From assembly GCA_947500385.1 (NCBI GenBank), contig CANMSA010000017.1:81053-145052 (forward strand): a stretch of 64,000 nucleotides of DNA, given 5' to 3'. A model generated the notes under the pieces. It did not search any database and was not told where the DNA came from. It was given only the letters and a program-made list of their open reading frames with translations. Origin of the DNA: an uncultured Flavobacteriaceae bacterium (GTDB lineage Bacteria > Bacteroidota > Bacteroidia > Flavobacteriales > Flavobacteriaceae). Below, piece by piece: positions 1 to 64,000 of this stretch (within the stretch, counting starts at the first letter, position 1; each line of letters opens with the position of its first letter). Both the position numbers and the translations under genes were made by a program.

Positions 1-2
1 CA

Positions 3-3000
3 TGCCAGTATACTACGATTACATCGGGAAATAGCTTTTCTGTTGGTGATGCCGGAAAATACCGTTTAGTTGTGGATGAGGGAAATGGGGTAAGCACAAT
101 CCATTATTTCCACGTGTTTCAGAACAATTTGGAGGTGGAGTATCTAAAGGCCGATATTGGATGTGAACCTACTGGAAATATTACGATAACCAATTTGGGA
201 AACACCTATGGCTTTCAATTGGTCAATGCTGATACCGACCAGATTCTAATACCCTTTAGTGCCGGCAACGGACCGGCCTTTACCATTACTGCCAATGGGA
301 ATTACAGGGTAGAGGTGACGCAATTGAATCCCTTGACGGGAAATCCCATAGCCAACGGATGTATTTTTAGCACTCCAGACGTTGCCATAGGCACCAGTAA
401 TTTTCAGGTACAAGGTTCCGCTACCGAAGCGGACTGTGCTGGCGTTGGTACGGTAACGGCCGACCTTAGCGGCGGCTCACCCAGCTATACGTATGAGTTG
501 CGATTAAATGACGGCTTGGATGGAGGCCGTGGTACCCTTATTGATGTAGTGACCAACGTGGCACCCAATTCCTATACCTTTACAGGAGTAGGACAAGGTG
601 AATACGTGGTTGTCGGTATCAATAGTGACGGTTGCGAACAGTCCGACCTTGCAACGGTAGTTTCCGGCAGCGATAGTACCTTGAGTTTTGAATCCAGGGT
701 ATCACAGCATATTACCTGTAAGGAGGGAAATATTCTGGTGGATCCCAGTGGGGGAAAACCACCCTATCGGTATGCGATATGGCAAAACATCGACGAATCA
801 AACAATGTGGTTACTTCCTATAATTCCCCTTCAGAAATTCCTAGTTCCGAGTTTCAGACCAGGGAAATTTTTGATATTTTGACCCCGGGCAACTACACTT
901 TTGTAGTGATTGATCGTTTAGGCTGCTTTACCACTTCCAATTCGGTCGATATTGAGTTTGTTCCGCCTGCCGAGTTTGCCGATGCCACCATTATAGATCA
1001 AATTTGTTTCGGTGATCCTACCGGGTCTATCCGTATGAATTTAATCGACGACGGCGGTTACCAACTAACGTATTACCTATTTAATGGGACCATACCGCAA
1101 CAAAATGTTTTTGATGGGAACTTTGATCTTGCCAATGCCATTGACTTTAATAGTTCTGGGTATTTTCCTGGCTTGATCGCCGGTGATTATACCATGATCA
1201 TTAATATGCGAAAGGGCAGCGCGTCCTGCGATTACCCATACTATCATACGATAAACGGGCCGCCTTCCGCCTTAGCGGGAGAAGCCATTCTCATTCAACC
1301 TTTTAGCTGTTCGCAAACAGGAACGATACGGGCAAACAATTATGGCGGTGGCATAGCGCCTTATGAGTTTAGCCTGGATGGGGCCAACTGGCAAGCCGAT
1401 GATATGTTCATCGGTTTGCAGCCTGGGCCCTATACTATTTTTGTACGTGATGATAGCGGGTGCGTTATTGAGACGAATCCGGTAGAGATTCTCCCAGTGG
1501 ATGAACCCGATGATTTGGAATTCGCCACAACGCAAATTACCTGTGCAGATCCAACCTCAGATCTCACCGTAACGGCCATTGGCGGTACCGCGCCCTTCAC
1601 CGTACAAATAATTTCGCCAAGCACGCAAGCGCCTACCAGTTTAACGAACAATGTGGCCGTGTTCGAAAACTTAGCCCCGAATACCTATATATTGGAAGTA
1701 ATCGACGTCAATGATTGCTCTTATACCGAAAGCTATACCATTCTTCCGATAACGCCCATTGGTGTGGTCGGGAACTTGAATAACAATGTTAGCTGTGATG
1801 GGGCAAATGACGGGGCTTTGACCTATACTGTGGCGGGTTTTGATACCACCTTCTCCTATGTGGTCGTCAATGGTTCTGGAACTACCATTGATTCTGGCAC
1901 TGGGGTGAATACCACGACAATTGCCTTGAACAACCTTACCGGCGAAGACTATACCATTATCGTAACAGACGATGTTACTACTTGTGAGGCTACGGCCAAT
2001 GTGCTGATCGGTGCGCCCGCAACTCCCTTATCGGCTACAATTGTGGTTACCGATTTAGGATGTACGGCAACCGGAACTAACCCTGGGTCGGTAACTATCA
2101 ATGCCACTGGGGGATGGGGGAATTATAGTTTTGAACTTACGGATCCTTTGGGCACTACACAGGGGCCGCAGGCTGTGAATATCTTTTCAGGGCTGACCGA
2201 TACTTCAGGAACCTATACCGTTACCATTACTGACGGTGGAGGGTGTGAGACTACGGACACCTTTAGCTTAACGCCTATTGATCTGCCCGTACTCGAATTA
2301 GTCCCTAATAACCCATGCTACGATGACATTACCGGACTTACCTTGACCGCCAACGTGACTTCTGGAGGGGATGGGGATTTTAGATACCGACTCAACGGCG
2401 GAGGTTATACCACCAATAATGTGTTTAACGGACTTGCACCGGGTACGTACACCGTAGATGTTATTGATGGTAGAAACTGTACCGCAACACAAACTATCAC
2501 TGTTGACCCTCAAATGAGCGTCTCGGCTACCACCCGGCCGATTGCTGCCTGTGAGACCAGTACCGATGTCGTAATAACGGCCAGTGGGGGAGACGGGAAT
2601 TTCGTTTATGCCGTGGTCACCTCTGGTACTACTCCTGCCGCTGGTGATTTTGGAGTTTCCAGTACCATTGCTATCAATATGGCAGGGAACTATGACGTTT
2701 ATGTCAGGGATAATGGGGGAAATGTGGAATACTGTGAAGCTACCGATGTGGTAACCATTACCCAGAATCCCACACTTCAGATGAACGTAACCATTGACCC
2801 ACAGGTTATTCCTTGTGCGGGAACAAACAATGGTTCGATTTCCATCGCACCAACAGGCGGTGCGGCCCCATATTTGTTCAGTATTGATGGAGGTACAACT
2901 TTTGGAACGCAAAGTACCTTTGTAAACTTGGCTTCCGGTGACTATGCCATTGTTGTCTTGGACAACAATGGCTGTGAAGTAAGTGAGATACACAATATCC

Positions 3001-6000
3001 CAGAAACCTTCACGCTTTCCGCTTCGGCTGCGGTGACCCAGTCGCCGACCTGTAATCCCGCCTTAGGTACCGAGGTACGCATCCTAAATGCCCAAGGGGG
3101 GACCCAGGCTTACGAATATAGTTTTGATGGTGGAAATACCTATGGAGCTTCGAACTCGGCATTTTTACAGCCCGGAACCCATTTGTTGTTCCTGAGGGAC
3201 GCTAATGGGTGTACCTTTGAAATGTCGGTTACTATAGACCCCATTCCAGATAACCCCACTTTTATACACGATGTCACTTATGACTGTACCGGTCAAGGAA
3301 CAGTAACCGTAACACCAAGTTCTACCGATTTCGATTATACCTATACTTTGGATGGTACGCTGAACACGCCTTCGGATTCCAATATTTTTACCGGTGTTGC
3401 ACCGGGCTTTCATACCGTTACGGTAGATTATCTGCCTTCTACCCCCTTGGCTCCAAGTGTCTTGTTGAGCGAGACCTTTGGTTCCGGGGCCAATACGGCT
3501 ATTTCAGAAGTGGATCCAGTGTATTGTTACGAGCCCCAAAACGGTACGGACAACGGCTGCCCCCATGCCAGTGCCATTAACAGGATCAATGATGGGGAAT
3601 ACTCCGTGACCCAGTCAATTGTTAGTCCGTTCGGTACCTGGATCGACCCCAATGATCATACAGGAGACACCAATGGACGCTATTTGGCCATGAATGTGGG
3701 CGATGTAGCCGGAACTTTGGGAATCATTTATGCCAAACGAAACATTACCGTTGTTGCCAACAGGGATATCGATATCTCGCTCTGGGCGATCAATCTGCTT
3801 CGACAAGGCACTTCCGGTGCTGACCCTAATGTCCTGATCGAACTGGTTGATGGATTGGGCAACAGTATAGCGAGCACTACCACCGGTAATATTCCAAAGA
3901 GTACTGGACCGGACGATTGGCGCAACTATAGCGTAACACTGAACCCAGGCGCCAATACTACCTTGGATATTGTAATAAGAACCAACTCCATCGTCATCGG
4001 GGGCAACGATATAGCGGTAGATGATATTCAAGCTACCCAGGCCGCCGAAGATTGCCCACAACAAGAAGTCTTCCAAGTTTTCGTAGAGGACGGTAGGGCC
4101 TTGACCGCTACCGTCACTGCACAGATAAACCCGCTTTGTGTGGGCGATACCAATGGTGCGATTACTTTTGAAGTCGAAAACTTTGACGTCACAGGGTTCA
4201 TTTACTCTACCGATGGCGGAACAACCTTTTCTGCGCCTCAGACCACTTCACCGGTCACCATCAACAATCTTGCGGCTGGAACCTACGATATTGTAATTCA
4301 GGATGCTTCCAATGCGGCCTGTAGTACCTCGCTGACTGTAACACTTACCGACCCCGCCCCTCTGGTGACTACGGCAACATTGACACAACAAATGAGCTGT
4401 ACCAATATGACGGCGATCATTACCGCAGCGGCTACTGGTGGCACTCCGGGCTATGAATATCAGCTCGAAAACGCCGCAGCTGTGGTGATTACCCCCTTTC
4501 AGACCAGTACCACTTTTGCGGTCAATGCTGCAGGTGATTATGTAATACGCGCAAGGGATGCAAACGGATGTGAAGATTTGACGGACACGCCAATAACCAT
4601 AAATGAACCGGAGACCGTGGTGTTTAGTACAACGCCCTCAAATTGTTATAGTGGAAATAACGATGCCACCATTCAGGTAGATGTAACCGCGGGTAACGGT
4701 AACTATCAGTTTCAAATTGACAATGGACCTTGGATTACGCCAAACCCCGCAACCGTTACCACCTATACGTTTGGAAGCTTGCCTTCTGGCAGCTATACCA
4801 TTAACGTCAAAGACGGTTTTGGATGTATTGGGACGGCTGAAATCGTCACCATAGACCCTGTCTTGTCCGCTCTTGTAGATGTTACCGAAATAAGCGCGTG
4901 CGTGGATGGTGCCATTACCGTAACTGCCTCGGGTGGGGATGGTAACTATGTCTATGCCTACGTGCCCACGGGTAACAGTCCGGCCGGAACCTTTGGCGCT
5001 AGTAATACCTTTGCCGTTTCAGCGGCCAATAGTGGAACCTACGACGTGTACGTCCGAGACAACGCAGGGAATACGCCCTACTGCCAATACCTACAGACCG
5101 TAACCCTGGATCCCCCCATAGCATTAAGTTTTACGGCGACCCCGGAGGACCCACAATGTAACGGCGAAAACGGACAGATTACTGTTGTCGTAACCACTGG
5201 TGAATTGCCTTATGATATGGAAGTCAGGGATTTGAACAACGGCGGTGTAGTAGTGGCTACCTACAACGATCAACTACAGGCTACCCGAACGTTTTATAAC
5301 TTGGCTCCTGGCAATTACGAAGTGGTCGTTACCGACGGGGACGGTTGCGCATTGAACCAAGCACCCATTGCCATAAACGATCCGGATCCGCTAACTGCCG
5401 ACATCAATCCAATATTGCCAGCGGCCTGCGACGATCCCAATGCCTTGAACTACGGATTTGAATTTATCAATTATCCCACCACCTTGAACGGCACGCTACA
5501 GTTCAGTAACGATGGGGGGCTTAGCTGGTCTACCAATGACACCTTTATGGGTCATATTTCTGGAAGTTCGGTATTCCCATCCATCAGAACTGTCGATGCC
5601 TTGGGCAATACCTTGTGCCGCTTGGATTTTCCAAGATACATTATTCCATATCCACTGGATGAACTGAACATAACGGTGTTGCCGCAAATTGCGAATTGTG
5701 TTGAATTATTGGTATCGGTACAAGGTAGCGAAGGGATACCACCCTATGAATATACCTATACCGATAATCCTGCCAATTTTGATCCTTTGACAGCTACTTG
5801 GGATGGTCCTTTTGTGGCGACTGTGGTACATCAATATACCGGTTTAATTCCAGGAAGAACCTACGTTTTTTATGTAAGGGATAGCGCGGGTTGTATTCGC
5901 CAAAGCAGTGTAAACGTAAACGATCTGGTTGCCAATCCCTTTGATATCACCGGCACTTTTGAGCCTTCTTGTTTCGGGGCCAATGATGGTAGTATTGACT

Positions 6001-9000
6001 TCACCATTGTAAACAATAGTGGCACCACCTATCCCCAAATGCACTGGGAGTTCTATGACCTGAATACGGGACTTATCGTACAGCAGAGCCCTGGCAACGT
6101 GCCATGGACAGGAACACTTTTGTTTAACAATCTACCTCCTTCGGAATATTACGTAGTGGTCACAGGAGTAGATGCCACCAATACGGATCAGTGTGTTACC
6201 GGCAGTGAAAACCAATTGATCATTGAACAGCAGGCCATTACCGCCGACCTAAGCGGAGAGGATATGACCTGTAGCACCCCTGGATACATCTTTATTGAAA
6301 ATATTAGCGGCGGAGGAGGGTCCTATACCTTTAACGTAACCGGACCGGCAGGTTTTACAGCTATTACCGGTACAACGGCCAATCCTATTGAGATTGCGGC
6401 AAATTCACCATCAGGTACCTATACCGTACAAGTAGTAGATCAATACGATTGTGACTTTACGGATACCGTAGGTCTCGTATTACCGGCAAACCCGACCATA
6501 GATAATGTGGCCATCGATAATTGTGCCGACCCTTCAACGGTTACCATTACCGCCAGTGGTCCATCGGCAAATTTTGTCTATTCATTGGATGGAGGTGTCA
6601 CTTATGTAGATAACGGTGGCATTTTTACCAATGTGGCCGCAGGCCCCTATACCATTTTTGTCAGAGATGGGAACGGCTGTACCGCAACTGAAAATATTAC
6701 GGTGCATCCCATACTACAGGGAAGAGCGGAATTGACAAAATTACTGGATTGTACGGTCTCCCCCGATGCCGAAATTACGATAGAAGCCCTGCAAGGTTCA
6801 GGAGATTATGACATTACCATCAATGACGGTACCGTGGACGTGGTGCCTAGGACGGCGATGGCTACAAACCCATATGTATTCGCTACGCCCAATGACGGAA
6901 CCTATACCGTGACGCTTTGGGATAATGATACCGATCCCAATTGTTTTAGGGAATTGGTTGTGGAAGTACCCGTATTGGTAGAACCTGCGTTTACTCCCGA
7001 TCCGGTGGATGTCACTTGTTTTGGAGGAAATGACGGTGCCATTATTGTTAATGAACTTGATTTGGGTATTGGTCCCATCAGCTATGTCCTTACTCCTGCG
7101 GTAGACCCCTACAATGTGGCGACAGGAAGGTTCGAAAATCTACCGCAAGGAACCTATAGCATTACGGCTACTGCAGCTAATAGTTGTTCCAATACGATCA
7201 ACAATATTGTCGTAGGACAACCGGCACAAATAATGGTGCAAGATCCTGTTGTGGTGCCCTTTGCATGTAGTGCGGGCAATACCCCCACCAATGCGACCAT
7301 TATCGTCGATGCCACAACCATCACTGGTGGTAGTGGAACGTATTTGGTGTATGAGTTTATCAATGATGGAACCGCCGCCGTTGTGCAAAGAGGTACATTG
7401 ACCACCTATGTGGAAACCGATTTGGCGGGTGGAAACTATACCATCAATGTATACGATGACAATGGATGTTTAGGTACCACCACCGCCACGATCGAACCGT
7501 ATGATCAACTTATCGATGCTACCATCAACGTTACGCCGGTAAGCTGTGTACCCGGTAATGACGGAGGTTTAGCGGTTACTGTAAATTCTACCTTGGGCAA
7601 CACTGCCTTGTTCGAATATAGCCTTGATAACGGAGCTACCTATCAGCCATCCAATGTCTTCAGTAATCTTACCGCAGGCAACTACCTGGTTACGGTAAGG
7701 CATACCGATACCCAATGCATCATCACGGCAAATGCTACCATTGAGGAACCCAATACCTTTGAAATAGAAGTTGATGTACAACAGGATGTGGTTTGTTTTG
7801 GTACTGATACCGGAGAAGTTACCCTCCAATTCACCGATGCGACCTACGGTGGCAGTTTTAGCTATACCGTATTCGATATGAACGGTACACCAGCCGATGA
7901 CACTGATGATATTTCCGTGGCAACAGGATCCGAATCCGTAAATACCACCACTGCTGTAATTACCCTTGGTGCCGGTTCTTATCGGGTCGTTGCTATTCAA
8001 GATGCCGCTCCACAATGTACTCAGGAAACCGTATTCAGCGTAGGAACGCCCTCTGCTGCGATTACAGGATTGGCCCGAGAAACCGATATTACCTGTAATC
8101 CCGGCAATGATGGTATCATCGAAATCTATGACGTAGAAGGCGGTTGGGGCGGATATTCGTACTATGTGGGTACAATACCTCCGGTCGATGCCAGTAGTTT
8201 TGTGGCTACCCCGAGATTCGAGAACTTGGTTGCAGGTACTTATGAGGCATGGGTCATTGACAACAGAGGTTGCCAACAGCTGATCCAGGACAATATCGTG
8301 TTGGAAGATACGACACCGATAACCGCTACCCTTCAGGTGAACAGTGAAAATTGCACAGGTACCGATGGTGAGCTTGAAGTTATCAACATTGTCGGGGGCC
8401 AAGGAAGCAATTATACATTGCAACTGATTAAAGATGGTACCGATTTCGGTGCCCCGCAGACAACAACGCTTTTTAGCGGTCTTGGAGCCGGTTCATATGA
8501 AGTGCGTATTACCGATCAATGGGATTGCACGGTAACTATTGGTCCTGAGGTCTTCTATGAACCTATGGTGGCTACCTATGATATTGTTCAGACCATCGAT
8601 TGTGATGCTGATGGGGAAATTACCGTTACTGTAACGGGAGGTTCCGGTAATTTTGAATACCGTTTACTGCTTCCTGGGGGAACTACACAGACCAATACAA
8701 CCGGCGTGTTCACCGGCTTGAACCATGCCGGAAATGCCCCTGCGGACTATGTGTTCACCATCATAGATCTTGATACAGACCCACAGTGCAGCACGCCCGT
8801 GACTGTTACCCTTGATAAGCCTACACCGGTAACCTTATTGACTACTGATGGGACCGATTTAAGTTGTCCGGGTGCAGATGATGGTACCATTACCATAAAT
8901 TTGGAGCCTACTACCGACGGCGTCAACGATAATCCCATTTACATCTTTACCATTGAGAATACCACTGTCGGTTCCGCTCCGGTTACACAAGACAATCCCC

Positions 9001-12000
9001 TTTTCAGCAGTCTTGCCCCAGGTGTTTACGACATTACCGTGACCTCTGGTAGGGGATGTGAAGCCACCGATCAGGTAGAGATTCTTTCTCCTGTGCCTTT
9101 GGATGCGGCCATTACCGATGTGGTACCGTTCTCCTGTGATATGGATAATGCTATTCAGATGGCCCAGATCGAAGTGACCATTACTACCGGTACCGGTACT
9201 CCCGACTACTATTATAGCGTAAACAATAGTCCGTTCTTGCCGACCAATGGCGAGGTATTCGTACATACCGTTACCACCGATGGTGCTTATGACATCGTTG
9301 TCAGGGACGCCAATGGCTGTTTGTTTGCCTTGCCGACACAGAATATTGATCCGCTTCCTCAGATCGTATTGAGTATTGCGGAAGGCACTACGGACTGTAC
9401 CTTAGGACAAGAAATTACGATTACCTCTACGGGTCATGCCACTAATCCTTCCGTAGACCTTTCGTTTGAGGTGTTGGAGACCGGCACGGTTCAAAACAAC
9501 ACCACCACCGGTATTGAGACTTTTTACGTATTGGATTCCGGACAGTATACCATACAGGTCACTGATAACACTACAGGCTGTTACGAATTCATTAACTATA
9601 CGGTACCGACCAGGCCCGATTGGGATGTGGCCATTACCGCAAGTACCCCAGTCCTTTGTTTTGGAGATGCCAACAGCACCTTGGAGGTTACGTTTACCGG
9701 ATACTCCGGAGTGTATGACTATGAGGTGTTCAATGAAGATGGCACTGCTGCAGTGGCAAGGGTCAACGGCGAAACCATCCATCCGCTCACTATAGTGAAT
9801 ATGCCGGCCGGCAACTACTTTGTACGTGTTTGGCCAACGGAGTATCCCTATTGCGAGGATAAGGAAACCTTGGTTGAAACTATAGTTTCCCCAGATGCCG
9901 AACTCTTGCCGGTGACCAACTCCGAATTGCAGGCGGGTTGTACCAATGACCTGGGCGAGATTAGTGTTGTTCCGGAAGGAGGTTATGCGCCATACGATAT
10001 TGTGTTGACCCATAGTGGGGGCCAACAATATACGGCTACCGACGTGTTCTCAGAAGTCTTTATCGGTTTGCCCTCAGGAAGTTACACTATTATGGTAACA
10101 GATGCCGAAGGTTGTGTCTGGAATGGAGCGGAGACGGTTGACCCGACTCCACCGATTTCGGCTTCGGCAACAGGTACGGCACCGATTTGCTTTACCGACC
10201 CAGATGGAACAATAGAGGTTACGGCAACCGGAGGTTCTGGTAGTTACAACTACTTTATCAACTACTACGATCCAACGGGAAGTACCATTGAGTTCACCCC
10301 CGAGGTACCGCAACGAGCCAATGAGTTCAACAATCTTGGTGAAGGATATTACAGTATTACCGTTGTCGACAATTTAGGCTGTACCGATACCACCAACATT
10401 GTTCACCTAGATGGTCCTGATCAGCTTATAGCCGAAATTGCCCTGGTCACGCCCATGACCTGTGTTGACCCGGCCGTGGTTACCGTTACGGCAACGGGCG
10501 GTACTGCACCTTACGAATATTTCAACACGACCACTAGCGCATGGGAACCGTTCAATCAACTTAGTGGAGCGGGACAGCACAGTATCAATGTGGCGACTTC
10601 GGGAACATATTACGCGCAGATTCGAGATGCCAATGGCTGTGAGGCCATAACGCAAGTCCCTGTGGTGGTACCCATGGTGCCCCCGGTACAATTGCGTATC
10701 GATTATGCCAGTGAATCGGTGACCTGTGCCGACGATATGACGGCTTCGATCTATGCCTCGGCTATTGGAGGAATAGGCCAGTACACCTACGAACTGGTAT
10801 TAGGGGGAGCGGTAGTGGCTACACAGACCCAGCCCGATGCCGTGTTTGAGAATATTGCACCAGGAGCGTATACTGTTCGGGTGACCAGTGAAGGTGGATG
10901 TCCTCCCGATGAGCTTCCGGTATCTATAGCCAATCCGGCTCCATTGATCTTTACCTATGACGTGCAGGATGTAAGCTGTACCGATGAGGAAGATGGTGCC
11001 ATTACCCTTATGTTGGCCGGTGGCGGTGGCGGGTATCAGTTTGCCATATCACCTAATCTTAATCAGTTCTTTGATGAGGATCTAGACCAAGGGCTACCAG
11101 CAGGACAGTATCGCTTTGAAGATCTAACACCAGGTACGTATACCTTAATTGCGCAGGATCTTAACGGTTGTTTCTTTGTGGAGGAATTGACTATTGCGAA
11201 CCCTACACCGATTGCAATCAGTTTGGACAACGTGGTTCCCGAGGCCTGTGTTGGCGATGCCAACGGATTCGCAACCATAAGCATTAGTGGTGGTACGCCC
11301 CCATACCGTACGGCCTTTAACTCGAACGAAGCCGCAGATTTTACGGATCTAGGAGACAACATCACCTTCAACGGCTTGCCCCAAGGTACTTACTTTGTTT
11401 TTGTCAGGGATGCCAACGATTGTGAAATGAATAGTATCGTTGAGGTAGAAGGTGGGGTAAATCTAAATGCTACCGTAATCCCGATTTACAAGTGTACGGC
11501 CAATGTTCCGACGAATTATTTGGAAATAGTTTTTGAGGACCCCACCGTATTGGGCGATGTCATGTACGCCCTAGACCTTGCCGATCCAAATGATACTTCC
11601 GGAATGCGATTGGATGCGAATTTTACCAACCTAACGCCGGGCCCCCATACACTCAGCATAGCTTCGGTCAGTACAGGCTGTGTGGTTATCTATGACTTTG
11701 TGATAGAAAGCTTTGAACCGCTTGAGTTGACCCTTGAAAACAATAATCTCAATGAGATTACAGCCTTGGTCACTGGTGGATTGCCGCCCTATACCTATTA
11801 TTTTGAAGGTATACCTTCGGCTTCTTCCTCTTACTACATCTATCGTGATGGTCTGTATACCGTACGCGTTGTCGATAGTAATGGTTGTGAAGCCTCGGCT
11901 CAAATTGAAATGGAATTCATCGATATTGAAATCCCGGAGTTCTTTACGCCGGATGGTGACGGCCTCAATGATTTTTGGACGCCCGTAAACATAGAGCAAT

Positions 12001-12191
12001 ACCCTGATATTGTTATAAAAATCTATGATCGATACGGCAGGGTAGTGGAAGAACTCACGGCCAATGTTCAGGGATGGGACGGCTTGTATAATACCAAACC
12101 GTTGCCAACAGGCGATTATTGGTACGTGGTTCAGCTAAACATTGAAGGCAATAATCGGGAGTATGTCGGACACTTCACGCTGTTTAGATAA
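3..12191 (+). CDS. Giant SprB-like T9SS type B cell-surface adhesin, 3' part
   Basis: The frame is open from base 3 to the TAA at 12189-12191 (about 4060 residues), so the true start lies left of the window. The protein is a chain of roughly forty ~95-residue modules. Each has a Cys near its start, a 'GG..PY.Y..DGG' core, an 'F..L..G.Y.V.V.D' strand and a closing 'GC', which matches the SprB repeat family of flavobacterial gliding adhesins. At about 3460-4060 the chain is broken by one different module (around 'LLSETFGSG', 'NGRYLAMN', 'IAVDDI') that reads like a MAM/jelly-roll beta-sandwich. The last ~90 residues ('FFTPDGDGLNDFW' to 'GHFTLFR') are a gliding-motility/CHU_C C-terminal domain, the T9SS type B sorting signal. 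I infer a secreted surface filament for adhesion or gliding. Its partner and ligand are not visible. The many antisense open frames inside it are repeat artefacts. Confidence 0.93.
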   Translation, partial: CQYTTITSGNSFSVGDAGKYRLVVDEGNGVSTIHYFHVFQNNLEVEYLKADIGCEPTGNITITNLGNTYGFQLVNADTDQILIPFSAGNGPAFTITANGNYRVEVTQLNPLTGNPIANGCIFSTPDVAIGTSNFQVQGSATEADCAGVGTVTADLSGGSPSYTYELRLNDGLDGGRGTLIDVVTNVAPNSYTFTGVGQGEYVVVGINSDGCEQSDLATVVSGSDSTLSFESRVSQHITCKEGNILVDPSGGKPPYRYAIWQNIDESNNVVTSYNSPSEIPSSEFQTREIFDILTPGNYTFVVIDRLGCFTTSNSVDIEFVPPAEFADATIIDQICFGDPTGSIRMNLIDDGGYQLTYYLFNGTIPQQNVFDGNFDLANAIDFNSSGYFPGLIAGDYTMIINMRKGSASCDYPYYHTINGPPSALAGEAILIQPFSCSQTGTIRANNYGGGIAPYEFSLDGANWQADDMFIGLQPGPYTIFVRDDSGCVIETNPVEILPVDEPDDLEFATTQITCADPTSDLTVTAIGGTAPFTVQIISPSTQAPTSLTNNVAVFENLAPNTYILEVIDVNDCSYTESYTILPITPIGVVGNLNNNVSCDGANDGALTYTVAGFDTTFSYVVVNGSGTTIDSGTGVNTTTIALNNLTGEDYTIIVTDDVTTCEATANVLIGAPATPLSATIVVTDLGCTATGTNPGSVTINATGGWGNYSFELTDPLGTTQGPQAVNIFSGLTDTSGTYTVTITDGGGCETTDTFSLTPIDLPVLELVPNNPCYDDITGLTLTANVTSGGDGDFRYRLNGGGYTTNNVFNGLAPGTYTVDVIDGRNCTATQTITVDPQMSVSATTRPIAACETSTDVVITASGGDGNFVYAVVTSGTTPAAGDFGVSSTIAINMAGNYDVYVRDNGGNVEYCEATDVVTITQNPTLQMNVTIDPQVIPCAGTNNGSISIAPTGGAAPYLFSIDGGTTFGTQSTFVNLASGDYAIVVLDNNGCEVSEIHNIPETFTLSASAAVTQSPTCNPALGTEVRILNAQGGTQAYEYSFDGGNTYGASNSAFLQPGTHLLFLRDANGCTFEMSVTIDPIPDNPTFIHDVTYDCTGQGTVTVTPSSTDFDYTYTLDGTLNTPSDSNIFTGVAPGFHTVTVDYLPSTPLAPSVLLSETFGSGANTAISEVDPVYCYEPQNGTDNGCPHASAINRINDGEYSVTQSIVSPFGTWIDPNDHTGDTNGRYLAMNVGDVAGTLGIIYAKRNITVVANRDIDISLWAINLLRQGTSGADPNVLIELVDGLGNSIASTTTGNIPKSTGPDDWRNYSVTLNPGANTTLDIVIRTNSIVIGGNDIAVDDIQATQAAEDCPQQEVFQVFVEDGRALTATVTAQINPLCVGDTNGAITFEVENFDVTGFIYSTDGGTTFSAPQTTSPVTINNLAAGTYDIVIQDASNAACSTSLTVTLTDPAPLVTTATLTQQMSCTNMTAIITAAATGGTPGYEYQLENAAAVVITPFQTSTTFAVNAAGDYVIRARDANGCEDLTDTPITINEPETVVFSTTPSNCYSGNNDATIQVDVTAGNGNYQFQIDNGPWITPNPATVTTYTFGSLPSGSYTINVKDGFGCIGTAEIVTIDPVLSALVDVTEISACVDGAITVTASGGDGNYVYAYVPTGNSPAGTFGASNTFAVSAANSGTYDVYVRDNAGNTPYCQYLQTVTLDPPIALSFTATPEDPQCNGENGQITVVVTTGELPYDMEVRDLNNGGVVVATYNDQLQATRTFYNLAPGNYEVVVTDGDGCALNQAPIAINDPDPLTADINPILPAACDDPNALNYGFEFINYPTTLNGTLQFSNDGGLSWSTNDTFMGHISGSSVFPSIRTVDALGNTLCRLDFPRYIIPYPLDELNITVLPQIANCVELLVSVQGSEGIPPYEYTYTDNPANFDPLTATWDGPFVATVVHQYTGLIPGRTYVFYVRDSAGCIRQSSVNVNDLVANPFDITGTFEPSCFGANDGSIDFTIVNNSGTTYPQMHWEFYDLNTGLIVQQSPGNVPWTGTLLFNNLPPSEYYVVVTGVDATNTDQCVTGSENQLIIEQQAITADLSGEDMTCSTPGYIFIENISGGGGSYTFNVTGPAGFTAITGTTANPIEIAANSPSGTYTVQVVDQYDCDFTDTVGLVLPANPTIDNVAIDNCADPSTVTITASGPSANFVYSLDGGVTYVDNGGIFTNVAAGPYTIFVRDGNGCTATENITVHPILQGRAELTKLLDCTVSPDAEITIEALQGSGDYDITINDGTVDVVPRTAMATNPYVFATPNDGTYTVTLWDNDTDPNCFRELVVEVPVLVEPAFTPDPVDVTCFGGNDGAIIVNELDLGIGPISYVLTPAVDPYNVATGRFENLPQGTYSITATAANSCSNTINNIVVGQPAQIMVQDPVVVPFACSAGNTPTNATIIVDATTITGGSGTYLVYEFINDGTAAVVQRGTLTTYVETDLAGGNYTINVYDDNGCLGTTTATIEPYDQLIDATINVTPVSCVPGNDGGLAVTVNSTLGNTALFEYSLDNGATYQPSNVFSNLTAGNYLVTVRHTDTQCIITANATIEEPNTFEIEVDVQQDVVCFGTDTGEVTLQFTDATYGGSFSYTVFDMNGTPADDTDDISVATGSESVNTTTAVITLGAGSYRVVAIQDAAPQCTQETVFSVGTPSAAITGLARETDITCNPGNDGIIEIYDVEGGWGGYSYYVGTIPPVDASSFVATPRFENLVAGTYEAWVIDNRGCQQLIQDNIVLEDTTPITATLQVNSENCTGTDGELEVINIVGGQGSNYTLQLIKDGTDFGAPQTTTLFSGLGAGSYEVRITDQWDCTVTIGPEVFYEPMVATYDIVQTIDCDADGEITVTVTGGSGNFEYRLLLPGGTTQTNTTGVFTGLNHAGNAPADYVFTIIDLDTDPQCSTPVTVTLDKPTPVTLLTTDGTDLSCPGADDGTITINLEPTTDGVNDNPIYIFTIENTTVGSAPVTQDNPLFSSLAPGVYDITVTSGRGCEATDQVEILSPVPLDAAITDVVPFSCDMDNAIQMAQIEVTITTGTGTPDYYYSVNNSPFLPTNGEVFVHTVTTDGAYDIVVRDANGCLFALPTQNIDPLPQIVLSIAEGTTDCTLGQEITITSTGHATNPSVDLSFEVLETGTVQNNTTTGIETFYVLDSGQYTIQVTDNTTGCYEFINYTVPTRPDWDVAITASTPVLCFGDANSTLEVTFTGYSGVYDYEVFNEDGTAAVARVNGETIHPLTIVNMPAGNYFVRVWPTEYPYCEDKETLVETIVSPDAELLPVTNSELQAGCTNDLGEISVVPEGGYAPYDIVLTHSGGQQYTATDVFSEVFIGLPSGSYTIMVTDAEGCVWNGAETVDPTPPISASATGTAPICFTDPDGTIEVTATGGSGSYNYFINYYDPTGSTIEFTPEVPQRANEFNNLGEGYYSITVVDNLGCTDTTNIVHLDGPDQLIAEIALVTPMTCVDPAVVTVTATGGTAPYEYFNTTTSAWEPFNQLSGAGQHSINVATSGTYYAQIRDANGCEAITQVPVVVPMVPPVQLRIDYASESVTCADDMTASIYASAIGGIGQYTYELVLGGAVVATQTQPDAVFENIAPGAYTVRVTSEGGCPPDELPVSIANPAPLIFTYDVQDVSCTDEEDGAITLMLAGGGGGYQFAISPNLNQFFDEDLDQGLPAGQYRFEDLTPGTYTLIAQDLNGCFFVEELTIANPTPIAISLDNVVPEACVGDANGFATISISGGTPPYRTAFNSNEAADFTDLGDNITFNGLPQGTYFVFVRDANDCEMNSIVEVEGGVNLNATVIPIYKCTANVPTNYLEIVFEDPTVLGDVMYALDLADPNDTSGMRLDANFTNLTPGPHTLSIASVSTGCVVIYDFVIESFEPLELTLENNNLNEITALVTGGLPPYTYYFEGIPSASSSYYIYRDGLYTVRVVDSNGCEASAQIEMEFIDIEIPEFFTPDGDGLNDFWTPVNIEQYPDIVIKIYDRYGRVVEELTANVQGWDGLYNTKPLPTGDYWYVVQLNIEGNNREYVGHFTLFR

Positions 12192-12698
12192 ATGATCAGT
12201 AACATAGGGAGATTTAAGCCAAGGGGATTCGAGTGAATGCAATACCATTGTATAATTTGAAATCTATTGAATAGTAATATGAGATTCATAAATTGAAAAA
12301 GAGGATAGGGTATTTTTCTGAAATTATAGGATTTCAAAGGTCCATTTGTGTAAGTAATGCTTTAATTATTTAATAATCAACGGCTTGAAATTTCCGGGAA
12401 GTCTTGTTGTTCTTGGCAGCCTTGGTTGGACCCGAATCCATAGACTTTGAGTTATGAGCCTTAAAACGACTTCATTCCATTGAATAATGAATAAATGGCA
12501 GAAAGATTATCATTCCCATTTGTACAAAACACTTTTATTTAGACTAATTTGATTCTTAGAAGCTGTTTCATTAATTTTATCCACTAAAGAATAACATTGT
12601 TGGAGTCAATTTGATACGAAAATTGCAAAACGGTGTACAGCTTTAAATTAGCAAGGTAAAATATTGTAAAAGAGTGTGTTATGACTTTGTTTTTAAGT

Positions 12699-12711
12699 CT
12701 GCCACCCCGAC
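12699..12711 (+). repeat. Left candidate att core (tRNA-Pro 3'-end-like 13-mer)
   Basis: CTGCCACCCCGAC is identical to 23951-23963. Bacterial tRNA-Pro genes commonly end in ...CACCCCGAC, so this may be a duplicated tRNA 3' end left by integration. No tRNA body precedes it here. Confidence 0.4.
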
Positions 12712-12807
12712 GAACCGCCTATCAGACGATAGCGGTCAATAGCTAACTTTATGATTATCAAAGATTTAATTTTTTTTGATATCATTTAGTTAGCTTTTTT
12801 TATGGGA

Positions 12808-12830
12808 AAAAAGTGACCTATTCGGTTACC
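12808..12830 (+). repeat. Left arm-type direct repeat
   Basis: A 23-nt sequence containing GTGACCTATTCGGTTACC. It recurs at 23866-23888 with a single G/T difference. A shorter relative (GTGACCTA) lies at about 12916-12923, next to the integrase start. This arrangement suggests binding sites for the integrase arm-binding domain. Confidence 0.5.
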
Positions 12831-12934
12831 TCTTAGGCACCCCATTTATTCGTATCTTTATTAGTGAGAGCAGGGCTTTCAACGTGATTTGACTTTCGTT
12901 ACAAGGAAAAAAAAGTGACCTAAACGAAAGAAAA

Positions 12935-14167
12935 ATGAAGACTTCAAAAACATTTAAATTGCTTTTTTGGCAGGTAATGACCAAGAAAAAAGGAACCGAC
13001 GCCCCGATTTATGCTAGGGTGACGGTGAACGGCAAAAGGGCCGAAATAAGCCTAGATCAGTGGTTTCCCGTGGCTTTCTGGGATGCGAAAATGAGCCGCG
13101 CCGCTGGGCGCAGCATCGAGGCACGAGAACTCAACTATCATTTGGACAAAGTACAAATCGCCATTGCTGACGTACACGAAACATTGTTAAAAGAAGGACG
13201 GTTTGTAACGGCACAAGCCGTGAAGGCCCGTTATCTAGGGACTGACAACCACAATGCTACTTTAGGGGACATCATCCTGTACCATAATGACCAAATGAAA
13301 GGGGTACTTGAATACGGTACGCTTAAGAATTATGGCACCACCAAGAAGTATTTGACGGCCTTTCTAAACAAAAAACACAAGACCCTTGATATTTATTTAC
13401 GGCAATTGAATTACCGCTTTGTGGTAGATTTTGAGCAGTTCCTACGGCGACCGGAGAACCATTTAAGCAGGCTCCCCTTGACCAACAATGGCATCATGAA
13501 ACACCTGGAACGGTTGAACAAACTCATGAACTTGGCCGTAAAATTGGAATGGTTGGAGAAGAACCCCTTTGCCAATTACCAATTGAAGTTTAAAAAGTTC
13601 GACCGCCCTTTTTTGACCCTTGCGGAGCTGCACACCTTTGAAACGATTTCCTTGGAAAGGTTGACGCACCAAAAGGCCCGGGACCTCTTTGTTTTTGCTT
13701 GCTATACCGGCCTCTCTTATATTGATGTAAAGAATTTGACCAAAGAAAACCTAGTTTTTGGGATGGATGGGAAAAGGTGGTTGTCGCTATACCGCGAAAA
13801 AAGCGATCAGCCGGTGAAATTACCTTTGTTAAGCAAAGCAGCTGCTATTTTGGAGAAGTATTCTCCCGACCAAATGAGTAGGCGGTTATTGCCCATGTAC
13901 TCCAATCAAAAGATCAATACATATCTAAAAGAGTTAGCCGTACTATGTGAGATAGACAAACATTTGAACTATCATGTGGCCCGGCATACCTTCGCGACAA
14001 CGGTCACTTTGTCGAACGTGGTGCCTATTGAAACCGTTTCAAAGCTATTGGGCCATAGTAAGCTATCGACTACCCAAATTTACGCGCGGGTATTGGAGGA
14101 TAAACTTAGTACTGATATGGCCGACTTAGAGGGTAAACTCAAAGGCCTTGAAAGAAATGTATCCTAA
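12935..14167 (+). CDS. IntDOT-like tyrosine recombinase (site-specific integrase)
   Basis: A 410-residue DNA strand-exchange enzyme of the Bacteroidota integrase type. It has an arm-DNA-binding N-terminus (about 1-90), a SAM-like core-binding domain (about 105-200) and a catalytic domain (about 210-400). Visible catalytic residues are K289, H347-x-x-R350, H374 and nucleophile Y383 ('IYARV'). The first conserved Arg is replaced by Ser261 ('TGLSYIDV'), as I recall for CTnDOT integrase (S259). It lies 343 bp before the cassette array and on the same strand. This differs from classical integrons, where intI is usually divergent. I infer that it moves the island, the cassettes, or both. It is full length with no disruption. 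Confidence 0.93.
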   Translation: MKTSKTFKLLFWQVMTKKKGTDAPIYARVTVNGKRAEISLDQWFPVAFWDAKMSRAAGRSIEARELNYHLDKVQIAIADVHETLLKEGRFVTAQAVKARYLGTDNHNATLGDIILYHNDQMKGVLEYGTLKNYGTTKKYLTAFLNKKHKTLDIYLRQLNYRFVVDFEQFLRRPENHLSRLPLTNNGIMKHLERLNKLMNLAVKLEWLEKNPFANYQLKFKKFDRPFLTLAELHTFETISLERLTHQKARDLFVFACYTGLSYIDVKNLTKENLVFGMDGKRWLSLYREKSDQPVKLPLLSKAAAILEKYSPDQMSRRLLPMYSNQKINTYLKELAVLCEIDKHLNYHVARHTFATTVTLSNVVPIETVSKLLGHSKLSTTQIYARVLEDKLSTDMADLEGKLKGLERNVS

Positions 14168-14510
14168 TCCGGAATTATTTGAAGAATCTGCAAAAATGAC
14201 TCAAAATGAGTGTTAAATCGTTCTCCAGCTAAACCTTAAAGTATAGGTGCTTCCTAAATTCTGAATTGACAGTCAAATCACAAAGAACCGTTGTGGCCTC
14301 TTAGGGTATAGCAGTTTTTTTAGTAAGCTGTGATAGTTCTTCTTATAAAAATATTTACAGATTACACTACGGATACCCATAAGAAACCATTTTAACTTTT
14401 TCTGTATCTTGTGGTGCCTTTATTTCTTTCCTTATTAGATTGACCTTTTATTTACGTTAAACGACACCTGTGGTATATAAGGTGGATATAGTTAATAGCT
14501 ATATCTCATT
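14168..14510. other. Integrase-to-array spacer
   Basis: This 343-bp gap holds no gene I can support. It includes a short palindrome at about 14199-14211 (ACTCA AAA TGAGT) and the 7-bp inverted repeat at 14485-14505 next to the first cassette boundary. A promoter for the array would be expected here, but I could not identify a convincing -33/-7 pair. Confidence 0.4.
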
Positions 14511-14520
14511 GTTGTATGCA
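14485..14520 (+). other. attI-like insertion point at head of cassette array
   Basis: GATATAG (14485-14491) and CTATATC (14499-14505) form a perfect 7-bp inverted repeat, followed by the first cassette boundary GTTGTATGCA at 14511-14520. All later boundaries are preceded by AGCCGAACC, whereas this one follows CTATATCTCATT. It is therefore a different kind of site, as expected for the primary attachment site of a cassette platform. Function is inferred. Confidence 0.45.
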
Positions 14521-14526
14521 ATTTGA

Positions 14527-15108
14527 ATGACTAACGAAATATACTATACCGCTTTAGAAATTTATGATTCCGAAACAGGAGATGAATTCAGTTGGGGGAA
14601 ATATATAGAATGGTCAAAACTGACTCATCTGACCGAATTAGTCTCCCTTGATGGTATGCTTAATGGACTTGCGTTTAAACCTGATTTTGACTCAAAAGAC
14701 GATTGGAATTATATCGTAACTGATGAAAACATAGCAACCGTATTTTTCAATTCCAGAGAATATGTTTTAAGCAAAGTAAAGGATTTAGACCACTTTAATT
14801 TTTTAGCAGTAATCAAAGAACCGAACGAACAAAAAGCGGAATTAGAAACTGAATTTGAATTTATCGGATACGACCTAATTGAAAAAGATGGAGACATTAG
14901 TGCTTTAACTAATTGTGGCGGATTTGACGAAACATTTGCACCAACTGACTTAAATGAATTCGGTCTGATTTCTGATTACGAGAAAGTAAAAAAAATTCAA
15001 ACGGAATTGCAGATTAACAATCCTGCTGAACATCACGCTGATTGTTATTTATATGAAGTTTGGAGACATAAAAATATTGGAAGAAAAACTGCATACAACA
15101 AAACCTAA
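14527..15108 (+). CDS. Cassette 1 hypothetical protein
   Basis: A 193-residue acidic protein with no signal peptide or membrane segment, so probably cytoplasmic. I recognise no family. It starts at ATG only 16 nt after the cassette boundary at 14511. Its last codons run into the terminal element: the inverse-core bases TGCATACAAC (15090-15099) encode part of the final 'TAYNKT'. Such overlap is typical of tightly packed gene cassettes with little untranslated sequence. Base use is more AT-rich than in the adhesin or the PUL, which fits acquisition. Confidence 0.75.
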   Translation: MTNEIYYTALEIYDSETGDEFSWGKYIEWSKLTHLTELVSLDGMLNGLAFKPDFDSKDDWNYIVTDENIATVFFNSREYVLSKVKDLDHFNFLAVIKEPNEQKAELETEFEFIGYDLIEKDGDISALTNCGGFDETFAPTDLNEFGLISDYEKVKKIQTELQINNPAEHHADCYLYEVWRHKNIGRKTAYNKT

Positions 15109-15281
15109 ACGTAATGCGGACTTTAGGGCTGAATCGAGAGGTCTGTGTATATTTATGAAGTCGCTAAATCTTTAGGATTTAGCTTTGGACAAAAAAAGAA
15201 AAAGCAAAACCAAAAGCTTTAGCTTCGTGCGCAGACGGAAACCAAAAGTTTCCTTGCTTCCGCACTACGCTTAGCCGAACC
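15090..15281 (+). repeat. attC-like element 1
   Basis: It opens with TGCATACAAC and ends with TTAGCCGAACC. The outer arms pair imperfectly: CTAAACGTAATGCGGA (15105-15120) against TCCGCACTACGCTTAG (15259-15274), 14 of 16 positions. Two inner hairpins are GCTAAATC/GATTTAGC (15163-15183) and GGAAAC/GTTTCC (15237-15253), separated by an A-rich tract. Confidence 0.75.
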
Positions 15282-15303
15282 GTTGCCAGTAATTTTAGAC
15301 ACA

Positions 15304-16047
15304 TTGAAAAAAATAATTATTGTTACTATTATTTTCTCATTTCTGTGTTGCTCAAGTCATGAAGAAGTTCCCAAAGAACTGAGTTACTCTTTTGAGTACT
15401 TAAATGAAGTTTGGGATCCTGAAGACATAGAATTCTTTAAAAACATAAAAGAGAATGATACAACACCAAATGATTTGCATTTTGGAATAGGACTACATTT
15501 GAGAAACAACTTATTGCGGCACCATGCCAAATCGGATTCCATAGTGGCATATTTCAATTCGTTGGGAATAACCCACTATGATTATATGTCTGGTTTAATA
15601 TTATATTCCTACCATCAATATCTGAACGGCGAAAAAGTCTATATCCAAGACAGAGTGAATGAAATTATAGAAAGTGAAAAGCCATATAAAGAATGTATGA
15701 AAAAACAGATAATAATAGGCTTAGAAAAATATAATAGGTTTAAAATAAATGATACGATTAATGTCAAAATGCCTGTTAGCGAATATAATAGCGTTGTGGA
15801 TTTTTCTTGTCCGAATTTGGACTGGGACTTTAACCAATCGAAGGACTTATCAATTGACGGAATAATTACAGAGAAATATTTTAAAGTCGATTCAACAGAG
15901 CCAGTAATAAAGGTCAAAGTTTTGGACAAGAACCACCCACTGACTGAAATAATGATGGAGGAGGTAGACGTAGGAGACGAATTTGAGGTATGGCTACAAG
16001 AAACGGCTTGGAAAATAAAAACTACTGGCAACAATGGCTATAATTAA
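15304..16047 (+). CDS. Cassette 2 predicted lipoprotein
   Basis: About 247 residues if translation starts at TTG 15304, which gives a clean lipoprotein signal (Lys-Lys, hydrophobic stretch, 'FSFLCCSS'). The frame is open back to 15283 but contains no ATG in a sensible place. The start is 22 nt from the cassette boundary GTTGCCAGTA at 15282. The mature part is hydrophilic and of no family I recognise. The final codons overlap the inverse core TACTGGCAAC (16023-16032), as in cassette 1. Probably exported to the periplasm or outer membrane; role unknown. Confidence 0.7.
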   Translation: MKKIIIVTIIFSFLCCSSHEEVPKELSYSFEYLNEVWDPEDIEFFKNIKENDTTPNDLHFGIGLHLRNNLLRHHAKSDSIVAYFNSLGITHYDYMSGLILYSYHQYLNGEKVYIQDRVNEIIESEKPYKECMKKQIIIGLEKYNRFKINDTINVKMPVSEYNSVVDFSCPNLDWDFNQSKDLSIDGIITEKYFKVDSTEPVIKVKVLDKNHPLTEIMMEEVDVGDEFEVWLQETAWKIKTTGNNGYN

Positions 16048-16218
16048 TACGGTTTTAAGGGCTTAACGCCAAGTTTAGACATATTTATGAAGTCCGCCAA
16101 ATCTTTTGGATTTGGCAATTAAAAAAATAAAAATAATTACAATGCAAAAAAGCGATGGCTAGCGGACCCGACGGAAACGAAAAGTTTCCTTGCCTGCCCT
16201 ACTTGCTATAGCCGAACC
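16023..16218 (+). repeat. attC-like element 2
   Basis: It opens with TACTGGCAAC and ends with ATAGCCGAACC. Inner hairpins are GCCAAATC/GATTTGGC (16096-16116) and GGAAAC/GTTTCC (16173-16189). The outer arms share GGCTATA (left) and TATAGCC (right). Confidence 0.75.
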
Positions 16219-16239
16219 GTAAGCAATTAAAATAAACAT

Positions 16240-16986
16240 ATGAACAGAATTTTTCTCCTAATAGTATTATTTACATCTAGCCTTTCGTTTGGACAGGTAG
16301 AGAAGAAATTATTTGTTTACGGTGGACAAGTAAACAAGGAATTCATAAAATATACCGCAGAATTAACAGGTAAAGAAAACCCAAAAATATGTTTTATACC
16401 TACCGCTACTGCTGACAACCAATACTACATTAATTATTGGTATGAACTCTGTTCAGGTTTAACCTTAACACCAAAGGTTATGGAAGTTTGGATTAATTCA
16501 ACTTCACAAAAAGAATCATTTGAAGAAATATTGTTGAGCATGGACGCCATAATTGTAGGTGGTGGCAACACTTTAAATATGTTGGCTATATGGAAAGCCC
16601 AGGAGATTGATTTAGCACTAAAAAAAGCATATGAGAAGGGAATAATAATCGCGGGTGGAAGTGCAGGGTCTTTATGCTGGTTTAATGCTGGAACAACGGA
16701 CTCTAGACCTAAAGAGTTAACAATTGTGAAAGGGCTTGGATTTTTGGATTTCAGCCATTGTCCGCACTATCATTCTGAAGAAACCAGAAAACCTCTTTAC
16801 CATAAAAACATACTGGAAAAAAAACTGTCTGATGGATATGCTTGTGATGATAAATCAGGCATTCTATTTATCAACGGAAAAGTTAGCAAAAGCCTCTCAA
16901 CAGATTCCGAGTCTTTTTCCTATTATGTTTATGAAAAAGATGGAAAAATAATTGAGGAAAAACTAACGGCTGAAATCATAAAATAA
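16240..16986 (+). CDS. Cassette 3 secreted S51-family peptidase (cyanophycinase/dipeptidase E-like)
   Basis: 248 residues with an N-terminal signal peptide ('LLIVLFTSSLSFGQ'). The fold is the class I glutamine-amidotransferase-like one of peptidase family S51: 'KLFVYGG', 'ICFIPTAT', 'AIIVGGGNT' and the nucleophile elbow 'GGSAGS' with Ser141. A His-containing 'SHCPHYH' segment is placed as expected. Family members (PepE, cyanophycinase) cleave Asp-X or beta-Asp-Arg bonds; the substrate here is unknown. It starts 21 nt after the unit boundary at 16219, and its stop is immediately followed by element 3. The export signal is unusual for PepE-type enzymes. Confidence 0.8.
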   Translation: MNRIFLLIVLFTSSLSFGQVEKKLFVYGGQVNKEFIKYTAELTGKENPKICFIPTATADNQYYINYWYELCSGLTLTPKVMEVWINSTSQKESFEEILLSMDAIIVGGGNTLNMLAIWKAQEIDLALKKAYEKGIIIAGGSAGSLCWFNAGTTDSRPKELTIVKGLGFLDFSHCPHYHSEETRKPLYHKNILEKKLSDGYACDDKSGILFINGKVSKSLSTDSESFSYYVYEKDGKIIEEKLTAEIIK

Positions 16987-16987
16987 C

Positions 16988-17178
16988 TGCTTACAACAAA
17001 ACCTATAAGCAATATGGGCTTGGCTGCTTAAGTTATAAACCCGGAATATCAACAAACACCGCCAAATCTTTTGGATTTGGCATTAAATAAAAAAAGAAAA
17101 AGCAAAACAAAAAGGCTTGGCTTATTGCGTGGCGGAAAGCAAACGCCAGTTTGCTCCCGTACTGTTCATAGCCGAACC
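16988..17178 (+). repeat. attC-like element 3
   Basis: It opens with TGCTTACAAC and ends with ATAGCCGAACC. The outer arms CTATAAGCAATATGGG (17003-17018) and CCCGTACTGTTCATAG (17156-17171) pair over most positions. Inner hairpins are GCCAAATC/GATTTGGC (17061-17081) and AGCAAAC/GTTTGCT (17138-17155). Confidence 0.75.
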
Positions 17179-17286
17179 GTTATGTGTGATGAAACAACCA
17201 AAAACACCGAAAATATAAATAATGAAAAGCTTTCCATTTTATAAACACCTAGACTCGATGGAATGTCTGGCATAAAAAACTAATTA

Positions 17287-18540
17287 ATGAAACACTTATT
17301 TATTATTACTATTTCTTTGCTGAGCATTACCTGTAATACTAAAAATGAAGATCAGAAAAAGTTAGATTTTGTGAAGTTTGACTTTCATTTTGATACAGAG
17401 TCAAATGAAGTGCCATACAATTTTTCTTCATATTGGGATACCATTCCTACAATTGTCGATAGAACAGCATGGGAATTTGCCAAAATCGGAAACATACAAA
17501 GTATGCATGAGATTTGGGATACGAAAGAATCAATTGAAATTGGACTTACTCAGGAACAACGAGATAGTTTTGGCCTCTACCAAGCAATGGATGCAATAGA
17601 TTACATATTGAATGAAGCTGAAGAGCACCAAGTAGTCATCGTCAATGAAGCTCATCAAATGCCCCAACATCGAATTTTTACTACTCGACTACTTGAAGGA
17701 CTCAAAAGAAGAGGTTTTAAGCACTTAGGGATGGAAGCATATTTTAATACGCCTCAAGCAGATTCAATTATGCAAGCCAATGGTTATCCTATTCTTGATT
17801 CTGGATATTTTACACAAGAACCTCAATTTGGCAATTTAATAAGAACTGCCTTTGATATGGGGTTCAATATATTTGGGTACGAAAGCAGTGGACATGCTAA
17901 TGGGAAGGAAAGAGAAATTAATCAAGCCCGGAATATTGAACCCTATCTAAATCGATACCCCAACGAAAAGATATTAGTTCATTGTGGTTTTGATCATGTG
18001 TACGAAGGAGATATGCCTAACAATTCCATGGGTTGGGGAAAGGCGATGGCAGGGAGATTGACGGAATTTACAGGAGTTGACCCATTAACCATAAGTCAGA
18101 CAATTTATTCTGAAAAGGGTAATAGGGATTACGAAAACTCGTACTATCAGATTACAGATCTAGAAAGACCTAGTGTTTTTGTCAATGAATCTGGTGAGCT
18201 ATTTGGTCAGCAACGAAAGAAAACCTCTATTGATTTACCTCCTATGGGCACATTCAGGTATGACATAGCAGTTTTCCATCCAAGAAGTAAAAAGTACGAT
18301 CGTCCGCAATGGATGGTGTATGGTGATCGTAAAGAAGTGGAAATATCATTTGTTGAAGAAAATATCCAGTGCCCATGTTTGGTACTTGCCTACAAAAAAG
18401 GTGAGAAAGTCGGCAAAGCCGTTCCTTATGATATACAAGAGACCGATGATAAGAAGGTTACATTAGTTTTAGATAAATCCGACTTTGAAATTGTCATATT
18501 GAATCAGAAGAACATAGCCCTAAAAGCTGAATTTAACTAG
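17287..18540 (+). CDS. Cassette 4 lipoprotein, EreA/ChaN-like fold
   Basis: 417 residues with a lipoprotein signal ('LLSITCNTK'). The segment 'VVIVNEAHQMPQHR' followed by 'LKRRGFKHLGMEAYF' matches the Glu-x-His...Arg signature of the erythromycin-esterase/ChaN/Tiki-like superfamily. A later His ('LVHCGFDHVYEG') would complete the site. It could be a hydrolase, but resistance to a macrolide cannot be claimed from sequence. The C-terminal ~110 residues look like a separate beta-rich domain. The gene sits 108 nt from the boundary at 17179, the longest leader in the array, and is the largest cassette gene. Confidence 0.65.
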   Translation: MKHLFIITISLLSITCNTKNEDQKKLDFVKFDFHFDTESNEVPYNFSSYWDTIPTIVDRTAWEFAKIGNIQSMHEIWDTKESIEIGLTQEQRDSFGLYQAMDAIDYILNEAEEHQVVIVNEAHQMPQHRIFTTRLLEGLKRRGFKHLGMEAYFNTPQADSIMQANGYPILDSGYFTQEPQFGNLIRTAFDMGFNIFGYESSGHANGKEREINQARNIEPYLNRYPNEKILVHCGFDHVYEGDMPNNSMGWGKAMAGRLTEFTGVDPLTISQTIYSEKGNRDYENSYYQITDLERPSVFVNESGELFGQQRKKTSIDLPPMGTFRYDIAVFHPRSKKYDRPQWMVYGDRKEVEISFVEENIQCPCLVLAYKKGEKVGKAVPYDIQETDDKKVTLVLDKSDFEIVILNQKNIALKAEFN

Positions 18541-18645
18541 GCATCATTGCAAAAACTTTATTTTCAAATAGATAACCAAAAGATTTTTATGGGATGGGAG
18601 ATATAGTAGAATAGATGAATTAATCCAAATCAAGAATAGAGTCAC

Positions 18646-18833
18646 CACACATAACAAAGTATAAAAACAATAGGGCAATTGTGGCGAAACTAAAAAGTTC
18701 GGGCGCATTTGCAACTTCGCCAAATTTTTAAATTTGGCTTATTGAAAGAAAAAAATAATAAGAAAAATTTAAAAATTCGGCTTGTGTTCAACCGAATGGT
18801 AGTCGCTCATTTTCAGCGCTACTGTTCTTACGA
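18646..18833 (+). repeat. attC-like element 4, truncated at right end
   Basis: It opens with CACACATAAC and has hairpins GCCAAATTT/AAATTTGGC (18719-18738) and ATTCGG/CCGAAT (18775-18797). A degenerate right arm, GCGCTACTGTTCTTAC, resembles the right arm of element 3. The closing AGCCGAACC is missing; the sequence runs straight into a bfmA-like fragment. This is the distal end of the array. Confidence 0.6.
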
Positions 18834-18988
18834 AGACTTACCCGTTTTGAAGACTTCAAAAACAGGGAAGCCTTCAAGGTCATCAAATTTGATTTGGAAA
18901 TGGACCTGCTGTATTTCCGAAATTTCTTGACTACCGAAGCCTTGATGCTGATGCTCTTAAATTGTTCTTTTTCGTATCCTTTATCCAT
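18834..18988 (-). pseudogene. Truncated BfmA/BtgA-like mobilization protein fragment
   Basis: Read leftward from 18988, the first ~45 residues ('MDKGYEKEQFKSISIKAS', 'RKYSRSISKSNLMTL') match the ribbon-helix-helix-like N-terminus of Bacteroidota BfmA/BtgA mobilization accessory proteins, as I remember them. The reading then loses similarity and collides with the end of attC-like element 4, so the C-terminal half is gone. It marks former mobilization functions on this island. Family assignment is from memory of the motif, not a search. Confidence 0.5.
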
Positions 18989-19399
18989 TTTTACTCTAAA
19001 AATTTACCGGTTTTATTGGCCTCAGCGCGTTTTTACGTTAAAAATGAAAAGGCTTAAATCCGAGATTAATGGTATGAGGTTGATTTTCAATACCATACAC
19101 TCATAAATACCACCGCAACATCGCAACAGCGTGTTGCCCTCTTGCTATTCCATTCACCGCGTTGCTTGCTCATGGAATACTGTTTAACTAAAAGTTAATC
19201 AGCATTGCTCATAACCGGGGTCTGTCAAGGAAACTTTAAGAGTCTTTTTGGGCTGTTTTTGAGTATTTCGCAAGGCATTGTAAAAAGCGATGCGAATCAT
19301 TCAACGAACACTAAAATTGAAAATTACTTTTAGCTACTACATTGAACAGGACACTATTTTTTTGAGATTTACTTTTGGTATCCGGGGCGTTTTTCCTTT
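18989..19399. other. oriT-like inverted-repeat region upstream of the bfmA fragment
   Basis: No gene is supported here. GCAACA-gcg-TGTTGC (about 19124-19138) is a perfect inverted repeat, and ATTCCAT...ATGGAAT (about 19147-19178) is a second one. Lying just upstream (on the minus strand) of a mobilization-protein fragment, this could be a former transfer origin or the regulatory region of bfmA. Confidence 0.35.
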
Positions 19400-19441
19400 T
19401 TGTATTTAGATGGGTATTGTTTTCGGAATAGAAAAAATAAA

Positions 19442-19852
19442 ATGGTCATTCTATCCGTCGATTCACTTCCAGTAGTGCCTTTGCTGTTATCCTTTTTGTT
19501 GCTCGTACCCGCACATGATACAAGCTTGGTAAGACGTATAAATAAGAGCGACCTAGGAGCCTGGTTGTACGCAGAACTGTCGTATTTCACTTTACCAGCA
19601 TCATGGCAGAATGGTACAGCTGCCAATTTAACTGCTACAGCATTGGAAACAGCAAATAATGTAACTTTACTGTGGTTTAATCTAAATCATGAGGTAACTG
19701 GTGAAGAGTTGAATGAGAAGTGGGTTAAAAATATTAAGGATGCCATGCGAGCTTTGGGAGGTGATTTTGGTGGAGACGCGCCTTTTACAATACCCTCTCC
19801 TGCTCCTTATACTGAAGAAGTAAGATGGAGTAGGACCGATTGTTCAAGATAG
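19442..19852 (+). CDS. Uncertain ORF, possibly a chimeric remnant
   Basis: The frame is open from 19400; ATG 19442 would give 136 residues. Only the last ~75 residues ('VTGEELNEKWVKNIKDAM' onward) look like ordinary protein. The first part is also open on the minus strand (19369-19626), so the coding strand there is unclear. The stop lies 3 bases before the next ATG at 19856. It may be the 3' end of a truncated gene fused to element sequence. No family recognised. Confidence 0.3.
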   Translation: MVILSVDSLPVVPLLLSFLLLVPAHDTSLVRRINKSDLGAWLYAELSYFTLPASWQNGTAANLTATALETANNVTLLWFNLNHEVTGEELNEKWVKNIKDAMRALGGDFGGDAPFTIPSPAPYTEEVRWSRTDCSR

Positions 19853-19855
19853 AAT

Positions 19856-20386
19856 ATGAAAACTATAGTAACGTATATTTTGCTTATGGGGATAACACTA
19901 AATACTAGTTTGGAAAACCTTTTATACTCTAATATTAATGATTTATCATTCGGAACGGTATTGAAAATAGACTCCGATGAAGATTGTAATTTATATAGTG
20001 TAAATAATTTTGAGCGTTACTTCTTTACTAGGAAGTATCAAACAATGGCCTTTAAAACAGATAGTAAGGGGATAATCAGATCGTTTAACTTCTCTATGTA
20101 CGGAAGTATGGACAAGATGTTTTATTCCAAAATAGTGAAAAATTACGGTCTTCCTCAACAAATTCTAAAAAGAGATACTATAGAAAGGAAGAAGAAAGAA
20201 AGCTTATCTGATGGAACTAAAGCCGTTTCTTCTCAAGGAACATTGAAGGAATGTACTTTTGAAGACAATCCCTTCTTCCTAATATGGAAAAATGACCGAT
20301 TTATAATGCAGTTTACGTTAATACCTCAATTAAATCGAATTGATCTATACTTTAAAACCCCTGCGGAAGAAATCATGTTTGATTAA
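19856..20386 (+). CDS. Hypothetical protein with N-terminal signal
   Basis: 176 residues. A short hydrophobic start ('MKTIVTYILLMGITL') suggests export. The body is mixed alpha/beta with many aromatic residues; no family recognised. It follows the preceding ORF by 3 bases, so the two may be co-transcribed. Confidence 0.5.
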   Translation: MKTIVTYILLMGITLNTSLENLLYSNINDLSFGTVLKIDSDEDCNLYSVNNFERYFFTRKYQTMAFKTDSKGIIRSFNFSMYGSMDKMFYSKIVKNYGLPQQILKRDTIERKKKESLSDGTKAVSSQGTLKECTFEDNPFFLIWKNDRFIMQFTLIPQLNRIDLYFKTPAEEIMFD

Positions 20387-20544
20387 TTAAAGTCGGAGAA
20401 ATCCGCCGAGAACACCAGAATCCGCATACATACTAGGGAGCGTAATGCAAAATGTGGTTAAAAAATGCGATAGAACCAGAACATTACCAAATGTGGTAGA
20501 AATTTGTATGCTTTTTTCTTAAATGATTATACAACCAGATTTGC

Positions 20545-20760
20545 ATGAAAACTATAGTACGTTCCTTTTTAATTTTAGAGATTATTGTATGTCTAGCGGG
20601 GTATTTAATCCCCAAGGATGCAGGTTTTGTTTACAATCACTATGATAGCTATGCGTTTGTAGGGTATAGTACCATTTGCTGGATAGCAGCGCAATGGCTT
20701 CTTGCACTGTTTTTAGTATGGGTTATTGGTCGAAAGGTGGTGCTTGCTTTTCGATCATAA
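20545..20760 (+). CDS. Small two-helix membrane protein
   Basis: 71 residues with two hydrophobic segments (about 6-22 and 42-63) and basic ends ('GRKVVLAFRS'). Probably an inner-membrane protein of unknown role. It stands alone, with 158 and 131 bp to its neighbours. Confidence 0.5.
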   Translation: MKTIVRSFLILEIIVCLAGYLIPKDAGFVYNHYDSYAFVGYSTICWIAAQWLLALFLVWVIGRKVVLAFRS

Positions 20761-20891
20761 ATAGGAATCAGTGCTGTACGAGCTACCAAAACGAGAAGCG
20801 TTTACCTATGGGCTAAACGGCTTATAGCTAAATATAACTGAAAAACACCACAGCATTGATGTAATCGTTAAGTACTATAAAACCGACCTAT

Positions 20892-21566
20892 ATGAAAAGA
20901 CACCTTTCCTTTTTTTTTCTAACATCTTTGCTAGCGTTGGGGAGTGCGTATTCCCAGAAAGAATATATAGAAGTAATGGTAAAAGATACTGTGGCTTTAA
21001 AACCCATATCCTATGAGTTTCAAGTCTCGAGCGGACTCAAATTTGAATATGATTATGAAAACCCAAATGCAAAAGAAGAATTCTCGAAAAAGCTGAGAGC
21101 TTCAGAGGATTCCTTGACCACACTTTTAAAGGACCTTGGATACGATTTCAAGTTAAATCAAAATCCCGATGTCAATTATACCAAGGAACTGACCGAAAAA
21201 AGAAACTATTTGGTAAAGATTCAAGACTCCGTTAAAACAGAAGTCTTCAAATCTAGGATGAAAGCGCAGGGATATGAATATTATATTACTGATATCACCT
21301 ATGAAAACAAGCAGACCAAGATTAAAGAAATCTATACCCGGTTGTTAAAGAAGGCCCGGAAAAGAGCAGACTTAATCGCTGAACTAAGCGGGGCAGAAAT
21401 CAAGGAACTGGTCAGCATATCGGAATCCAAGTCGGAGTTTGGGGTGATCACAAGCTTTATTGAAAATTTCGCCTATTCACGATCGTATGGTGCAACCACC
21501 ACTTCTTTTCAATTCAATGCGGGGGTTTTGGAAAAAAGCATATTGGTAAAATACACCATCAAATAA
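20892..21566 (+). CDS. Exported SIMPL (DUF541)-like protein
   Basis: 224 residues with a signal peptide ('LTSLLALGSAYSQ'). The C-terminal segment 'ARKRADLIAELSGAEIKELV' matches the typical SIMPL pattern (a helix of A..RA..LA..G followed by a strand). SIMPL proteins are periplasmic or surface proteins of poorly known role. It heads a run of small exported proteins (20892-23664) on the + strand. Confidence 0.6.
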   Translation: MKRHLSFFFLTSLLALGSAYSQKEYIEVMVKDTVALKPISYEFQVSSGLKFEYDYENPNAKEEFSKKLRASEDSLTTLLKDLGYDFKLNQNPDVNYTKELTEKRNYLVKIQDSVKTEVFKSRMKAQGYEYYITDITYENKQTKIKEIYTRLLKKARKRADLIAELSGAEIKELVSISESKSEFGVITSFIENFAYSRSYGATTTSFQFNAGVLEKSILVKYTIK

Positions 21567-21579
21567 GGAATTCGTGAAA

Positions 21580-21948
21580 ATGGACCCCAACGCCATAGAA
21601 GATGAAAATTATCCTCAGTTGTTTACCAAGGAACGGTTTTCTCTAGGGTACACGGAAGTAAGGAAACGACTGGAAGAGTTGCGGGAAGCAGGTGTAATGG
21701 AGGAACAATAAATCCAACAAGTGTTGGATGCGGACATCTTGCTGAAAATCAAGTACAAGACCTATAAAAAATGCACCAGGCAATTGCTTATGGCATTGGT
21801 ATTGACTGCTATGGGATTCGGTTTGCCCTTTCTTTCCCGCCTGCGTTTTCTGTTCTTACTTGGTGGGGTAATATTGGCCATTAGCGCATTTTTTGGTATC
21901 CTTTCCAACAGATTGCCAAAACAGCAACGGGATTATTTAAACCGGTAA
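21580..21948 (+). pseudogene. Membrane-protein gene split by an in-frame TAA
   Basis: ATG 21580 opens a 43-codon frame ending at TAA 21709-21711. The same frame then continues without interruption to 21948, encoding two hydrophobic helices and a basic tail. Read through, it makes one coherent ~122-residue protein: an amphipathic cytoplasmic N-terminus ('RFSLGYTEVRKRLEELREAG'), '*', 'IQQVLDADILLKIKYKTYKK', then the helices. A GTG at 21721 could restart translation. Either a recent nonsense mutation or two tiny genes. Confidence 0.5.
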
Positions 21949-22004
21949 GAGGAGCGGCCCAAGCATGGATACGAATCGAATTCAGTAACAAAAAAGAAAC
22001 AACA

Positions 22005-22724
22005 ATGAATATTGATACACTTTCAATTAAGTGGGTTATTGCAGTTACCGGAACACTCTTCCTTTTTTTTGGTCAAGTAGCGGCCCAAACTGCGGATGAC
22101 CAGACCTTGCGGTATGCCCATTTTATAATCAAGGAGCATTGGGTACAAACCCAACGCTTAGCGGATAGCCTCGTTAAAGGGGCAGCTGAAGCTCATAGGG
22201 AACGCTTGAGCATACCTAACGGTCCCAAACCTCCTTTACCCCCTCCACCAGCGGTATTCGATCGAAAGCGAAACACCCATTTCATAGTGGAGCCCGAGCA
22301 GTATATTTTTTACTCCATTGTTGATGAATTTTCCAATGATTCGATTCTTAGACCTGGCATTTCGAACATATATCGAATCAATGGGGAAAGCCAAAAACTA
22401 CAGGAGTTCAATGCAAATAGTTTTGAGATGTGGGAAGAGTACAACTTACCGTACAAAAGTGACGAACTGTATCAACTTTTGGAGGAGAACAAAAACGTCC
22501 GCAAAGAAATCTGTGGCTACGATTGCTATCAGGTATTGCTAAAGAACACCCTTACCCAACGCCCCGTGGAGTTGTACGTTACGGAGGAAATCCAATTGGA
22601 GTATCATCCTGTATTGAACGTAAAAAAATACTTATCAAAGTACTACCCCCTTTACATAAGGTACTACAACGCAGATTTTCCAGAAGATGAATACAGGGAG
22701 TATCGTTTTTACAAATACCGGTAG
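22005..22724 (+). CDS. Exported hypothetical protein
   Basis: 239 residues with a signal peptide ending near 'FGQVAAQ'. A proline-rich stretch ('PKPPLPPPPAVF') lies at about 68-80, followed by an alpha/beta region with a Cys pair ('EICGYDCYQVLL') and a Tyr-rich C-terminus. No family recognised. Confidence 0.6.
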   Translation: MNIDTLSIKWVIAVTGTLFLFFGQVAAQTADDQTLRYAHFIIKEHWVQTQRLADSLVKGAAEAHRERLSIPNGPKPPLPPPPAVFDRKRNTHFIVEPEQYIFYSIVDEFSNDSILRPGISNIYRINGESQKLQEFNANSFEMWEEYNLPYKSDELYQLLEENKNVRKEICGYDCYQVLLKNTLTQRPVELYVTEEIQLEYHPVLNVKKYLSKYYPLYIRYYNADFPEDEYREYRFYKYR

Positions 22725-22743
22725 TATCGGGATTACAAGCCAA

Positions 22744-23664
22744 ATGAAAGCAAAACCTTTCTTCTTCCTATTATTATCAATTCTCTTGTATTTTACCATG
22801 GTACAATGCAAAACAAGCTCATTAAACCAAAAAGAAAAATTAGAAGACTATAGAAAGTACTATCTCGAAATTTACAAAGCGGATAGCCTTGCGCTGATTG
22901 GCAAATATGAAAATAGTTTTAATATTCTGGATTCTCTATTTAAAATATATGAACCAACGAATGCTCCTCCTTATTATGAATACGAAACATATTTAAAAGT
23001 TAGTCACCTTTCAAAAAAAAATATTTCGAAAAGAAAAATCAAAACCTTAGTATCAGATTATGGTTTCGACTTAAACACTTTTGATGTAAAGACATATCCC
23101 GTTCTAAATAAGGTTTTTGAAGAATCCAATATTTCAAAAAAAGAATATAATAAACTTAGAAAAAAATACTTAAGTAAGGTGGATACAGTTTTAAGAGCAA
23201 AAATATTGAAATTAAAGTATTTGGATCAGGAAGCTCGTAGGAATACCTCGGAAAAAACCAGAATCAGATCAATAGACTCTATTGATTTAGAAGTTGAAAA
23301 ATTCTTAAAAGATATTTTTTCTAGAAATATTTTCCCTAACGAACATATAATCGGAAATCACACTATAGATAAAAACCCAGCTGTAAGCATAGATGTTTTA
23401 CTTTTACATACCAGGGATTCAATGAGACTAAATTATTTTATTCCACGAATAAATTCGTTTGTTGAGGAAGGCAAATGTCTGCCTTCAATATATTGTGCCA
23501 TGATAGATCAATATCATTTGTATAATGATAAAGAACAAATTTATGGTACATTTAATTTTAATCAAATAGACGCGAAAGAGTATAATTCCATACGCAAAAA
23601 AGTTGGTCTACCAAGCCTCGAATATGTACGATGGAAATATAAAAAGGTATTAGAAAGTCTTTGA
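22744..23664 (+). CDS. Predicted lipoprotein of unknown function
   Basis: I chose ATG 22744 over the upstream in-frame 22687 because it gives a proper lipoprotein signal ('FFFLLLSILLYF', lipobox 'TMVQC'). 306 residues, Lys-rich and mostly helical. No family recognised. Last gene before the right boundary of the island. Confidence 0.6.
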   Translation: MKAKPFFFLLLSILLYFTMVQCKTSSLNQKEKLEDYRKYYLEIYKADSLALIGKYENSFNILDSLFKIYEPTNAPPYYEYETYLKVSHLSKKNISKRKIKTLVSDYGFDLNTFDVKTYPVLNKVFEESNISKKEYNKLRKKYLSKVDTVLRAKILKLKYLDQEARRNTSEKTRIRSIDSIDLEVEKFLKDIFSRNIFPNEHIIGNHTIDKNPAVSIDVLLLHTRDSMRLNYFIPRINSFVEEGKCLPSIYCAMIDQYHLYNDKEQIYGTFNFNQIDAKEYNSIRKKVGLPSLEYVRWKYKKVLESL

Positions 23665-23865
23665 AATTTAAAGAAGAAAAGTAAGCATTCTGGCTTGTAA
23701 TTTTTTAAAAGCTCGATACTGATTTTTGGTTTAGTAAGACAAGAATACTTTTAAAGAAGAAAAGTGTTGAAAGCGCGTAGATTTTTTGCCTAACATGACA
23801 AAGTACATACATTGGGCCAAAGAATTTCTTATCTTTAAACCAAATCGTAACAAGTTAAATCAAGG

Positions 23866-23888
23866 AAAAAGTTACCTATTCGGTTACC
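23866..23888 (+). repeat. Right arm-type direct repeat
   Basis: A one-mismatch copy of the 23-nt repeat at 12808-12830, here containing GTTACCTATTCGGTTACC. It sits 62 bp inside the right 13-mer core. Confidence 0.5.
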
Positions 23889-23940
23889 CCAAAAGTTTAA
23901 AAACCAGCGAGATACCGTAGACTAAGAGATACGGGGGCAA

Positions 23941-23998
23941 GGGTACGTTCCTGCCACCCCGACAAAAGCCGGTTCTTTTTAGAGCTGGCTTTTTTTTG
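23941..23998 (+). terminator. tRNA-Pro 3'-like scar plus intrinsic terminator
   Basis: GTTCCTGCCACCCCGAC (23947-23963) resembles the T-arm and acceptor end of a tRNA-Pro. It is followed by stem AGCCGGTTCT / AGAGCTGGCT (23967-23976, 23981-23990; two G-T pairs), loop TTTT and a seven-T run. A near copy of the terminator is at 60046-60078. Confidence 0.7.
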
Positions 23999-24249
23999 GT
24001 ATATGCTAGCAGATGATCCCGAAGCTTCGTGCTGGCCGCTGCGGTCGGCAATGACCTTTTCTTTCCGAGGATCTACTTCACTTTTAAAGTATATCACATC
24101 ACATAGTTCTAAGAATGGGTATGCATTTCTTCCGCCATAAAAAATACACAGCGTCTTATACTAAAAAATCATCCCGATTACAGTGCAAAAGGGATGACTT
24201 TTAGATCGCTAAAAAGCTACGCTAACAAACAATATTAATTAAGTTGTAA

Positions 24250-27200
24250 CTATCGAACAATGAGCTTACTGTTGAACGTACGGGTTGCAGATCGGTATTT
24301 GACAAGGTACATTCCTTTGGATAGTTTTCCTTCCAAGGGTACTGTAACGGCTCCGGAACGTTGAACCCCGAAATCTTTATTCATAACCCGTGCGCCCAAG
24401 ATTGTGTAAATAGATAATCGGAAACGTTCGTCCGAGGGAACGATGATATTCAAATCGGTATTCCCACCTACCGGGTTTGGGAATAGCTCCATTTTGATGA
24501 TATCCCCTGCGACGATATCAAGGGTCGTTTTCAAAGAAGTACTAACAGGTTCAAAAGCCCAGCGTGTCCAATCACCTGTATAGCTAGTAGGTCTAATTTC
24601 AACCCGTACATCGGTGGTGCTTTTTGGCCTGATATATTTGTCCGTGGCACGGTTCAACAAGTAAACAAAAGGGGCATCGTTGTTCACAGGAACATCCGTC
24701 CATTGTGTTCTGGATCCATCAAAACTGGTGGGTTTTTGTTCCAATCGATTGCCGTCATTGGTGCCTATAGGTCGTATATACTTCCCTGTCTGTACGTTTC
24801 TTAGGTAATAGAACCCAGAATCGGTCGGTATCATTTCCCATTTGAACCAATCAGAATTATCATTGGCCTGCACTTCTATTGCGGCATTGTCTTCGGCTGT
24901 AATGGGTCGTAAGTAACCACCAAGTCGTTTATTTCGGATAAAGAATTGGTTGGAGTTCATTTCCCCTTCTCCTACATTTCCGCTTAGATCTATAAAATCG
25001 GTTTCTACCCATACCGAAGATCCCGTAGTGTTGGTTGCCCTAATACGAAATTTATAACGCGCATCCGCAGTGAGTCCACCTCTTTCTATGGTTATGCTAT
25101 TGGCAACGGTGTTTCCTGCACCCCGCCATTGATCACCTTCCAGGAATTTCCCAAAGCTGAACTGCGTCTCATTGTTGGAATTGTCCGTCCAATTGAATCG
25201 TACCCTGTTATTGCTGATCAATTCTACGAAAAATGCGCAAGGAGGGTTGGGTATGCCATTGGAAGAAGTGGCATTACAATCGCCGTACATAACCGGACCA
25301 CCAGGGTTTCCACCATCACCTTCTACCGTTATGGCGCAGGTGGCCTGTTTGTTTCCTTCTTCCGTGGTCAGCGTAATGGTAGCAGACCCTTCGGCTATAG
25401 CCGTCACTAAACCATCAGAACTAACCGTCGCTACCGCTGTGTTGGAGGAGCTCCAACTTACATTCGTATTGGTAGCATTGGAAGGGATTACCTCGGCATT
25501 TAGTTCTCTAGTATCCCCAACCGCTAGGGCGGTACTCGACATGCAGCCAAGAATTTGAACTCCGGTAGGGAAAATATCGGTACCTACGGTTATCGTACAA
25601 TTACCCACTTTGTTCCCACTGACCGTAGTGACCGATATGGTAACGCTTCCTACCGCGATCGGGGTCACAACACCATCATTATCAACAGTTGCAATAGCCG
25701 TGTCCGAAGAACTCCAAGTAACCGCTTTATTGGTAGCGCTGGCCGGAACCACGTTCGCATCCAGATCTCTCGTGGATCCAATACCCAGTTCGGTACTCGA
25801 TTGGCACCCGATGATTTGGACAGCAGTAGGAATCACATCAACGGGCTCATTCCCCGATGGGCCTAGACTTCTTCTCCATGATCCATTACCGGCTGTGGAC
25901 ACATAAAGATATCTTGTCGCAGAACCATCTGAAACCACCTTGGCCGTGGTAAGTCCAGGATAGCGAAGGTCTTCCTGAAAATCGGTCCATACTACTTGTG
26001 CGTTCGCCGTGGTAGTGCCTGTTATAGTTCCCTGCAAAAGGGCGTATGCTTTTTGCAGTCGATGGTCATAATGTGACATGATTACCTTATCGTCGTAGCC
26101 TACTAGCCCTCCTTTGGTATCAAACTTATAAATATAGGGGTTATTGGGGCCTGTGGTGACATCATCATACCAATCACGTGAGATCAGGGCTCGGGTATCG
26201 GCACTTTTTAATACCGTTTTCCATGAATCGCCTTCATCGAGCGAAACTGCACCGACATAATTGGTGCCATCACCGGCCGAATCACCATCTTGAGTTCTTT
26301 CTCCGGCCCAAAAAAGGTATACTTGCCCATTGTTTTCCCAAGCATGTACTTCGGCATCAAAACCGTTTCCTTCCAACACATGTGTCCATGTCCAGTTATT
26401 GGTTTCATCGGCGCCATTTCCGGTTCTTTCCCCTTTCCAAACACCTCTGTCCTCTATGGGGCCACTGGTAGCCGCAAGATACACGATATCTTTGTTCGTG
26501 GGATGAGGGGCTATTTTTTTGACCGATTCGATTTCGTCTGCAGCGCCATTCGTGATTTTTTGCCAAAAACCGTCGCCACCGGCTTCAAAATCCGGATAGG
26601 ACACATCTAAATCCTGGCGGTACAACCCTCGGGTGCGCGAAAAAACAAACACCACGGATTTATCGGCTGGAGAAGCGGCAATATCACTAAACAATCCATT
26701 GGGCAAAGCGCCCTTAAAGGTATCGCCTCCCGCATAAAACTGCCATTGATCGGCCGTTGTTCGCGTATCCAACCTTTTGAGGTAGAGGTTGCCTACTTCT
26801 GCCTGTCCTCCAAAACCCCTGGTCATTTGTGCCAAAACCATTGGGGTCGTGACACCTTGATCATTCGTGAACTCAGCAATCTCCACTGCCTGTACATCTG
26901 AAAGAAATCCATTGGTTCGCATCCAGATATTCGACCAGGTCTGACCCCCATCCCAACTTTCCACTGCACCATTATCGGCGTGCCCGGTAATAATATAGTC
27001 TCCATAGGCATCTATGTCCCAGGTATAGGTGCTAGAAGTTCCCCTGGAACCGTAGGAAGGTACTTGGGCAAGGCCAAAATAACTAACCTGATCGGTATTG
27101 TTTGTAAAACTATAGCGATTGCTCCATGTATAGGTCGAACCATTTGGGGCGCCCCGGTACATGGTTTGGTTTTGTGTGGACCAAAGGGCTCGGTCCCAAC

Positions 27201-28305
27201 CACCGCTATTGGGCGTGTAGTGTGCCCATCTTGCATTTGGTTTGCCCACATCCCATCCATCCAAAATATCCTGATCGGTCCAAGCCTGGTTCCAAGAAAA
27301 ACTGGCAGGTGAGGCACTGTTGTAATTTGCGTTCCAAGAAACAGTGGCTTCAAAAAGACCAAGTCGATTCGTATCTACCGGCAATATAAGTTTATGGCTG
27401 TTTCCGGTTGATCTGGGGTCAACATCCGGTTGCCAATAACTATCTACGACAAGGGTACCGGTGATATCTTGCCAATTAATGTTGGAAGTTCTTGTCGCAT
27501 ATACCCTTGCAAGAATATCGGTGCCCTTGTCTTTTTGACTATTGATGGCATCATCGGTCATGTATACTGCATAGAGTACATTGCCATCGGGGCTTAACAC
27601 CGCCCCTCTGTTTCTTGTTGTATTCGCAGGCGGTGCAATAAGTTCCCAGTTGTTCCCGGCATTGGTACTTTTAAAGATACCTTCTGAAGAACCCACATAA
27701 ACATTGTTGCCATTGGTCTTGTCGAATGATATGGAGAGAACGTTTCTGTCATTGGTATTCGGGTCACCCCCAACTTCTATGGTTGTCCATGAGTTTCCGC
27801 CATTTGCGGTACGGTATAAGGTTACAGGTCCGCTTCTGCTGCCGCCGTAGGCGGTAATAAAACGATCAAAGTAATCATCGCGCCATCCAATTCCTGCCAA
27901 CACAATGTTGGGGTTGGTAGGGCTTACGGTGATTGCCCCGATAGAATTCCCCTGACTTTCCTTGATCAACTCAAAGGTGTTGCCCCTATCGGTCGAGTAT
28001 TCCAGGCCAAAGGTATTCCCTACGTACATTCGATTGCGAATACCCGTATTGTTACTTTCAGGAATAGCAACGGCATATACCCTGTTTTGATGAAGATCTC
28101 CTATTCCGGTCCACGTAATGCCATCATTGGTACTTTCAAAGATGCCATCGACATCGGAAGCAAGGATTAGTCTGCCGTCTTGGTTGGGGTCGAACACCAC
28201 ATCTTGCGTTTGTCCGCCCGCACCGGGGTTGATTTCTTCCCATTGTGCGTTGGCTTGAACAATGAAAAGACTTAGAATTAAAATGAATAAGGTATTTTTT
28301 CTCAT
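24250..28305 (-). CDS. Secreted Asp-box beta-propeller protein with Ig-like, FN3 and beta-trefoil domains, T9SS type A
   Basis: 1351 residues with a signal peptide ('LSLFIVQANAQ'). Residues ~21-860 carry recurring Asp-box/BNR motifs ('STNDGITWTG', 'TANGGNSWTT', 'STNAGNNWEL', 'SWDGGQTWSN'), indicating a double beta-propeller as in GH74/sortilin-type proteins. Two Big_2-like Ig domains follow ('VTWSSSDTAIATVDNDG', 'VSWSSSNTAVATVSSDG'), then an FN3 domain ('VRFNWTDNSNNETQF') and a three-lobed beta-trefoil with repeated 'YIRP'/'YLRP' motifs. The C-terminus ('LFPNPVGG' to 'FNSKLIVR') is a T9SS type A sorting domain. A surface glycan-active or glycan-binding role is likely. GH74 activity is possible, but the catalytic Asp pair could not be assigned. 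Confidence 0.85.
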   Translation of the reverse strand: MRKNTLFILILSLFIVQANAQWEEINPGAGGQTQDVVFDPNQDGRLILASDVDGIFESTNDGITWTGIGDLHQNRVYAVAIPESNNTGIRNRMYVGNTFGLEYSTDRGNTFELIKESQGNSIGAITVSPTNPNIVLAGIGWRDDYFDRFITAYGGSRSGPVTLYRTANGGNSWTTIEVGGDPNTNDRNVLSISFDKTNGNNVYVGSSEGIFKSTNAGNNWELIAPPANTTRNRGAVLSPDGNVLYAVYMTDDAINSQKDKGTDILARVYATRTSNINWQDITGTLVVDSYWQPDVDPRSTGNSHKLILPVDTNRLGLFEATVSWNANYNSASPASFSWNQAWTDQDILDGWDVGKPNARWAHYTPNSGGWDRALWSTQNQTMYRGAPNGSTYTWSNRYSFTNNTDQVSYFGLAQVPSYGSRGTSSTYTWDIDAYGDYIITGHADNGAVESWDGGQTWSNIWMRTNGFLSDVQAVEIAEFTNDQGVTTPMVLAQMTRGFGGQAEVGNLYLKRLDTRTTADQWQFYAGGDTFKGALPNGLFSDIAASPADKSVVFVFSRTRGLYRQDLDVSYPDFEAGGDGFWQKITNGAADEIESVKKIAPHPTNKDIVYLAATSGPIEDRGVWKGERTGNGADETNNWTWTHVLEGNGFDAEVHAWENNGQVYLFWAGERTQDGDSAGDGTNYVGAVSLDEGDSWKTVLKSADTRALISRDWYDDVTTGPNNPYIYKFDTKGGLVGYDDKVIMSHYDHRLQKAYALLQGTITGTTTANAQVVWTDFQEDLRYPGLTTAKVVSDGSATRYLYVSTAGNGSWRRSLGPSGNEPVDVIPTAVQIIGCQSSTELGIGSTRDLDANVVPASATNKAVTWSSSDTAIATVDNDGVVTPIAVGSVTISVTTVSGNKVGNCTITVGTDIFPTGVQILGCMSSTALAVGDTRELNAEVIPSNATNTNVSWSSSNTAVATVSSDGLVTAIAEGSATITLTTEEGNKQATCAITVEGDGGNPGGPVMYGDCNATSSNGIPNPPCAFFVELISNNRVRFNWTDNSNNETQFSFGKFLEGDQWRGAGNTVANSITIERGGLTADARYKFRIRATNTTGSSVWVETDFIDLSGNVGEGEMNSNQFFIRNKRLGGYLRPITAEDNAAIEVQANDNSDWFKWEMIPTDSGFYYLRNVQTGKYIRPIGTNDGNRLEQKPTSFDGSRTQWTDVPVNNDAPFVYLLNRATDKYIRPKSTTDVRVEIRPTSYTGDWTRWAFEPVSTSLKTTLDIVAGDIIKMELFPNPVGGNTDLNIIVPSDERFRLSIYTILGARVMNKDFGVQRSGAVTVPLEGKLSKGMYLVKYRSATRTFNSKLIVR

Positions 28306-28956
28306 AGCTTGTCGCTTAAAATTATTGGTTGAACAAGTCTAAAAAGAAAGTGTTCTTTTGCATTGTGATTTTGAAAAATGACAGTTGATTTAGCAATTTA
28401 AAAAACATAAAACATTGATAGTTAATTACTTATGTTTTTTAGATTATTTCGATTCCCTAGGGGGAAGCTGTGTACTTTTTAGGTAATTGATAATAGAAAT
28501 AGGTAAAATTTATCTACTCTTCATAATTTTAAATATTATTTTGAGAAATTGATTTTTTACACCTTCTCAAGAGCCATTTACTTCGGAAAAATGAAGAAGT
28601 CTACTATTGGTATGGTTCAATTACGGAATGCCAGTGCAAGAATTAGGATCATTCGCTGCGAAACGAGTTCGTATTTGAATGTTTTTTACCATGCTGTTAC
28701 CGGCTTTTTATATACTTCGTTTTTATAATTTGACAGCCTATTAAGACCGTAATTTCCGAAGTTTATCTGGTATGAAAATCAACTGAAAACTGAACAATGC
28801 GTTTAAAATGGCCCGATGAAAACAGGCATACAAGGCATATGCCTATCATTGGCTTTTGTGTCAAAGTTCGTTAAGTGAGGTACATTGAACGTTGTCGGTA
28901 ATTTGGCAGGAAGTGTACCATCTATTTCTTGAACAGAATTTAATCAAAGGAACGAT
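28306..28956. other. 651-bp divergent intergenic region
   Basis: It separates the minus-strand propeller gene from the plus-strand AraC regulator and must hold both promoters. It is AT-rich. I found no recognisable RNA, repeat or clear -33/-7 pair. Confidence 0.4.
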
Positions 28957-30045
28957 ATGGAAATGGGATTGTTTATATGGGGATTCGTGCAGTGTTTTAT
29001 GGTCGCGATACTAGTACCCATTGTAAAGAAAAACGTAAACAATTATCTGCTTTCATTGGTTTTTATCTTTACCGGGTTTAACATCCTTTTTCAATATTTA
29101 TTGCGCTTTTCAAGCCTGAGTTATGAGGTTCCGGAATTACTTATTTTACCCGACTCTCTTGATATGTTGTTACCTCCATTGGTACTTATATATATTCAGA
29201 ACATTCTCGGAAGTGATTTTAAGTTTATAAAATTGCGTTATTTTGTTCCCCCTTTGTTATGGATATCTGCCATGACAGGGTATATCATTTTTAACGACAA
29301 CTTCAATTTTCGTTCGTACATAGGCACTTCCTTGCATGCATTTAATCTTTCAATAATATTTTCGTGGAAGTGTGCTATGCTATATACCGGATATACCTTT
29401 GTTCGTCACAGAATCAATTTTTTATCCAAAAAACAAAAAGTGCTTTTGCCCTGGCCCAAAATTCTTATTCTTTTTTTGGGGATTCTATCCTACATAGCCT
29501 TGGTGAATGTGCTAAATATGTTGCTAAAGGATCCGGCATATCTATCGGAATCTACTAGGGCGACAATGCGTACGTTGGTGAACTTGAACTATGTGGTTTT
29601 TACCTGTTCCATTGTACTTATCACTATTTTCTTTGCATTCAAGTACCCCAAAATATTGATACATCCTATAGTGAAACAAATGAATGAATCGGATGTGCAA
29701 GAGGTGGAAGAAAATATAAAAACGCTCAATGCGCTTATTCATGAGCAAAAAATTTACTTGGATACGGAACTCAATGAGAGAAAATTAGCGGAAGCTTTGG
29801 GGGTTCCCAAGCATGTTCTTTCCAAAATCCTCAATGCGCATATGGGGCAGTCTTTTAGGGAATTTATCAATCATTACCGGGTAAAAGAAGCAAAGCGATT
29901 GTTGTTGGACAAGGATAAAAGTGATTTGACGGCCTTTGCCGTGGCCATCGATAGTGGGTTTAGCTCGGAATCTGTGTTTTACGTCAATTTCAAAAAAAAT
30001 ACCGGGTATACCCCTATGCAGTTTAAAAAAAACATGTTGCATTAG
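28957..30045 (+). CDS. Membrane-anchored AraC-family regulator
   Basis: 362 residues. The first ~230 contain about seven hydrophobic helices, and the C-terminal ~110 form an AraC/XylS DNA-binding domain ('LAEALGVPKHVLSKILN', 'FREFINHYRVKEAKRLLL', 'GFSSESVFYVNFKKNTGYTP'). This architecture is common in flavobacteria and couples a membrane sensor to transcription. It is flanked by the propeller gene and the sulfatase end of the PUL. Target genes are not evident. Confidence 0.85.
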   Translation: MEMGLFIWGFVQCFMVAILVPIVKKNVNNYLLSLVFIFTGFNILFQYLLRFSSLSYEVPELLILPDSLDMLLPPLVLIYIQNILGSDFKFIKLRYFVPPLLWISAMTGYIIFNDNFNFRSYIGTSLHAFNLSIIFSWKCAMLYTGYTFVRHRINFLSKKQKVLLPWPKILILFLGILSYIALVNVLNMLLKDPAYLSESTRATMRTLVNLNYVVFTCSIVLITIFFAFKYPKILIHPIVKQMNESDVQEVEENIKTLNALIHEQKIYLDTELNERKLAEALGVPKHVLSKILNAHMGQSFREFINHYRVKEAKRLLLDKDKSDLTAFAVAIDSGFSSESVFYVNFKKNTGYTPMQFKKNMLH

Positions 30046-30112
30046 GTGGCACTTGTGGTACGAAATCCATCGGAATATATACTTCGTGCTTATTCGGTGT
30101 CCGGTAAGATGT

Positions 30113-31822
30113 TTACCTCTTAAAAATGGTTTCGGCCGATTCTTTATATCCATATCGTACGGCCTTGGCAATGAAGGGTTTGTTTTCGTACTCAAAAGGT
30201 GCTTTGTAGATTTCCCATCGATCCGTATTCTTTACTTTGTAGGCGATACTTGCGCCAATGGTCGCGCATGACAGTTTTATCTTGTTTCCCTGTTGTTCTA
30301 CACGTACTTTCTGGGTTATAGGTTGTTTTCCACCGGGCCATGCTTTTTCTGCCTGGTCCTTTTCTTCGAGTTGATAGAGGTCGTCAATGTCCTCCATCCA
30401 AAGCCTAAGATCTTTCTGCATTTTAAAAATTTGTTGGGCATAGGCGGAATCTTGGGCCAGGTTATGTATTTCGAATGGGTCTTTTTTTAAATCGTACAAT
30501 TCTATTTCTGGCTTAGAAGGGGCCAACCAGGCGGCTTCTTCGGGTGTTAACATTCCATTGCCGTTTCGTCTGAGTATATCTTTTACCAATGGCATCTGCT
30601 CCAGGAAGTCTTGCTGTTGCTGATAAGGCATCTCGGGCATAAAATTCTTGATCAAACGGTAACGATCGCTACGTATGGCCCGCCGAATATCGTACCTATT
30701 ATCAATACGGTCTCGAGCGCCATACACATAGGTTCGGGGTTTTTCTTGTAAATCGCTTAGAATGCTTTGGCCTTGTATCCATTCTGGAATATGGACACCT
30801 GCCATTTCCAAGACCGTAGGTGGCAGGTCTAGGTAACTGTAAAGATGCTGATCTCTACCCGTTTGTTTAAAACCTTTAGGTAGGTATTGATCGGGTATAT
30901 AAATGACCAATGGAACTTTGGTTCCGGAGTCGTACAGCCATCTTTTACCTCTAGGAAGGCAGTCCCCATGATCGCTCAAGAAAAATAATATGGTGCTGTC
31001 TGCCAAGCCGTCCGATTCTAAATCGGCCAATACCTTGGCGATTTGCTGATCCATTCGCATGGTATTGTAATACAATCGAACGATGTGTTCACGGGTCAAG
31101 TCGGTGTCGGGTAGGTAAGGGGGCACCTGCACATCTTTTAGGGAAATAATTCTGTTTAAACTGTCTAATGGTGGTCTGCTCACCACATCGGTCGCCAATT
31201 TCGAGGTATCGATATTGAACTCTTGAAAAAAACGTTGCTTGGTACTATCTGGCCAGATGTTTATTTCGTGTGTTATCTCGTAGGTATTGTAGATGAAAAA
31301 TGGTTTATCGCTGTGGGCTTTTGACCTTTGCCGCCAATGCGGATTTTCAGAAACACTGTCCCATATTGTAAATGGCGCTCCAAATTGATAGTCTAGTTTT
31401 CGATAGCTCGCGGTCCAATACCCGGCGGTTCTCAACAATTCGGGAAACGCTTTGATGGTAGGCGGGGGCACGGCATTGTATTTCGGTACTCCCGGTAAAT
31501 CAATTACGCCGCTGCGTTGTCGCATATGCTGTGTACCGATAGATGAAGGGTAACAACCCGTGATCATCGATGATCTGCTAGGCGCGCAAACGCCGGAAAC
31601 GGTAAAGGCATTTTCATAAACGATACCCTTTTCCGCAATTGAATTAATGGCGGGGGTATGCGCCAGTGTGTCGCCATAAAACGAGAACCTCGGGCTTAAA
31701 TCTTCAGCAACGAACCATATAATATTGGGAGGGGGCAGTGTTTCCTCTTGTTTTTTTTCGGCCGTTCGGCAACCGTAAAGAACGAATAACAAAAAAATCA
31801 GGACTATTTTTGCAGGATGCAT
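30113..31822 (-). CDS. Sulfatase (S1 family), lipoprotein
   Basis: 569 residues with lipobox 'FVLYGC' (Cys18). The formylglycine signature C-x-P-S-R is at 79-83 ('VCAPSRSSMITG'), so Cys79 would be oxidised by an FGE/anSME not in this window. Other sulfatase features: 'IIWFVAEDLSP', 'FFLSDHGD' metal-site segment and 'KVPLVIYIP'. The closest kind by motif is the S1 N-sulfoglucosamine/iduronate group, but the substrate is not predictable. It lies 7 bp after the GH-A-type hydrolase and is surely co-transcribed with it, which suggests the PUL glycan is sulfated. Confidence 0.9.
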   Translation of the reverse strand: MHPAKIVLIFLLFVLYGCRTAEKKQEETLPPPNIIWFVAEDLSPRFSFYGDTLAHTPAINSIAEKGIVYENAFTVSGVCAPSRSSMITGCYPSSIGTQHMRQRSGVIDLPGVPKYNAVPPPTIKAFPELLRTAGYWTASYRKLDYQFGAPFTIWDSVSENPHWRQRSKAHSDKPFFIYNTYEITHEINIWPDSTKQRFFQEFNIDTSKLATDVVSRPPLDSLNRIISLKDVQVPPYLPDTDLTREHIVRLYYNTMRMDQQIAKVLADLESDGLADSTILFFLSDHGDCLPRGKRWLYDSGTKVPLVIYIPDQYLPKGFKQTGRDQHLYSYLDLPPTVLEMAGVHIPEWIQGQSILSDLQEKPRTYVYGARDRIDNRYDIRRAIRSDRYRLIKNFMPEMPYQQQQDFLEQMPLVKDILRRNGNGMLTPEEAAWLAPSKPEIELYDLKKDPFEIHNLAQDSAYAQQIFKMQKDLRLWMEDIDDLYQLEEKDQAEKAWPGGKQPITQKVRVEQQGNKIKLSCATIGASIAYKVKNTDRWEIYKAPFEYENKPFIAKAVRYGYKESAETIFKR

Positions 31823-31829
31823 ATGCTTC

Positions 31830-33392
31830 TTAATTTAGTAAGGTAAAGGAGAAGGGTGCCAAGACCAAACTCGTTTCAAAAGGTTGCGAACTAACGGCTA
31901 GATCTTGAAATCCTTTCGTGATATAGGCTTCTGCCGGGGCAGAAAATTGCTTCGTTGTTTTGAAGCTTCCAATTTCTGACAAGTCGAGCAAGATAGCCTC
32001 GCGGGAATAATTGACCAAGAGGAGCCTGCGGCGCGAATCGGAAGAAAACAACCACCCGCTAACCATGTTTACTTTGTTTCCCCTATCGTCCGATAGCATA
32101 TGGTTATAGGAAAAAGATAATTGAGTGGCTTTGTTCATCCCCTTACTACCCTTGGCATACAATACCGTAGGAATCCCTTGGGATGAAAGTTGCCATGGTA
32201 CGGCACGTACATTTTTCCATAAGATATGGTCCATTTGGTCCGTTGCCGAAAAAACCTGGGGAAACAGATCACCGATTGCATTGTGAATATTGGTGAGTTG
32301 AATGGGCCCCTTGAGAAATTCATCGTAATACTTCGCGGTGTAGAAGGCATTGGCCCAGGTGCCCCGCAAAGCACTTTGATCATCCCGCATGTTGAATTCA
32401 GTGGCCCAAATAGCCATGCCTTTGGGAACCTTCATTTTACGATAGGTCAGGGCAGCACTCTTTGCCGTTTGCAGAAAGTTGGCGTAGGCAGCGTCCTTTT
32501 TTAGGAGCTGCACTTCCCAAAGCTGTTTTTCTATTGGGTCATTGCTGCTGATTTTTCGAGTTACGGTAGCCAAATCTGCGATTCCTTCGCTGCCTGCCGA
32601 GACATTCTTTTTTTCCATTCGACCGTCAATACCGGCCGGACTGTATTTATGAAATGTAACGGCATCTGCATTGCCACAATGCTTTAATGCTCGGGTCGTC
32701 CAATCGGTATGTCTTAGGTCTCGTTCCAAATAAGAACCAATAATCGCATATTTGGCATCGGGAAAATGATGTTTTAATGAATCGATCCATATTTTGCAGG
32801 TCTTACCATAGTCCTCGGGAGTAGGATAGACCGAAGCCTCGTAGGGGAGATTGAAATAGAGCTCATTGCCAAGTTCGATATAGTGAATCGGCATGCCCAG
32901 TTTTTCTGCTTTCAATAAGTTTCGAACGGAATGATCCAACCCTTTGCTTACCATATTCAACATAAATATGGGGGTAAAGCCTAATTTCTTTTGGCCTTTG
33001 GCGAAGTTCTCAAGGGTATACTTTTTGTCGCTTGTAGTAAGTTTGTTCGCTACCACCCAGTCGATCATAAGGCTATCCGGAACCTCGGTATCCAACCAAC
33101 CGGTATCCCAATCCCAATAATTACCTAAAGTTCCTGCCGGGTATCTAAAGTTGGCAACTTCTAACCGGGTCATGGCATCGACCAAGCTATCGTTGTTCCA
33201 TGGGGCGGTAAATTGCGTAAGATTGCCATTGACCCCTATCATGTCAGGGTAAATTTCCCTTTCAGCGGCTGTAAAGACTTTTACCGCATTTTCCTTACAA
33301 GAACACAAAAAAAGCAGGGGTGCTATTGGAATAAGGAACCACCAATTTTTAAATCCATTTTTGTGCATATCCGGTCTTGAGAAATGAACCAC
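31830..33392 (-). CDS. GH-A clan-like glycoside hydrolase, lipoprotein
   Basis: 520 residues. The likely start is Met9, giving a lipoprotein signal with Cys32 ('LLFLCSC'). A TIM-barrel pattern with 'HYIELGNELYF' (acid/base Glu177) and 'WATEFNMRD' (nucleophile Glu332) fits clan GH-A, near GH39/GH51/GH30-type enzymes, with a beta-sandwich tail. I cannot name the GH family. Its genes on either side (GH32, sulfatase) imply a role in trimming the same glycan. The 253-bp gap upstream may carry its own promoter. Confidence 0.75.
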   Translation of the reverse strand: MVHFSRPDMHKNGFKNWWFLIPIAPLLFLCSCKENAVKVFTAAEREIYPDMIGVNGNLTQFTAPWNNDSLVDAMTRLEVANFRYPAGTLGNYWDWDTGWLDTEVPDSLMIDWVVANKLTTSDKKYTLENFAKGQKKLGFTPIFMLNMVSKGLDHSVRNLLKAEKLGMPIHYIELGNELYFNLPYEASVYPTPEDYGKTCKIWIDSLKHHFPDAKYAIIGSYLERDLRHTDWTTRALKHCGNADAVTFHKYSPAGIDGRMEKKNVSAGSEGIADLATVTRKISSNDPIEKQLWEVQLLKKDAAYANFLQTAKSAALTYRKMKVPKGMAIWATEFNMRDDQSALRGTWANAFYTAKYYDEFLKGPIQLTNIHNAIGDLFPQVFSATDQMDHILWKNVRAVPWQLSSQGIPTVLYAKGSKGMNKATQLSFSYNHMLSDDRGNKVNMVSGWLFSSDSRRRLLLVNYSREAILLDLSEIGSFKTTKQFSAPAEAYITKGFQDLAVSSQPFETSLVLAPFSFTLLN

Positions 33393-33645
33393 GGTTTTCT
33401 AAGAACCCCACGTATGTAGCATTCATAGTCTGAAAATTAAAAGTATGATTTTAAAAGGGTAAAGAGGCGTTTTGAAAAGGTGATGAACTGCCATTTTTAA
33501 AAAACGGAGTAAAAAGCAAATCGGTTTAATGTAATGGTGAATATAGTTACCATGGGCGTTTCTTTCGATGGCGTGCGATGGCAAATATTGGCTTGACAAT
33601 CCGGAAGTTTTGCTTGGTACGTTGGGAACGATATAGAAATATAAT

Positions 33646-35238
33646 TTATTTCAAGACAATTTCATAGACATCAAGACTACTCAGGACTAAATCATGCTCT
33701 TCTGAAGTGATGGTTAACCTCTCAAAAGGCTTCATAGGAAAAAAGATTTCTGTCAAGACCGTTTCGCCTGCATCGTAGAAGCTTTCTATGGAAGTTTTAT
33801 CGAGAATTATGGTTCCAGATAAGGTGTTCTTGTCCGATTTTCGTGTGGCAGTGGTTATTTTATCCGCATATTTTTTGGAGAAATTATGGTTGATCAATTT
33901 TTTTCGATCTACAAAGAAGGCCTTTTTGAAGTCATCATAACCAAAAGACAGGGTATCCCCTTCGTTGTTGGATAAAATAAACCTCAGTAATTTGTTTTCC
34001 CTCTTATCAATGGTGAAATCAATTTTAGCTCGGGCAAGGGTGTTTACATCCAAACTCCAATGTTGGTTTTTTTCGATTTTGATTCGGTCATAGGAATGCC
34101 TCAGTTTCGTTTGGGCAGCAAGTTCCCTTATGGGCTTAGACAGGATTTGGTATCCGTTTTCATTTTTTACCAATGCCAATTCCCGAGGAATTGTCATCGT
34201 ACTTCGCCATCCTTGAGTTGGCACTACTTTGGCATAATCCCAGTTCGACATCCAGCCAATGAAGAGTTTTCTCCCATCGGATGAGGGGATATTGGACCAG
34301 GTAACCCCGGCATAGTTATCCCTACCGTAATCAATCCATAAGGCTTCTTCCTTTGTCAAGGAATTACTGAAAATGGAATCAAGTTTAAACGTCTTTCCAT
34401 CAAAATCACCCACGAAATATTGTGTTCCCGAACCGCCGTTGGGAGCCCCTTCGTTTAAACTTTGCAACAGGACCCATTTTTTTTCTCCTATCCCTTTTAC
34501 CGTCATGGGAAAAAAGTCGGGGCATTCCCAGATTCCACCATGGGCACCAACGCCCTTTCCAAACTCTGATAGAAATTTCCACTCTTTTAAATTGTTTGAT
34601 TCAAAAAACAAGGTCTTATCATATGCGGACAGCACCATGAGCCACTTCTTGTATTCCGTACTCCAAAACATTTTGGGATCCCTGAAATCTCGAAGACCAG
34701 GATTGGCTATTACGGGGTTTTGCGAATATTTGGTCCAGGTATTTCCGTTATCCAACGAATATGCCAAACCCTGCGTCTGGTAATACAGAGTTTGCTCTTT
34801 TTCTCCCTTGGGATCGTGATAGGTGAACATAGCTACTATCGGTATTCGGCCATTTTCTCCAAAGCCCGATGTATTGGCCGAATCTACCACCGCGCTTCCC
34901 GAAAAAATATAGCCTTTTTCGTCGGGGTAGAGGGCAATCGGTTTTTCTGTCCACTTAATTAAGTCATCACTGACCGCATGTCCCCAATGCATGGGACCCC
35001 AAACATTTTTATCGGGATAATGTTGAAAAAAAAGATGATACAGGCCCTCATGGTAAAACATCCCATTAGGGTCGTTCATCCAGTTTTTTTGAGGGGTAAA
35101 ATGAAAATTGGGCCGATACAGCAGTTCCTCTTGGTTTGAAGTTGGATGGTCTTTCGCTGCGTTGTCAGAAACATTTTTACAGCCAAGGAAAATAAGTAAA
35201 AGCACTAGTTGGAGAATTTTCTTTGCCATTGAATTCAT
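33646..35238 (-). CDS. GH32 fructan hydrolase (levanase/inulinase type), lipoprotein
   Basis: 530 residues; Met4 is the better start, with lipobox 'IFLGC' (Cys20). The GH32 hallmarks are complete: 'NWMNDPNG' (nucleophile Asp56), 'FRDP' (186-188, transition-state Asp187) and 'WECPD' (acid/base Glu238), then a C-terminal beta-sandwich. It hydrolyses beta-fructosyl linkages; endo/exo and levan/inulin preference cannot be read from sequence. As a lipoprotein it probably acts at the outer membrane or in the periplasm. It is the strongest evidence that the locus targets fructose-containing glycans. Confidence 0.92.
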   Translation of the reverse strand: MNSMAKKILQLVLLLIFLGCKNVSDNAAKDHPTSNQEELLYRPNFHFTPQKNWMNDPNGMFYHEGLYHLFFQHYPDKNVWGPMHWGHAVSDDLIKWTEKPIALYPDEKGYIFSGSAVVDSANTSGFGENGRIPIVAMFTYHDPKGEKEQTLYYQTQGLAYSLDNGNTWTKYSQNPVIANPGLRDFRDPKMFWSTEYKKWLMVLSAYDKTLFFESNNLKEWKFLSEFGKGVGAHGGIWECPDFFPMTVKGIGEKKWVLLQSLNEGAPNGGSGTQYFVGDFDGKTFKLDSIFSNSLTKEEALWIDYGRDNYAGVTWSNIPSSDGRKLFIGWMSNWDYAKVVPTQGWRSTMTIPRELALVKNENGYQILSKPIRELAAQTKLRHSYDRIKIEKNQHWSLDVNTLARAKIDFTIDKRENKLLRFILSNNEGDTLSFGYDDFKKAFFVDRKKLINHNFSKKYADKITTATRKSDKNTLSGTIILDKTSIESFYDAGETVLTEIFFPMKPFERLTITSEEHDLVLSSLDVYEIVLK

Positions 35239-35317
35239 AGGGATTTGTCTTGGAAAAAGTAAACGTTAGATTCAAAAAGGATTGAAAGTGGGTATGGAAG
35301 GAGCCGTTTTAAATCAA

Positions 35318-35340
35318 AGGGTCGATGTAAAACCGACCCT
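35318..35340 (-). terminator. Hairpin between TonB receptor and GH32
   Basis: AGGGTCG (35318-35324) and CGACCCT (35334-35340) form a 7-bp stem with a 9-nt loop. The minus-strand flank (TTTGATTT) is only weakly T-rich, so it may be a leaky terminator or mRNA stabiliser that sets different expression for receptor and enzymes. Confidence 0.4.
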
Positions 35341-35374
35341 TCGAAATACTTAAACTAAACAAACTCAACTTAAA

Positions 35375-37999
35375 TTAAAAGTTATAAAATACGGAGAGGG
35401 ATAAAGACCTGCCCGATACCGATCTGGCCCTGACGATATTTTGAATTCCTTCAGTGATACTGCCTTCTTCGGTCTCGGTGATACCCAAGGTGTCGAAAAT
35501 ATTGTTCCCTGCTACATTTATCTTGATGTTATCGGTAATCGCTAGTGTTACAAATCCGTTTACAATGGCGAAACCGGGCATGACCAAGTCATTATTATCT
35601 TGTGCGTACGCATCCGATTGCCCGATCAAGCTTAATCCCAACGAGTGTTTTGCTTTACTCCCAAAATTATAGGAAGGAATAATGTTGTATATAAAATCGG
35701 GTTGTCTTCTGGGAACATTACCGTCGTTATCCCCGGATTTCACCTTGGCATCCGTCCAGGTAATCGCGCCTCTAAGGTCAAAATTGTTGAAGGTAAATGC
35801 ACCTTCCAGTTCAACTCCCATCGACTCATAGTCATTTTCGATGATACTATTGGTACTGGCTTCAAATCCGCCTTCTTCCACAGTTTCCGCATAAAATCCG
35901 GTTACATATAATGCCCCATTTTTAAAGCCCCTTTTATAGCCGATTTCGGCTTGGTTCAAGAAGTCCAAGGCGTTGATCCTATCACTATCTAAATAGTCAA
36001 TGTCCGTGTCGAATAGGATACGGTCCGCCTTAGCGGCACCGCCCCTACTGTAGCGGGCAAACAATGCCTGTCTATCCTTAAATTTATAATTTGCACCAAG
36101 CGAATAGGAAACAAAATCGTACTCATAGTTAACAATGGTGGGGTTTGCATTGTCAATGGCCGACACACTTTGCTCTGGCGCCGACAAGGTTCCATCATTG
36201 TTTACATCAAACGCTAGCTGGTTGGCCGAGGCAAAAGACCCATCTACATTTCCCATATCATAGCGCAAACTGGCATCAACCGAGAATTTTTCCGATGCGT
36301 CTATAGAAAGATTAAAGAAGGGAGCCGATGTGTTGTATTGCACATCATAGTTACGGGTACAGCAATTACCCCAAAATGGCACGCCATAGGCATACAGACC
36401 ATTTTCGCTCAACAAATTGTTTGACGCATCCGAAACATTGATCAACCTCGCATTTGTGGGAGCCACCTCTTGCAGGTAGGAGTTCCATAACCAGGACATC
36501 GAAATGTTCTGTATAGACTTGAAGAACCCGAAAGTAAGACCGAAGTTTTCAAAAGACTTGGAAAGTTTAAAGTCATTCATGAAATTGTTCAAATTATTCA
36601 ATTCGGTATCGAACATATGGATTCTGGTAACCAGGGTTCCCGCGCCCACTTGAGAACCATCTGTTGCGAACGACAGGGAGGCCCCATCTCCAAAAGAGGA
36701 TGCAATATCGGAAGCGGCTGCTACCTGCGCCGGAAAGGGGGAAACGAATCGCCCCCGGTTAAACGAAAACCTACCGTTGTTTTGCAGTTTCCAACCAGAT
36801 GGAAGATCGAAAGAGATTACGGCTCCAACCGATGTTGAAAGTGGCCGCATACCATCTGCTACCTTAGATCTTCTTAATTCCCCATTCGCCCCTAGACCTA
36901 GATTGATGGGCAAAAAAGTGGTCTGTAAGGTATTTTGGGTTGCATCATAATTCGGTGCATTGCCCCAGTCGGGATTGCTATTGGTGCCCGATACGGCAAC
37001 TGGCATCGGCAAATACCCAATGGCCCGATCGTTTAAATATTTGGCATACAGGCGCACATACCCTTTATCAAACTGTTTGGTAATATTGAACTTTAACTGC
37101 CCCCCGTTATTGGCCGTAAAATCGGCATCCCTAACGCCTTCTCCAACTCTATAAAAACCACCCAAATGGAAAAAAAGATCATCGGAAATCGGCGCTCCGT
37201 ATTCAAAGTCCGTTCTGAAAGAACTGTAATCGAGCCCAAAAGTAGTTGCGAACGAACCGCCTTCGACGCTTCCGGTCTTGCTGATGAAGTTAATAATGCC
37301 CCCTGGCGAATTTGAGGATAAGGTTGACGCCGATCCCCCTCGTATCGCCTCGATCCGTTGTATGTTCGAATCGAATCTGGTAAAGATATCCGCTGTGGCA
37401 AATGCAATGTCACCGAATAACAAAATTGGCAATCCATCTTCCTGTAGCTGTAGGTATTTGGCCCCTCCCGCGGATACCGGTACTCCTCTGGCCGCAATTT
37501 GTGAATTTCCCTCACCACCCGAAGATTCGGATCTGATACCGGGAATGGTCCTGAAGATTTCTGCTGCAGATCTCGGGACCGACTGCGCGATTTTTTTGAA
37601 ACCGACCGTCGTAACGGATACGCTGGACTCTAATTTTGACTTTGGATTTACGACACCGGTTACGATTACTTGATCCAATGACTCTGCATCCTCTACCAGA
37701 ACGAAGTCAATCACAACCTCCTGCTGTTCCAGGGTAATTTCCCTACTTTCCTTGGTATAACCGATAAAGGAAGCCTGTAATACGTAGGTTCCGTTTTCGA
37801 TTTGGGATATTTCATACTCCCCGTCGAAGTTGGTAATGGCGCCTTTTGCCAAACCCTCCAAAACTATGTTTGCTCCGATGATGGGACTCCCAAACCCATC
37901 GATCACTTTTCCTTTGATAGTCGATTGCGAATACGAAATCATCGAAATTGCCATAAACAGTAAATGGGCAAAAACTTTTAGGCATCTAATTTTTTTCAT
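35375..37999 (-). CDS. TonB-dependent receptor with CarboxypepD_reg-like domain
   Basis: 874 residues: signal peptide (to about 25), carboxypeptidase-regulatory-like domain ('IKGKVIDGFGSPIIGANIVL', ~28-110), plug ('SAAEIFRTIPGIRSESSGG', 'IEAIRGGSASTLSS') and a 22-strand-type barrel ending 'SLSVFYNF'. It imports oligosaccharides across the outer membrane using TonB energy. No SusD-like lipoprotein is encoded beside it, so it is not a standard SusCD pair; it resembles stand-alone FecA-like receptors. It lies 30 bp after the MFS gene, hence one operon. Confidence 0.9.
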   Translation of the reverse strand: MKKIRCLKVFAHLLFMAISMISYSQSTIKGKVIDGFGSPIIGANIVLEGLAKGAITNFDGEYEISQIENGTYVLQASFIGYTKESREITLEQQEVVIDFVLVEDAESLDQVIVTGVVNPKSKLESSVSVTTVGFKKIAQSVPRSAAEIFRTIPGIRSESSGGEGNSQIAARGVPVSAGGAKYLQLQEDGLPILLFGDIAFATADIFTRFDSNIQRIEAIRGGSASTLSSNSPGGIINFISKTGSVEGGSFATTFGLDYSSFRTDFEYGAPISDDLFFHLGGFYRVGEGVRDADFTANNGGQLKFNITKQFDKGYVRLYAKYLNDRAIGYLPMPVAVSGTNSNPDWGNAPNYDATQNTLQTTFLPINLGLGANGELRRSKVADGMRPLSTSVGAVISFDLPSGWKLQNNGRFSFNRGRFVSPFPAQVAAASDIASSFGDGASLSFATDGSQVGAGTLVTRIHMFDTELNNLNNFMNDFKLSKSFENFGLTFGFFKSIQNISMSWLWNSYLQEVAPTNARLINVSDASNNLLSENGLYAYGVPFWGNCCTRNYDVQYNTSAPFFNLSIDASEKFSVDASLRYDMGNVDGSFASANQLAFDVNNDGTLSAPEQSVSAIDNANPTIVNYEYDFVSYSLGANYKFKDRQALFARYSRGGAAKADRILFDTDIDYLDSDRINALDFLNQAEIGYKRGFKNGALYVTGFYAETVEEGGFEASTNSIIENDYESMGVELEGAFTFNNFDLRGAITWTDAKVKSGDNDGNVPRRQPDFIYNIIPSYNFGSKAKHSLGLSLIGQSDAYAQDNNDLVMPGFAIVNGFVTLAITDNIKINVAGNNIFDTLGITETEEGSITEGIQNIVRARSVSGRSLSLSVFYNF

Positions 38000-38029
38000 T
38001 TTTCAGTTAGTTAATTGTTAATAATTGCA

Positions 38030-39379
38030 TTATAAATGTGAATCAATATGTAAACCGATTCTTGGTTTTTTAGTGGGCCTTATATTTGAGTTTTCCAAAG
38101 AAATGCCTTTGGTTTCGGGCATTAGGAACCGTACGAAGCATAACTGTAGTAGCATCATGAATGCGAAGAAACCAAATACTGGTCCGGCCCCTAAGTTTGC
38201 AAACAGTAAAGGAATGAATGAGGGAATGACCGCCGCTAAAATCCAATGAACGGAACTGCCGAATGCCTGTCCCGAACCCCTAAGATGATTGGGGAAAATT
38301 TCGGAAATGAATACCCAAATAACCGACCCTTGACCAACGGCATGGGCTCCGATGAAAACAAAGAGAAAAATGGCTACTGTAGTTCCGTCCCAATGGTTGA
38401 AAAAAGCCGCGGAAACCAGGGACAGGGAAAAAATATAACCTATAGACCCTATATACATTAGTTGCTTTCTGCCAATGCGATCGATAAGGTGAATTCCCAA
38501 TAGAGTGAAAATCAAATTGGCAATACCAATACCCATACTGCCGTACAACGCGGCGCTTTGCCCCATTCCTGCTTCTTCCAAAATTCTTGGGGCATAATAT
38601 AGGAAGGCATTGATTCCCGAAAATTGATTGAAAAAAGCAATGAGGAAAGCCAAGATCAATGGGAATCGGTACTTCTTCATGAAAATGTTTTCCTCGATCC
38701 CTATTCGATCCTTTTCCTTTTCAAGGTCGATGATCCATTGTTCGATGTTTTCGTCAGGGTTCGCGAGGCGCAATACTTCAATGGCCTCCATATAGTCAGA
38801 CCTTAGGGACAGCCAGCGAGGACTTTTTGGAATCCCAAACACGAGCAGTATAAAAATAAAAGCGGGAATGGCTTCGATGCCCACCATCCAACGCCACGCA
38901 TTCGCCCCAATCTGGCTCAACATATAGTTGGAAAAAAAAGCGATCAAAATGCCAAGTACGATATTGAATTGGTATAGCCCCACCAGCCTGCCTCTGTTTT
39001 TGGCCGGGGCAATTTCAGAAATATAGGCGGGGGCCGCGATGGTGGAAGCACCTACACCCAGACCTCCGATAAACCGAAAGAAAGAAAACGTTACGGCATC
39101 GTTTGCGAAGGAAGATCCGAGGGCAGAGAGGGTAAACAATATCCCAATACCGATTAGGGTATTTTTACGTCCAAACCTATTGGTAGGTATGCCTCCGAGC
39201 AAGGCGCCCATTAAAGTACCCCATAAGGCCATTCCCATTACCACCAAGCCATGGAATACATCGGAAGAACTCCATAGTAATTGGAGCGTTTTGTCCGCTC
39301 CGGAAATCACGACGGTATCAAATCCAAAAAGGAAACCGGAAAAAGCTGCGATCAACGACCACCTCCAAATTTTAGACAT
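38030..39379 (-). CDS. MFS sugar porter (SP family)
   Basis: 449 residues with 12 predicted helices and sugar-porter signatures: 'GFDTVVISG' in TM1, 'NRFGRK' and 'DRIGRK' loops, 'IPKSPRWL' before the central loop, and 'PETKG' after TM12. It would import a monosaccharide or short oligosaccharide, probably fructose given GH32, across the inner membrane. First gene of the run MFS-TonB receptor-GH32-GH-A-sulfatase. Confidence 0.9.
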   Translation of the reverse strand: MSKIWRWSLIAAFSGFLFGFDTVVISGADKTLQLLWSSSDVFHGLVVMGMALWGTLMGALLGGIPTNRFGRKNTLIGIGILFTLSALGSSFANDAVTFSFFRFIGGLGVGASTIAAPAYISEIAPAKNRGRLVGLYQFNIVLGILIAFFSNYMLSQIGANAWRWMVGIEAIPAFIFILLVFGIPKSPRWLSLRSDYMEAIEVLRLANPDENIEQWIIDLEKEKDRIGIEENIFMKKYRFPLILAFLIAFFNQFSGINAFLYYAPRILEEAGMGQSAALYGSMGIGIANLIFTLLGIHLIDRIGRKQLMYIGSIGYIFSLSLVSAAFFNHWDGTTVAIFLFVFIGAHAVGQGSVIWVFISEIFPNHLRGSGQAFGSSVHWILAAVIPSFIPLLFANLGAGPVFGFFAFMMLLQLCFVRFLMPETKGISLENSNIRPTKKPRIGLHIDSHL

Positions 39380-39828
39380 ATAAGAATGGTTTAAAACTAT
39401 CGCTAAACTATTGGTTACATGCAGTACATTTGGTTACGAATGTTTCGATTTACAGCAGTTATGTAAGGTAGTATGAGATTTTTAAGTAATATTCTGTTAA
39501 TCAGATAAATACATTTTTATGATGATGTATTGCCACAATGGTTTAGCACTTTTATGACCTGTTTGTTCAAATTTGATACATGGGCCAAAGGATACATGGA
39601 CCTATCAATAAGTAGCTTATGCAAACCAGCCGATTTGAATGGAAAGTATTTGGAAGATGCACCTCTTTAATAGCAATTTTAATGAGACCTAATCGTCGAA
39701 AAAAACCTTAAAAACAAAGTACTGGATAGGAAATGGCCATTAAGGGTACAAAAGCTATTATACTAGATAGCAACAAGAGGGTCGTATCACTTATTAGTAG
39801 TCAAAATAGGGTAGAGGATGTTGGATTA
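39380..39828. other. HTCS-to-transporter intergenic region
   Basis: This 449-bp region must contain the promoter of the PUL operon (minus strand). The only notable structure is the direct repeat at 39411-39437. I see no credible gene, although a small plus-strand open frame crosses it. Confidence 0.4.
39411..39437 (-). promoter_or_regulatory. Candidate HTCS operator: direct repeats of GTAACCAA
   Basis: TTGGTTAC occurs at 39411-39418 and 39430-39437 (GTAACCAA on the coding strand), 19 bp apart and 32-58 bp upstream of the MFS start. AraC-type domains bind tandem sites about two helical turns apart, so this fits an HTCS operator. Confidence 0.35.
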
Positions 39829-42585
39829 TTAGGAGATTGTCGCGTTCCTGCATCCCATAGGAGTAATCCCGTATTTGTTTTTAAACGTTCTAGAAAAGTA
39901 ATTGGAAGAAGCAAAGCCGCTGCTATAGGCAACTTCAGAAATACTTAAATCGGTGTTTTCCAACAAAAACCTGCTTTTTTCCAATTTTATATTGTTGACA
40001 TAGTCAATGACACTGACCCCCATGATTGCCTTCACCTTTCTATAGAGTTGTACTCTTGAGATGTTCATTTGATCGGCAAGTACTTCGATCGAAAAATCCG
40101 AATTATCAAAATTCTCCTTAATAATGGTGTTCAATTTGTTGATGAACCGGTGCTCCAGGTCATCTGCAGAAGCATTTTGCGCTATTTTATGGAGATTATT
40201 TAGGTAATAGAATCTTAATTTCTCCCGATTGAACATCAACGATTTAATTGAATGTAATAGGATCGTATAACTAAAAGGTTTGGTAATAAACAGGTCTGTG
40301 CCCGAGGCAAGTCCTTTAACGTACGAATCTTGATCCGACAAGGCGGTCAGGATAATAATAGGAATATGAGAGGTTCTGAGATCATTTTTTAGAATTTCGC
40401 ATAGCTCAAAACCATTTTGATCGGGAAGGTTAATATCGCAGATGACAACATCCGGTATGATGTCGAACGCGATTTCTAAGGCATTGGTACCATCGGAAAG
40501 GTGCATATCGTAGTCATGCATCAATTTATTATGAAGGAAAAGGGATAGGTCCTTATTGTCCTCTACACATAGTACCGTATATTTTTCTTCATGTTCCTCC
40601 TTTTTTTGAACCAAATAACTATCATCTACATATTCTGATTCAAAATCTACAATTCCCGTGTCCACTATATCTTTTTCGATAACAATGGCGTCCTCCGGTA
40701 AATGTGAGCTGCCCTTTTTAAGCGTTACTTTTACTTCCGTTCCCTGAAAAGAGGCCAGGGTAATCGTGCCGCCGTGGAGTTCAACAAAATTTTTGCTTAA
40801 ATGAAGGCCGATGCCAGAGCTGCTCTTTTGATTGTTAGACCCTTGATAAAAAGCTTGGAATACACGCTTTATTTCAGATTTCGGAATGCCTATTCCGGTA
40901 TCTCTAAAGTGTATTGAAACTTCATCGGTGGTTTTGGTCGTGTCTATTATGATCGTTATTTTTCCGTTATCGGGTGTGAATTTAAAAGCGTTCGATAGTA
41001 AATTATAAAAAACCTTGTCCATTAAATCCCGGTCCAGATAAAGTGCTGTTTGTTTGTTCTCGCACTCCAAGTTGAAACTGATGCTTCTTTTTTTAGCTTC
41101 CTGTTCAAAGTCGTTGAACATGCGTCGGATGAATGTATAAACGTTTGTTTTTGATGCTTTGAGTTTTAATCGCCTGTTCTCCATTTTTCGGAAATCCAGT
41201 AATTGATTTATCAACCTGAGCAATCTATTCGAGTTGTTGTAAATCAATTCTATCTCGGTCATTAACCTGTAGCCTTTCTTCTGAGCGATATCCCTAAGGG
41301 ATTCTACAGAACTCATAATCAAGGTTAGAGGTGTTTTAAATTCATGGGAAACCCCCGTAAAGAAGTTCAATTTTGCCTCGTTACTTCTTTTGACTTCTTC
41401 CGCGATCTTTTGAATCTGGTTACGTTGAACGGTAATTTTCTTGTTGGTGATCACCAGCTGTCTATTTTTTTTACGAATGGTAAAAACGGAATAGATACTA
41501 TACACCATGAGACTTAAAATAATGGCAAGAAGCCCCATTGTTAATTTCAACATATTGTTTTGGGCGTAATACAATTCTTCTTGTTCATTTATGGCGGCCA
41601 ATTGAATCTCTATTTCATTTTGCTGGTCGTTTATTTTATCTATTTGGTTTTTCATAATGTCGGCATTCAACTTATCGATTACCGTCGTGGTCAGAATATT
41701 GTTTTTAGGGATCCTTTCCTTTTTCAATAATTTGATAGCCAATTCAATAACTTCATTGCCACCTGTGGGATACAATATGGTCGCGTCCAATATTCCATCC
41801 TGTACCAGTTGAATTCCTCCGTCAGGGCCGTTTAAGCCATCTACCCCAATGAACTTTATCGATTTCTCAAGGCCTTTTTCCTTCGCTATCTGCCACGCCT
41901 GTAATGCCAAGGCATCGTTTGATGCATACACATAATCTATCTCGGACCTTTTAATGGCTTCCAAATAGGATGAAAATACTTGTTTGGGTACTCCTTCGTT
42001 GGTTTCGTTGACCGTACCCAAAAGGTTCAATCTGGATTCCTGATTTACAATTTGATTAAACCCGATACTTCGCTCCATGACAGAGGATGAATTATCACGA
42101 CCTCTTATTTCGATAATATTTACGGCACCTTTCTCGGTTGAAGCAATATACTTTCCGGCATTTCGACCGACTTCCAGGTTATCGGCCCCGATATAGGCCG
42201 AAAATTTTTCGGATGCAATCTTTCTATCGATCAAAATTACGGGAATGCCTTTTTCATATGCCTTTGCAATTACGGGTTCCATTCCACTTTGTTCTATAGG
42301 CGAGACTATGATCACATCGGTTCCGTCATCCAGCATCTTTTCGATATGCTCCTTTTGTTTTTCCAAGTCTCTGTCCGCTTCGTGGATTACTAGGTCGATT
42401 TCGGGATGAAGAGAAGCCTGTAGTTTGATCGAACGGTTCATTGATCTACGCCATTCATGATCGCTAATGCACTGCGAAAACCCAATCTTTATCTTATTTT
42501 CATTGTCTACGCTAGAACAAGAAGTCAGGAGAAGACCCAACAGTATGATGTAGATATAAAGTATGCGTTGTATGTTCATAACCAT
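39829..42585 (-). CDS. Hybrid two-component system with periplasmic sugar-binding sensor (BT1754-like)
   Basis: 918 residues in one chain: N-terminal signal/lipobox-like segment ('LLLTSCSS'), a type I periplasmic-binding (ribose/LacI-like) domain (~33-310: 'KIGFSQCISDHEW', 'VILIDRKIAS', 'FIGVDGLNGPDGG'), one transmembrane helix (~349-371), HisKA with phospho-His414 ('SHEFKTPL'), HATPase ('DTGIGIPKSE'), receiver with Asp717 ('VVICDINLPDQNG') and an AraC HTH at the C-terminus. The same architecture in Bacteroides thetaiotaomicron BT1754 senses fructose and switches on the levan/inulin PUL. I infer the same role here, supported by GH32 and an SP porter directly downstream. Confidence 0.92.
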   Translation of the reverse strand: MVMNIQRILYIYIILLGLLLTSCSSVDNENKIKIGFSQCISDHEWRRSMNRSIKLQASLHPEIDLVIHEADRDLEKQKEHIEKMLDDGTDVIIVSPIEQSGMEPVIAKAYEKGIPVILIDRKIASEKFSAYIGADNLEVGRNAGKYIASTEKGAVNIIEIRGRDNSSSVMERSIGFNQIVNQESRLNLLGTVNETNEGVPKQVFSSYLEAIKRSEIDYVYASNDALALQAWQIAKEKGLEKSIKFIGVDGLNGPDGGIQLVQDGILDATILYPTGGNEVIELAIKLLKKERIPKNNILTTTVIDKLNADIMKNQIDKINDQQNEIEIQLAAINEQEELYYAQNNMLKLTMGLLAIILSLMVYSIYSVFTIRKKNRQLVITNKKITVQRNQIQKIAEEVKRSNEAKLNFFTGVSHEFKTPLTLIMSSVESLRDIAQKKGYRLMTEIELIYNNSNRLLRLINQLLDFRKMENRRLKLKASKTNVYTFIRRMFNDFEQEAKKRSISFNLECENKQTALYLDRDLMDKVFYNLLSNAFKFTPDNGKITIIIDTTKTTDEVSIHFRDTGIGIPKSEIKRVFQAFYQGSNNQKSSSGIGLHLSKNFVELHGGTITLASFQGTEVKVTLKKGSSHLPEDAIVIEKDIVDTGIVDFESEYVDDSYLVQKKEEHEEKYTVLCVEDNKDLSLFLHNKLMHDYDMHLSDGTNALEIAFDIIPDVVICDINLPDQNGFELCEILKNDLRTSHIPIIILTALSDQDSYVKGLASGTDLFITKPFSYTILLHSIKSLMFNREKLRFYYLNNLHKIAQNASADDLEHRFINKLNTIIKENFDNSDFSIEVLADQMNISRVQLYRKVKAIMGVSVIDYVNNIKLEKSRFLLENTDLSISEVAYSSGFASSNYFSRTFKNKYGITPMGCRNATIS

Positions 42586-42915
42586 TGCTTTATGTAAACT
42601 TAGTAAAATAGAAACAACCCTCTTTGAGGTTTTGGGAATTACAAGTTAAGATTTTTAAATATTGCGGTAAAGTCGTAAAACTAGCTTTAGTTTTCAGCCC
42701 GAACGCCTTACCATCTTCGTAAAAAGGGGTATTTTATAGAGGGAATCCTAAGAATAAAAGGGAAGATCTAGCTTTTGGCAGTGGTTTAAGTTTTATTACG
42801 GGTTATATAATTTTTCCAAGTGAATACGTATAAGAAAATTTTGAGCCTTTGGCACTATCGGTGAACAGGCTTGCAATACCGCTAAAACAACAAGCGCTTT
42901 CCCAAAATTCCTGAT

Positions 42916-43010
42916 CATTTTTCGATTAAATACAGCCCTGAACCGGGCCGGTGTTTCATACACTTGTCGGAAAAATTTGGAAATCCCCTTATTCGAATAA
43001 GAAATTGCCA
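42916..43010 (-). pseudogene. Possible remnant of an AraC-family C-terminus
   Basis: Read leftward, the segment 'ISYSNKGISKFFRQVYETP' then 'ARFR' resembles the second helix-turn-helix and closing motif of AraC regulators ('GFSNK..FSKFFKKVYG.TPARFR'). No intact domain precedes it in any one frame. A decayed regulator gene at the head of the isochorismatase cluster is plausible. Chance similarity is not excluded. Confidence 0.3.
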
Positions 43011-43046
43011 ATAAAAAAATGGTCGAATCACATAAGGTCGAAAAAC

Positions 43047-43061
43047 TGGCACGACCCTTTC
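43047..43061 (+). promoter_or_regulatory. Candidate sigma54 (-24/-12) promoter
   Basis: TGGCACGACCCTTTC matches TGGCACG-N4-TTGC at 10 of 11 defined positions with correct spacing; the miss is the -13 G. It lies about 125 bp upstream of the isochorismatase-like gene. A sigma54 activator is encoded at 53221-57519. Confidence 0.35.
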
Positions 43062-43185
43062 TTCGCGATACGCAATGGGATGCTTGCCCAAAACACCAAT
43101 AACTGAAATCATTGCTGCAATAAGTACAACTCCTTAACTGCTATTGCGAGATACATTTGAACCATGTAATCTAAAAAAGAACGTA

Positions 43186-43875
43186 ATGAGAAAAATACTC
43201 TTTGTAAGTGCCGCTTTGTTTTCTTTGAGCCTTGTATTTTATTCTTTCAGTACAACCGCCACTAATACCGGCAACGCGTTTACCGAAAAATTATCTCCCG
43301 ACAATTCGATCTTTGTAATGGTCGATTTTTTAACTGGCTTTGATCCCGGTCTCAGGACCATAGAAAAAAGCACTTTTGTCAACAATGCCACCGCCTTGGC
43401 GAAACTTACCGAAATATTTGATATGCCAACCATTGTGCTTGGGGAAGAAGGCGGATTTAGAGGTAATTTCTATCCCTTGGTAAAAGAACACTTAAGCAAG
43501 GGCATCCGGGTTGAACGGCATACACCAAGTGCGTGGGACGAACCAAAATTTCAAGAGGAAATCAAAAGAATCGGCAAAAAGAAAATCATCTTGGGCGGAA
43601 TTTCCCTGGATATATGCACCCAACTATTGACCTTGGATTTACTACGGAACGGATACCAGGTCTATGTGGTGGTCGATGCTTCGGGAAGCGATCAAAAATT
43701 GGTCGAACATGCCGCCATGTTACGAATGACACAAGCGGGCGCCACGATGGTCTCATGGGGTACCCTGGCTTCTGAACTAATGGGAGACTGGAAAACGCCT
43801 GAGGGCGAGGCCATCGGGAAACTCTATCAAGAACACAGCGCTTGGGGCGGCTTTTACCAAGCCTACAAAGATTAA
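43186..43875 (+). CDS. Exported isochorismatase-family hydrolase
   Basis: 229 residues from ATG 43186, chosen because it gives a signal peptide ('LFVSAALFSLSLVFYSF'). The upstream in-frame ATG at 43144 does not. Cysteine-hydrolase residues are present: Asp47 ('IFVMVDFLTGF') and Cys144 ('GGISLDICTQL'). The family includes YcaC-like and nicotinamidase-like enzymes; the substrate is unknown. Export is unusual for the family. First gene of a plus-strand cluster; a cytoplasmic paralog lies at 48830. Confidence 0.8.
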   Translation: MRKILFVSAALFSLSLVFYSFSTTATNTGNAFTEKLSPDNSIFVMVDFLTGFDPGLRTIEKSTFVNNATALAKLTEIFDMPTIVLGEEGGFRGNFYPLVKEHLSKGIRVERHTPSAWDEPKFQEEIKRIGKKKIILGGISLDICTQLLTLDLLRNGYQVYVVVDASGSDQKLVEHAAMLRMTQAGATMVSWGTLASELMGDWKTPEGEAIGKLYQEHSAWGGFYQAYKD

Positions 43876-44051
43876 TCCAAGGGCCCTTATGGCAATAGCA
43901 CCTCGGTTAAGCAATAGAACCTTTTGGTTTTCTACGATGCCGTTTACAGCGCTTTACCGTAATGCCGTGCTAGGTGAATGCAAGGGATAAGAAGAGGAAT
44001 AAATTCCTCTTTTCAGGGCCTTTCGAACATACAACCTCTAAAATTCAAACA

Positions 44052-44480
44052 ATGACAACAAAACACAAAAGAGCGAAAAGTTGGATTACGATACTTGTTC
44101 GCTTTCTACTGGGGGCAGGCTTTCTCTTTAATGGTATCAACATGTTTATCATGTTTATGCCCCTGCCCAATCCGGAACAAGGAGCACTTGCTACACAATT
44201 CCTGACCATTTTGGGAGAAGCCGGGTATTTTTATCCAATTCTTGGAACCGTAAAGATTCTTACAGCGTTGGCGCTCTTCTCAAACAGATACCTGGCCTTC
44301 ATGCTCGTGGCAATGTTTCCGATTACACTCAACGGCATTCTGTTCCATTTTCGAATGGACCCATCTACCGCCATTGTAGCGCTGTTTATCGGATTGTTAC
44401 AGGTGTATCTCATGTATACCTATCGCGAGCAGTACACCACTATTTTTCAATCAAAACCATCAGCATTAAAACAAGATTAA
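44052..44480 (+). CDS. DoxX-like small integral membrane protein
   Basis: 142 residues from ATG 44052 (the open frame extends upstream to 43974, but that part looks non-coding). Four hydrophobic helices with 'VRFLLGAGFLFNGINMF' and 'PILGTVKILTALALF', typical of DoxX/DUF4870-type membrane proteins linked to redox or stress functions. The next gene starts 1 base after its stop, so they are co-transcribed. Confidence 0.75.
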   Translation: MTTKHKRAKSWITILVRFLLGAGFLFNGINMFIMFMPLPNPEQGALATQFLTILGEAGYFYPILGTVKILTALALFSNRYLAFMLVAMFPITLNGILFHFRMDPSTAIVALFIGLLQVYLMYTYREQYTTIFQSKPSALKQD

Positions 44481-44481
44481 A

Positions 44482-44913
44482 ATGAAACTTACAGCAGAAG
44501 ACAGATTGGATATTATAGAGCTGACCGCAACATTTGACAATGCGATGGATAGTGAGGACATTGAAAAGTACCTGGGTACATTTATAGAAAATGGTGAACT
44601 AGCAGGTTTTTGGGGTAGTACAAAGGGGAAGGAAAACCTTCGGGCAGAATTTCCACAACTGTTGGATACGTTTGCCCGTGGACGTAGGCATTTGTTGACG
44701 AATCATGAAGTAACCGGAAATGGAAACAGCGCAACGATGTATAGTTATCTCACCGTTTTTAATCGGGATACCCCCAACATGGCCGGTTCCGGTACATTCA
44801 ATGATGAGGTTATAAAAGTAGATGGAAAATGGTTCTTCAAAAAACGGACTATGAACGCAGACCCGAACGTTTTGAAGTTGATAGAAAGTATGCAGCAAAA
44901 AGAATCTGAATAA
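44482..44913 (+). CDS. SnoaL/NTF2-like protein
   Basis: 143 residues. An N-terminal helix with 'DIIELTATFDNAMDSEDIEKY' followed by 'GELAGFWGSTKGKE' and a curved sheet is the NTF2-like fold. The family holds small-molecule isomerases/hydrolases and binding proteins. Tightly coupled to the DoxX gene; substrate unknown. Confidence 0.75.
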   Translation: MKLTAEDRLDIIELTATFDNAMDSEDIEKYLGTFIENGELAGFWGSTKGKENLRAEFPQLLDTFARGRRHLLTNHEVTGNGNSATMYSYLTVFNRDTPNMAGSGTFNDEVIKVDGKWFFKKRTMNADPNVLKLIESMQQKESE

Positions 44914-45067
44914 ACCTTGCCCGCTAAAAGGGAAGAAGCAGTGTTAGCAGTTTAAGATATTTCTGATGATGTATGCTCGCTGTCTTATGCACGAGAATGG
45001 GGAGGTCATGGTACCTACTTGATTTAAAGGATACACCTTACCAAGAAAATACGCTAAAAAGACACCA

Positions 45068-45928
45068 ATGGAATTAAAAGATTTTGAACAACAAAAACTA
45101 TTTGTAAACAACACGAGATTGCACCTTAGAAAAGCAGGCAACGGAACCCCTATTTTACTCGTACATGGTTGGCTCGGAACTTCTTATACTTGGCGAAAAG
45201 TAGCACCAAAATTGGTCGAAGCGGGCTTTATGGTGATCTGCCCCGATATGCGCGGCTACGGCGATAGCGATAAGCCGGAAAGTGGTTATGATGGGCTTAC
45301 TTTGGTGGAAGATTTGAGAGCGGTATTACGACAACTTGGGCTTGCCGGAAAACCCCATATCGTGGGGTGGGATATGGGAGCTTTGCCCACCTTCCTTTTT
45401 GCGGCCACTTATCCAGGGGAGGTCGCTTCGATTACCTATTTAGACGAGCCCCTGCCAAGTGTTAATTTACACCAGTTCACCACCTTTACGAAAGAAAATC
45501 ACGGTGGGTATTGGCATTTTGGTTTCAATGCCGCTCTTGACTTGCCAGAAACATTGATCAGTGGAAAAGAACGCGAGTTCTGGCGCTACCTGCATGGTCT
45601 AATGTTATACGACCCATCGGCGATCAACGACAAAGATATGGACGAATACATGCGCACGTATGCTTCAAAAGCAGGGATTCGCGGCAGTGTGGGCTGGTAT
45701 AAAGAAGCACTTCTCACCACTGATCAGTTCGCCGAGGTACTTAAAAAGGGTAAGATTACCATCCCGGTGCTGGCATTGGGGGGGCAGTACGGATCTGCTT
45801 ATACACATTCACAACTAGAACCCTATTGCGAACACATACAAGGAGGAATCATACCCGATTGCGGACATATGATCGCAGAGGAAAGGCCCGACTATTTAGT
45901 AGCACAACTTTTGAAATTTTATGGCTAG
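45068..45928 (+). CDS. Alpha/beta hydrolase, epoxide-hydrolase/haloalkane-dehalogenase type
   Basis: 286 residues. Oxyanion motif 'HGW' at 33-35, nucleophile elbow 'GWDMG' with Asp102 (an Asp nucleophile, not Ser) and a late 'DCGHM' for the catalytic His. Asp at the elbow points to C-X or epoxide hydrolysis through an alkyl-enzyme ester. No signal peptide. A paralog of the same class is at 47781. Confidence 0.85.
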   Translation: MELKDFEQQKLFVNNTRLHLRKAGNGTPILLVHGWLGTSYTWRKVAPKLVEAGFMVICPDMRGYGDSDKPESGYDGLTLVEDLRAVLRQLGLAGKPHIVGWDMGALPTFLFAATYPGEVASITYLDEPLPSVNLHQFTTFTKENHGGYWHFGFNAALDLPETLISGKEREFWRYLHGLMLYDPSAINDKDMDEYMRTYASKAGIRGSVGWYKEALLTTDQFAEVLKKGKITIPVLALGGQYGSAYTHSQLEPYCEHIQGGIIPDCGHMIAEERPDYLVAQLLKFYG

Positions 45929-45960
45929 GCATTTTTCTATTATGAATCCATAAAAACTTT

Positions 45961-47364
45961 ATGAGTACCTATCGCTTACATTTATATATCATTGCCATCA
46001 CCTGTGCTTTGAGCACCAGGGTGCGGGCGCAGGAAAATACGGGTGAATTTTCGCCCATTTTGCCCATTCGTTTTTTAGAAAACTACGGGTACTTACAAGA
46101 TTCACTTGATCGGAAAACGGCATTTGACCGCCTAAAATTTATGCCGTTAAACAAATCTAAATCGGTGTATTTGTCTACCGGAGGAGAAGTGAAAGTGTTT
46201 TATGAGAGCCTTCGCAATCGTGAGGATGAAGGCGAAGGGTACCTCCTTACCCGTTTGATGGTGCATGCGGATTTGCATATTGGGGATCGATTTAGAATTT
46301 TTGTACAGCCCGCTTCGGGCATCGAATCTTTTAGAACGGCCCCGCCAAGACCTATTGATAGGGACGAGCTTTTTTTACTGAACCTATTTGCAGACTACAA
46401 AATCGTTCATAACACGCAGGCAGTGCTTACGGCCCGTGTTGGCCGACAAGAGCTCAATTATGGGAGTGGTAGATTGGTTACCATCCGGGAAGGGCCCAAC
46501 GTGCGTCATTATTGGGAGGGCGTGTCATTGTTATATAAAGATGAAAATTGGAAGGCAGATGGCTTTTTTACCAAATATGGTACCAACGCGCTCGGTATTT
46601 TCGATAATCCCGTATTTGATGGCGAAGAAACCTTTTGGGGTACCTATTGGCAATCTCAAAAACCGTTGCTATTCGGTGCAAAAACCGAAGTTTATTATCT
46701 CGGTTTTATCGATAAGGTATCTCAGTTTTTTAATACACAAGGGGAAGAAACGAGACACTCAATAGGAGGCAGGGTGTTTATGAATGAAACGCATTGGGAT
46801 CTTGATGCGGAGCTAACCGGGCAATTCGGAAAAGTAGGGGAGGGCTCGATCCGCGCCTTTGGTTTTTTTGGGAATATCGGTTACACCATTGATTCAAAGG
46901 CAGCCATCCAAAAAAGAATAGGCCTGAAAGTGGATTATTTCACCGGCGACCGTGATGCCACCGATGCCAAACTGAATACCTTCAATCCCATGTATCCCCG
47001 CCAAGGGTATTATCGCGGTGCCGGTGCCTTGTACGCAGCCAACTTTTGGGACATACATCCAAGTTTTACCATAAAAAGCACCAATGATTTTTTGTTCCTG
47101 GTAGACTGGACATGGTATTGGCGGACCGCTTCTGCGGACGGAATCTATATTGGGGGTTCAGGAATTCCCTTATTGGGGCCCAATGGCTCGAACAAAAAGT
47201 ATTTGGGCAACCAGCTCGATTTCTTGTTCACCTATACGTTCAACAGGTTCCTAACGGGCACCATCAATTACTCCCATTTTTTTAGCGGAGGGTTTGTCAA
47301 GGACAATCCGAACCCTGGTGAAATAAGCGATTTCCTAAATACTAGCCTACTTTTTAGATTTTAA
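45961..47364 (+). CDS. Outer-membrane beta-barrel, alginate-export (Alginate_exp)-like
   Basis: 467 residues with a signal peptide ('ITCALSTRVRAQ'). Alternating beta-strands with 'DRLKFMPLN', 'YLSTGGEVKVFYE' and 'RVGRQELNYGSGRLV' fit the Alginate_exp porin family and it ends in a strand with C-terminal Phe ('SLLFRF'). In this context it probably gives a small hydrophobic or anionic substrate of the neighbouring hydrolases access to the periplasm, rather than exporting alginate. It lies 32 bp after the first alpha/beta hydrolase. Confidence 0.8.
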   Translation: MSTYRLHLYIIAITCALSTRVRAQENTGEFSPILPIRFLENYGYLQDSLDRKTAFDRLKFMPLNKSKSVYLSTGGEVKVFYESLRNREDEGEGYLLTRLMVHADLHIGDRFRIFVQPASGIESFRTAPPRPIDRDELFLLNLFADYKIVHNTQAVLTARVGRQELNYGSGRLVTIREGPNVRHYWEGVSLLYKDENWKADGFFTKYGTNALGIFDNPVFDGEETFWGTYWQSQKPLLFGAKTEVYYLGFIDKVSQFFNTQGEETRHSIGGRVFMNETHWDLDAELTGQFGKVGEGSIRAFGFFGNIGYTIDSKAAIQKRIGLKVDYFTGDRDATDAKLNTFNPMYPRQGYYRGAGALYAANFWDIHPSFTIKSTNDFLFLVDWTWYWRTASADGIYIGGSGIPLLGPNGSNKKYLGNQLDFLFTYTFNRFLTGTINYSHFFSGGFVKDNPNPGEISDFLNTSLLFRF

Positions 47365-47383
47365 TCAATTGAAAAACACTCTT

Positions 47384-47734
47384 ATGGATTTGGTAAAAGA
47401 AAAAATAGCGAAAACACAAAATGCACCTGTAATCCTTCTTTTTGGGGGAAGCCCCGAACGCAGGCATCAAGTAGTGAACCTCATTTCAGAGGTGGGGGAT
47501 GTGACCATTCACGGAGCTTTGAGCGAGGAAGAAGGCATTCAATTTTTAAAAGAACTCACCAAAGTAGATCTAGTACTTATCGGTGGGGCGTACTCCCATG
47601 AGCAGAGAACGCGTATACGAGAATATCTCGGGTATCACAATCCGTCAAGCAAACTCACCGAGCCGGGTATTCAGTACAAATACAGTAATGAGAATATCAA
47701 AAAAGACATCAAACATAAACTGGGGCTCTCCTGA
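47384..47734 (+). CDS. Small conserved-looking hypothetical protein
   Basis: 116 residues from ATG 47384 (a TTG 15 nt upstream is also in frame). The pattern 'PVILLFGGSPERRHQVVNLI' - 'DVTIHGALSEEEGIQFL' - 'VDLVLIGGAYS' is a Rossmann/receiver-like alpha/beta fold, but the acidic phosphorylation pocket of response regulators is absent. It lies between the porin (19-bp gap) and the second hydrolase (46-bp gap), so it belongs to the operon. Function unknown. Confidence 0.65.
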   Translation: MDLVKEKIAKTQNAPVILLFGGSPERRHQVVNLISEVGDVTIHGALSEEEGIQFLKELTKVDLVLIGGAYSHEQRTRIREYLGYHNPSSKLTEPGIQYKYSNENIKKDIKHKLGLS

Positions 47735-47780
47735 CCGATCATTATCCATTTTTACATACGCACGTAACATCCAAACAATT

Positions 47781-48623
47781 ATGAAAAAAATCATCTATCG
47801 TACAAAAAAGATACAGGGCATTAACCAAGCATACATTGAATGTGGTGAGGGAGCCCCCCTTTTCCTAATTCATGGTTTTCCACAACACTCGCATATGTGG
47901 CGTAAGATAATGCCGGCACTTGCCCAGAATTTTAGGGTAATCGCTCCCGATTTACGGGGTATGGGAGGGTCTTCGATTACGCCTTCGGGCTATGAAAAGG
48001 AAAAGTTGGCCAAAGATATGTACCATCTCATCAATGAGTTGGAACTAAAAGAAATTAACCTTGTTGGTTATGATCACGGTGGGGGAGTTGCCTATTCGTT
48101 GGCGGCCCAATTTCCCGATCTGATCAAAAAAACGTGTTTCATGGAATATACCCCGCCAGGTTTTGGGTACGAATATGGCTTGCAGCCAACCCGGGATTGG
48201 CAAGCGTGGCAATTGGCCTTTTTTACGGTACCGGATGTGGCGGTTCAATTCATTATGGGAAAAGAGCGTGAACTGCTCTCTTGGTATTTTTGGCATTGGA
48301 GTTACAATCCCGATGCCATTTCCCAGGAAGATTTTGAGGTTTATGTGCGGCAACTTCAAAAACCGGGAGCTTTGCGGGCAGGCTTCGCCCATTTTGGAGC
48401 TGTATTTGATGACACCGATCATTTTAAGGAAACCTCCAAGACCAAATTAAAGATACCGGTATTGGCATTGGGAGGAGAAATGGGCGCAGGGGGCTATATG
48501 GTACCCGGATGGCAGCAATTGGCAGAGCAAGTGGTTGGGGGCAGTATACCCGAAGCGGGTCACTGGTTGGCCGATGAACAACCTGAAATACTTATTGAAC
48601 GATTTCTTGAGTTTTTTGATTAA
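47781..48623 (+). CDS. Alpha/beta hydrolase, haloacetate-dehalogenase/epoxide-hydrolase type
   Basis: 280 residues from ATG 47781 (the open frame upstream overlaps the preceding gene and is not used). 'HGFPQ' at 31-35, nucleophile elbow 'GYDHGGG' with Asp98, and late His in 'EAGHWLADEQP'. 'HGFPQH' and 'DLRGMGGSS' are typical of fluoroacetate/haloacetate dehalogenase-like hydrolases. Followed by a terminator at 48650. Confidence 0.85.
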   Translation: MKKIIYRTKKIQGINQAYIECGEGAPLFLIHGFPQHSHMWRKIMPALAQNFRVIAPDLRGMGGSSITPSGYEKEKLAKDMYHLINELELKEINLVGYDHGGGVAYSLAAQFPDLIKKTCFMEYTPPGFGYEYGLQPTRDWQAWQLAFFTVPDVAVQFIMGKERELLSWYFWHWSYNPDAISQEDFEVYVRQLQKPGALRAGFAHFGAVFDDTDHFKETSKTKLKIPVLALGGEMGAGGYMVPGWQQLAEQVVGGSIPEAGHWLADEQPEILIERFLEFFD

Positions 48624-48649
48624 TGTAGTTAGTTGGTTTGGTTGGTTGA

Positions 48650-48683
48650 AGCCGTCTGTTGCGCTGTAACAGGCGGCTTTTTA
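48650..48683 (+). terminator. Intrinsic terminator ending the first half of the cluster
   Basis: AGCCGTCTGTT (48650-48660) pairs with AACAGGCGGCT (48668-48678) over 11 positions, with a 7-nt loop, followed by TTTT. Confidence 0.85.
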
Positions 48684-48829
48684 TAGGTAGCGGGCATTGT
48701 AGTTTTAACAACCGTAAAAAGTGCTATTATTCCATGGGTTTATGAAGTTCATACATGGCATAAATGCGAGAACTTGTGCCTTGCGAACAAAGAATTATTT
48801 TCCATTCTATACTTTTTAAAAACATTGAC

Positions 48830-49513
48830 ATGAGTACTGAGAACAACCCATTTAAAGAAGAACTAACTCCCGATAACTGCTGCTTTGTAATGATCGATCA
48901 TCAGGTAGGGCTGTCAACATTCTTGACTTCCCTCGATCCGGCCTTATTAAAGAACAATATTCTAGGCCATGCCAAGACCGCAAAAGCTTTTGACATTCCG
49001 ACCGTATTGGGCACAAGCTGGCCGCAGGGACCCAACGGTCCCACCCTGCCGGAACTTGTGCAATTGTTTGGAAGCGAAAGCATAATCGACCGTCCTTTTG
49101 TGAACTTTTGGAACGACGAGACATCCCGTGAAACGGTAAAGGCTACCGGAAGAAAAAAACTCGTAATGTCCGGTTTGGCGACAGAAGTGTGTGTAGCCTT
49201 TCCCGCCATAGCCGCCGCCCAGGAAGGCTATGAAGTATACGCGGTCATCGATGCCTCCGCAGACTGGAACCCCTTGGTTACCGAGGTGACTATGAAACGA
49301 TTGACGCAGGCGGGGGTTGTCGTTACCACCTGGGTTGCAGTATTGGCCGAGCTTTCCAATAACACCCAAATAAATGGGGTCCATATTGCAAACCTCTTAA
49401 GTGAACATATGGGGCAATATTCAGTGGCAATGGCCAACTATTTAGGAGTTGCAAAGAATGCCGACATGATGAAGGAACAAATAGGCACACCAGAATTAAT
49501 GTCGCATTTGTAA
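48830..49513 (+). CDS. Isochorismatase-family hydrolase (YcaC-like)
   Basis: 227 residues from ATG 48830. Asp23 ('CFVMIDHQVGL') and Cys121 ('SGLATEVCVAF') are the expected catalytic residues. No signal peptide, unlike its paralog at 43186. YcaC-type proteins are octameric hydrolases of unknown substrate. It stands after the terminator at 48650, so it probably has its own promoter. Confidence 0.85.
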   Translation: MSTENNPFKEELTPDNCCFVMIDHQVGLSTFLTSLDPALLKNNILGHAKTAKAFDIPTVLGTSWPQGPNGPTLPELVQLFGSESIIDRPFVNFWNDETSRETVKATGRKKLVMSGLATEVCVAFPAIAAAQEGYEVYAVIDASADWNPLVTEVTMKRLTQAGVVVTTWVAVLAELSNNTQINGVHIANLLSEHMGQYSVAMANYLGVAKNADMMKEQIGTPELMSHL

Positions 49514-49693
49514 GGGTATCCCGAAGCATGGGGATAGTAGTCGACAACGAAACGGTTCACACAACACTTTGCACTGTACTCAAGGGTAGTTTTGGTATTG
49601 CCCCGTGTCGTTTTTAGGGCAAGAAGGGTTTCTCTGGATGAAAAGGTGAAAGTACGTTTCGACATACAGTTTGAACGCATATAGATAAAGGCC

Positions 49694-51328
49694 ATGGCAG
49701 AAACAAATAGATTTCCCGAACTTTCTCAAAAACAAATAGAGTTGATCAAGCCTTTTGGTACGATCGAAGAAATAGCCGCGGGAACGGTACTTATTAAAGG
49801 AGGGGCGACCAACTTTGACTTTTTTGTGCTACTAAAGGGCAAGATCCGAATCCAGTCTTCAATGGATCGCAATCACCTAATCGTGGTACATACCAAGAAC
49901 CAGTTTACCGGCGATAGTGATATGCTTTCTAACCGGGCCGCACATTTTGAGGCCATTGCGGAGGAAGCATGTAGCGTAGTACGGGTGGCACATGAACAGT
50001 TTTTTAAACTTATCGCTACCTATATCGATATCAGCGATTTGTTACTTAGTACATTTATACTGCGGCAAAATGTAGTGATAGAAAATTTTGAAGGAGGGTT
50101 GCAGCTAATTGGCTCCAACCACTCTAAAGAAGCGTATGCCATACGTGATTTTCTGTCAAAAAATCACATTTGGCACACTTGGTCGTCGCTCGAAGATACG
50201 CAAGGTATCAAAGACATTCTGGCGAGCTTCAAAATCACTTCAGATGAGCTTCCCATTCTTGTTGACAATCACGGAGTCGTTCATAAACGGCCACCGCTAA
50301 AAAAGGTTGCAAAAATTACCGGAGTAATACTTGAATTCAAGGATGCGCTCTACGATGTCGTGATAGTGGGAGCGGGTCCTGGAGGCCTTGGAGCCAGTGT
50401 GTACGCCGCTTCCGAAGGCTTGAAAGTTTTGACAGTTGATGGGAACAGCCCTGGCGGACAGGCAGGGAAAAGTTCCAAAATTGAAAACTATTTGGGCTTT
50501 CCGACCGGTATTTCGGGAGAAGATCTGGCCAAAAGGGCCTACTTGCAAGCACAGAAGTTTGGATGCCATATTTCAATACCGCATGTGGTAAAGACACTAC
50601 GAAAAAGTAGACAAGGCTATTTGCTTACCTTGGATGATGCTGCCCAAATATACACCAAGGCGGTTATTGTTGCCACCGGTGCGGAATATCGAAAATTACC
50701 CCTTCCGGATTTTGAAAAATTTGAAGGGCAGGGAATCTATTATTCCGCTAGCACCATGAACGTTAGTAGTTGTAGAGGACAAGAAGTGGCTGTTATCGGT
50801 GGAGGGAATTCTGCGGGGCAGGCGACACTGTTCTTAGCAGAATACGCGAAAAAGGTTCATTTGATCATTCGCTCCAATAATATCGGCGCTAAAATGTCGG
50901 ATTATTTGGTACAGCGCATCCTTGGCTGTAAAGAAGTTGAACTACATCTAAACTCTGAGGTTTCCGGTTTAAAGGGAGAACACTATTTAAGGGGAATCAC
51001 TATCAAAACCCGGGGGCGGGAAAAGGAGTTTCCGGTAGGGAACCTTTTTACCTTCATTGGCGCCAGACCGTGTACACATTGGCTCCCAGAAACAGTTCTC
51101 AGAGATAAAAGCGGTTTCTTGCTTACTGGTACCGATGCCCGTTCCAAGGATGCAGTTCCCCAAGTACTCGAAACCAATCTGCCGGGCGTTTTTGCAGTAG
51201 GGGACGTACGTTCCGGCTCTACCAAACGGGTAGCCTCTGCAGTAGGCGAAGGGGCCATGGCGGTAAGTCAACTTCATAATTTTCTAAGTAAAAACAACGA
51301 CAATGGCGCATATGCAAAACCAATATGA
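49694..51328 (+). CDS. cNMP-binding / thioredoxin-fold / thioredoxin-reductase-like fusion
   Basis: 544 residues in three parts: a Crp-like cyclic-nucleotide-binding domain (~15-130), a glutaredoxin/thioredoxin-like domain (~135-205) and a TrxR-type flavoprotein (~220-535) with FAD site 'GAGPGG' (226-231), NADPH site 'GGGNSAG' (369-375) and 'GVFAVGDVRSGSTKRVASAV'. The usual CxxC of TrxR is not present: the equivalent region reads 'YYSASTMNVSSCRG', with a single Cys. It may be an NAD(P)H-flavin sensor rather than a disulfide reductase. Its last 26 nt overlap the GNAT frame opened by ATG 51303. Confidence 0.85.
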   Translation: MAETNRFPELSQKQIELIKPFGTIEEIAAGTVLIKGGATNFDFFVLLKGKIRIQSSMDRNHLIVVHTKNQFTGDSDMLSNRAAHFEAIAEEACSVVRVAHEQFFKLIATYIDISDLLLSTFILRQNVVIENFEGGLQLIGSNHSKEAYAIRDFLSKNHIWHTWSSLEDTQGIKDILASFKITSDELPILVDNHGVVHKRPPLKKVAKITGVILEFKDALYDVVIVGAGPGGLGASVYAASEGLKVLTVDGNSPGGQAGKSSKIENYLGFPTGISGEDLAKRAYLQAQKFGCHISIPHVVKTLRKSRQGYLLTLDDAAQIYTKAVIVATGAEYRKLPLPDFEKFEGQGIYYSASTMNVSSCRGQEVAVIGGGNSAGQATLFLAEYAKKVHLIIRSNNIGAKMSDYLVQRILGCKEVELHLNSEVSGLKGEHYLRGITIKTRGREKEFPVGNLFTFIGARPCTHWLPETVLRDKSGFLLTGTDARSKDAVPQVLETNLPGVFAVGDVRSGSTKRVASAVGEGAMAVSQLHNFLSKNNDNGAYAKPI

Positions 51329-51617
51329 TCTAATTGATAACAAAGAGCGAAAACAGTACGAATTTCATATCGATGGTCTGGTCCCAAGAATCGAATATAT
51401 TAAGGTGAAGGAAAAAGTATACCTCACCCATACCGAGGTGCCAAAGGCCCTTGAGGGCAAGGGTGTGGCCTCCCAATTGGTGCATCAGGTCCTTCTGAAC
51501 ATAGCATCGGAAAGCCTGACTTTGATTCCCATGTGCCCCTTTGTGGCCCTATATGTAAAAAGACATCCCGAATGGAAAAAATTGGTTTTAAAGGGAATTC
51601 ATATAGGGGATTCATAA
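51312..51617 (+). CDS. Small YjdJ-type GNAT N-acetyltransferase
   Basis: 101 residues from ATG 51312 (ATG 51303 is also possible). 'YLTHTEVPKALEGKGVASQL' contains the acetyl-CoA P-loop, and 'LIPMCPFVALYVKRHPEW' is the family's closing motif. It overlaps the flavoprotein 3' end, so the two are translationally coupled. A degenerate relative is at 58193. Confidence 0.85.
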   Translation: MQNQYDLIDNKERKQYEFHIDGLVPRIEYIKVKEKVYLTHTEVPKALEGKGVASQLVHQVLLNIASESLTLIPMCPFVALYVKRHPEWKKLVLKGIHIGDS

Positions 51618-51669
51618 GGTACCATTGCAAATGCGGGCAGCGGCAGCCAAGTTCACTTTTGGGGTGCTT

Positions 51670-51966
51670 CTATGGCACTCGTTTGAGTATTTTATAAGTG
51701 CGTAATTCTAAAATATCATCATTGTAGTCGCTAATTTCGGATAAAAATAAGGAGAAAGCGGCCTTGTGTTGGGTCATCGTATCGATCTGCGCTTTTTTGT
51801 TCCAGTGGATACGGATAATAAAGTTTTCTTCTTCTGCCATACATTTCGATAGCTCACACTTGATCTGGTCATCATTAGATTTTAAATACTCCATGGCATT
51901 GCTGATACAATGGATATATGTGCTAGTTTCATTGCTACTGATACGGAATCGAATATAGGTAACCAT
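51670..51966 (-). CDS. Antibiotic biosynthesis monooxygenase (ABM)-like protein
   Basis: 98 residues. The dimeric alpha/beta-barrel pattern starts 'YIRFRISSNETSTYI' and includes 'CMAEEENFIIRIHWNKKAQ'. ABM proteins are small heme- or quinone-type monooxygenases or stress proteins. It lies 53 bp downstream of the AraC gene on the same strand and may be its target. Confidence 0.7.
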   Translation of the reverse strand: MVTYIRFRISSNETSTYIHCISNAMEYLKSNDDQIKCELSKCMAEEENFIIRIHWNKKAQIDTMTQHKAAFSLFLSEISDYNDDILELRTYKILKRVP

Positions 51967-52019
51967 ATGCTATTGTTTTGAGTGAGATAAACGGTTTAAA
52001 ATGTATATGAGAAGATGGT

Positions 52020-52976
52020 TTATGGACTCATATTCAATTTTCTATACTCCAGCGGGGTGATGCCCTCGTACTTTTTAAAGAAGCGAATAAAGTAACCCGA
52101 ACTTTCAAAACCGAGACGATAGGCAATTTCCGACACATTGTTATAGGTATGCAGTAGCTGACATTTTGAAAGGAGTAAGGTTCTTTGGTTGATGATGGCC
52201 TTTGCCGATGCACCACTCGCTTTCCGAACACATTCCCCCAAGTAAGTTGGGTTTACGTTCAGCAACTGGGCAAATTCACGCACTAATAGGGGGCGCTCTA
52301 TCTTCTGAAGGGCCAGGTCTTTAAAACTTTCCTCTAGATGGAGCATGAATTTTTTGTAGATAAAATCCGAAGATTTTTTAGTTCTCCCCAGCCCATTGCC
52401 GCTGTCGCCATTGGCGTGCATTCTATTGGTTTTGATAAGGATTACAAAAATCCAAAACTTAATGAGCTGTTTGGAATGTTTTCCGGGGTGATGGAATTCG
52501 TTATACAGTTCTTTGAATACTGTTTTGTAAAACCTTCTGTACGCATCTGTCAAAGAAAATTTTCTTCTAGAGTTTGGCATCAGATAGTCAAAGGTGTTGA
52601 TGAGGTTTTTATCATCGATCAGCATAAGCAGATAGTCCAAGGTAAAGGCGACCAAGTAGCCATCGGGTTGATCGAGTTTTTGCCAAGTTTTGATTTCCCC
52701 CGGTTTGGAAAAGAAAATTTGATTGGTCCCTATTTCGAGGGATTTTAATTGGTTTATTTTGGATATGGATCCCTTTTCCAAGAAATAAATGGTAAAAAAA
52801 TCATAGATGAATGGAGAATCGAGCAATTCACTGGCTTCAATGTCGGCGAGTTTGCACATAAAAAATTCGCTCTTGGGATTCAGTAGTTTAATTTCTTGTT
52901 CTGCTTTCTCTTGTAGTACGCTTGTTGCGAAAGTGTAAATATCCAAACTGGGGATATAGTTTAAGTTCGTAGTCAT
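52020..52976 (-). CDS. AraC-family transcriptional regulator
   Basis: 318 residues from the ATG at 52976, chosen because upstream in-frame sequence looks non-coding. The N-terminal ~190 residues form a cupin-like ligand domain ('LEIGTNQIFFSKPGEIKTW'). The C-terminal HTH reads 'REFAQLLNVNPTYLGECVR' and 'GFESSGYFIRFFKKYEGITP'. It may control the ABM gene and the neighbouring metabolic cluster. Confidence 0.85.
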   Translation of the reverse strand: MTTNLNYIPSLDIYTFATSVLQEKAEQEIKLLNPKSEFFMCKLADIEASELLDSPFIYDFFTIYFLEKGSISKINQLKSLEIGTNQIFFSKPGEIKTWQKLDQPDGYLVAFTLDYLLMLIDDKNLINTFDYLMPNSRRKFSLTDAYRRFYKTVFKELYNEFHHPGKHSKQLIKFWIFVILIKTNRMHANGDSGNGLGRTKKSSDFIYKKFMLHLEESFKDLALQKIERPLLVREFAQLLNVNPTYLGECVRKASGASAKAIINQRTLLLSKCQLLHTYNNVSEIAYRLGFESSGYFIRFFKKYEGITPLEYRKLNMSP

Positions 52977-53220
52977 AGTAATTTTTTTAAATTCGGCCAT
53001 ATGGCTCGGTACCGCTAAAGCCATTTGAATGCCATGTTTTGAGTAAAATCAATTTATGGGCTTAACTATTTGATTATCAGTCGTTATTTTTGAATTTAAA
53101 ATAGTGCCTTGAAGAGGATGCTTTCTAAATTCACGATATTTTCGTTAAAAAAACTCGCGATATTCACGAATAAATCGTGAATTAAGGGTATATTCGGGCT
53201 GTCGTTTAAAGAAAGTAGGT

Positions 53221-56200
53221 ATGAGCAAGAAAAAAGGGCGCCTAGCAAAACAATCGGATGAACTAGACTCCTATTTCTCCGAAATCATAGAAGCCTTGCT
53301 ATACGTGCAAGACCCAAAAGAGCTTTTGACCATTCTTTTTGAAAAGGTGCAAACTCTTTTTCCTTTTGATGATGTTGGCCTTTTCGAAATACGACCAGAT
53401 GGTTGGCACCGTGATTTTGCGGTGGACTTCTATACACACAACGAAATTTCAGATGCCATTTATGATGCGGGTTTTGTTGGCTTTCTGCCTCCCGACGAGG
53501 CCCTGAACCTTCTACTGGATACGACCAAAGTGACCTCTTTGAAAACCTTGATGGACCAATTTGTAGAACATCCGCATTACCCATATTTGTGGGAGGGCGG
53601 ATTGCGGGAGTTTATTAGCAGTCCGCTTGTACAGGGAAACGAAACTTTCGGGGTTTTTATGCTTTGGTCAAAAAAGGCAGGCCGGTATACGAAGGAGGAC
53701 TTCCATTTGTTCAATAAGCTCAAAGATTTAATCAGCATTGTTCTTAAGAAGCTTCTCGATAAGGAAACGATTATAAGGCAAAAGGAGTTCAGCAATTCAC
53801 TACTACAAATTTCAGAGGCCATTGCGGCGGTGAACAGCACTAAGGAACTATACGCGACTATCTACGGCAAAATAAGGCCGGTTTTTCCTTTTGATGAGCC
53901 CGGGCTGTTTGTATTGACAGCGCAAGGGGATCAACATTATGAGATTTTTGAATCCGATTTTGTGGATGACAGCTTGGCACAAATAAAAATTGAAGAAAAC
54001 CTGGGGAAACATACGTTGTACGAAACCAAGGGCACTGCGACCGAGTGGGTAATTGAAAACGGCCCCGTATGTATTAGCTTAAAAGAGTTATCGACCTTTA
54101 CCCACCATCCACAACTTCCTTTGATGATGGCAGGGGGGCTAAAACAGGTCTTGGGCGGTCCCCTATCGTATGGAGGTAAGGTTTTTGGTATGATTTGCTT
54201 TAATGCCGCGGAAGATGGCTTTTATAATAAAGAACATATTCCCATGTTCAGGTCCATTTCCGATCAATTTGGAATAGCCGTTTCGAATATTTTGGCCAAT
54301 GAAAAGGTATTGTCTGAAAAGTACTTTAAAGAAACCCTCCTAAACGTGAGCAAAGCGGTTTCGACCATCACCGATCGAAAACAATTGTTCAAGGTAATTT
54401 TTGAGGATTTGAAGGCGCTCCTAGACTTTGACAATGCGGGCCTTTTTTATATCGACATTGAAAAAGACATCTTTTATGAAGTGCTTGAAGAAGGGATGGT
54501 CGATGACATCCAGGATAAACTCGCCCAGAAAAACCTTCTGGGCCCGTTCACATATTCCGGTGCTCATAAAGACGCCCTGATATATGCCGATGAGGTAAAA
54601 CTGTTCGATATCAAGGAGCAATCCAGTATTTACCCAAATCCACAATGGGAAGTAATGATCGATGAAGGACTTCAAAAAATGTTGGTATCCCCATTAACGC
54701 TCGGGGGAAAGAAAATGGGGTTCATTAGTTTTAGCACCAAACATCCTACCTTGTATTCCCCTGAAAATTTTAGATTGATCGGTGCCATCGCGGAACAGGT
54801 GTCCATTGCGCTGGGCAACGTAATGGCCAATGAAAATATACTGCAGCGGGAAAAGGAGAAAACCCAGTTGTTGCAGATTACGCAAAAGGTAAGCGAATTG
54901 CGGGATATTGAAGATTTTCTTAAGTTCACCACAGAGCATTTAAAACCCATTTTTGAGTTTCACGATACCGGTATTTTTTTACTCACACCAGATGGCAAAC
55001 ATCATTATGATTTAGTAGGTATAGACCCTGATATTAGTCCATCGGAATGGAGTTTCGCCTTGGCAAATCAAGGAAAGAAATTGGTGCCACATGAAAACTC
55101 CCTTATTGAGTGGATGATGCAAGGTATAGCGCACAATAATAACATTGCTCTTTTTGATTTTAAAGACTTGGTCAATGAATTTCCCGATTACTATCAATTT
55201 CAAATCGCTGATTTTATTGAGGCCGGTTATCGGGACTGTTTGGCCGCCAACTTAAAGGTGGGGGATACCATATATGGGATGTTCTGCATGAATGCCCTGA
55301 GCAAAAGTTTTTTCGATGCATCACAATTCACTTTTTTTCGGAATGTGGTTGAACAGTTGTCCGTAGCGGTTTCCAATATTTTGGCCAACAAACAACTGAT
55401 TCAGGAAAAACAATTTAGCGATACCCTGCTCAAGCTGTCCGAAGCCATCGCCTCTGCCAGTGACTCCAATGAACTGTACAATACGATCAATGAAACTGTC
55501 AAGACCGTACTACCGTTCGACCAGGTAGGAGTCTTGATCCTCGATTCCTCGGGAGACGCGCATTACGAACTTATCAATGAGCATTTTTCAACTAAATTTT
55601 CAGAGAGTGAGAAACCTCATAAGCGCACGCTTTACGCACACAAAAACACTTCTGTAGAATGGTTGATGGATCACGGCCCGGTAATCGTTTCCTTGGAAAA
55701 ACTGCTACAACGTACCGAACATCCGAGACATGTAGATATGCAAGCTGCGGGAGTAAAAACACTTCTTGGTGGCCCTTTGGTAAATCAAGGAAAGAAAATT
55801 GGCATGCTGGCCTTTAAATCCAAAACCGATGAAGTCTACAACGAAGAGCATTTATTGCTTTACCAGGCCATTGCGAAGCAGGTGGCCGTGACCACTTCCA
55901 ATATTTTGGCCAAAAAAGAGATTCTGCGTAAAAACGAAATTCAGCGGTTGGAACTCGACATTTCAAAAATAGTGACCAGTGAGGTCGATGCCGTGAGCAA
56001 GTGGGGCGGTGTATTGCAAAGACTAAAACAGTTGATTCCGTTTTCACACGGGATTACCCAGATCACAGCAGGTAAGGAATCGAACACCTATCATTATGAT
56101 TGGGTGGCCGGCAATGAAATACGGATCTTGGACGATGAAAGTTTAGCCAACGTTCGGAATAGCACTATTGGGGAGGTCCAATCTCTTGCAACGGCTCTTT

Positions 56201-57519
56201 TCAATGGAAAACGGACCAAAACAGAGACTGTGAACCAACTTTCTCAAAAAGATGGCAGGCTTGAAGAAACACTTTCAAAAATGGGATTTGGCGCTATGCT
56301 GACCCTACAAATACAGTTAAAAGAAGCTAAGACTACCATTAGTTGTTTCTTATTAGCCGAGGATACGGAAGCCTTTCAAAGAGAACATATAGCCGTGTTG
56401 GATGCCATTGAAAATACGTTCAGTATTTCCTTGGAAAAAATGCTTGCGGCCGAATCGATACGGATGTTGACCGAGCAACTTAAGTTGGAAAAAGACTATC
56501 TACAAGTGGCCGTAAAAGAAGCTTACAATTTTAGTGATATGGTAGGGGAAAGTGACCCCATGCAAGCTATTTTTAAACAAATTTCCGAAGTGAGCGAAGT
56601 AGATGCCACCACCTTGATTTTAGGGGAGACCGGAACAGGAAAAGAATTGATCGCAAGGGCCATACACGAAAATTCATCTCGAAAAAAACACGTGCTGGTA
56701 AAGGTTAATTGTGCGGCGATACCGGCACAAATAGTAGAATCGGAACTTTTTGGACATGAAAAAGGGGCTTTTACAGGGGCGATTCAAACAAGAATAGGCA
56801 AGTTCGAACTGGCCAACAACGGCACCATATTTCTCGATGAAATCGGGGAGATGCCGCTAGAACTGCAAACGAAACTACTTCGAGTTATTCAAGAGCGTGA
56901 AGTAGAGCGCCTGGGAAGTAATGCAACGATCAAGCTCGACATTCGAATAATTGCGGCCACCAACAGGAATCTTTTGGAAGAAGTAGGGAAGGGAAAATTT
57001 AGAGAAGACCTTTATTATCGTCTTAATGGCTACCCTATTAAGGTACCACCGCTACGTTTAAGAGCGGACGATATTCTGCTACTGGCCGATTTTTTTGCAA
57101 GACAGTTTTCGGAACGTTATGCACTCCCTTTTAAAGGGTTTACCAAAAATAGCTCTAGCAGATTGTTAAAATATCATTGGCCAGGCAATGTAAGAGAGCT
57201 GCAGAACCTGTTGGAACAGGCCATTATTTCGCAACGCGGTAAGGTTTTGGAAATCTATCCGGGCAGATCTAGTGTTCCGGATTTTGACAAACCTGCATTT
57301 TCCGTTTCTGACGATCGTCTCCAATTCAATATGGCTGACAATTTTGATATGGAGGTGATAAAAAGGGAAAAAGATAAGCTAGAGCGCGCCTATCTTATTC
57401 AAATTTTGGAGCAGACCAAATGGCGCGTCAGCGGAAAAAATGGTGCCGCCCGGCAGTTGGGCGTTGCGCCCTCTACCTTGGAGTCTAGAATGCGCAAGTT
57501 GGGGATATCTCGTTCCTAA
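53221..57519 (+). CDS. Sigma54-dependent activator with six tandem GAF-like units
   Basis: 1432 residues. Six successive ~175-residue GAF-like units fill 1-1090; each opens with a helix and a 'PFD..GLF' strand and closes with 'F..I..Q..IAVSNILA'. The AAA+ domain has Walker A 'GETGTGKE' (1135-1142), the sigma54 contact 'GAFTGA' (1182-1187), Walker B 'IFLDEIGEM' (~1204-1212) and 'DLYYRLNGYPI'. A Fis-type HTH ends the protein ('GAARQLGVAPSTLESRMRKL'). No receiver domain, so control is by GAF ligands, as in FhlA/NorR. Length and GAF number are far above usual. Targets unknown; the -24/-12-like site at 43047 is a candidate. Confidence 0.93.
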   Translation: MSKKKGRLAKQSDELDSYFSEIIEALLYVQDPKELLTILFEKVQTLFPFDDVGLFEIRPDGWHRDFAVDFYTHNEISDAIYDAGFVGFLPPDEALNLLLDTTKVTSLKTLMDQFVEHPHYPYLWEGGLREFISSPLVQGNETFGVFMLWSKKAGRYTKEDFHLFNKLKDLISIVLKKLLDKETIIRQKEFSNSLLQISEAIAAVNSTKELYATIYGKIRPVFPFDEPGLFVLTAQGDQHYEIFESDFVDDSLAQIKIEENLGKHTLYETKGTATEWVIENGPVCISLKELSTFTHHPQLPLMMAGGLKQVLGGPLSYGGKVFGMICFNAAEDGFYNKEHIPMFRSISDQFGIAVSNILANEKVLSEKYFKETLLNVSKAVSTITDRKQLFKVIFEDLKALLDFDNAGLFYIDIEKDIFYEVLEEGMVDDIQDKLAQKNLLGPFTYSGAHKDALIYADEVKLFDIKEQSSIYPNPQWEVMIDEGLQKMLVSPLTLGGKKMGFISFSTKHPTLYSPENFRLIGAIAEQVSIALGNVMANENILQREKEKTQLLQITQKVSELRDIEDFLKFTTEHLKPIFEFHDTGIFLLTPDGKHHYDLVGIDPDISPSEWSFALANQGKKLVPHENSLIEWMMQGIAHNNNIALFDFKDLVNEFPDYYQFQIADFIEAGYRDCLAANLKVGDTIYGMFCMNALSKSFFDASQFTFFRNVVEQLSVAVSNILANKQLIQEKQFSDTLLKLSEAIASASDSNELYNTINETVKTVLPFDQVGVLILDSSGDAHYELINEHFSTKFSESEKPHKRTLYAHKNTSVEWLMDHGPVIVSLEKLLQRTEHPRHVDMQAAGVKTLLGGPLVNQGKKIGMLAFKSKTDEVYNEEHLLLYQAIAKQVAVTTSNILAKKEILRKNEIQRLELDISKIVTSEVDAVSKWGGVLQRLKQLIPFSHGITQITAGKESNTYHYDWVAGNEIRILDDESLANVRNSTIGEVQSLATALFNGKRTKTETVNQLSQKDGRLEETLSKMGFGAMLTLQIQLKEAKTTISCFLLAEDTEAFQREHIAVLDAIENTFSISLEKMLAAESIRMLTEQLKLEKDYLQVAVKEAYNFSDMVGESDPMQAIFKQISEVSEVDATTLILGETGTGKELIARAIHENSSRKKHVLVKVNCAAIPAQIVESELFGHEKGAFTGAIQTRIGKFELANNGTIFLDEIGEMPLELQTKLLRVIQEREVERLGSNATIKLDIRIIAATNRNLLEEVGKGKFREDLYYRLNGYPIKVPPLRLRADDILLLADFFARQFSERYALPFKGFTKNSSSRLLKYHWPGNVRELQNLLEQAIISQRGKVLEIYPGRSSVPDFDKPAFSVSDDRLQFNMADNFDMEVIKREKDKLERAYLIQILEQTKWRVSGKNGAARQLGVAPSTLESRMRKLGISRS

Positions 57520-57665
57520 AACAATTTCTTCACTTTAAAAAGTGCCATTTATGGTAGCATAATGTAAGTATCCAAAAACAAATCTAAGGGTATATTTGAC
57601 GTTCATATATCTCGTCACATGGTTGCTATCTTCTTCTATTCCAATGATGCAAAAGACAACTCGTT

Positions 57666-58196
57666 ATGACCAAATGGGAGATTGATCCACAGTATTCCAA
57701 CATCAGTTTCTGTGTGTCGCGTATAGAAATAGGAACCGTATCAGGAGTGCTAATGGATTTTGAAGGGCTTTTGGTTTTATATAAAGACTCCGATTTCTTA
57801 TCAGGTAAAATTAGATTCCAAGCAAATAGTAATAGTATTTGTACAAGGAACCGAGATAGGGATTTACATCTCAAATCTTCCGATTTTCTGGATTGCGCGG
57901 GGTTTCCCATGATGGAATTTATCAGTAAGGAAATCGATCAAATAGATACCGTACATTATCTTATTTCCGGTAATATGTGTATTAAAAAAGAAAATCAAGC
58001 GGTGGTGCTAACTACCTGGTACAAAGGTATACGAACTGGTCTTACAGGTGAGAATAGGATGGGGCTCGAATTGACCACGACCCTTAACAGGAACGATTTC
58101 AATCTTGGCTGGAGTGGGGTAACCGCCGAAGGCATACAATTAATAGGAGGGGAGGTAGATATTCACATTCATCTTGAATTAATTCAACGCGTATGA
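57666..58196 (+). CDS. YceI-like lipocalin-fold protein
   Basis: 176 residues. 'WEIDPQYSNISFCVSRI' at the start, 'FLSGKIRFQANSNSI' and 'DFLDCAGFPMMEFIS' in the middle, and 'FNLGWSG' near the end follow the YceI family, which binds isoprenoid-like lipids. No signal peptide, so probably cytoplasmic. Its stop overlaps the next start by 4 nt (ATGA). Confidence 0.8.
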   Translation: MTKWEIDPQYSNISFCVSRIEIGTVSGVLMDFEGLLVLYKDSDFLSGKIRFQANSNSICTRNRDRDLHLKSSDFLDCAGFPMMEFISKEIDQIDTVHYLISGNMCIKKENQAVVLTTWYKGIRTGLTGENRMGLELTTTLNRNDFNLGWSGVTAEGIQLIGGEVDIHIHLELIQRV

Positions 58197-58471
58197 TAAC
58201 AATAGCACAGAACACTAAAAAGAATTGTTTCGAATGTAGAAAAGCCGACAAGCAAGTATATATTTATTACAAAGAAGGCATTCAAAAAAACATGCATCTT
58301 GTTCGCACCGAATGCGCTCAAGATATTTGGGAGTCATCTGCACTTCGTTTGATTATAGGAACGTTGATCGATCTTTTGGAAACAATGAATTTTAGGATAA
58401 TCGCCGAGTGCCCATGGGTCAGAGCATATATGCGTCTGCATACCAGCATACAAATCGAATCAAAGTTTTAA
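58193..58471 (+). CDS. Degenerate YjdJ-type GNAT-like protein
   Basis: 92 residues. The end 'RIIAECPWVRAYMRLH' clearly resembles the 'LCPFV..Y..RHP' motif of YjdJ-type acetyltransferases such as 51312-51617, and 'LVRTECAQDIWESSALR' occupies the place of the 'HTEVP...GKGVAS' acetyl-CoA loop. The glycine-rich loop is lost, so enzymatic activity is doubtful. The ATGA overlap with YceI shows translational coupling. Confidence 0.6.
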   Translation: MITIAQNTKKNCFECRKADKQVYIYYKEGIQKNMHLVRTECAQDIWESSALRLIIGTLIDLLETMNFRIIAECPWVRAYMRLHTSIQIESKF

Positions 58472-58572
58472 TAGGTTTTTTGGGGAACGAACGGGCGTGA
58501 TAATGGGGTAGCGTAAAAACTCTCAAAATTCTGCTATCTTTAAGTCTCGGTGAATTTGCAAAATCTACCCCT

Positions 58573-59139
58573 GTGCAGCAATTAGAACACTTTTTGGCTT
58601 CCGTTTTAAAATGTACCCAAAATGACATAAGGGCATTGTTGGCATGCTTTGCAACGGAATGTATGGAGAAGGGGAGTTATTTTGCCATCGAAGGGGAATA
58701 TTCGAGTAAATTTGCCTTCCTGTTATCCGGTACAATGCGTGCTTTTTTTAGGAGTAACGAAGGTGTTGAATACAACAAAACCTTTTTTGGTGAGAACAAT
58801 TTTGTTGGCGCCTATTCTTCCTTGGTTTCCAAACAGGAAAATAGGATAAACATTCAGTGTTTGACCAAATGTGAGTTGGTGGTGGCACCCTATGAATCGT
58901 TGGTTAAACTGTACGATGAACATCCAATGGTAGAGCGTTTGGCAAGAATTATATCGGAACAATTCTTCGTTAGTAAAGAAAAAAGGGAGATTGAATTGGT
59001 AATGCTCGATGCTTCGGAGCGGTATGAAATATTCAAAAAAGAACATCCTGCGCTTGAAAACTTGATACCGCAATACCATATCGCTTCCTATTTAGGCATT
59101 ACGCCGACCCAGTTAAGCCGCATACGGGCCGCAAGGTAG
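58573..59139 (+). CDS. Crp/Fnr-family regulator
   Basis: 188 residues starting at GTG 58573. cNMP-like beta-roll ('GSYFAIEGEYSSKFAFLLSG', 'FFGENNFVGAYSSLVSKQ'), dimer helix and a winged HTH ending 'YHIASYLGITPTQLSRIRAA'. No Fe-S cysteine pattern. Likely controls the SDR gene 70 bp downstream. Confidence 0.88.
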   Translation: MQQLEHFLASVLKCTQNDIRALLACFATECMEKGSYFAIEGEYSSKFAFLLSGTMRAFFRSNEGVEYNKTFFGENNFVGAYSSLVSKQENRINIQCLTKCELVVAPYESLVKLYDEHPMVERLARIISEQFFVSKEKREIELVMLDASERYEIFKKEHPALENLIPQYHIASYLGITPTQLSRIRAAR

Positions 59140-59209
59140 ATTTATTTACATATGTAAATGTATATCTAAAATGGTCAGGGGATATTTGTCAAGAATTTAA
59201 TTCCTTGAC

Positions 59210-59953
59210 ATGAACATTCACAAAAGTAAAATTTTGATTACCGGGGCGTCGGCCGGTATAGGAAAAGCAATTGCACAGAAGTTTCTGGCCCATGATAACA
59301 CTATTATCGCGGTAGGCCGTAACAAACAAAAGCTCGATTTACTTGCTGCGCTTGACAAACGGATCATTCCTTTTAGATGTGATGTTTCAAAGCAAACCGA
59401 TATTGATAACTTGATTTTGTTTGTTGAGCAGCAACATCCCGATTTAAATATCCTCATCAACAATGCCGGCATTCAGTACAATTATGATTTTCAACAAGAA
59501 ACCGGTCTTACCTATAAAATTGAGCACGAGGTAAAAATCAACTTCTTGGCCCCGATCCAACTCATAGCCTTGCTATTGCCCACGCTAGAACTCAATGAGA
59601 ACGCTGCTATTGTAAATGTTTCTTCGGGATTGGCGTTGGTTCCCAAGAAGCAGGCACCGGTATATTGTGGCACCAAAGGAGGGATTCATATTTTTTCAAA
59701 AGCGTTGCGGTATCAACTAAACAAAACCAAAGTTTTTGAAATTATTCCGCCCTTGGTAGATACCGAAATGACGCAGGGTAGGGGCACAGGAAAAATAACG
59801 CCCGAACAATTGGCCGATGAGTTTTTCAAGGCATTCAAAAAAGATAAGTACGAGGTAAATATTGGCAAGGTAAAGCTCTTAAGGTTGATCAACCGGATTG
59901 TACCAAAAATAGCCGACCGGATTATGAAAAATGGGGCGGACAAACAATCTTAG
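59210..59953 (+). CDS. Short-chain dehydrogenase/reductase (DltE-like)
   Basis: 247 residues. NAD(P) motif 'TGASAGIG' (11-18), 'NNAG', catalytic Ser in 'VNVSSGLAL' and Y-x-x-x-K in 'VYCGTKGG'. C-terminal 'MTQGRGTGKITPEQLADEF' is typical of the classical SDR subgroup annotated DltE in Bacteroidota. Substrate unknown. Confidence 0.88.
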   Translation: MNIHKSKILITGASAGIGKAIAQKFLAHDNTIIAVGRNKQKLDLLAALDKRIIPFRCDVSKQTDIDNLILFVEQQHPDLNILINNAGIQYNYDFQQETGLTYKIEHEVKINFLAPIQLIALLLPTLELNENAAIVNVSSGLALVPKKQAPVYCGTKGGIHIFSKALRYQLNKTKVFEIIPPLVDTEMTQGRGTGKITPEQLADEFFKAFKKDKYEVNIGKVKLLRLINRIVPKIADRIMKNGADKQS

Positions 59954-60045
59954 CATTAGCTGAAAGTGGTAGGGCCGGATGTATATCGGTACCGCTACGA
60001 AACCCCCGCACTAATCGTTAATGATTTTTGAGTCTATTTCCCCGA

Positions 60046-60078
60046 CAAAAGCCAGCTCTTTTTAGAACTGGCTTTTTA
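60046..60078. terminator. Bidirectional terminator between convergent genes
   Basis: AGCCAGCTCT (60050-60059), loop TTTT, AGAACTGGCT (60064-60073), then TTTTT; 9 of 10 stem positions pair and an AAAA run precedes it. Preceded by CCCCGAC, it is a near copy of the terminator at 23964-23998. Confidence 0.8.
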
Positions 60079-60106
60079 CTTTTAACAACATGGTAAGGTG
60101 CTGTAA

Positions 60107-61183
60107 CTATTTTCCATGTATCTTCAAACGAATGTAATGGGAAAGACTTTTAGAGTCATTTCCTTGGGCCATGGCGCGTTCTATGTCCCTAGCCTTTACA
60201 CCATGTATTTTTGCCTTTTTGATCGTATTCGCATCCGGATTTGCGATGCCGGTTTTCTTCAATGATTCGATATAATCGGCACTGACCCCATGTATGGCAA
60301 ATTTTTTCAACATACTTGGCTCAAGATTATCGTAACCCGCATTGGCCAGTTGTTCAATATACTTCAAGGAAATCCCATGAACGGCAAAATTCTTCAACAT
60401 ATTAGGGTCCAGGTTTCGGTATCCTAGTTTTGACAAGCCGTTGATATAGTCTATGCCCACATTATGAATCGCAAATTTCTTGACCATTCCGGCCTCCAGG
60501 TCCCCATATCCCGCAGCTTTCAACTCATTTAGATAGGCGATGGAAACATCATGTATGGCAAACTTGTACACCATTTGCAGTTCCAAGCCTTTGTATTGGG
60601 TGGCGCTGAGGGCTTTAATATAATCTAGACCAACTTGGTGGATACCCAATTTCCCCAGTTCTCGTAGGGTAGGGGAATACCCTTCCTTTTTCAAACCGCT
60701 CACATAAGCTTTGGTGACATCGCCCAAAAACAACTTAAAATAGTAATAACGGTCCCCCTCATCGGTCTGTACGCCTTCTTTCTGCAGAAAGTTTTCAAAA
60801 TCATTGTTTCTGGAAAAGGTGAAATCCCCACTTTCTTTGGAACCAAGTCTTCCTCCCGTAAAGCGTAAACTCCCCGATTCCCTTACAAGTTCGAAACCGG
60901 AGGCGTCCCCCCCCGATTTTAAATCACCCTTGGGAACACAGAAATTGATATTAAATGAAGGGGTGTTCCTGTTTTTCGCATCCATCAATTGAATACAGGC
61001 CATCGAATTTTCGAGTGTCATGAACCAATAGCCCGTGCTAATGTCCGATTTGTGATTAAAAGTGCTGAAGTTGATGTGGTTTGTGACGGTCTGTTGCTGA
61101 AGCTGCTTTTGCGCAATTACGGTTTGACCCATACAAAATAAAAAGGCCGCTGAAAATGATAAAAGTCTGTTTGTTACTTGCAT
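60107..61183 (-). CDS. Secreted protein with 29-residue tandem repeats
   Basis: 358 residues with a signal peptide ('LLSFSAAFLFCMGQTVIAQ'). The first ~150 residues include a segment that senses nothing recognisable. From ~170 on, repeats of 29 residues follow the pattern 'KFAIHxVxxxYIxxLxxxGYxxLxxxMLK' (at least five, decaying at the end). Similar repeats occur in flavobacterial BlaR1-like and other exported proteins, where they probably form a helical solenoid. Function unknown. Confidence 0.75.
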   Translation of the reverse strand: MQVTNRLLSFSAAFLFCMGQTVIAQKQLQQQTVTNHINFSTFNHKSDISTGYWFMTLENSMACIQLMDAKNRNTPSFNINFCVPKGDLKSGGDASGFELVRESGSLRFTGGRLGSKESGDFTFSRNNDFENFLQKEGVQTDEGDRYYYFKLFLGDVTKAYVSGLKKEGYSPTLRELGKLGIHQVGLDYIKALSATQYKGLELQMVYKFAIHDVSIAYLNELKAAGYGDLEAGMVKKFAIHNVGIDYINGLSKLGYRNLDPNMLKNFAVHGISLKYIEQLANAGYDNLEPSMLKKFAIHGVSADYIESLKKTGIANPDANTIKKAKIHGVKARDIERAMAQGNDSKSLSHYIRLKIHGK

Positions 61184-61456
61184 GATATTCGATTTTTTGA
61201 TTGATTAAATTCATCTAGTATGCAAGGGTATACTTCCGTTTTCAGAAATGGTTACAAAAGAAGATTGTTTTTTTTGAGAGCGTCGATCCTAGTTGCGTTG
61301 TTACACCTGTCTTGACAATATCAAATCTGAAGAAAAGCATGGCAAACAAAAGCGCTGCAATTTGTACAAGCCGCTACAAATTATGTTTTAAAGTAGTTTC
61401 TGGTAAGCGCCTACAATAGGGTAAGACTCTTAATGCTATGGCATATGGAAAAGAAC

Positions 61457-62410
61457 CTATATACGTTCCAAAACCTTTTGCACCGCTTTGATAATGGCAA
61501 TGCTGTCGAGCCCATATTTTTCCATTAACTGTTTGGGGGTACCACTTTCCCCAAAAGTATCTTGGGTAGCCACAAACTCCTGTGGGGTCGGGTGTTCCAA
61601 AGCCAAAACCCTTGCGATACTTTCTCCAAGGCCTCCTAGGCAATTATGCTCTTCACAGCTAACAACACATCCCGTTTTTTGAACCGATGCGATGATCGCC
61701 TCCTTATCCAATGGTTTGATAGTGTGAATGTTGATGATTTCAGCAGAAATCCCAATTTTCTCTAATGCCTCCCCCGCTAAAAGGGCCTCCCAGACCAAAT
61801 GCCCGGTTGCCACGATCGTGACATCGGTACCTTCATTGAGCATCACTGCTTTTCCGATGTGAAAAGGGGCATCCGAAGGGGTAAATACAGGAATTACCGG
61901 TCGCCCAAAACGTAGGTAAACTGGCCCCTCATAGTCGGCGATTGCCAAGGTAGCGGCTTTGGTTTGATTGTAATCACACGGATTAATCACTACCATTCCA
62001 GGGAGCATCTTCATCATTCCGATATCTTCTAAGATTTGATGGGTGGCACCATCTTCTCCCAGAGTAATACCCGCATGCGATGCACAAATTTTGACATTTT
62101 TACCAGAGTAGGCGATCGACTGTCTGATTTGATCGTATACCCTTCCTGTAGAAAAATTTGCAAAAGTACCGGTAAACGGGATTTTATCACCAATAGTCAA
62201 GCCAGCTGCGATTCCCATCATGTTGGCCTCGGCGATACCAATTTGAAAAAAGCGATCCGGATTTTCGTCGATAAACCCCTGCATTTTTAGGGAACCCACC
62301 AAATCGGCACATAGTGCGACCACCTTTGGGTTGGTTCTGCCTAACTCGGTAAGGCCGGCTCCAAATCCGCTTCGCGTATCCTTCTGTTCTGTATAAGTAT
62401 ATTTTTTCAT
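61457..62410 (-). CDS. Transketolase, C-terminal subunit
   Basis: 317 residues with the pyrimidine-binding and C-terminal domains: 'GIAEANMMGIAAGL' (the Glu that activates TPP), 'CASHAGITLGEDGATHQ' and 'CEEHNCLGGLGES'. It pairs with the N-terminal subunit encoded 12 bp upstream. Together they move two-carbon units between pentose- and other sugar phosphates. Last gene of the pentose operon in this direction. Confidence 0.93.
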   Translation of the reverse strand: MKKYTYTEQKDTRSGFGAGLTELGRTNPKVVALCADLVGSLKMQGFIDENPDRFFQIGIAEANMMGIAAGLTIGDKIPFTGTFANFSTGRVYDQIRQSIAYSGKNVKICASHAGITLGEDGATHQILEDIGMMKMLPGMVVINPCDYNQTKAATLAIADYEGPVYLRFGRPVIPVFTPSDAPFHIGKAVMLNEGTDVTIVATGHLVWEALLAGEALEKIGISAEIINIHTIKPLDKEAIIASVQKTGCVVSCEEHNCLGGLGESIARVLALEHPTPQEFVATQDTFGESGTPKQLMEKYGLDSIAIIKAVQKVLERI

Positions 62411-62422
62411 GGGTAGTCTTTG

Positions 62423-63262
62423 TTAGTAGTCACCTAAGGTTTCCGGATTTTGATTCAAGGCAATTTTGAGTTGTTCATTGTTCGGGGCCTTCCCGTGCCA
62501 AGCATGGGTATGCATCATAAAATCAACACCATGTCCCATAACAGTATGTAAGAGCACACAAATGGGTTTTCCATTTCCGGTCTTTGCTTTGGCACGTTCC
62601 AATCCGTGAAGGATAGCATCAATGTTGTTCCCCTCTTTTATGGTGAGTACCTCCCATCCAAAAGCTTCGAACTTGCCCTTTAAATCACCTAAAGGAAGCA
62701 CCGTATCGGTAGCACCATCAATTTGCTGCCCATTATAGTCGATGGTAGCGATGAGGTTATCGACTTGGTTTCCGGCGGCGTACATAATGGCTTCCCAATT
62801 CTGTCCTTCCTGAAGCTCCCCGTCACCGTGTAGACTGAATACCAATCGATCATCCTTATTGAGCTTTTTTGAAAGAGCGGCACCAATGGCGACGGACATT
62901 CCTTGGCCGAGGGATCCGGAAGCAACGCGAATACCCGGTAGCCCTTCATGGGTCCCGGGATGCCCCTGTAACCTAGAGTTAAGTAATCGGAATGTGCTTA
63001 ATTCGGCCACCGGAAAGTACCCGCGCCTGGCCAGTGTGCTATAAAAGATCGGTGAAATATGACCATTGGAGAGGAAAAAGAGATCTTCTCCTATTCCGTT
63101 CATATCAAAACCAGGTTTCAAATGCATTATCTTATGATACAAGGCAATGAAAAATTCGGTACATCCCAAAGAAGCTCCCGGATGTCCGGAATTTACCTTG
63201 TGCACCATACGCAAGATATCTCTCCTGGTTTGTGGTATAAGCGCTTGTAATGTGTCGTTCAT
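62423..63262 (-). CDS. Transketolase, N-terminal subunit
   Basis: 279 residues with the TPP diphosphate/Mg motif 'GDGELQEGQNWEA' and 'HKVNSGHPGASLG', 'FFLSNGHISP'. It forms the alpha half of a split transketolase with the 61457-62410 product. The start overlaps nothing and lies 1 base after the transaldolase stop, so they are one operon. Confidence 0.93.
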   Translation of the reverse strand: MNDTLQALIPQTRRDILRMVHKVNSGHPGASLGCTEFFIALYHKIMHLKPGFDMNGIGEDLFFLSNGHISPIFYSTLARRGYFPVAELSTFRLLNSRLQGHPGTHEGLPGIRVASGSLGQGMSVAIGAALSKKLNKDDRLVFSLHGDGELQEGQNWEAIMYAAGNQVDNLIATIDYNGQQIDGATDTVLPLGDLKGKFEAFGWEVLTIKEGNNIDAILHGLERAKAKTGNGKPICVLLHTVMGHGVDFMMHTHAWHGKAPNNEQLKIALNQNPETLGDY

Positions 63263-63263
63263 A

Positions 63264-63917
63264 TTAGTTGCCTTTTTGGTAATCTTCCAAGAATTTTGCT
63301 AACCCAATATCGGTCAAAGGATGTTTTAAAAGCCCCATAATGGCCGACAAGGGCCCGGTCATGACATCTGAACCTAGTTTTGCACAATTAATAACATGCA
63401 TGGTATGCCGTATGGAAGCTGATAAAATTTCTGTTTCAAATGCATAGTTATCATAGATTTGTCTAATCTCAGAAATAAGGTGAAGCCCATCTGTGGCCAC
63501 ATCATCGAGTCTTCCTAAAAAGGGCGATACATAGGTCGCCCCTGCTTTGGCGGCCAGTAAAGCTTGTCCTGCCGAAAAAACCAAGGTCATGTTTGTTTTG
63601 ATTCCCTTGTCCGAAAAGTATTTACAAGCTTTCACACCTTCTTTGATCATAGGTAGTTTTACCACAATTTGGGAGTGCAATGCCGCCAGTTCTTCCCCTT
63701 CTTTGACCATGGTATCAAAATCGGTGGCGATTACCTCGGCCGAAACATCCCCGTCTACAATGTTGCAGATTGCTTTATAATGATGTAGGATATTTTCTTT
63801 GCCAGTGATGCCCTCCTTGGCCATTAAGGAAGGGTTGGTGGTTACCCCGTCTAGAACGCCTAATGCTTGCGCTTCCTTTATTTGTTCCAGGTTGGCAGTA
63901 TCAATAAAAAATTTCAT
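63264..63917 (-). CDS. Transaldolase, small (TalC/FSA) type
   Basis: 217 residues: '[16 protein letters not shown]', 'GVTTNPSL', Schiff-base Lys87 ('VVKLPM') and '[11 protein letters not shown]'. Length and motifs fit the small transaldolase/fructose-6-phosphate aldolase family. Operon position between xylA and transketolase favours transaldolase. The start is 5 bp after the xylA stop. Confidence 0.92.
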
Positions 63918-63922
63918 ATCGG

Positions 63923-64000
63923 CTATATATACTGGTTAAGGATGTTCTCGAAGAGTTCCTGTTTTCCGCTTTTGGGGGCTATCTCTCCGTTTTCGGCGGC
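63923..64000 (-). CDS. xylA: Xylose isomerase, C-terminal end (partial)
   Basis: Only the last 25 residues are in the window. '[16 protein letters not shown]' matches the XylA C-terminus ('SGRQEQLENLVNHYLF' in E. coli). The operon order xylA-transaldolase-transketolase supports xylose entry into the pentose phosphate pathway. Assignment from this short tail plus context. Confidence 0.75.

What the first reader, a model, noticed from the sequence alone, without database searches (positions are those of the whole stretch)
14511..18833. Integron-like gene-cassette array without IntI in a flavobacterium
Four consecutive units each contain one plus-strand gene plus a terminal ~190-bp element of shared architecture (long imperfect outer stem, two inner hairpins, A-rich spacer, conserved AGCCGAACC end in the first three). 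Genes start 16-22 nt after the boundary in three units and run into the terminal element in two. This is the organisation of integron cassettes, yet the elements are longer than typical attC sites, lack the GTTRRRY/RYYYAAC consensus and follow an IntDOT-class recombinase. I know of no described system with these properties, though I cannot search.
Basis: partly seen in the sequence, partly recalled or inferred. Interest (0 to 1): 0.95.

Follow-up and report, generated by a model that had tools for sequence, protein, structure and literature searches.

The report
Integron without IntI in Bacteroidota
Four neighbouring genes in this flavobacterium are packaged as gene cassettes like those of integrons, and in many related bacteria the same kind of cassette stands beside a recombinase that lacks the integron integrase's hallmark insert, so these bacteria likely run their own gene-swapping system, which would also explain where some hospital resistance cassettes came from.

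Summary
Each unit's start pairs with its own end: 11 of 12 letters in units 1, 2 and 4, the odd letter being an A that faces a C, which is a G.T pair on the bottom strand. The same holds for 137, 72 and 49 other cassettes in three sets. Own genome: 38 sites; phylum sample: 108 of 296 genomes. The partner is likely not the window's IntDOT but a XerA/IntI-related recombinase: of 80 named loci with it, 24 hold sites; in 23 of these all 75 sites lie downstream in its direction, and one shows a divergent layout. It lacks about 42 residues present in all five IntI measured. An attI-like stretch follows it in 12 of 18 genomes, and a relic attI opens the window's array. Seven pairs of whole-cassette copies stand in different contexts. 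The veb1 attC of a class 1 integron fits our site model; blaVEB-3 and tet(X3) sit behind such recombinases. Ten searches of an open-licence library found no description. Recombination itself is untested. Verdict: a new integron variant with a non-IntI recombinase.

The parts
14485..14510 (+). attI-like site: imperfect palindrome GATATAGTTAATAGCTATATC + TCATT, directly before the GTT of unit 1
   Evidence: Pattern found in 8 of 40 genomes (own included), 9 places, backward control 0; in G004 and G010 it follows remnants of an array recombinase
14511..15281 (+). Cassette 1; gene 14527-15108 (193 aa, no Pfam match)
   Evidence: Start GTTGTATGCAAT against own box GTTGTATGCAGT, 11 of 12
15097..15281 (+). 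attC-like site of cassette 1 (R'' box just before it, 15088-15099; cut side C|GTT at 15281|15282)
   Evidence: R1 197.7 bits, in the training set
15282..16218 (+). Cassette 2; gene to 16047 (DUF6794)
   Evidence: 11 of 12 start/own-box match; PF20594
16030..16218 (+). attC-like site of cassette 2
   Evidence: R1 159.4 bits, in the training set
16219..17178 (+). Cassette 3; gene 16240-16986 (peptidase S51)
   Evidence: Start has lost 3 nt; still 9 of 10 with own box at 16985; PF03575
16995..17178 (+). attC-like site of cassette 3
   Evidence: R1 182.0 bits, in the training set
17179..18843 (+). Cassette 4; gene 17287-18540 (weak ChaN/Tiki-type similarity, below Pfam cut-off)
   Evidence: 11 of 12 start/own-box match
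18653..18843 (+). attC-like site of cassette 4
   Evidence: R1 60.5 bits, E 2.4e-10, not in the training set
12935..14167 (+). IntDOT-class tyrosine recombinase, neighbour of the array; likely not its enzyme
   Evidence: PF13102, PF00589, PF17293; attI-like site behind 2 of 18 homologs only

Best explanation
The four units are gene cassettes of an integron-type system of Bacteroidota, whose likely enzyme is not IntI but a XerA/IntI-related tyrosine recombinase without IntI's extra domain. SHOWN by sequence: each unit runs from GTT (unit 3: GTA) to an attC-like site at its end; its first 12 nt are complementary to the R'' box of that same site; sites stand in one orientation within a locus; the recombinase gene lies beside arrays, mostly upstream and in the same direction; an attI-like stretch lies between it and the first cassette in 12 of 18 genomes; whole cassettes recur in other contexts. 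INFERRED: as single-stranded DNA the bottom strand folds into one long hairpin (R pair, unpaired spacer, L pair with two invariant G.T pairs, variable tip). The G.T pairs are A.C mismatches on the top strand, so they would mark which strand may fold. The recombinase would cut near C|GTT, release cassettes as circles and insert them at attI or at another site. In the long form of the enzyme an N-terminal domain, predicted to resemble the first domain of XPB helicase, may read the hairpin. The window's array is likely an orphan outpost: relic attI and four cassettes, with the enzyme encoded elsewhere in the genome (contig C1, bases 757294-758439, 153 nt before the contig's end).
For: Own-box pairing 6.69 of 9 letters against 3.27 across the junction and 3.27 shuffled (137 cassettes); 6.97 against 3.22 shuffled (72); 6.86 against 3.08 shuffled (49). 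Covariation in 50 sites: score 0.325 against 0.091 shuffled, two G.T pairs in 50 of 50. Bottom strand more stable in 124 of 137 refolded sites. One orientation in 36 of 36 loci. 75 sites in 23 named loci all downstream of and co-directed with the recombinase, 2 sites in one locus divergent. Of 18 recombinases looked at with surroundings, 14 have sites beside them and 4 lie at contig ends. attI-like stretches. Seven pairs of full-length cassette copies in different contexts. Co-occurrence in 296 genomes, odds ratio 7.7. Site near such a recombinase in 16 of 25 genomes, near IntI in 0 of 10 (printed rows).
Against: No recombination, circle or strain polymorphism was seen; the window's own four cassettes were not found elsewhere in the loci compared. 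44 of 108 genomes with sites have no such recombinase at the threshold used, 30 of 94 with it have no site; G271 and six others with 4 or more sites lack it. Many sites lie far from any recombinase (74 of 115 printed sites in genomes with both). IntI is present in 84 of 296 genomes of the phylum sample, so it could move some of these sites. The second set's across-junction value, 3.89, lies above its shuffle maximum 3.74, still far below 6.97. Fold matches of the N-terminal domain are weak.
Confidence: 0.83

Rival explanations
1. The sites are ordinary attC sites moved by a true IntI; the window is a plain CALIN and the Xer-like neighbours are bystanders.
For: True IntI occurs in 84 of 296 genomes of the phylum sample. 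The veb1 attC, which fits our model, lives in class 1 integrons, and IntI1 uses it at low efficiency (PMC3518468, passages).
Against: No IntI over the cut-off in this genome nor in any of 30 genomes of its family in the sample, 20 of which have sites. No printed site within 40 kb of IntI in 10 genomes with both. The recombinase, not IntI, stands at the head of arrays. GTTRRRY in 15 of 258.
Confidence: 0.1
2. The IntDOT-class gene at 12935 moves the cassettes.
For: It stands 343 nt before the attI-like boundary, and its 75% relative in G001 has the same attI-like motif and a cassette behind it; no array-type recombinase above Xer level was found in G001.
Against: 16 of 18 IntDOT homologs show no such site behind them: 14 by the scan plus the two G003 copies by the same scan (the scan also missed the G001 site, which I read by eye, so it can miss weak palindromes). 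The same attI follows remnants of array recombinases in G004 and G010.
Confidence: 0.04
3. The elements are interspersed repeats (terminators, RNA structures) that do not recombine.
For: They follow genes and fold well.
Against: A repeat would not pair with the start of the unit before it, keep one orientation in 36 of 36 loci or stand beside one recombinase family. No Rfam match at gathering threshold.
Confidence: 0.03

Closest known systems
Integrons with IntI (class 1; Vibrio chromosomal integrons)
   Same: attI after the integrase, one-gene cassettes in one orientation, end site folding on the bottom strand with R and L pairs, start of the cassette completing its own end site
   Different: Recombinase lacks the about 42-residue IntI insertion; boxes beyond GTT/AAC are cassette-specific, not GTTRRRY (15 of 258); invariant G.T pairs in the stem; long form has an extra N-terminal domain
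CALIN (clusters of attC without integrase)
   Same: The window's array has no array recombinase beside it
   Different: CALIN are defined by IntI-type attC; here the likely enzyme is of another type, and a relic attI is kept
veb1 (blaVEB) cassette of class 1 integrons, PMC3518468
   Same: Its attC fits model R2 over its full length (56.5 bits, E 7.9e-11) with the same A/G letter 11
   Different: Found in class 1 integrons of other phyla, GC-richer, used there by IntI1 at low efficiency (paper, passages)
Archaeal XerA and XerC/XerD
   Same: Best solved relative is XerA 5hxy; core fold of a simple tyrosine recombinase
   Different: Array recombinases and IntI stand together against three Xers in the tree, 100/99 (XerA not in it); next to arrays, not dif
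IntDOT / CTnDOT-type integrative elements
   Same: The window's nearest integrase is of this class
   Different: Those move as one block between att sites (recalled); here single-gene units are the moving parts

Membership tests
IntI integron | Integrase with the IntI-specific additional domain (definition as in PMC9668308, passage) | tested here: not met
   64 residues from lysine motif to HxLRH in 24 of 25 array recombinases, 65 in one; 106 in the 5 IntI measured of 11 looked at; 72 in a Xer. Alignment to 2a3v leaves 65 IntI residues opposite 22
IntI integron | attC core sites RYYYAAC / GTTRRRY | tested here: not met
   GTT and AAC kept, but GTTRRRY in 15 of 258 starts
IntI integron | End site with R''-L''...L'-R' pairing that folds on the bottom strand | tested here: met
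   Covariation; bottom strand more stable in 124 of 137; prediction only
IntI integron | attI next to the integrase, cassettes inserted behind it | tested here: met
   GTT-start after a palindrome or A/T-rich core behind 12 of 18 recombinases, by eye
IntI integron | Array of one-gene cassettes in one orientation | tested here: met
   36 of 36 loci one orientation
IntI integron | Site-specific excision and integration of circular cassettes | not testable with these tools
   Only indirect: 7 pairs of full-length cassette copies in different contexts
CALIN | Two or more attC without a nearby IntI gene | tested here: inconclusive
   Four sites and no IntI over cut-off in the genome, but the sites fail the IntI consensus; standard attC finders were not run
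XerC/XerD dif system | Recombinase groups with chromosomal Xers | tested here: not met
   Three Xers stand apart, 100/99, in a tree of 33 proteins; few Xers and no XerA in it
IntDOT element | Integrase-borne block bounded by att repeats | tested here: inconclusive
   17-bp direct repeat at 12936 and 18848, the second in a cut-off bfmA start; no empty site seen

The most novel reading that the evidence does not exclude
Bacteroidota hold their own lineage of integrons, run by recombinases that never gained the IntI domain and that read folded single-stranded cassettes through conserved G.T pairs and a fork-binding head domain. IntI arose from or beside this lineage, and it is the source from which blaVEB and tet(X3) entered hospital plasmids as first cassettes.
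Probability: 0.42. Interest if true: 0.96.

Novelty: new variant of a known kind. Interest (0 to 1): 0.92.

Why it matters
The IntI domain is taken as what makes an integron integrase. A phylum-wide cassette system with another recombinase would show that capture and shuffling of folded single-stranded cassettes needs neither that domain nor GTTRRRY, would offer a candidate for how integrons arose, and would open a cassette pool that IntI-based surveys likely miss. It also gives a testable answer to two remarks in print: whether the xerD genes before tet(X) take part in its movement (PMC7473080) and why the veb1 attC departs from the IntI1 consensus and recombines poorly (PMC3518468).

Tried and rejected
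IntDOT as partner: judged unlikely. Structured RNA: no Rfam match at gathering threshold in the window and two other arrays; one sub-threshold match off the array. End site after tet(X3): R2 finds none there and the stretch behind the gene agrees with its start only in part by eye, so only the attI-like stretch and the start are claimed. blaVEB-3 on the Klebsiella plasmid is cut off behind the gene, so its own end site is not seen there. Flagellimonas plasmid: no attI-like start behind its short recombinase by eye; two sites lie upstream in divergent layout around a dihydrofolate-reductase-family gene. Defence scan: one TIR protein of array C40 among nine proteins tried, none of the window's four. 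N-terminal domain: no Pfam match over cut-off, no PDB sequence match below E 0.27; fold matches are weak and YciH/eIF1 folds score close behind XPB. Alignment A4 was too wide for a model, so R2 was built from 50 short sites that I chose. Rows dropped before counts: 8 cut-off or very short hits; 16 weak, very short or other-strand hits; 3 other-strand shadows. Cassettes without a GTT start or AAC box left out of the pairing test: 20 of 157, 5 of 77, 3 of 52. Six of eleven IntI could not be measured. Not done: a site search in other phyla as a control, archaeal XerA in the tree, standard attC finders, circular forms.
Full report
WHAT IS THERE. The window is bases 81053-145052 of contig C17 of a 6.03-Mb genome in 123 contigs. 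Its family is likely Flavobacteriaceae: the same-genus genome G002 has a contig of 555,692 bases, the contig length given for protein P0002 of Flavobacteriaceae bacterium TP-CH-4. Four plus-strand units at 14511-18843 each hold one main gene and end in a folded element. Cargo: a gene without Pfam match, a DUF6794 gene, a peptidase S51 gene, and a gene with weak ChaN/Tiki similarity.

EACH UNIT PAIRS WITH ITSELF. The first 12 letters of a unit mirror the box just left of its own terminal element: 11 of 12 in units 1, 2 and 4, the odd one being an A that faces a C; unit 3 has lost 3 letters and still pairs at 9 of 10. This is what a circle closed at GTT would give, and it ties start and end of one unit, not neighbours. 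From 195 sites in 36 loci I tested 137 of 157 cassettes (those with GTT and AAC): 6.69 of 9 letters pair with the own box, 3.27 with the box of the preceding element, 3.27 after shuffling, at most 3.58 in 200 shuffles. Two further sets gave 6.97 (72 of 77 cassettes; shuffled 3.22, maximum 3.74; preceding element 3.89) and 6.86 (49 of 52; shuffled 3.08, maximum 3.86; preceding element 3.02), each with 1000 shuffles. Letter 11 is A in all 258 starts; facing it stands C on the top strand, so G.T on the bottom strand, in 122 of 137, 59 of 72 and 38 of 49 (the 122 follows's mismatch counts with and without this letter). Model R1, which found the first set, does not cover that letter; R2, which found the other two, does.

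THE SITE. Sites fall into two main sizes, near 124 and 190 nt, with some down to about 45 and up to 247. In 50 short sites from eleven genomes the structure I named (19 pairs, AAC/GTT and the L stem) has 98.3% of cells paired, 10 pairs with changes on both sides, and a covariation score of 0.325 against 0.091 in shuffles; two pairs are G.T in 50 of 50. On the top strand these are A.C mismatches. With their own start added, the bottom strand is the more stable in 124 of 137 sites (mean -31.0 against -27.2 kcal/mol). R-stem mismatches outside letter 11 lean the same way in the second set (21 A.C against 9 G.T on the top strand) but hardly in the first (34 against 28).

HOW WIDESPREAD. R1 finds 38 sites in this genome and sites in 28 of 40 genomes, this one included. 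R2 finds sites in 108 of 296 genomes drawn from the phylum, this one included. Another array of this genome, on contig C40, carries ParDE, a TIR protein, a CdiI-type immunity protein and a GyrI-like regulator.

THE RECOMBINASE. IntI's family model has no match over its cut-off here; its best match is a 381-aa recombinase that ends 153 nt before the end of contig C1. It scores 219.2 bits for NF040815 (cut-off 220) and 203.8 for TIGR02249 (cut-off 265). It and relatives in 17 other genomes were read with their surroundings: 11 have co-directed sites downstream (G002, G007, G012, G014, G015, G016, G018, G021, G023, G030, G037), 3 have sites on the other side in divergent layout (G009, G010, G020), and 4 lie within 206 nt of a contig end (G000, G003, G005, G017), as expected where repeats break an assembly. 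These 18 were picked from 40 genomes because they had a hit, not at random. In 80 named loci fetched by this recombinase, 24 hold sites at E <= 0.01: 75 sites in 23 loci, all downstream in its direction, and 2 in one locus, upstream and divergent; the other 56 show none, many being short or from other phyla. Among printed rows a site lies within 40 kb of such a recombinase in 16 of 25 genomes (41 of 115 sites) and of IntI in 0 of 10. In the phylum sample 64 genomes have both, 30 the recombinase only, 44 sites only, 158 neither (odds ratio 7.7, Fisher p 2e-14; recombinase counted at E below about 1e-65). Related genomes are not independent, so the p-value is a guide only. A Chryseobacterium plasmid carries the recombinase with three co-directed sites downstream.

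ATTI. Behind the recombinase stop, a GTTn7A start follows an A/T-rich core (such as TATATAAACAA) or a palindrome plus CAATT-like end in 12 of 18, by eye. The window has GATATAGTTAATAGCTATATCTCATT|GTT at 14485. A pattern of this form with up to 3 mismatches occurs at 9 places in 8 of 40 genomes, with no match of the backward control. In G004 and G010 it follows the broken end of an array recombinase. So the window's array is likely an orphan: attI and cassettes remain, the enzyme is elsewhere. The IntDOT gene upstream shares this layout only with its nearest relative, in G001.

MOVEMENT. Seven pairs of full-length cassette copies were found among the compared loci, six within G023 (one a tandem pair) and one between G003 and this genome at 82.9% identity. 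GTT is shared; the 40 letters after it agree at 0.41 on average, the 40 before the copy at 0.54, where preceding end sites resemble each other anyway. Pairs were chosen for full-length matches, so the flank values are the test. None of the window's own cassettes was among them.

LINK TO RESISTANCE CASSETTES. Relatives of the recombinase lie in 990 plasmid records at E 1e-15, all below 60% identity; in 6 the match covers 80% or more. Four regions were opened. One such gene lies directly before blaVEB-3 on an IncC plasmid of Klebsiella michiganensis and one before tet(X3) on an Acinetobacter plasmid; both are short at the N-terminal side. The spacers hold CGAATATTTTATTCG..|GTTAGCGGTAAT and TATACGCCATTTGGCGTATAGCCACTT|GTTATGTGCCAT: a palindrome, then a start with A at letter 11. 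The veb1 attC in a class 1 integron fits R2 at 56.5 bits, E 7.9e-11, while the rest of that stretch, which holds four other resistance cassettes and part of a fifth, gives no match up to E 10. PMC3518468 (passages) reports that this 133-bp attC departs from the consensus and is used poorly by IntI1. PMC7473080 (abstract, passages) notes xerD beside tet(X) and suggests testing its role; PMC7494873 (one passage) gives the xerD-tet(X3) arrangement. That these genes entered as first cassettes of Bacteroidota integrons is inference.

LITERATURE. Ten searches of an open-licence library found no description of this system; subscription papers and preprints are not in it. I read listings, and passages of PMC9024848, PMC8618304, PMC9668308, PMC8565304, PMC8352920, PMC3518468, PMC7494873 and PMC7473080 (for the last also the abstract).

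VERDICT. An integron in layout and logic that fails two features of IntI integrons tested here, the enzyme's extra domain and GTTRRRY. I file it as a new variant, not as a member. Probability that this recombinase family moves the cassettes: 0.83.

Noticed in passing
window 12936-12952 and 18848-18864: Perfect 17-bp direct repeat TGAAGACTTCAAAAACA: once at the start of the IntDOT gene, once just behind the fourth cassette inside a cut-off bfmA-type mobilization gene start (18788-18985, minus strand). Possibly the ends of an IntDOT element that carries the array.
   Followed up: partly
window 72-12191: A 4039-aa repetitive protein lies upstream of the array (GTG start as listed; family not searched).
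   Followed up: no
L194 5349-6446 (G001:C23): The cassette behind the IntDOT relative of G001 encodes a protein that looks like a Ser/Thr protein kinase (by eye, family not searched).
   Followed up: no
phylum sample: Canonical IntI over the cut-off in 84 of 296 Bacteroidota genomes, more than the passage read in PMC9024848 would suggest.
   Followed up: partly
L204, L206, L210, L113, L111, L132, L240: Short array recombinases (about 215-330 aa as read) without the N-terminal domain stand divergent from their cassettes, as intI1 does; the long ones are co-directed.
   Followed up: partly
L237 (Chryseobacterium plasmid NZ_CP041688.1): Plasmid-borne copy of the system: recombinase, then three co-directed sites; cargo includes a RidA-family and a metallophosphoesterase gene.
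   Followed up: partly
L240 3909-4762 (Flagellimonas plasmid NZ_CP092416.1): A dihydrofolate-reductase-family gene lies between two sites and looks like a cassette; erm(F) lies nearby, outside them.
   Followed up: no
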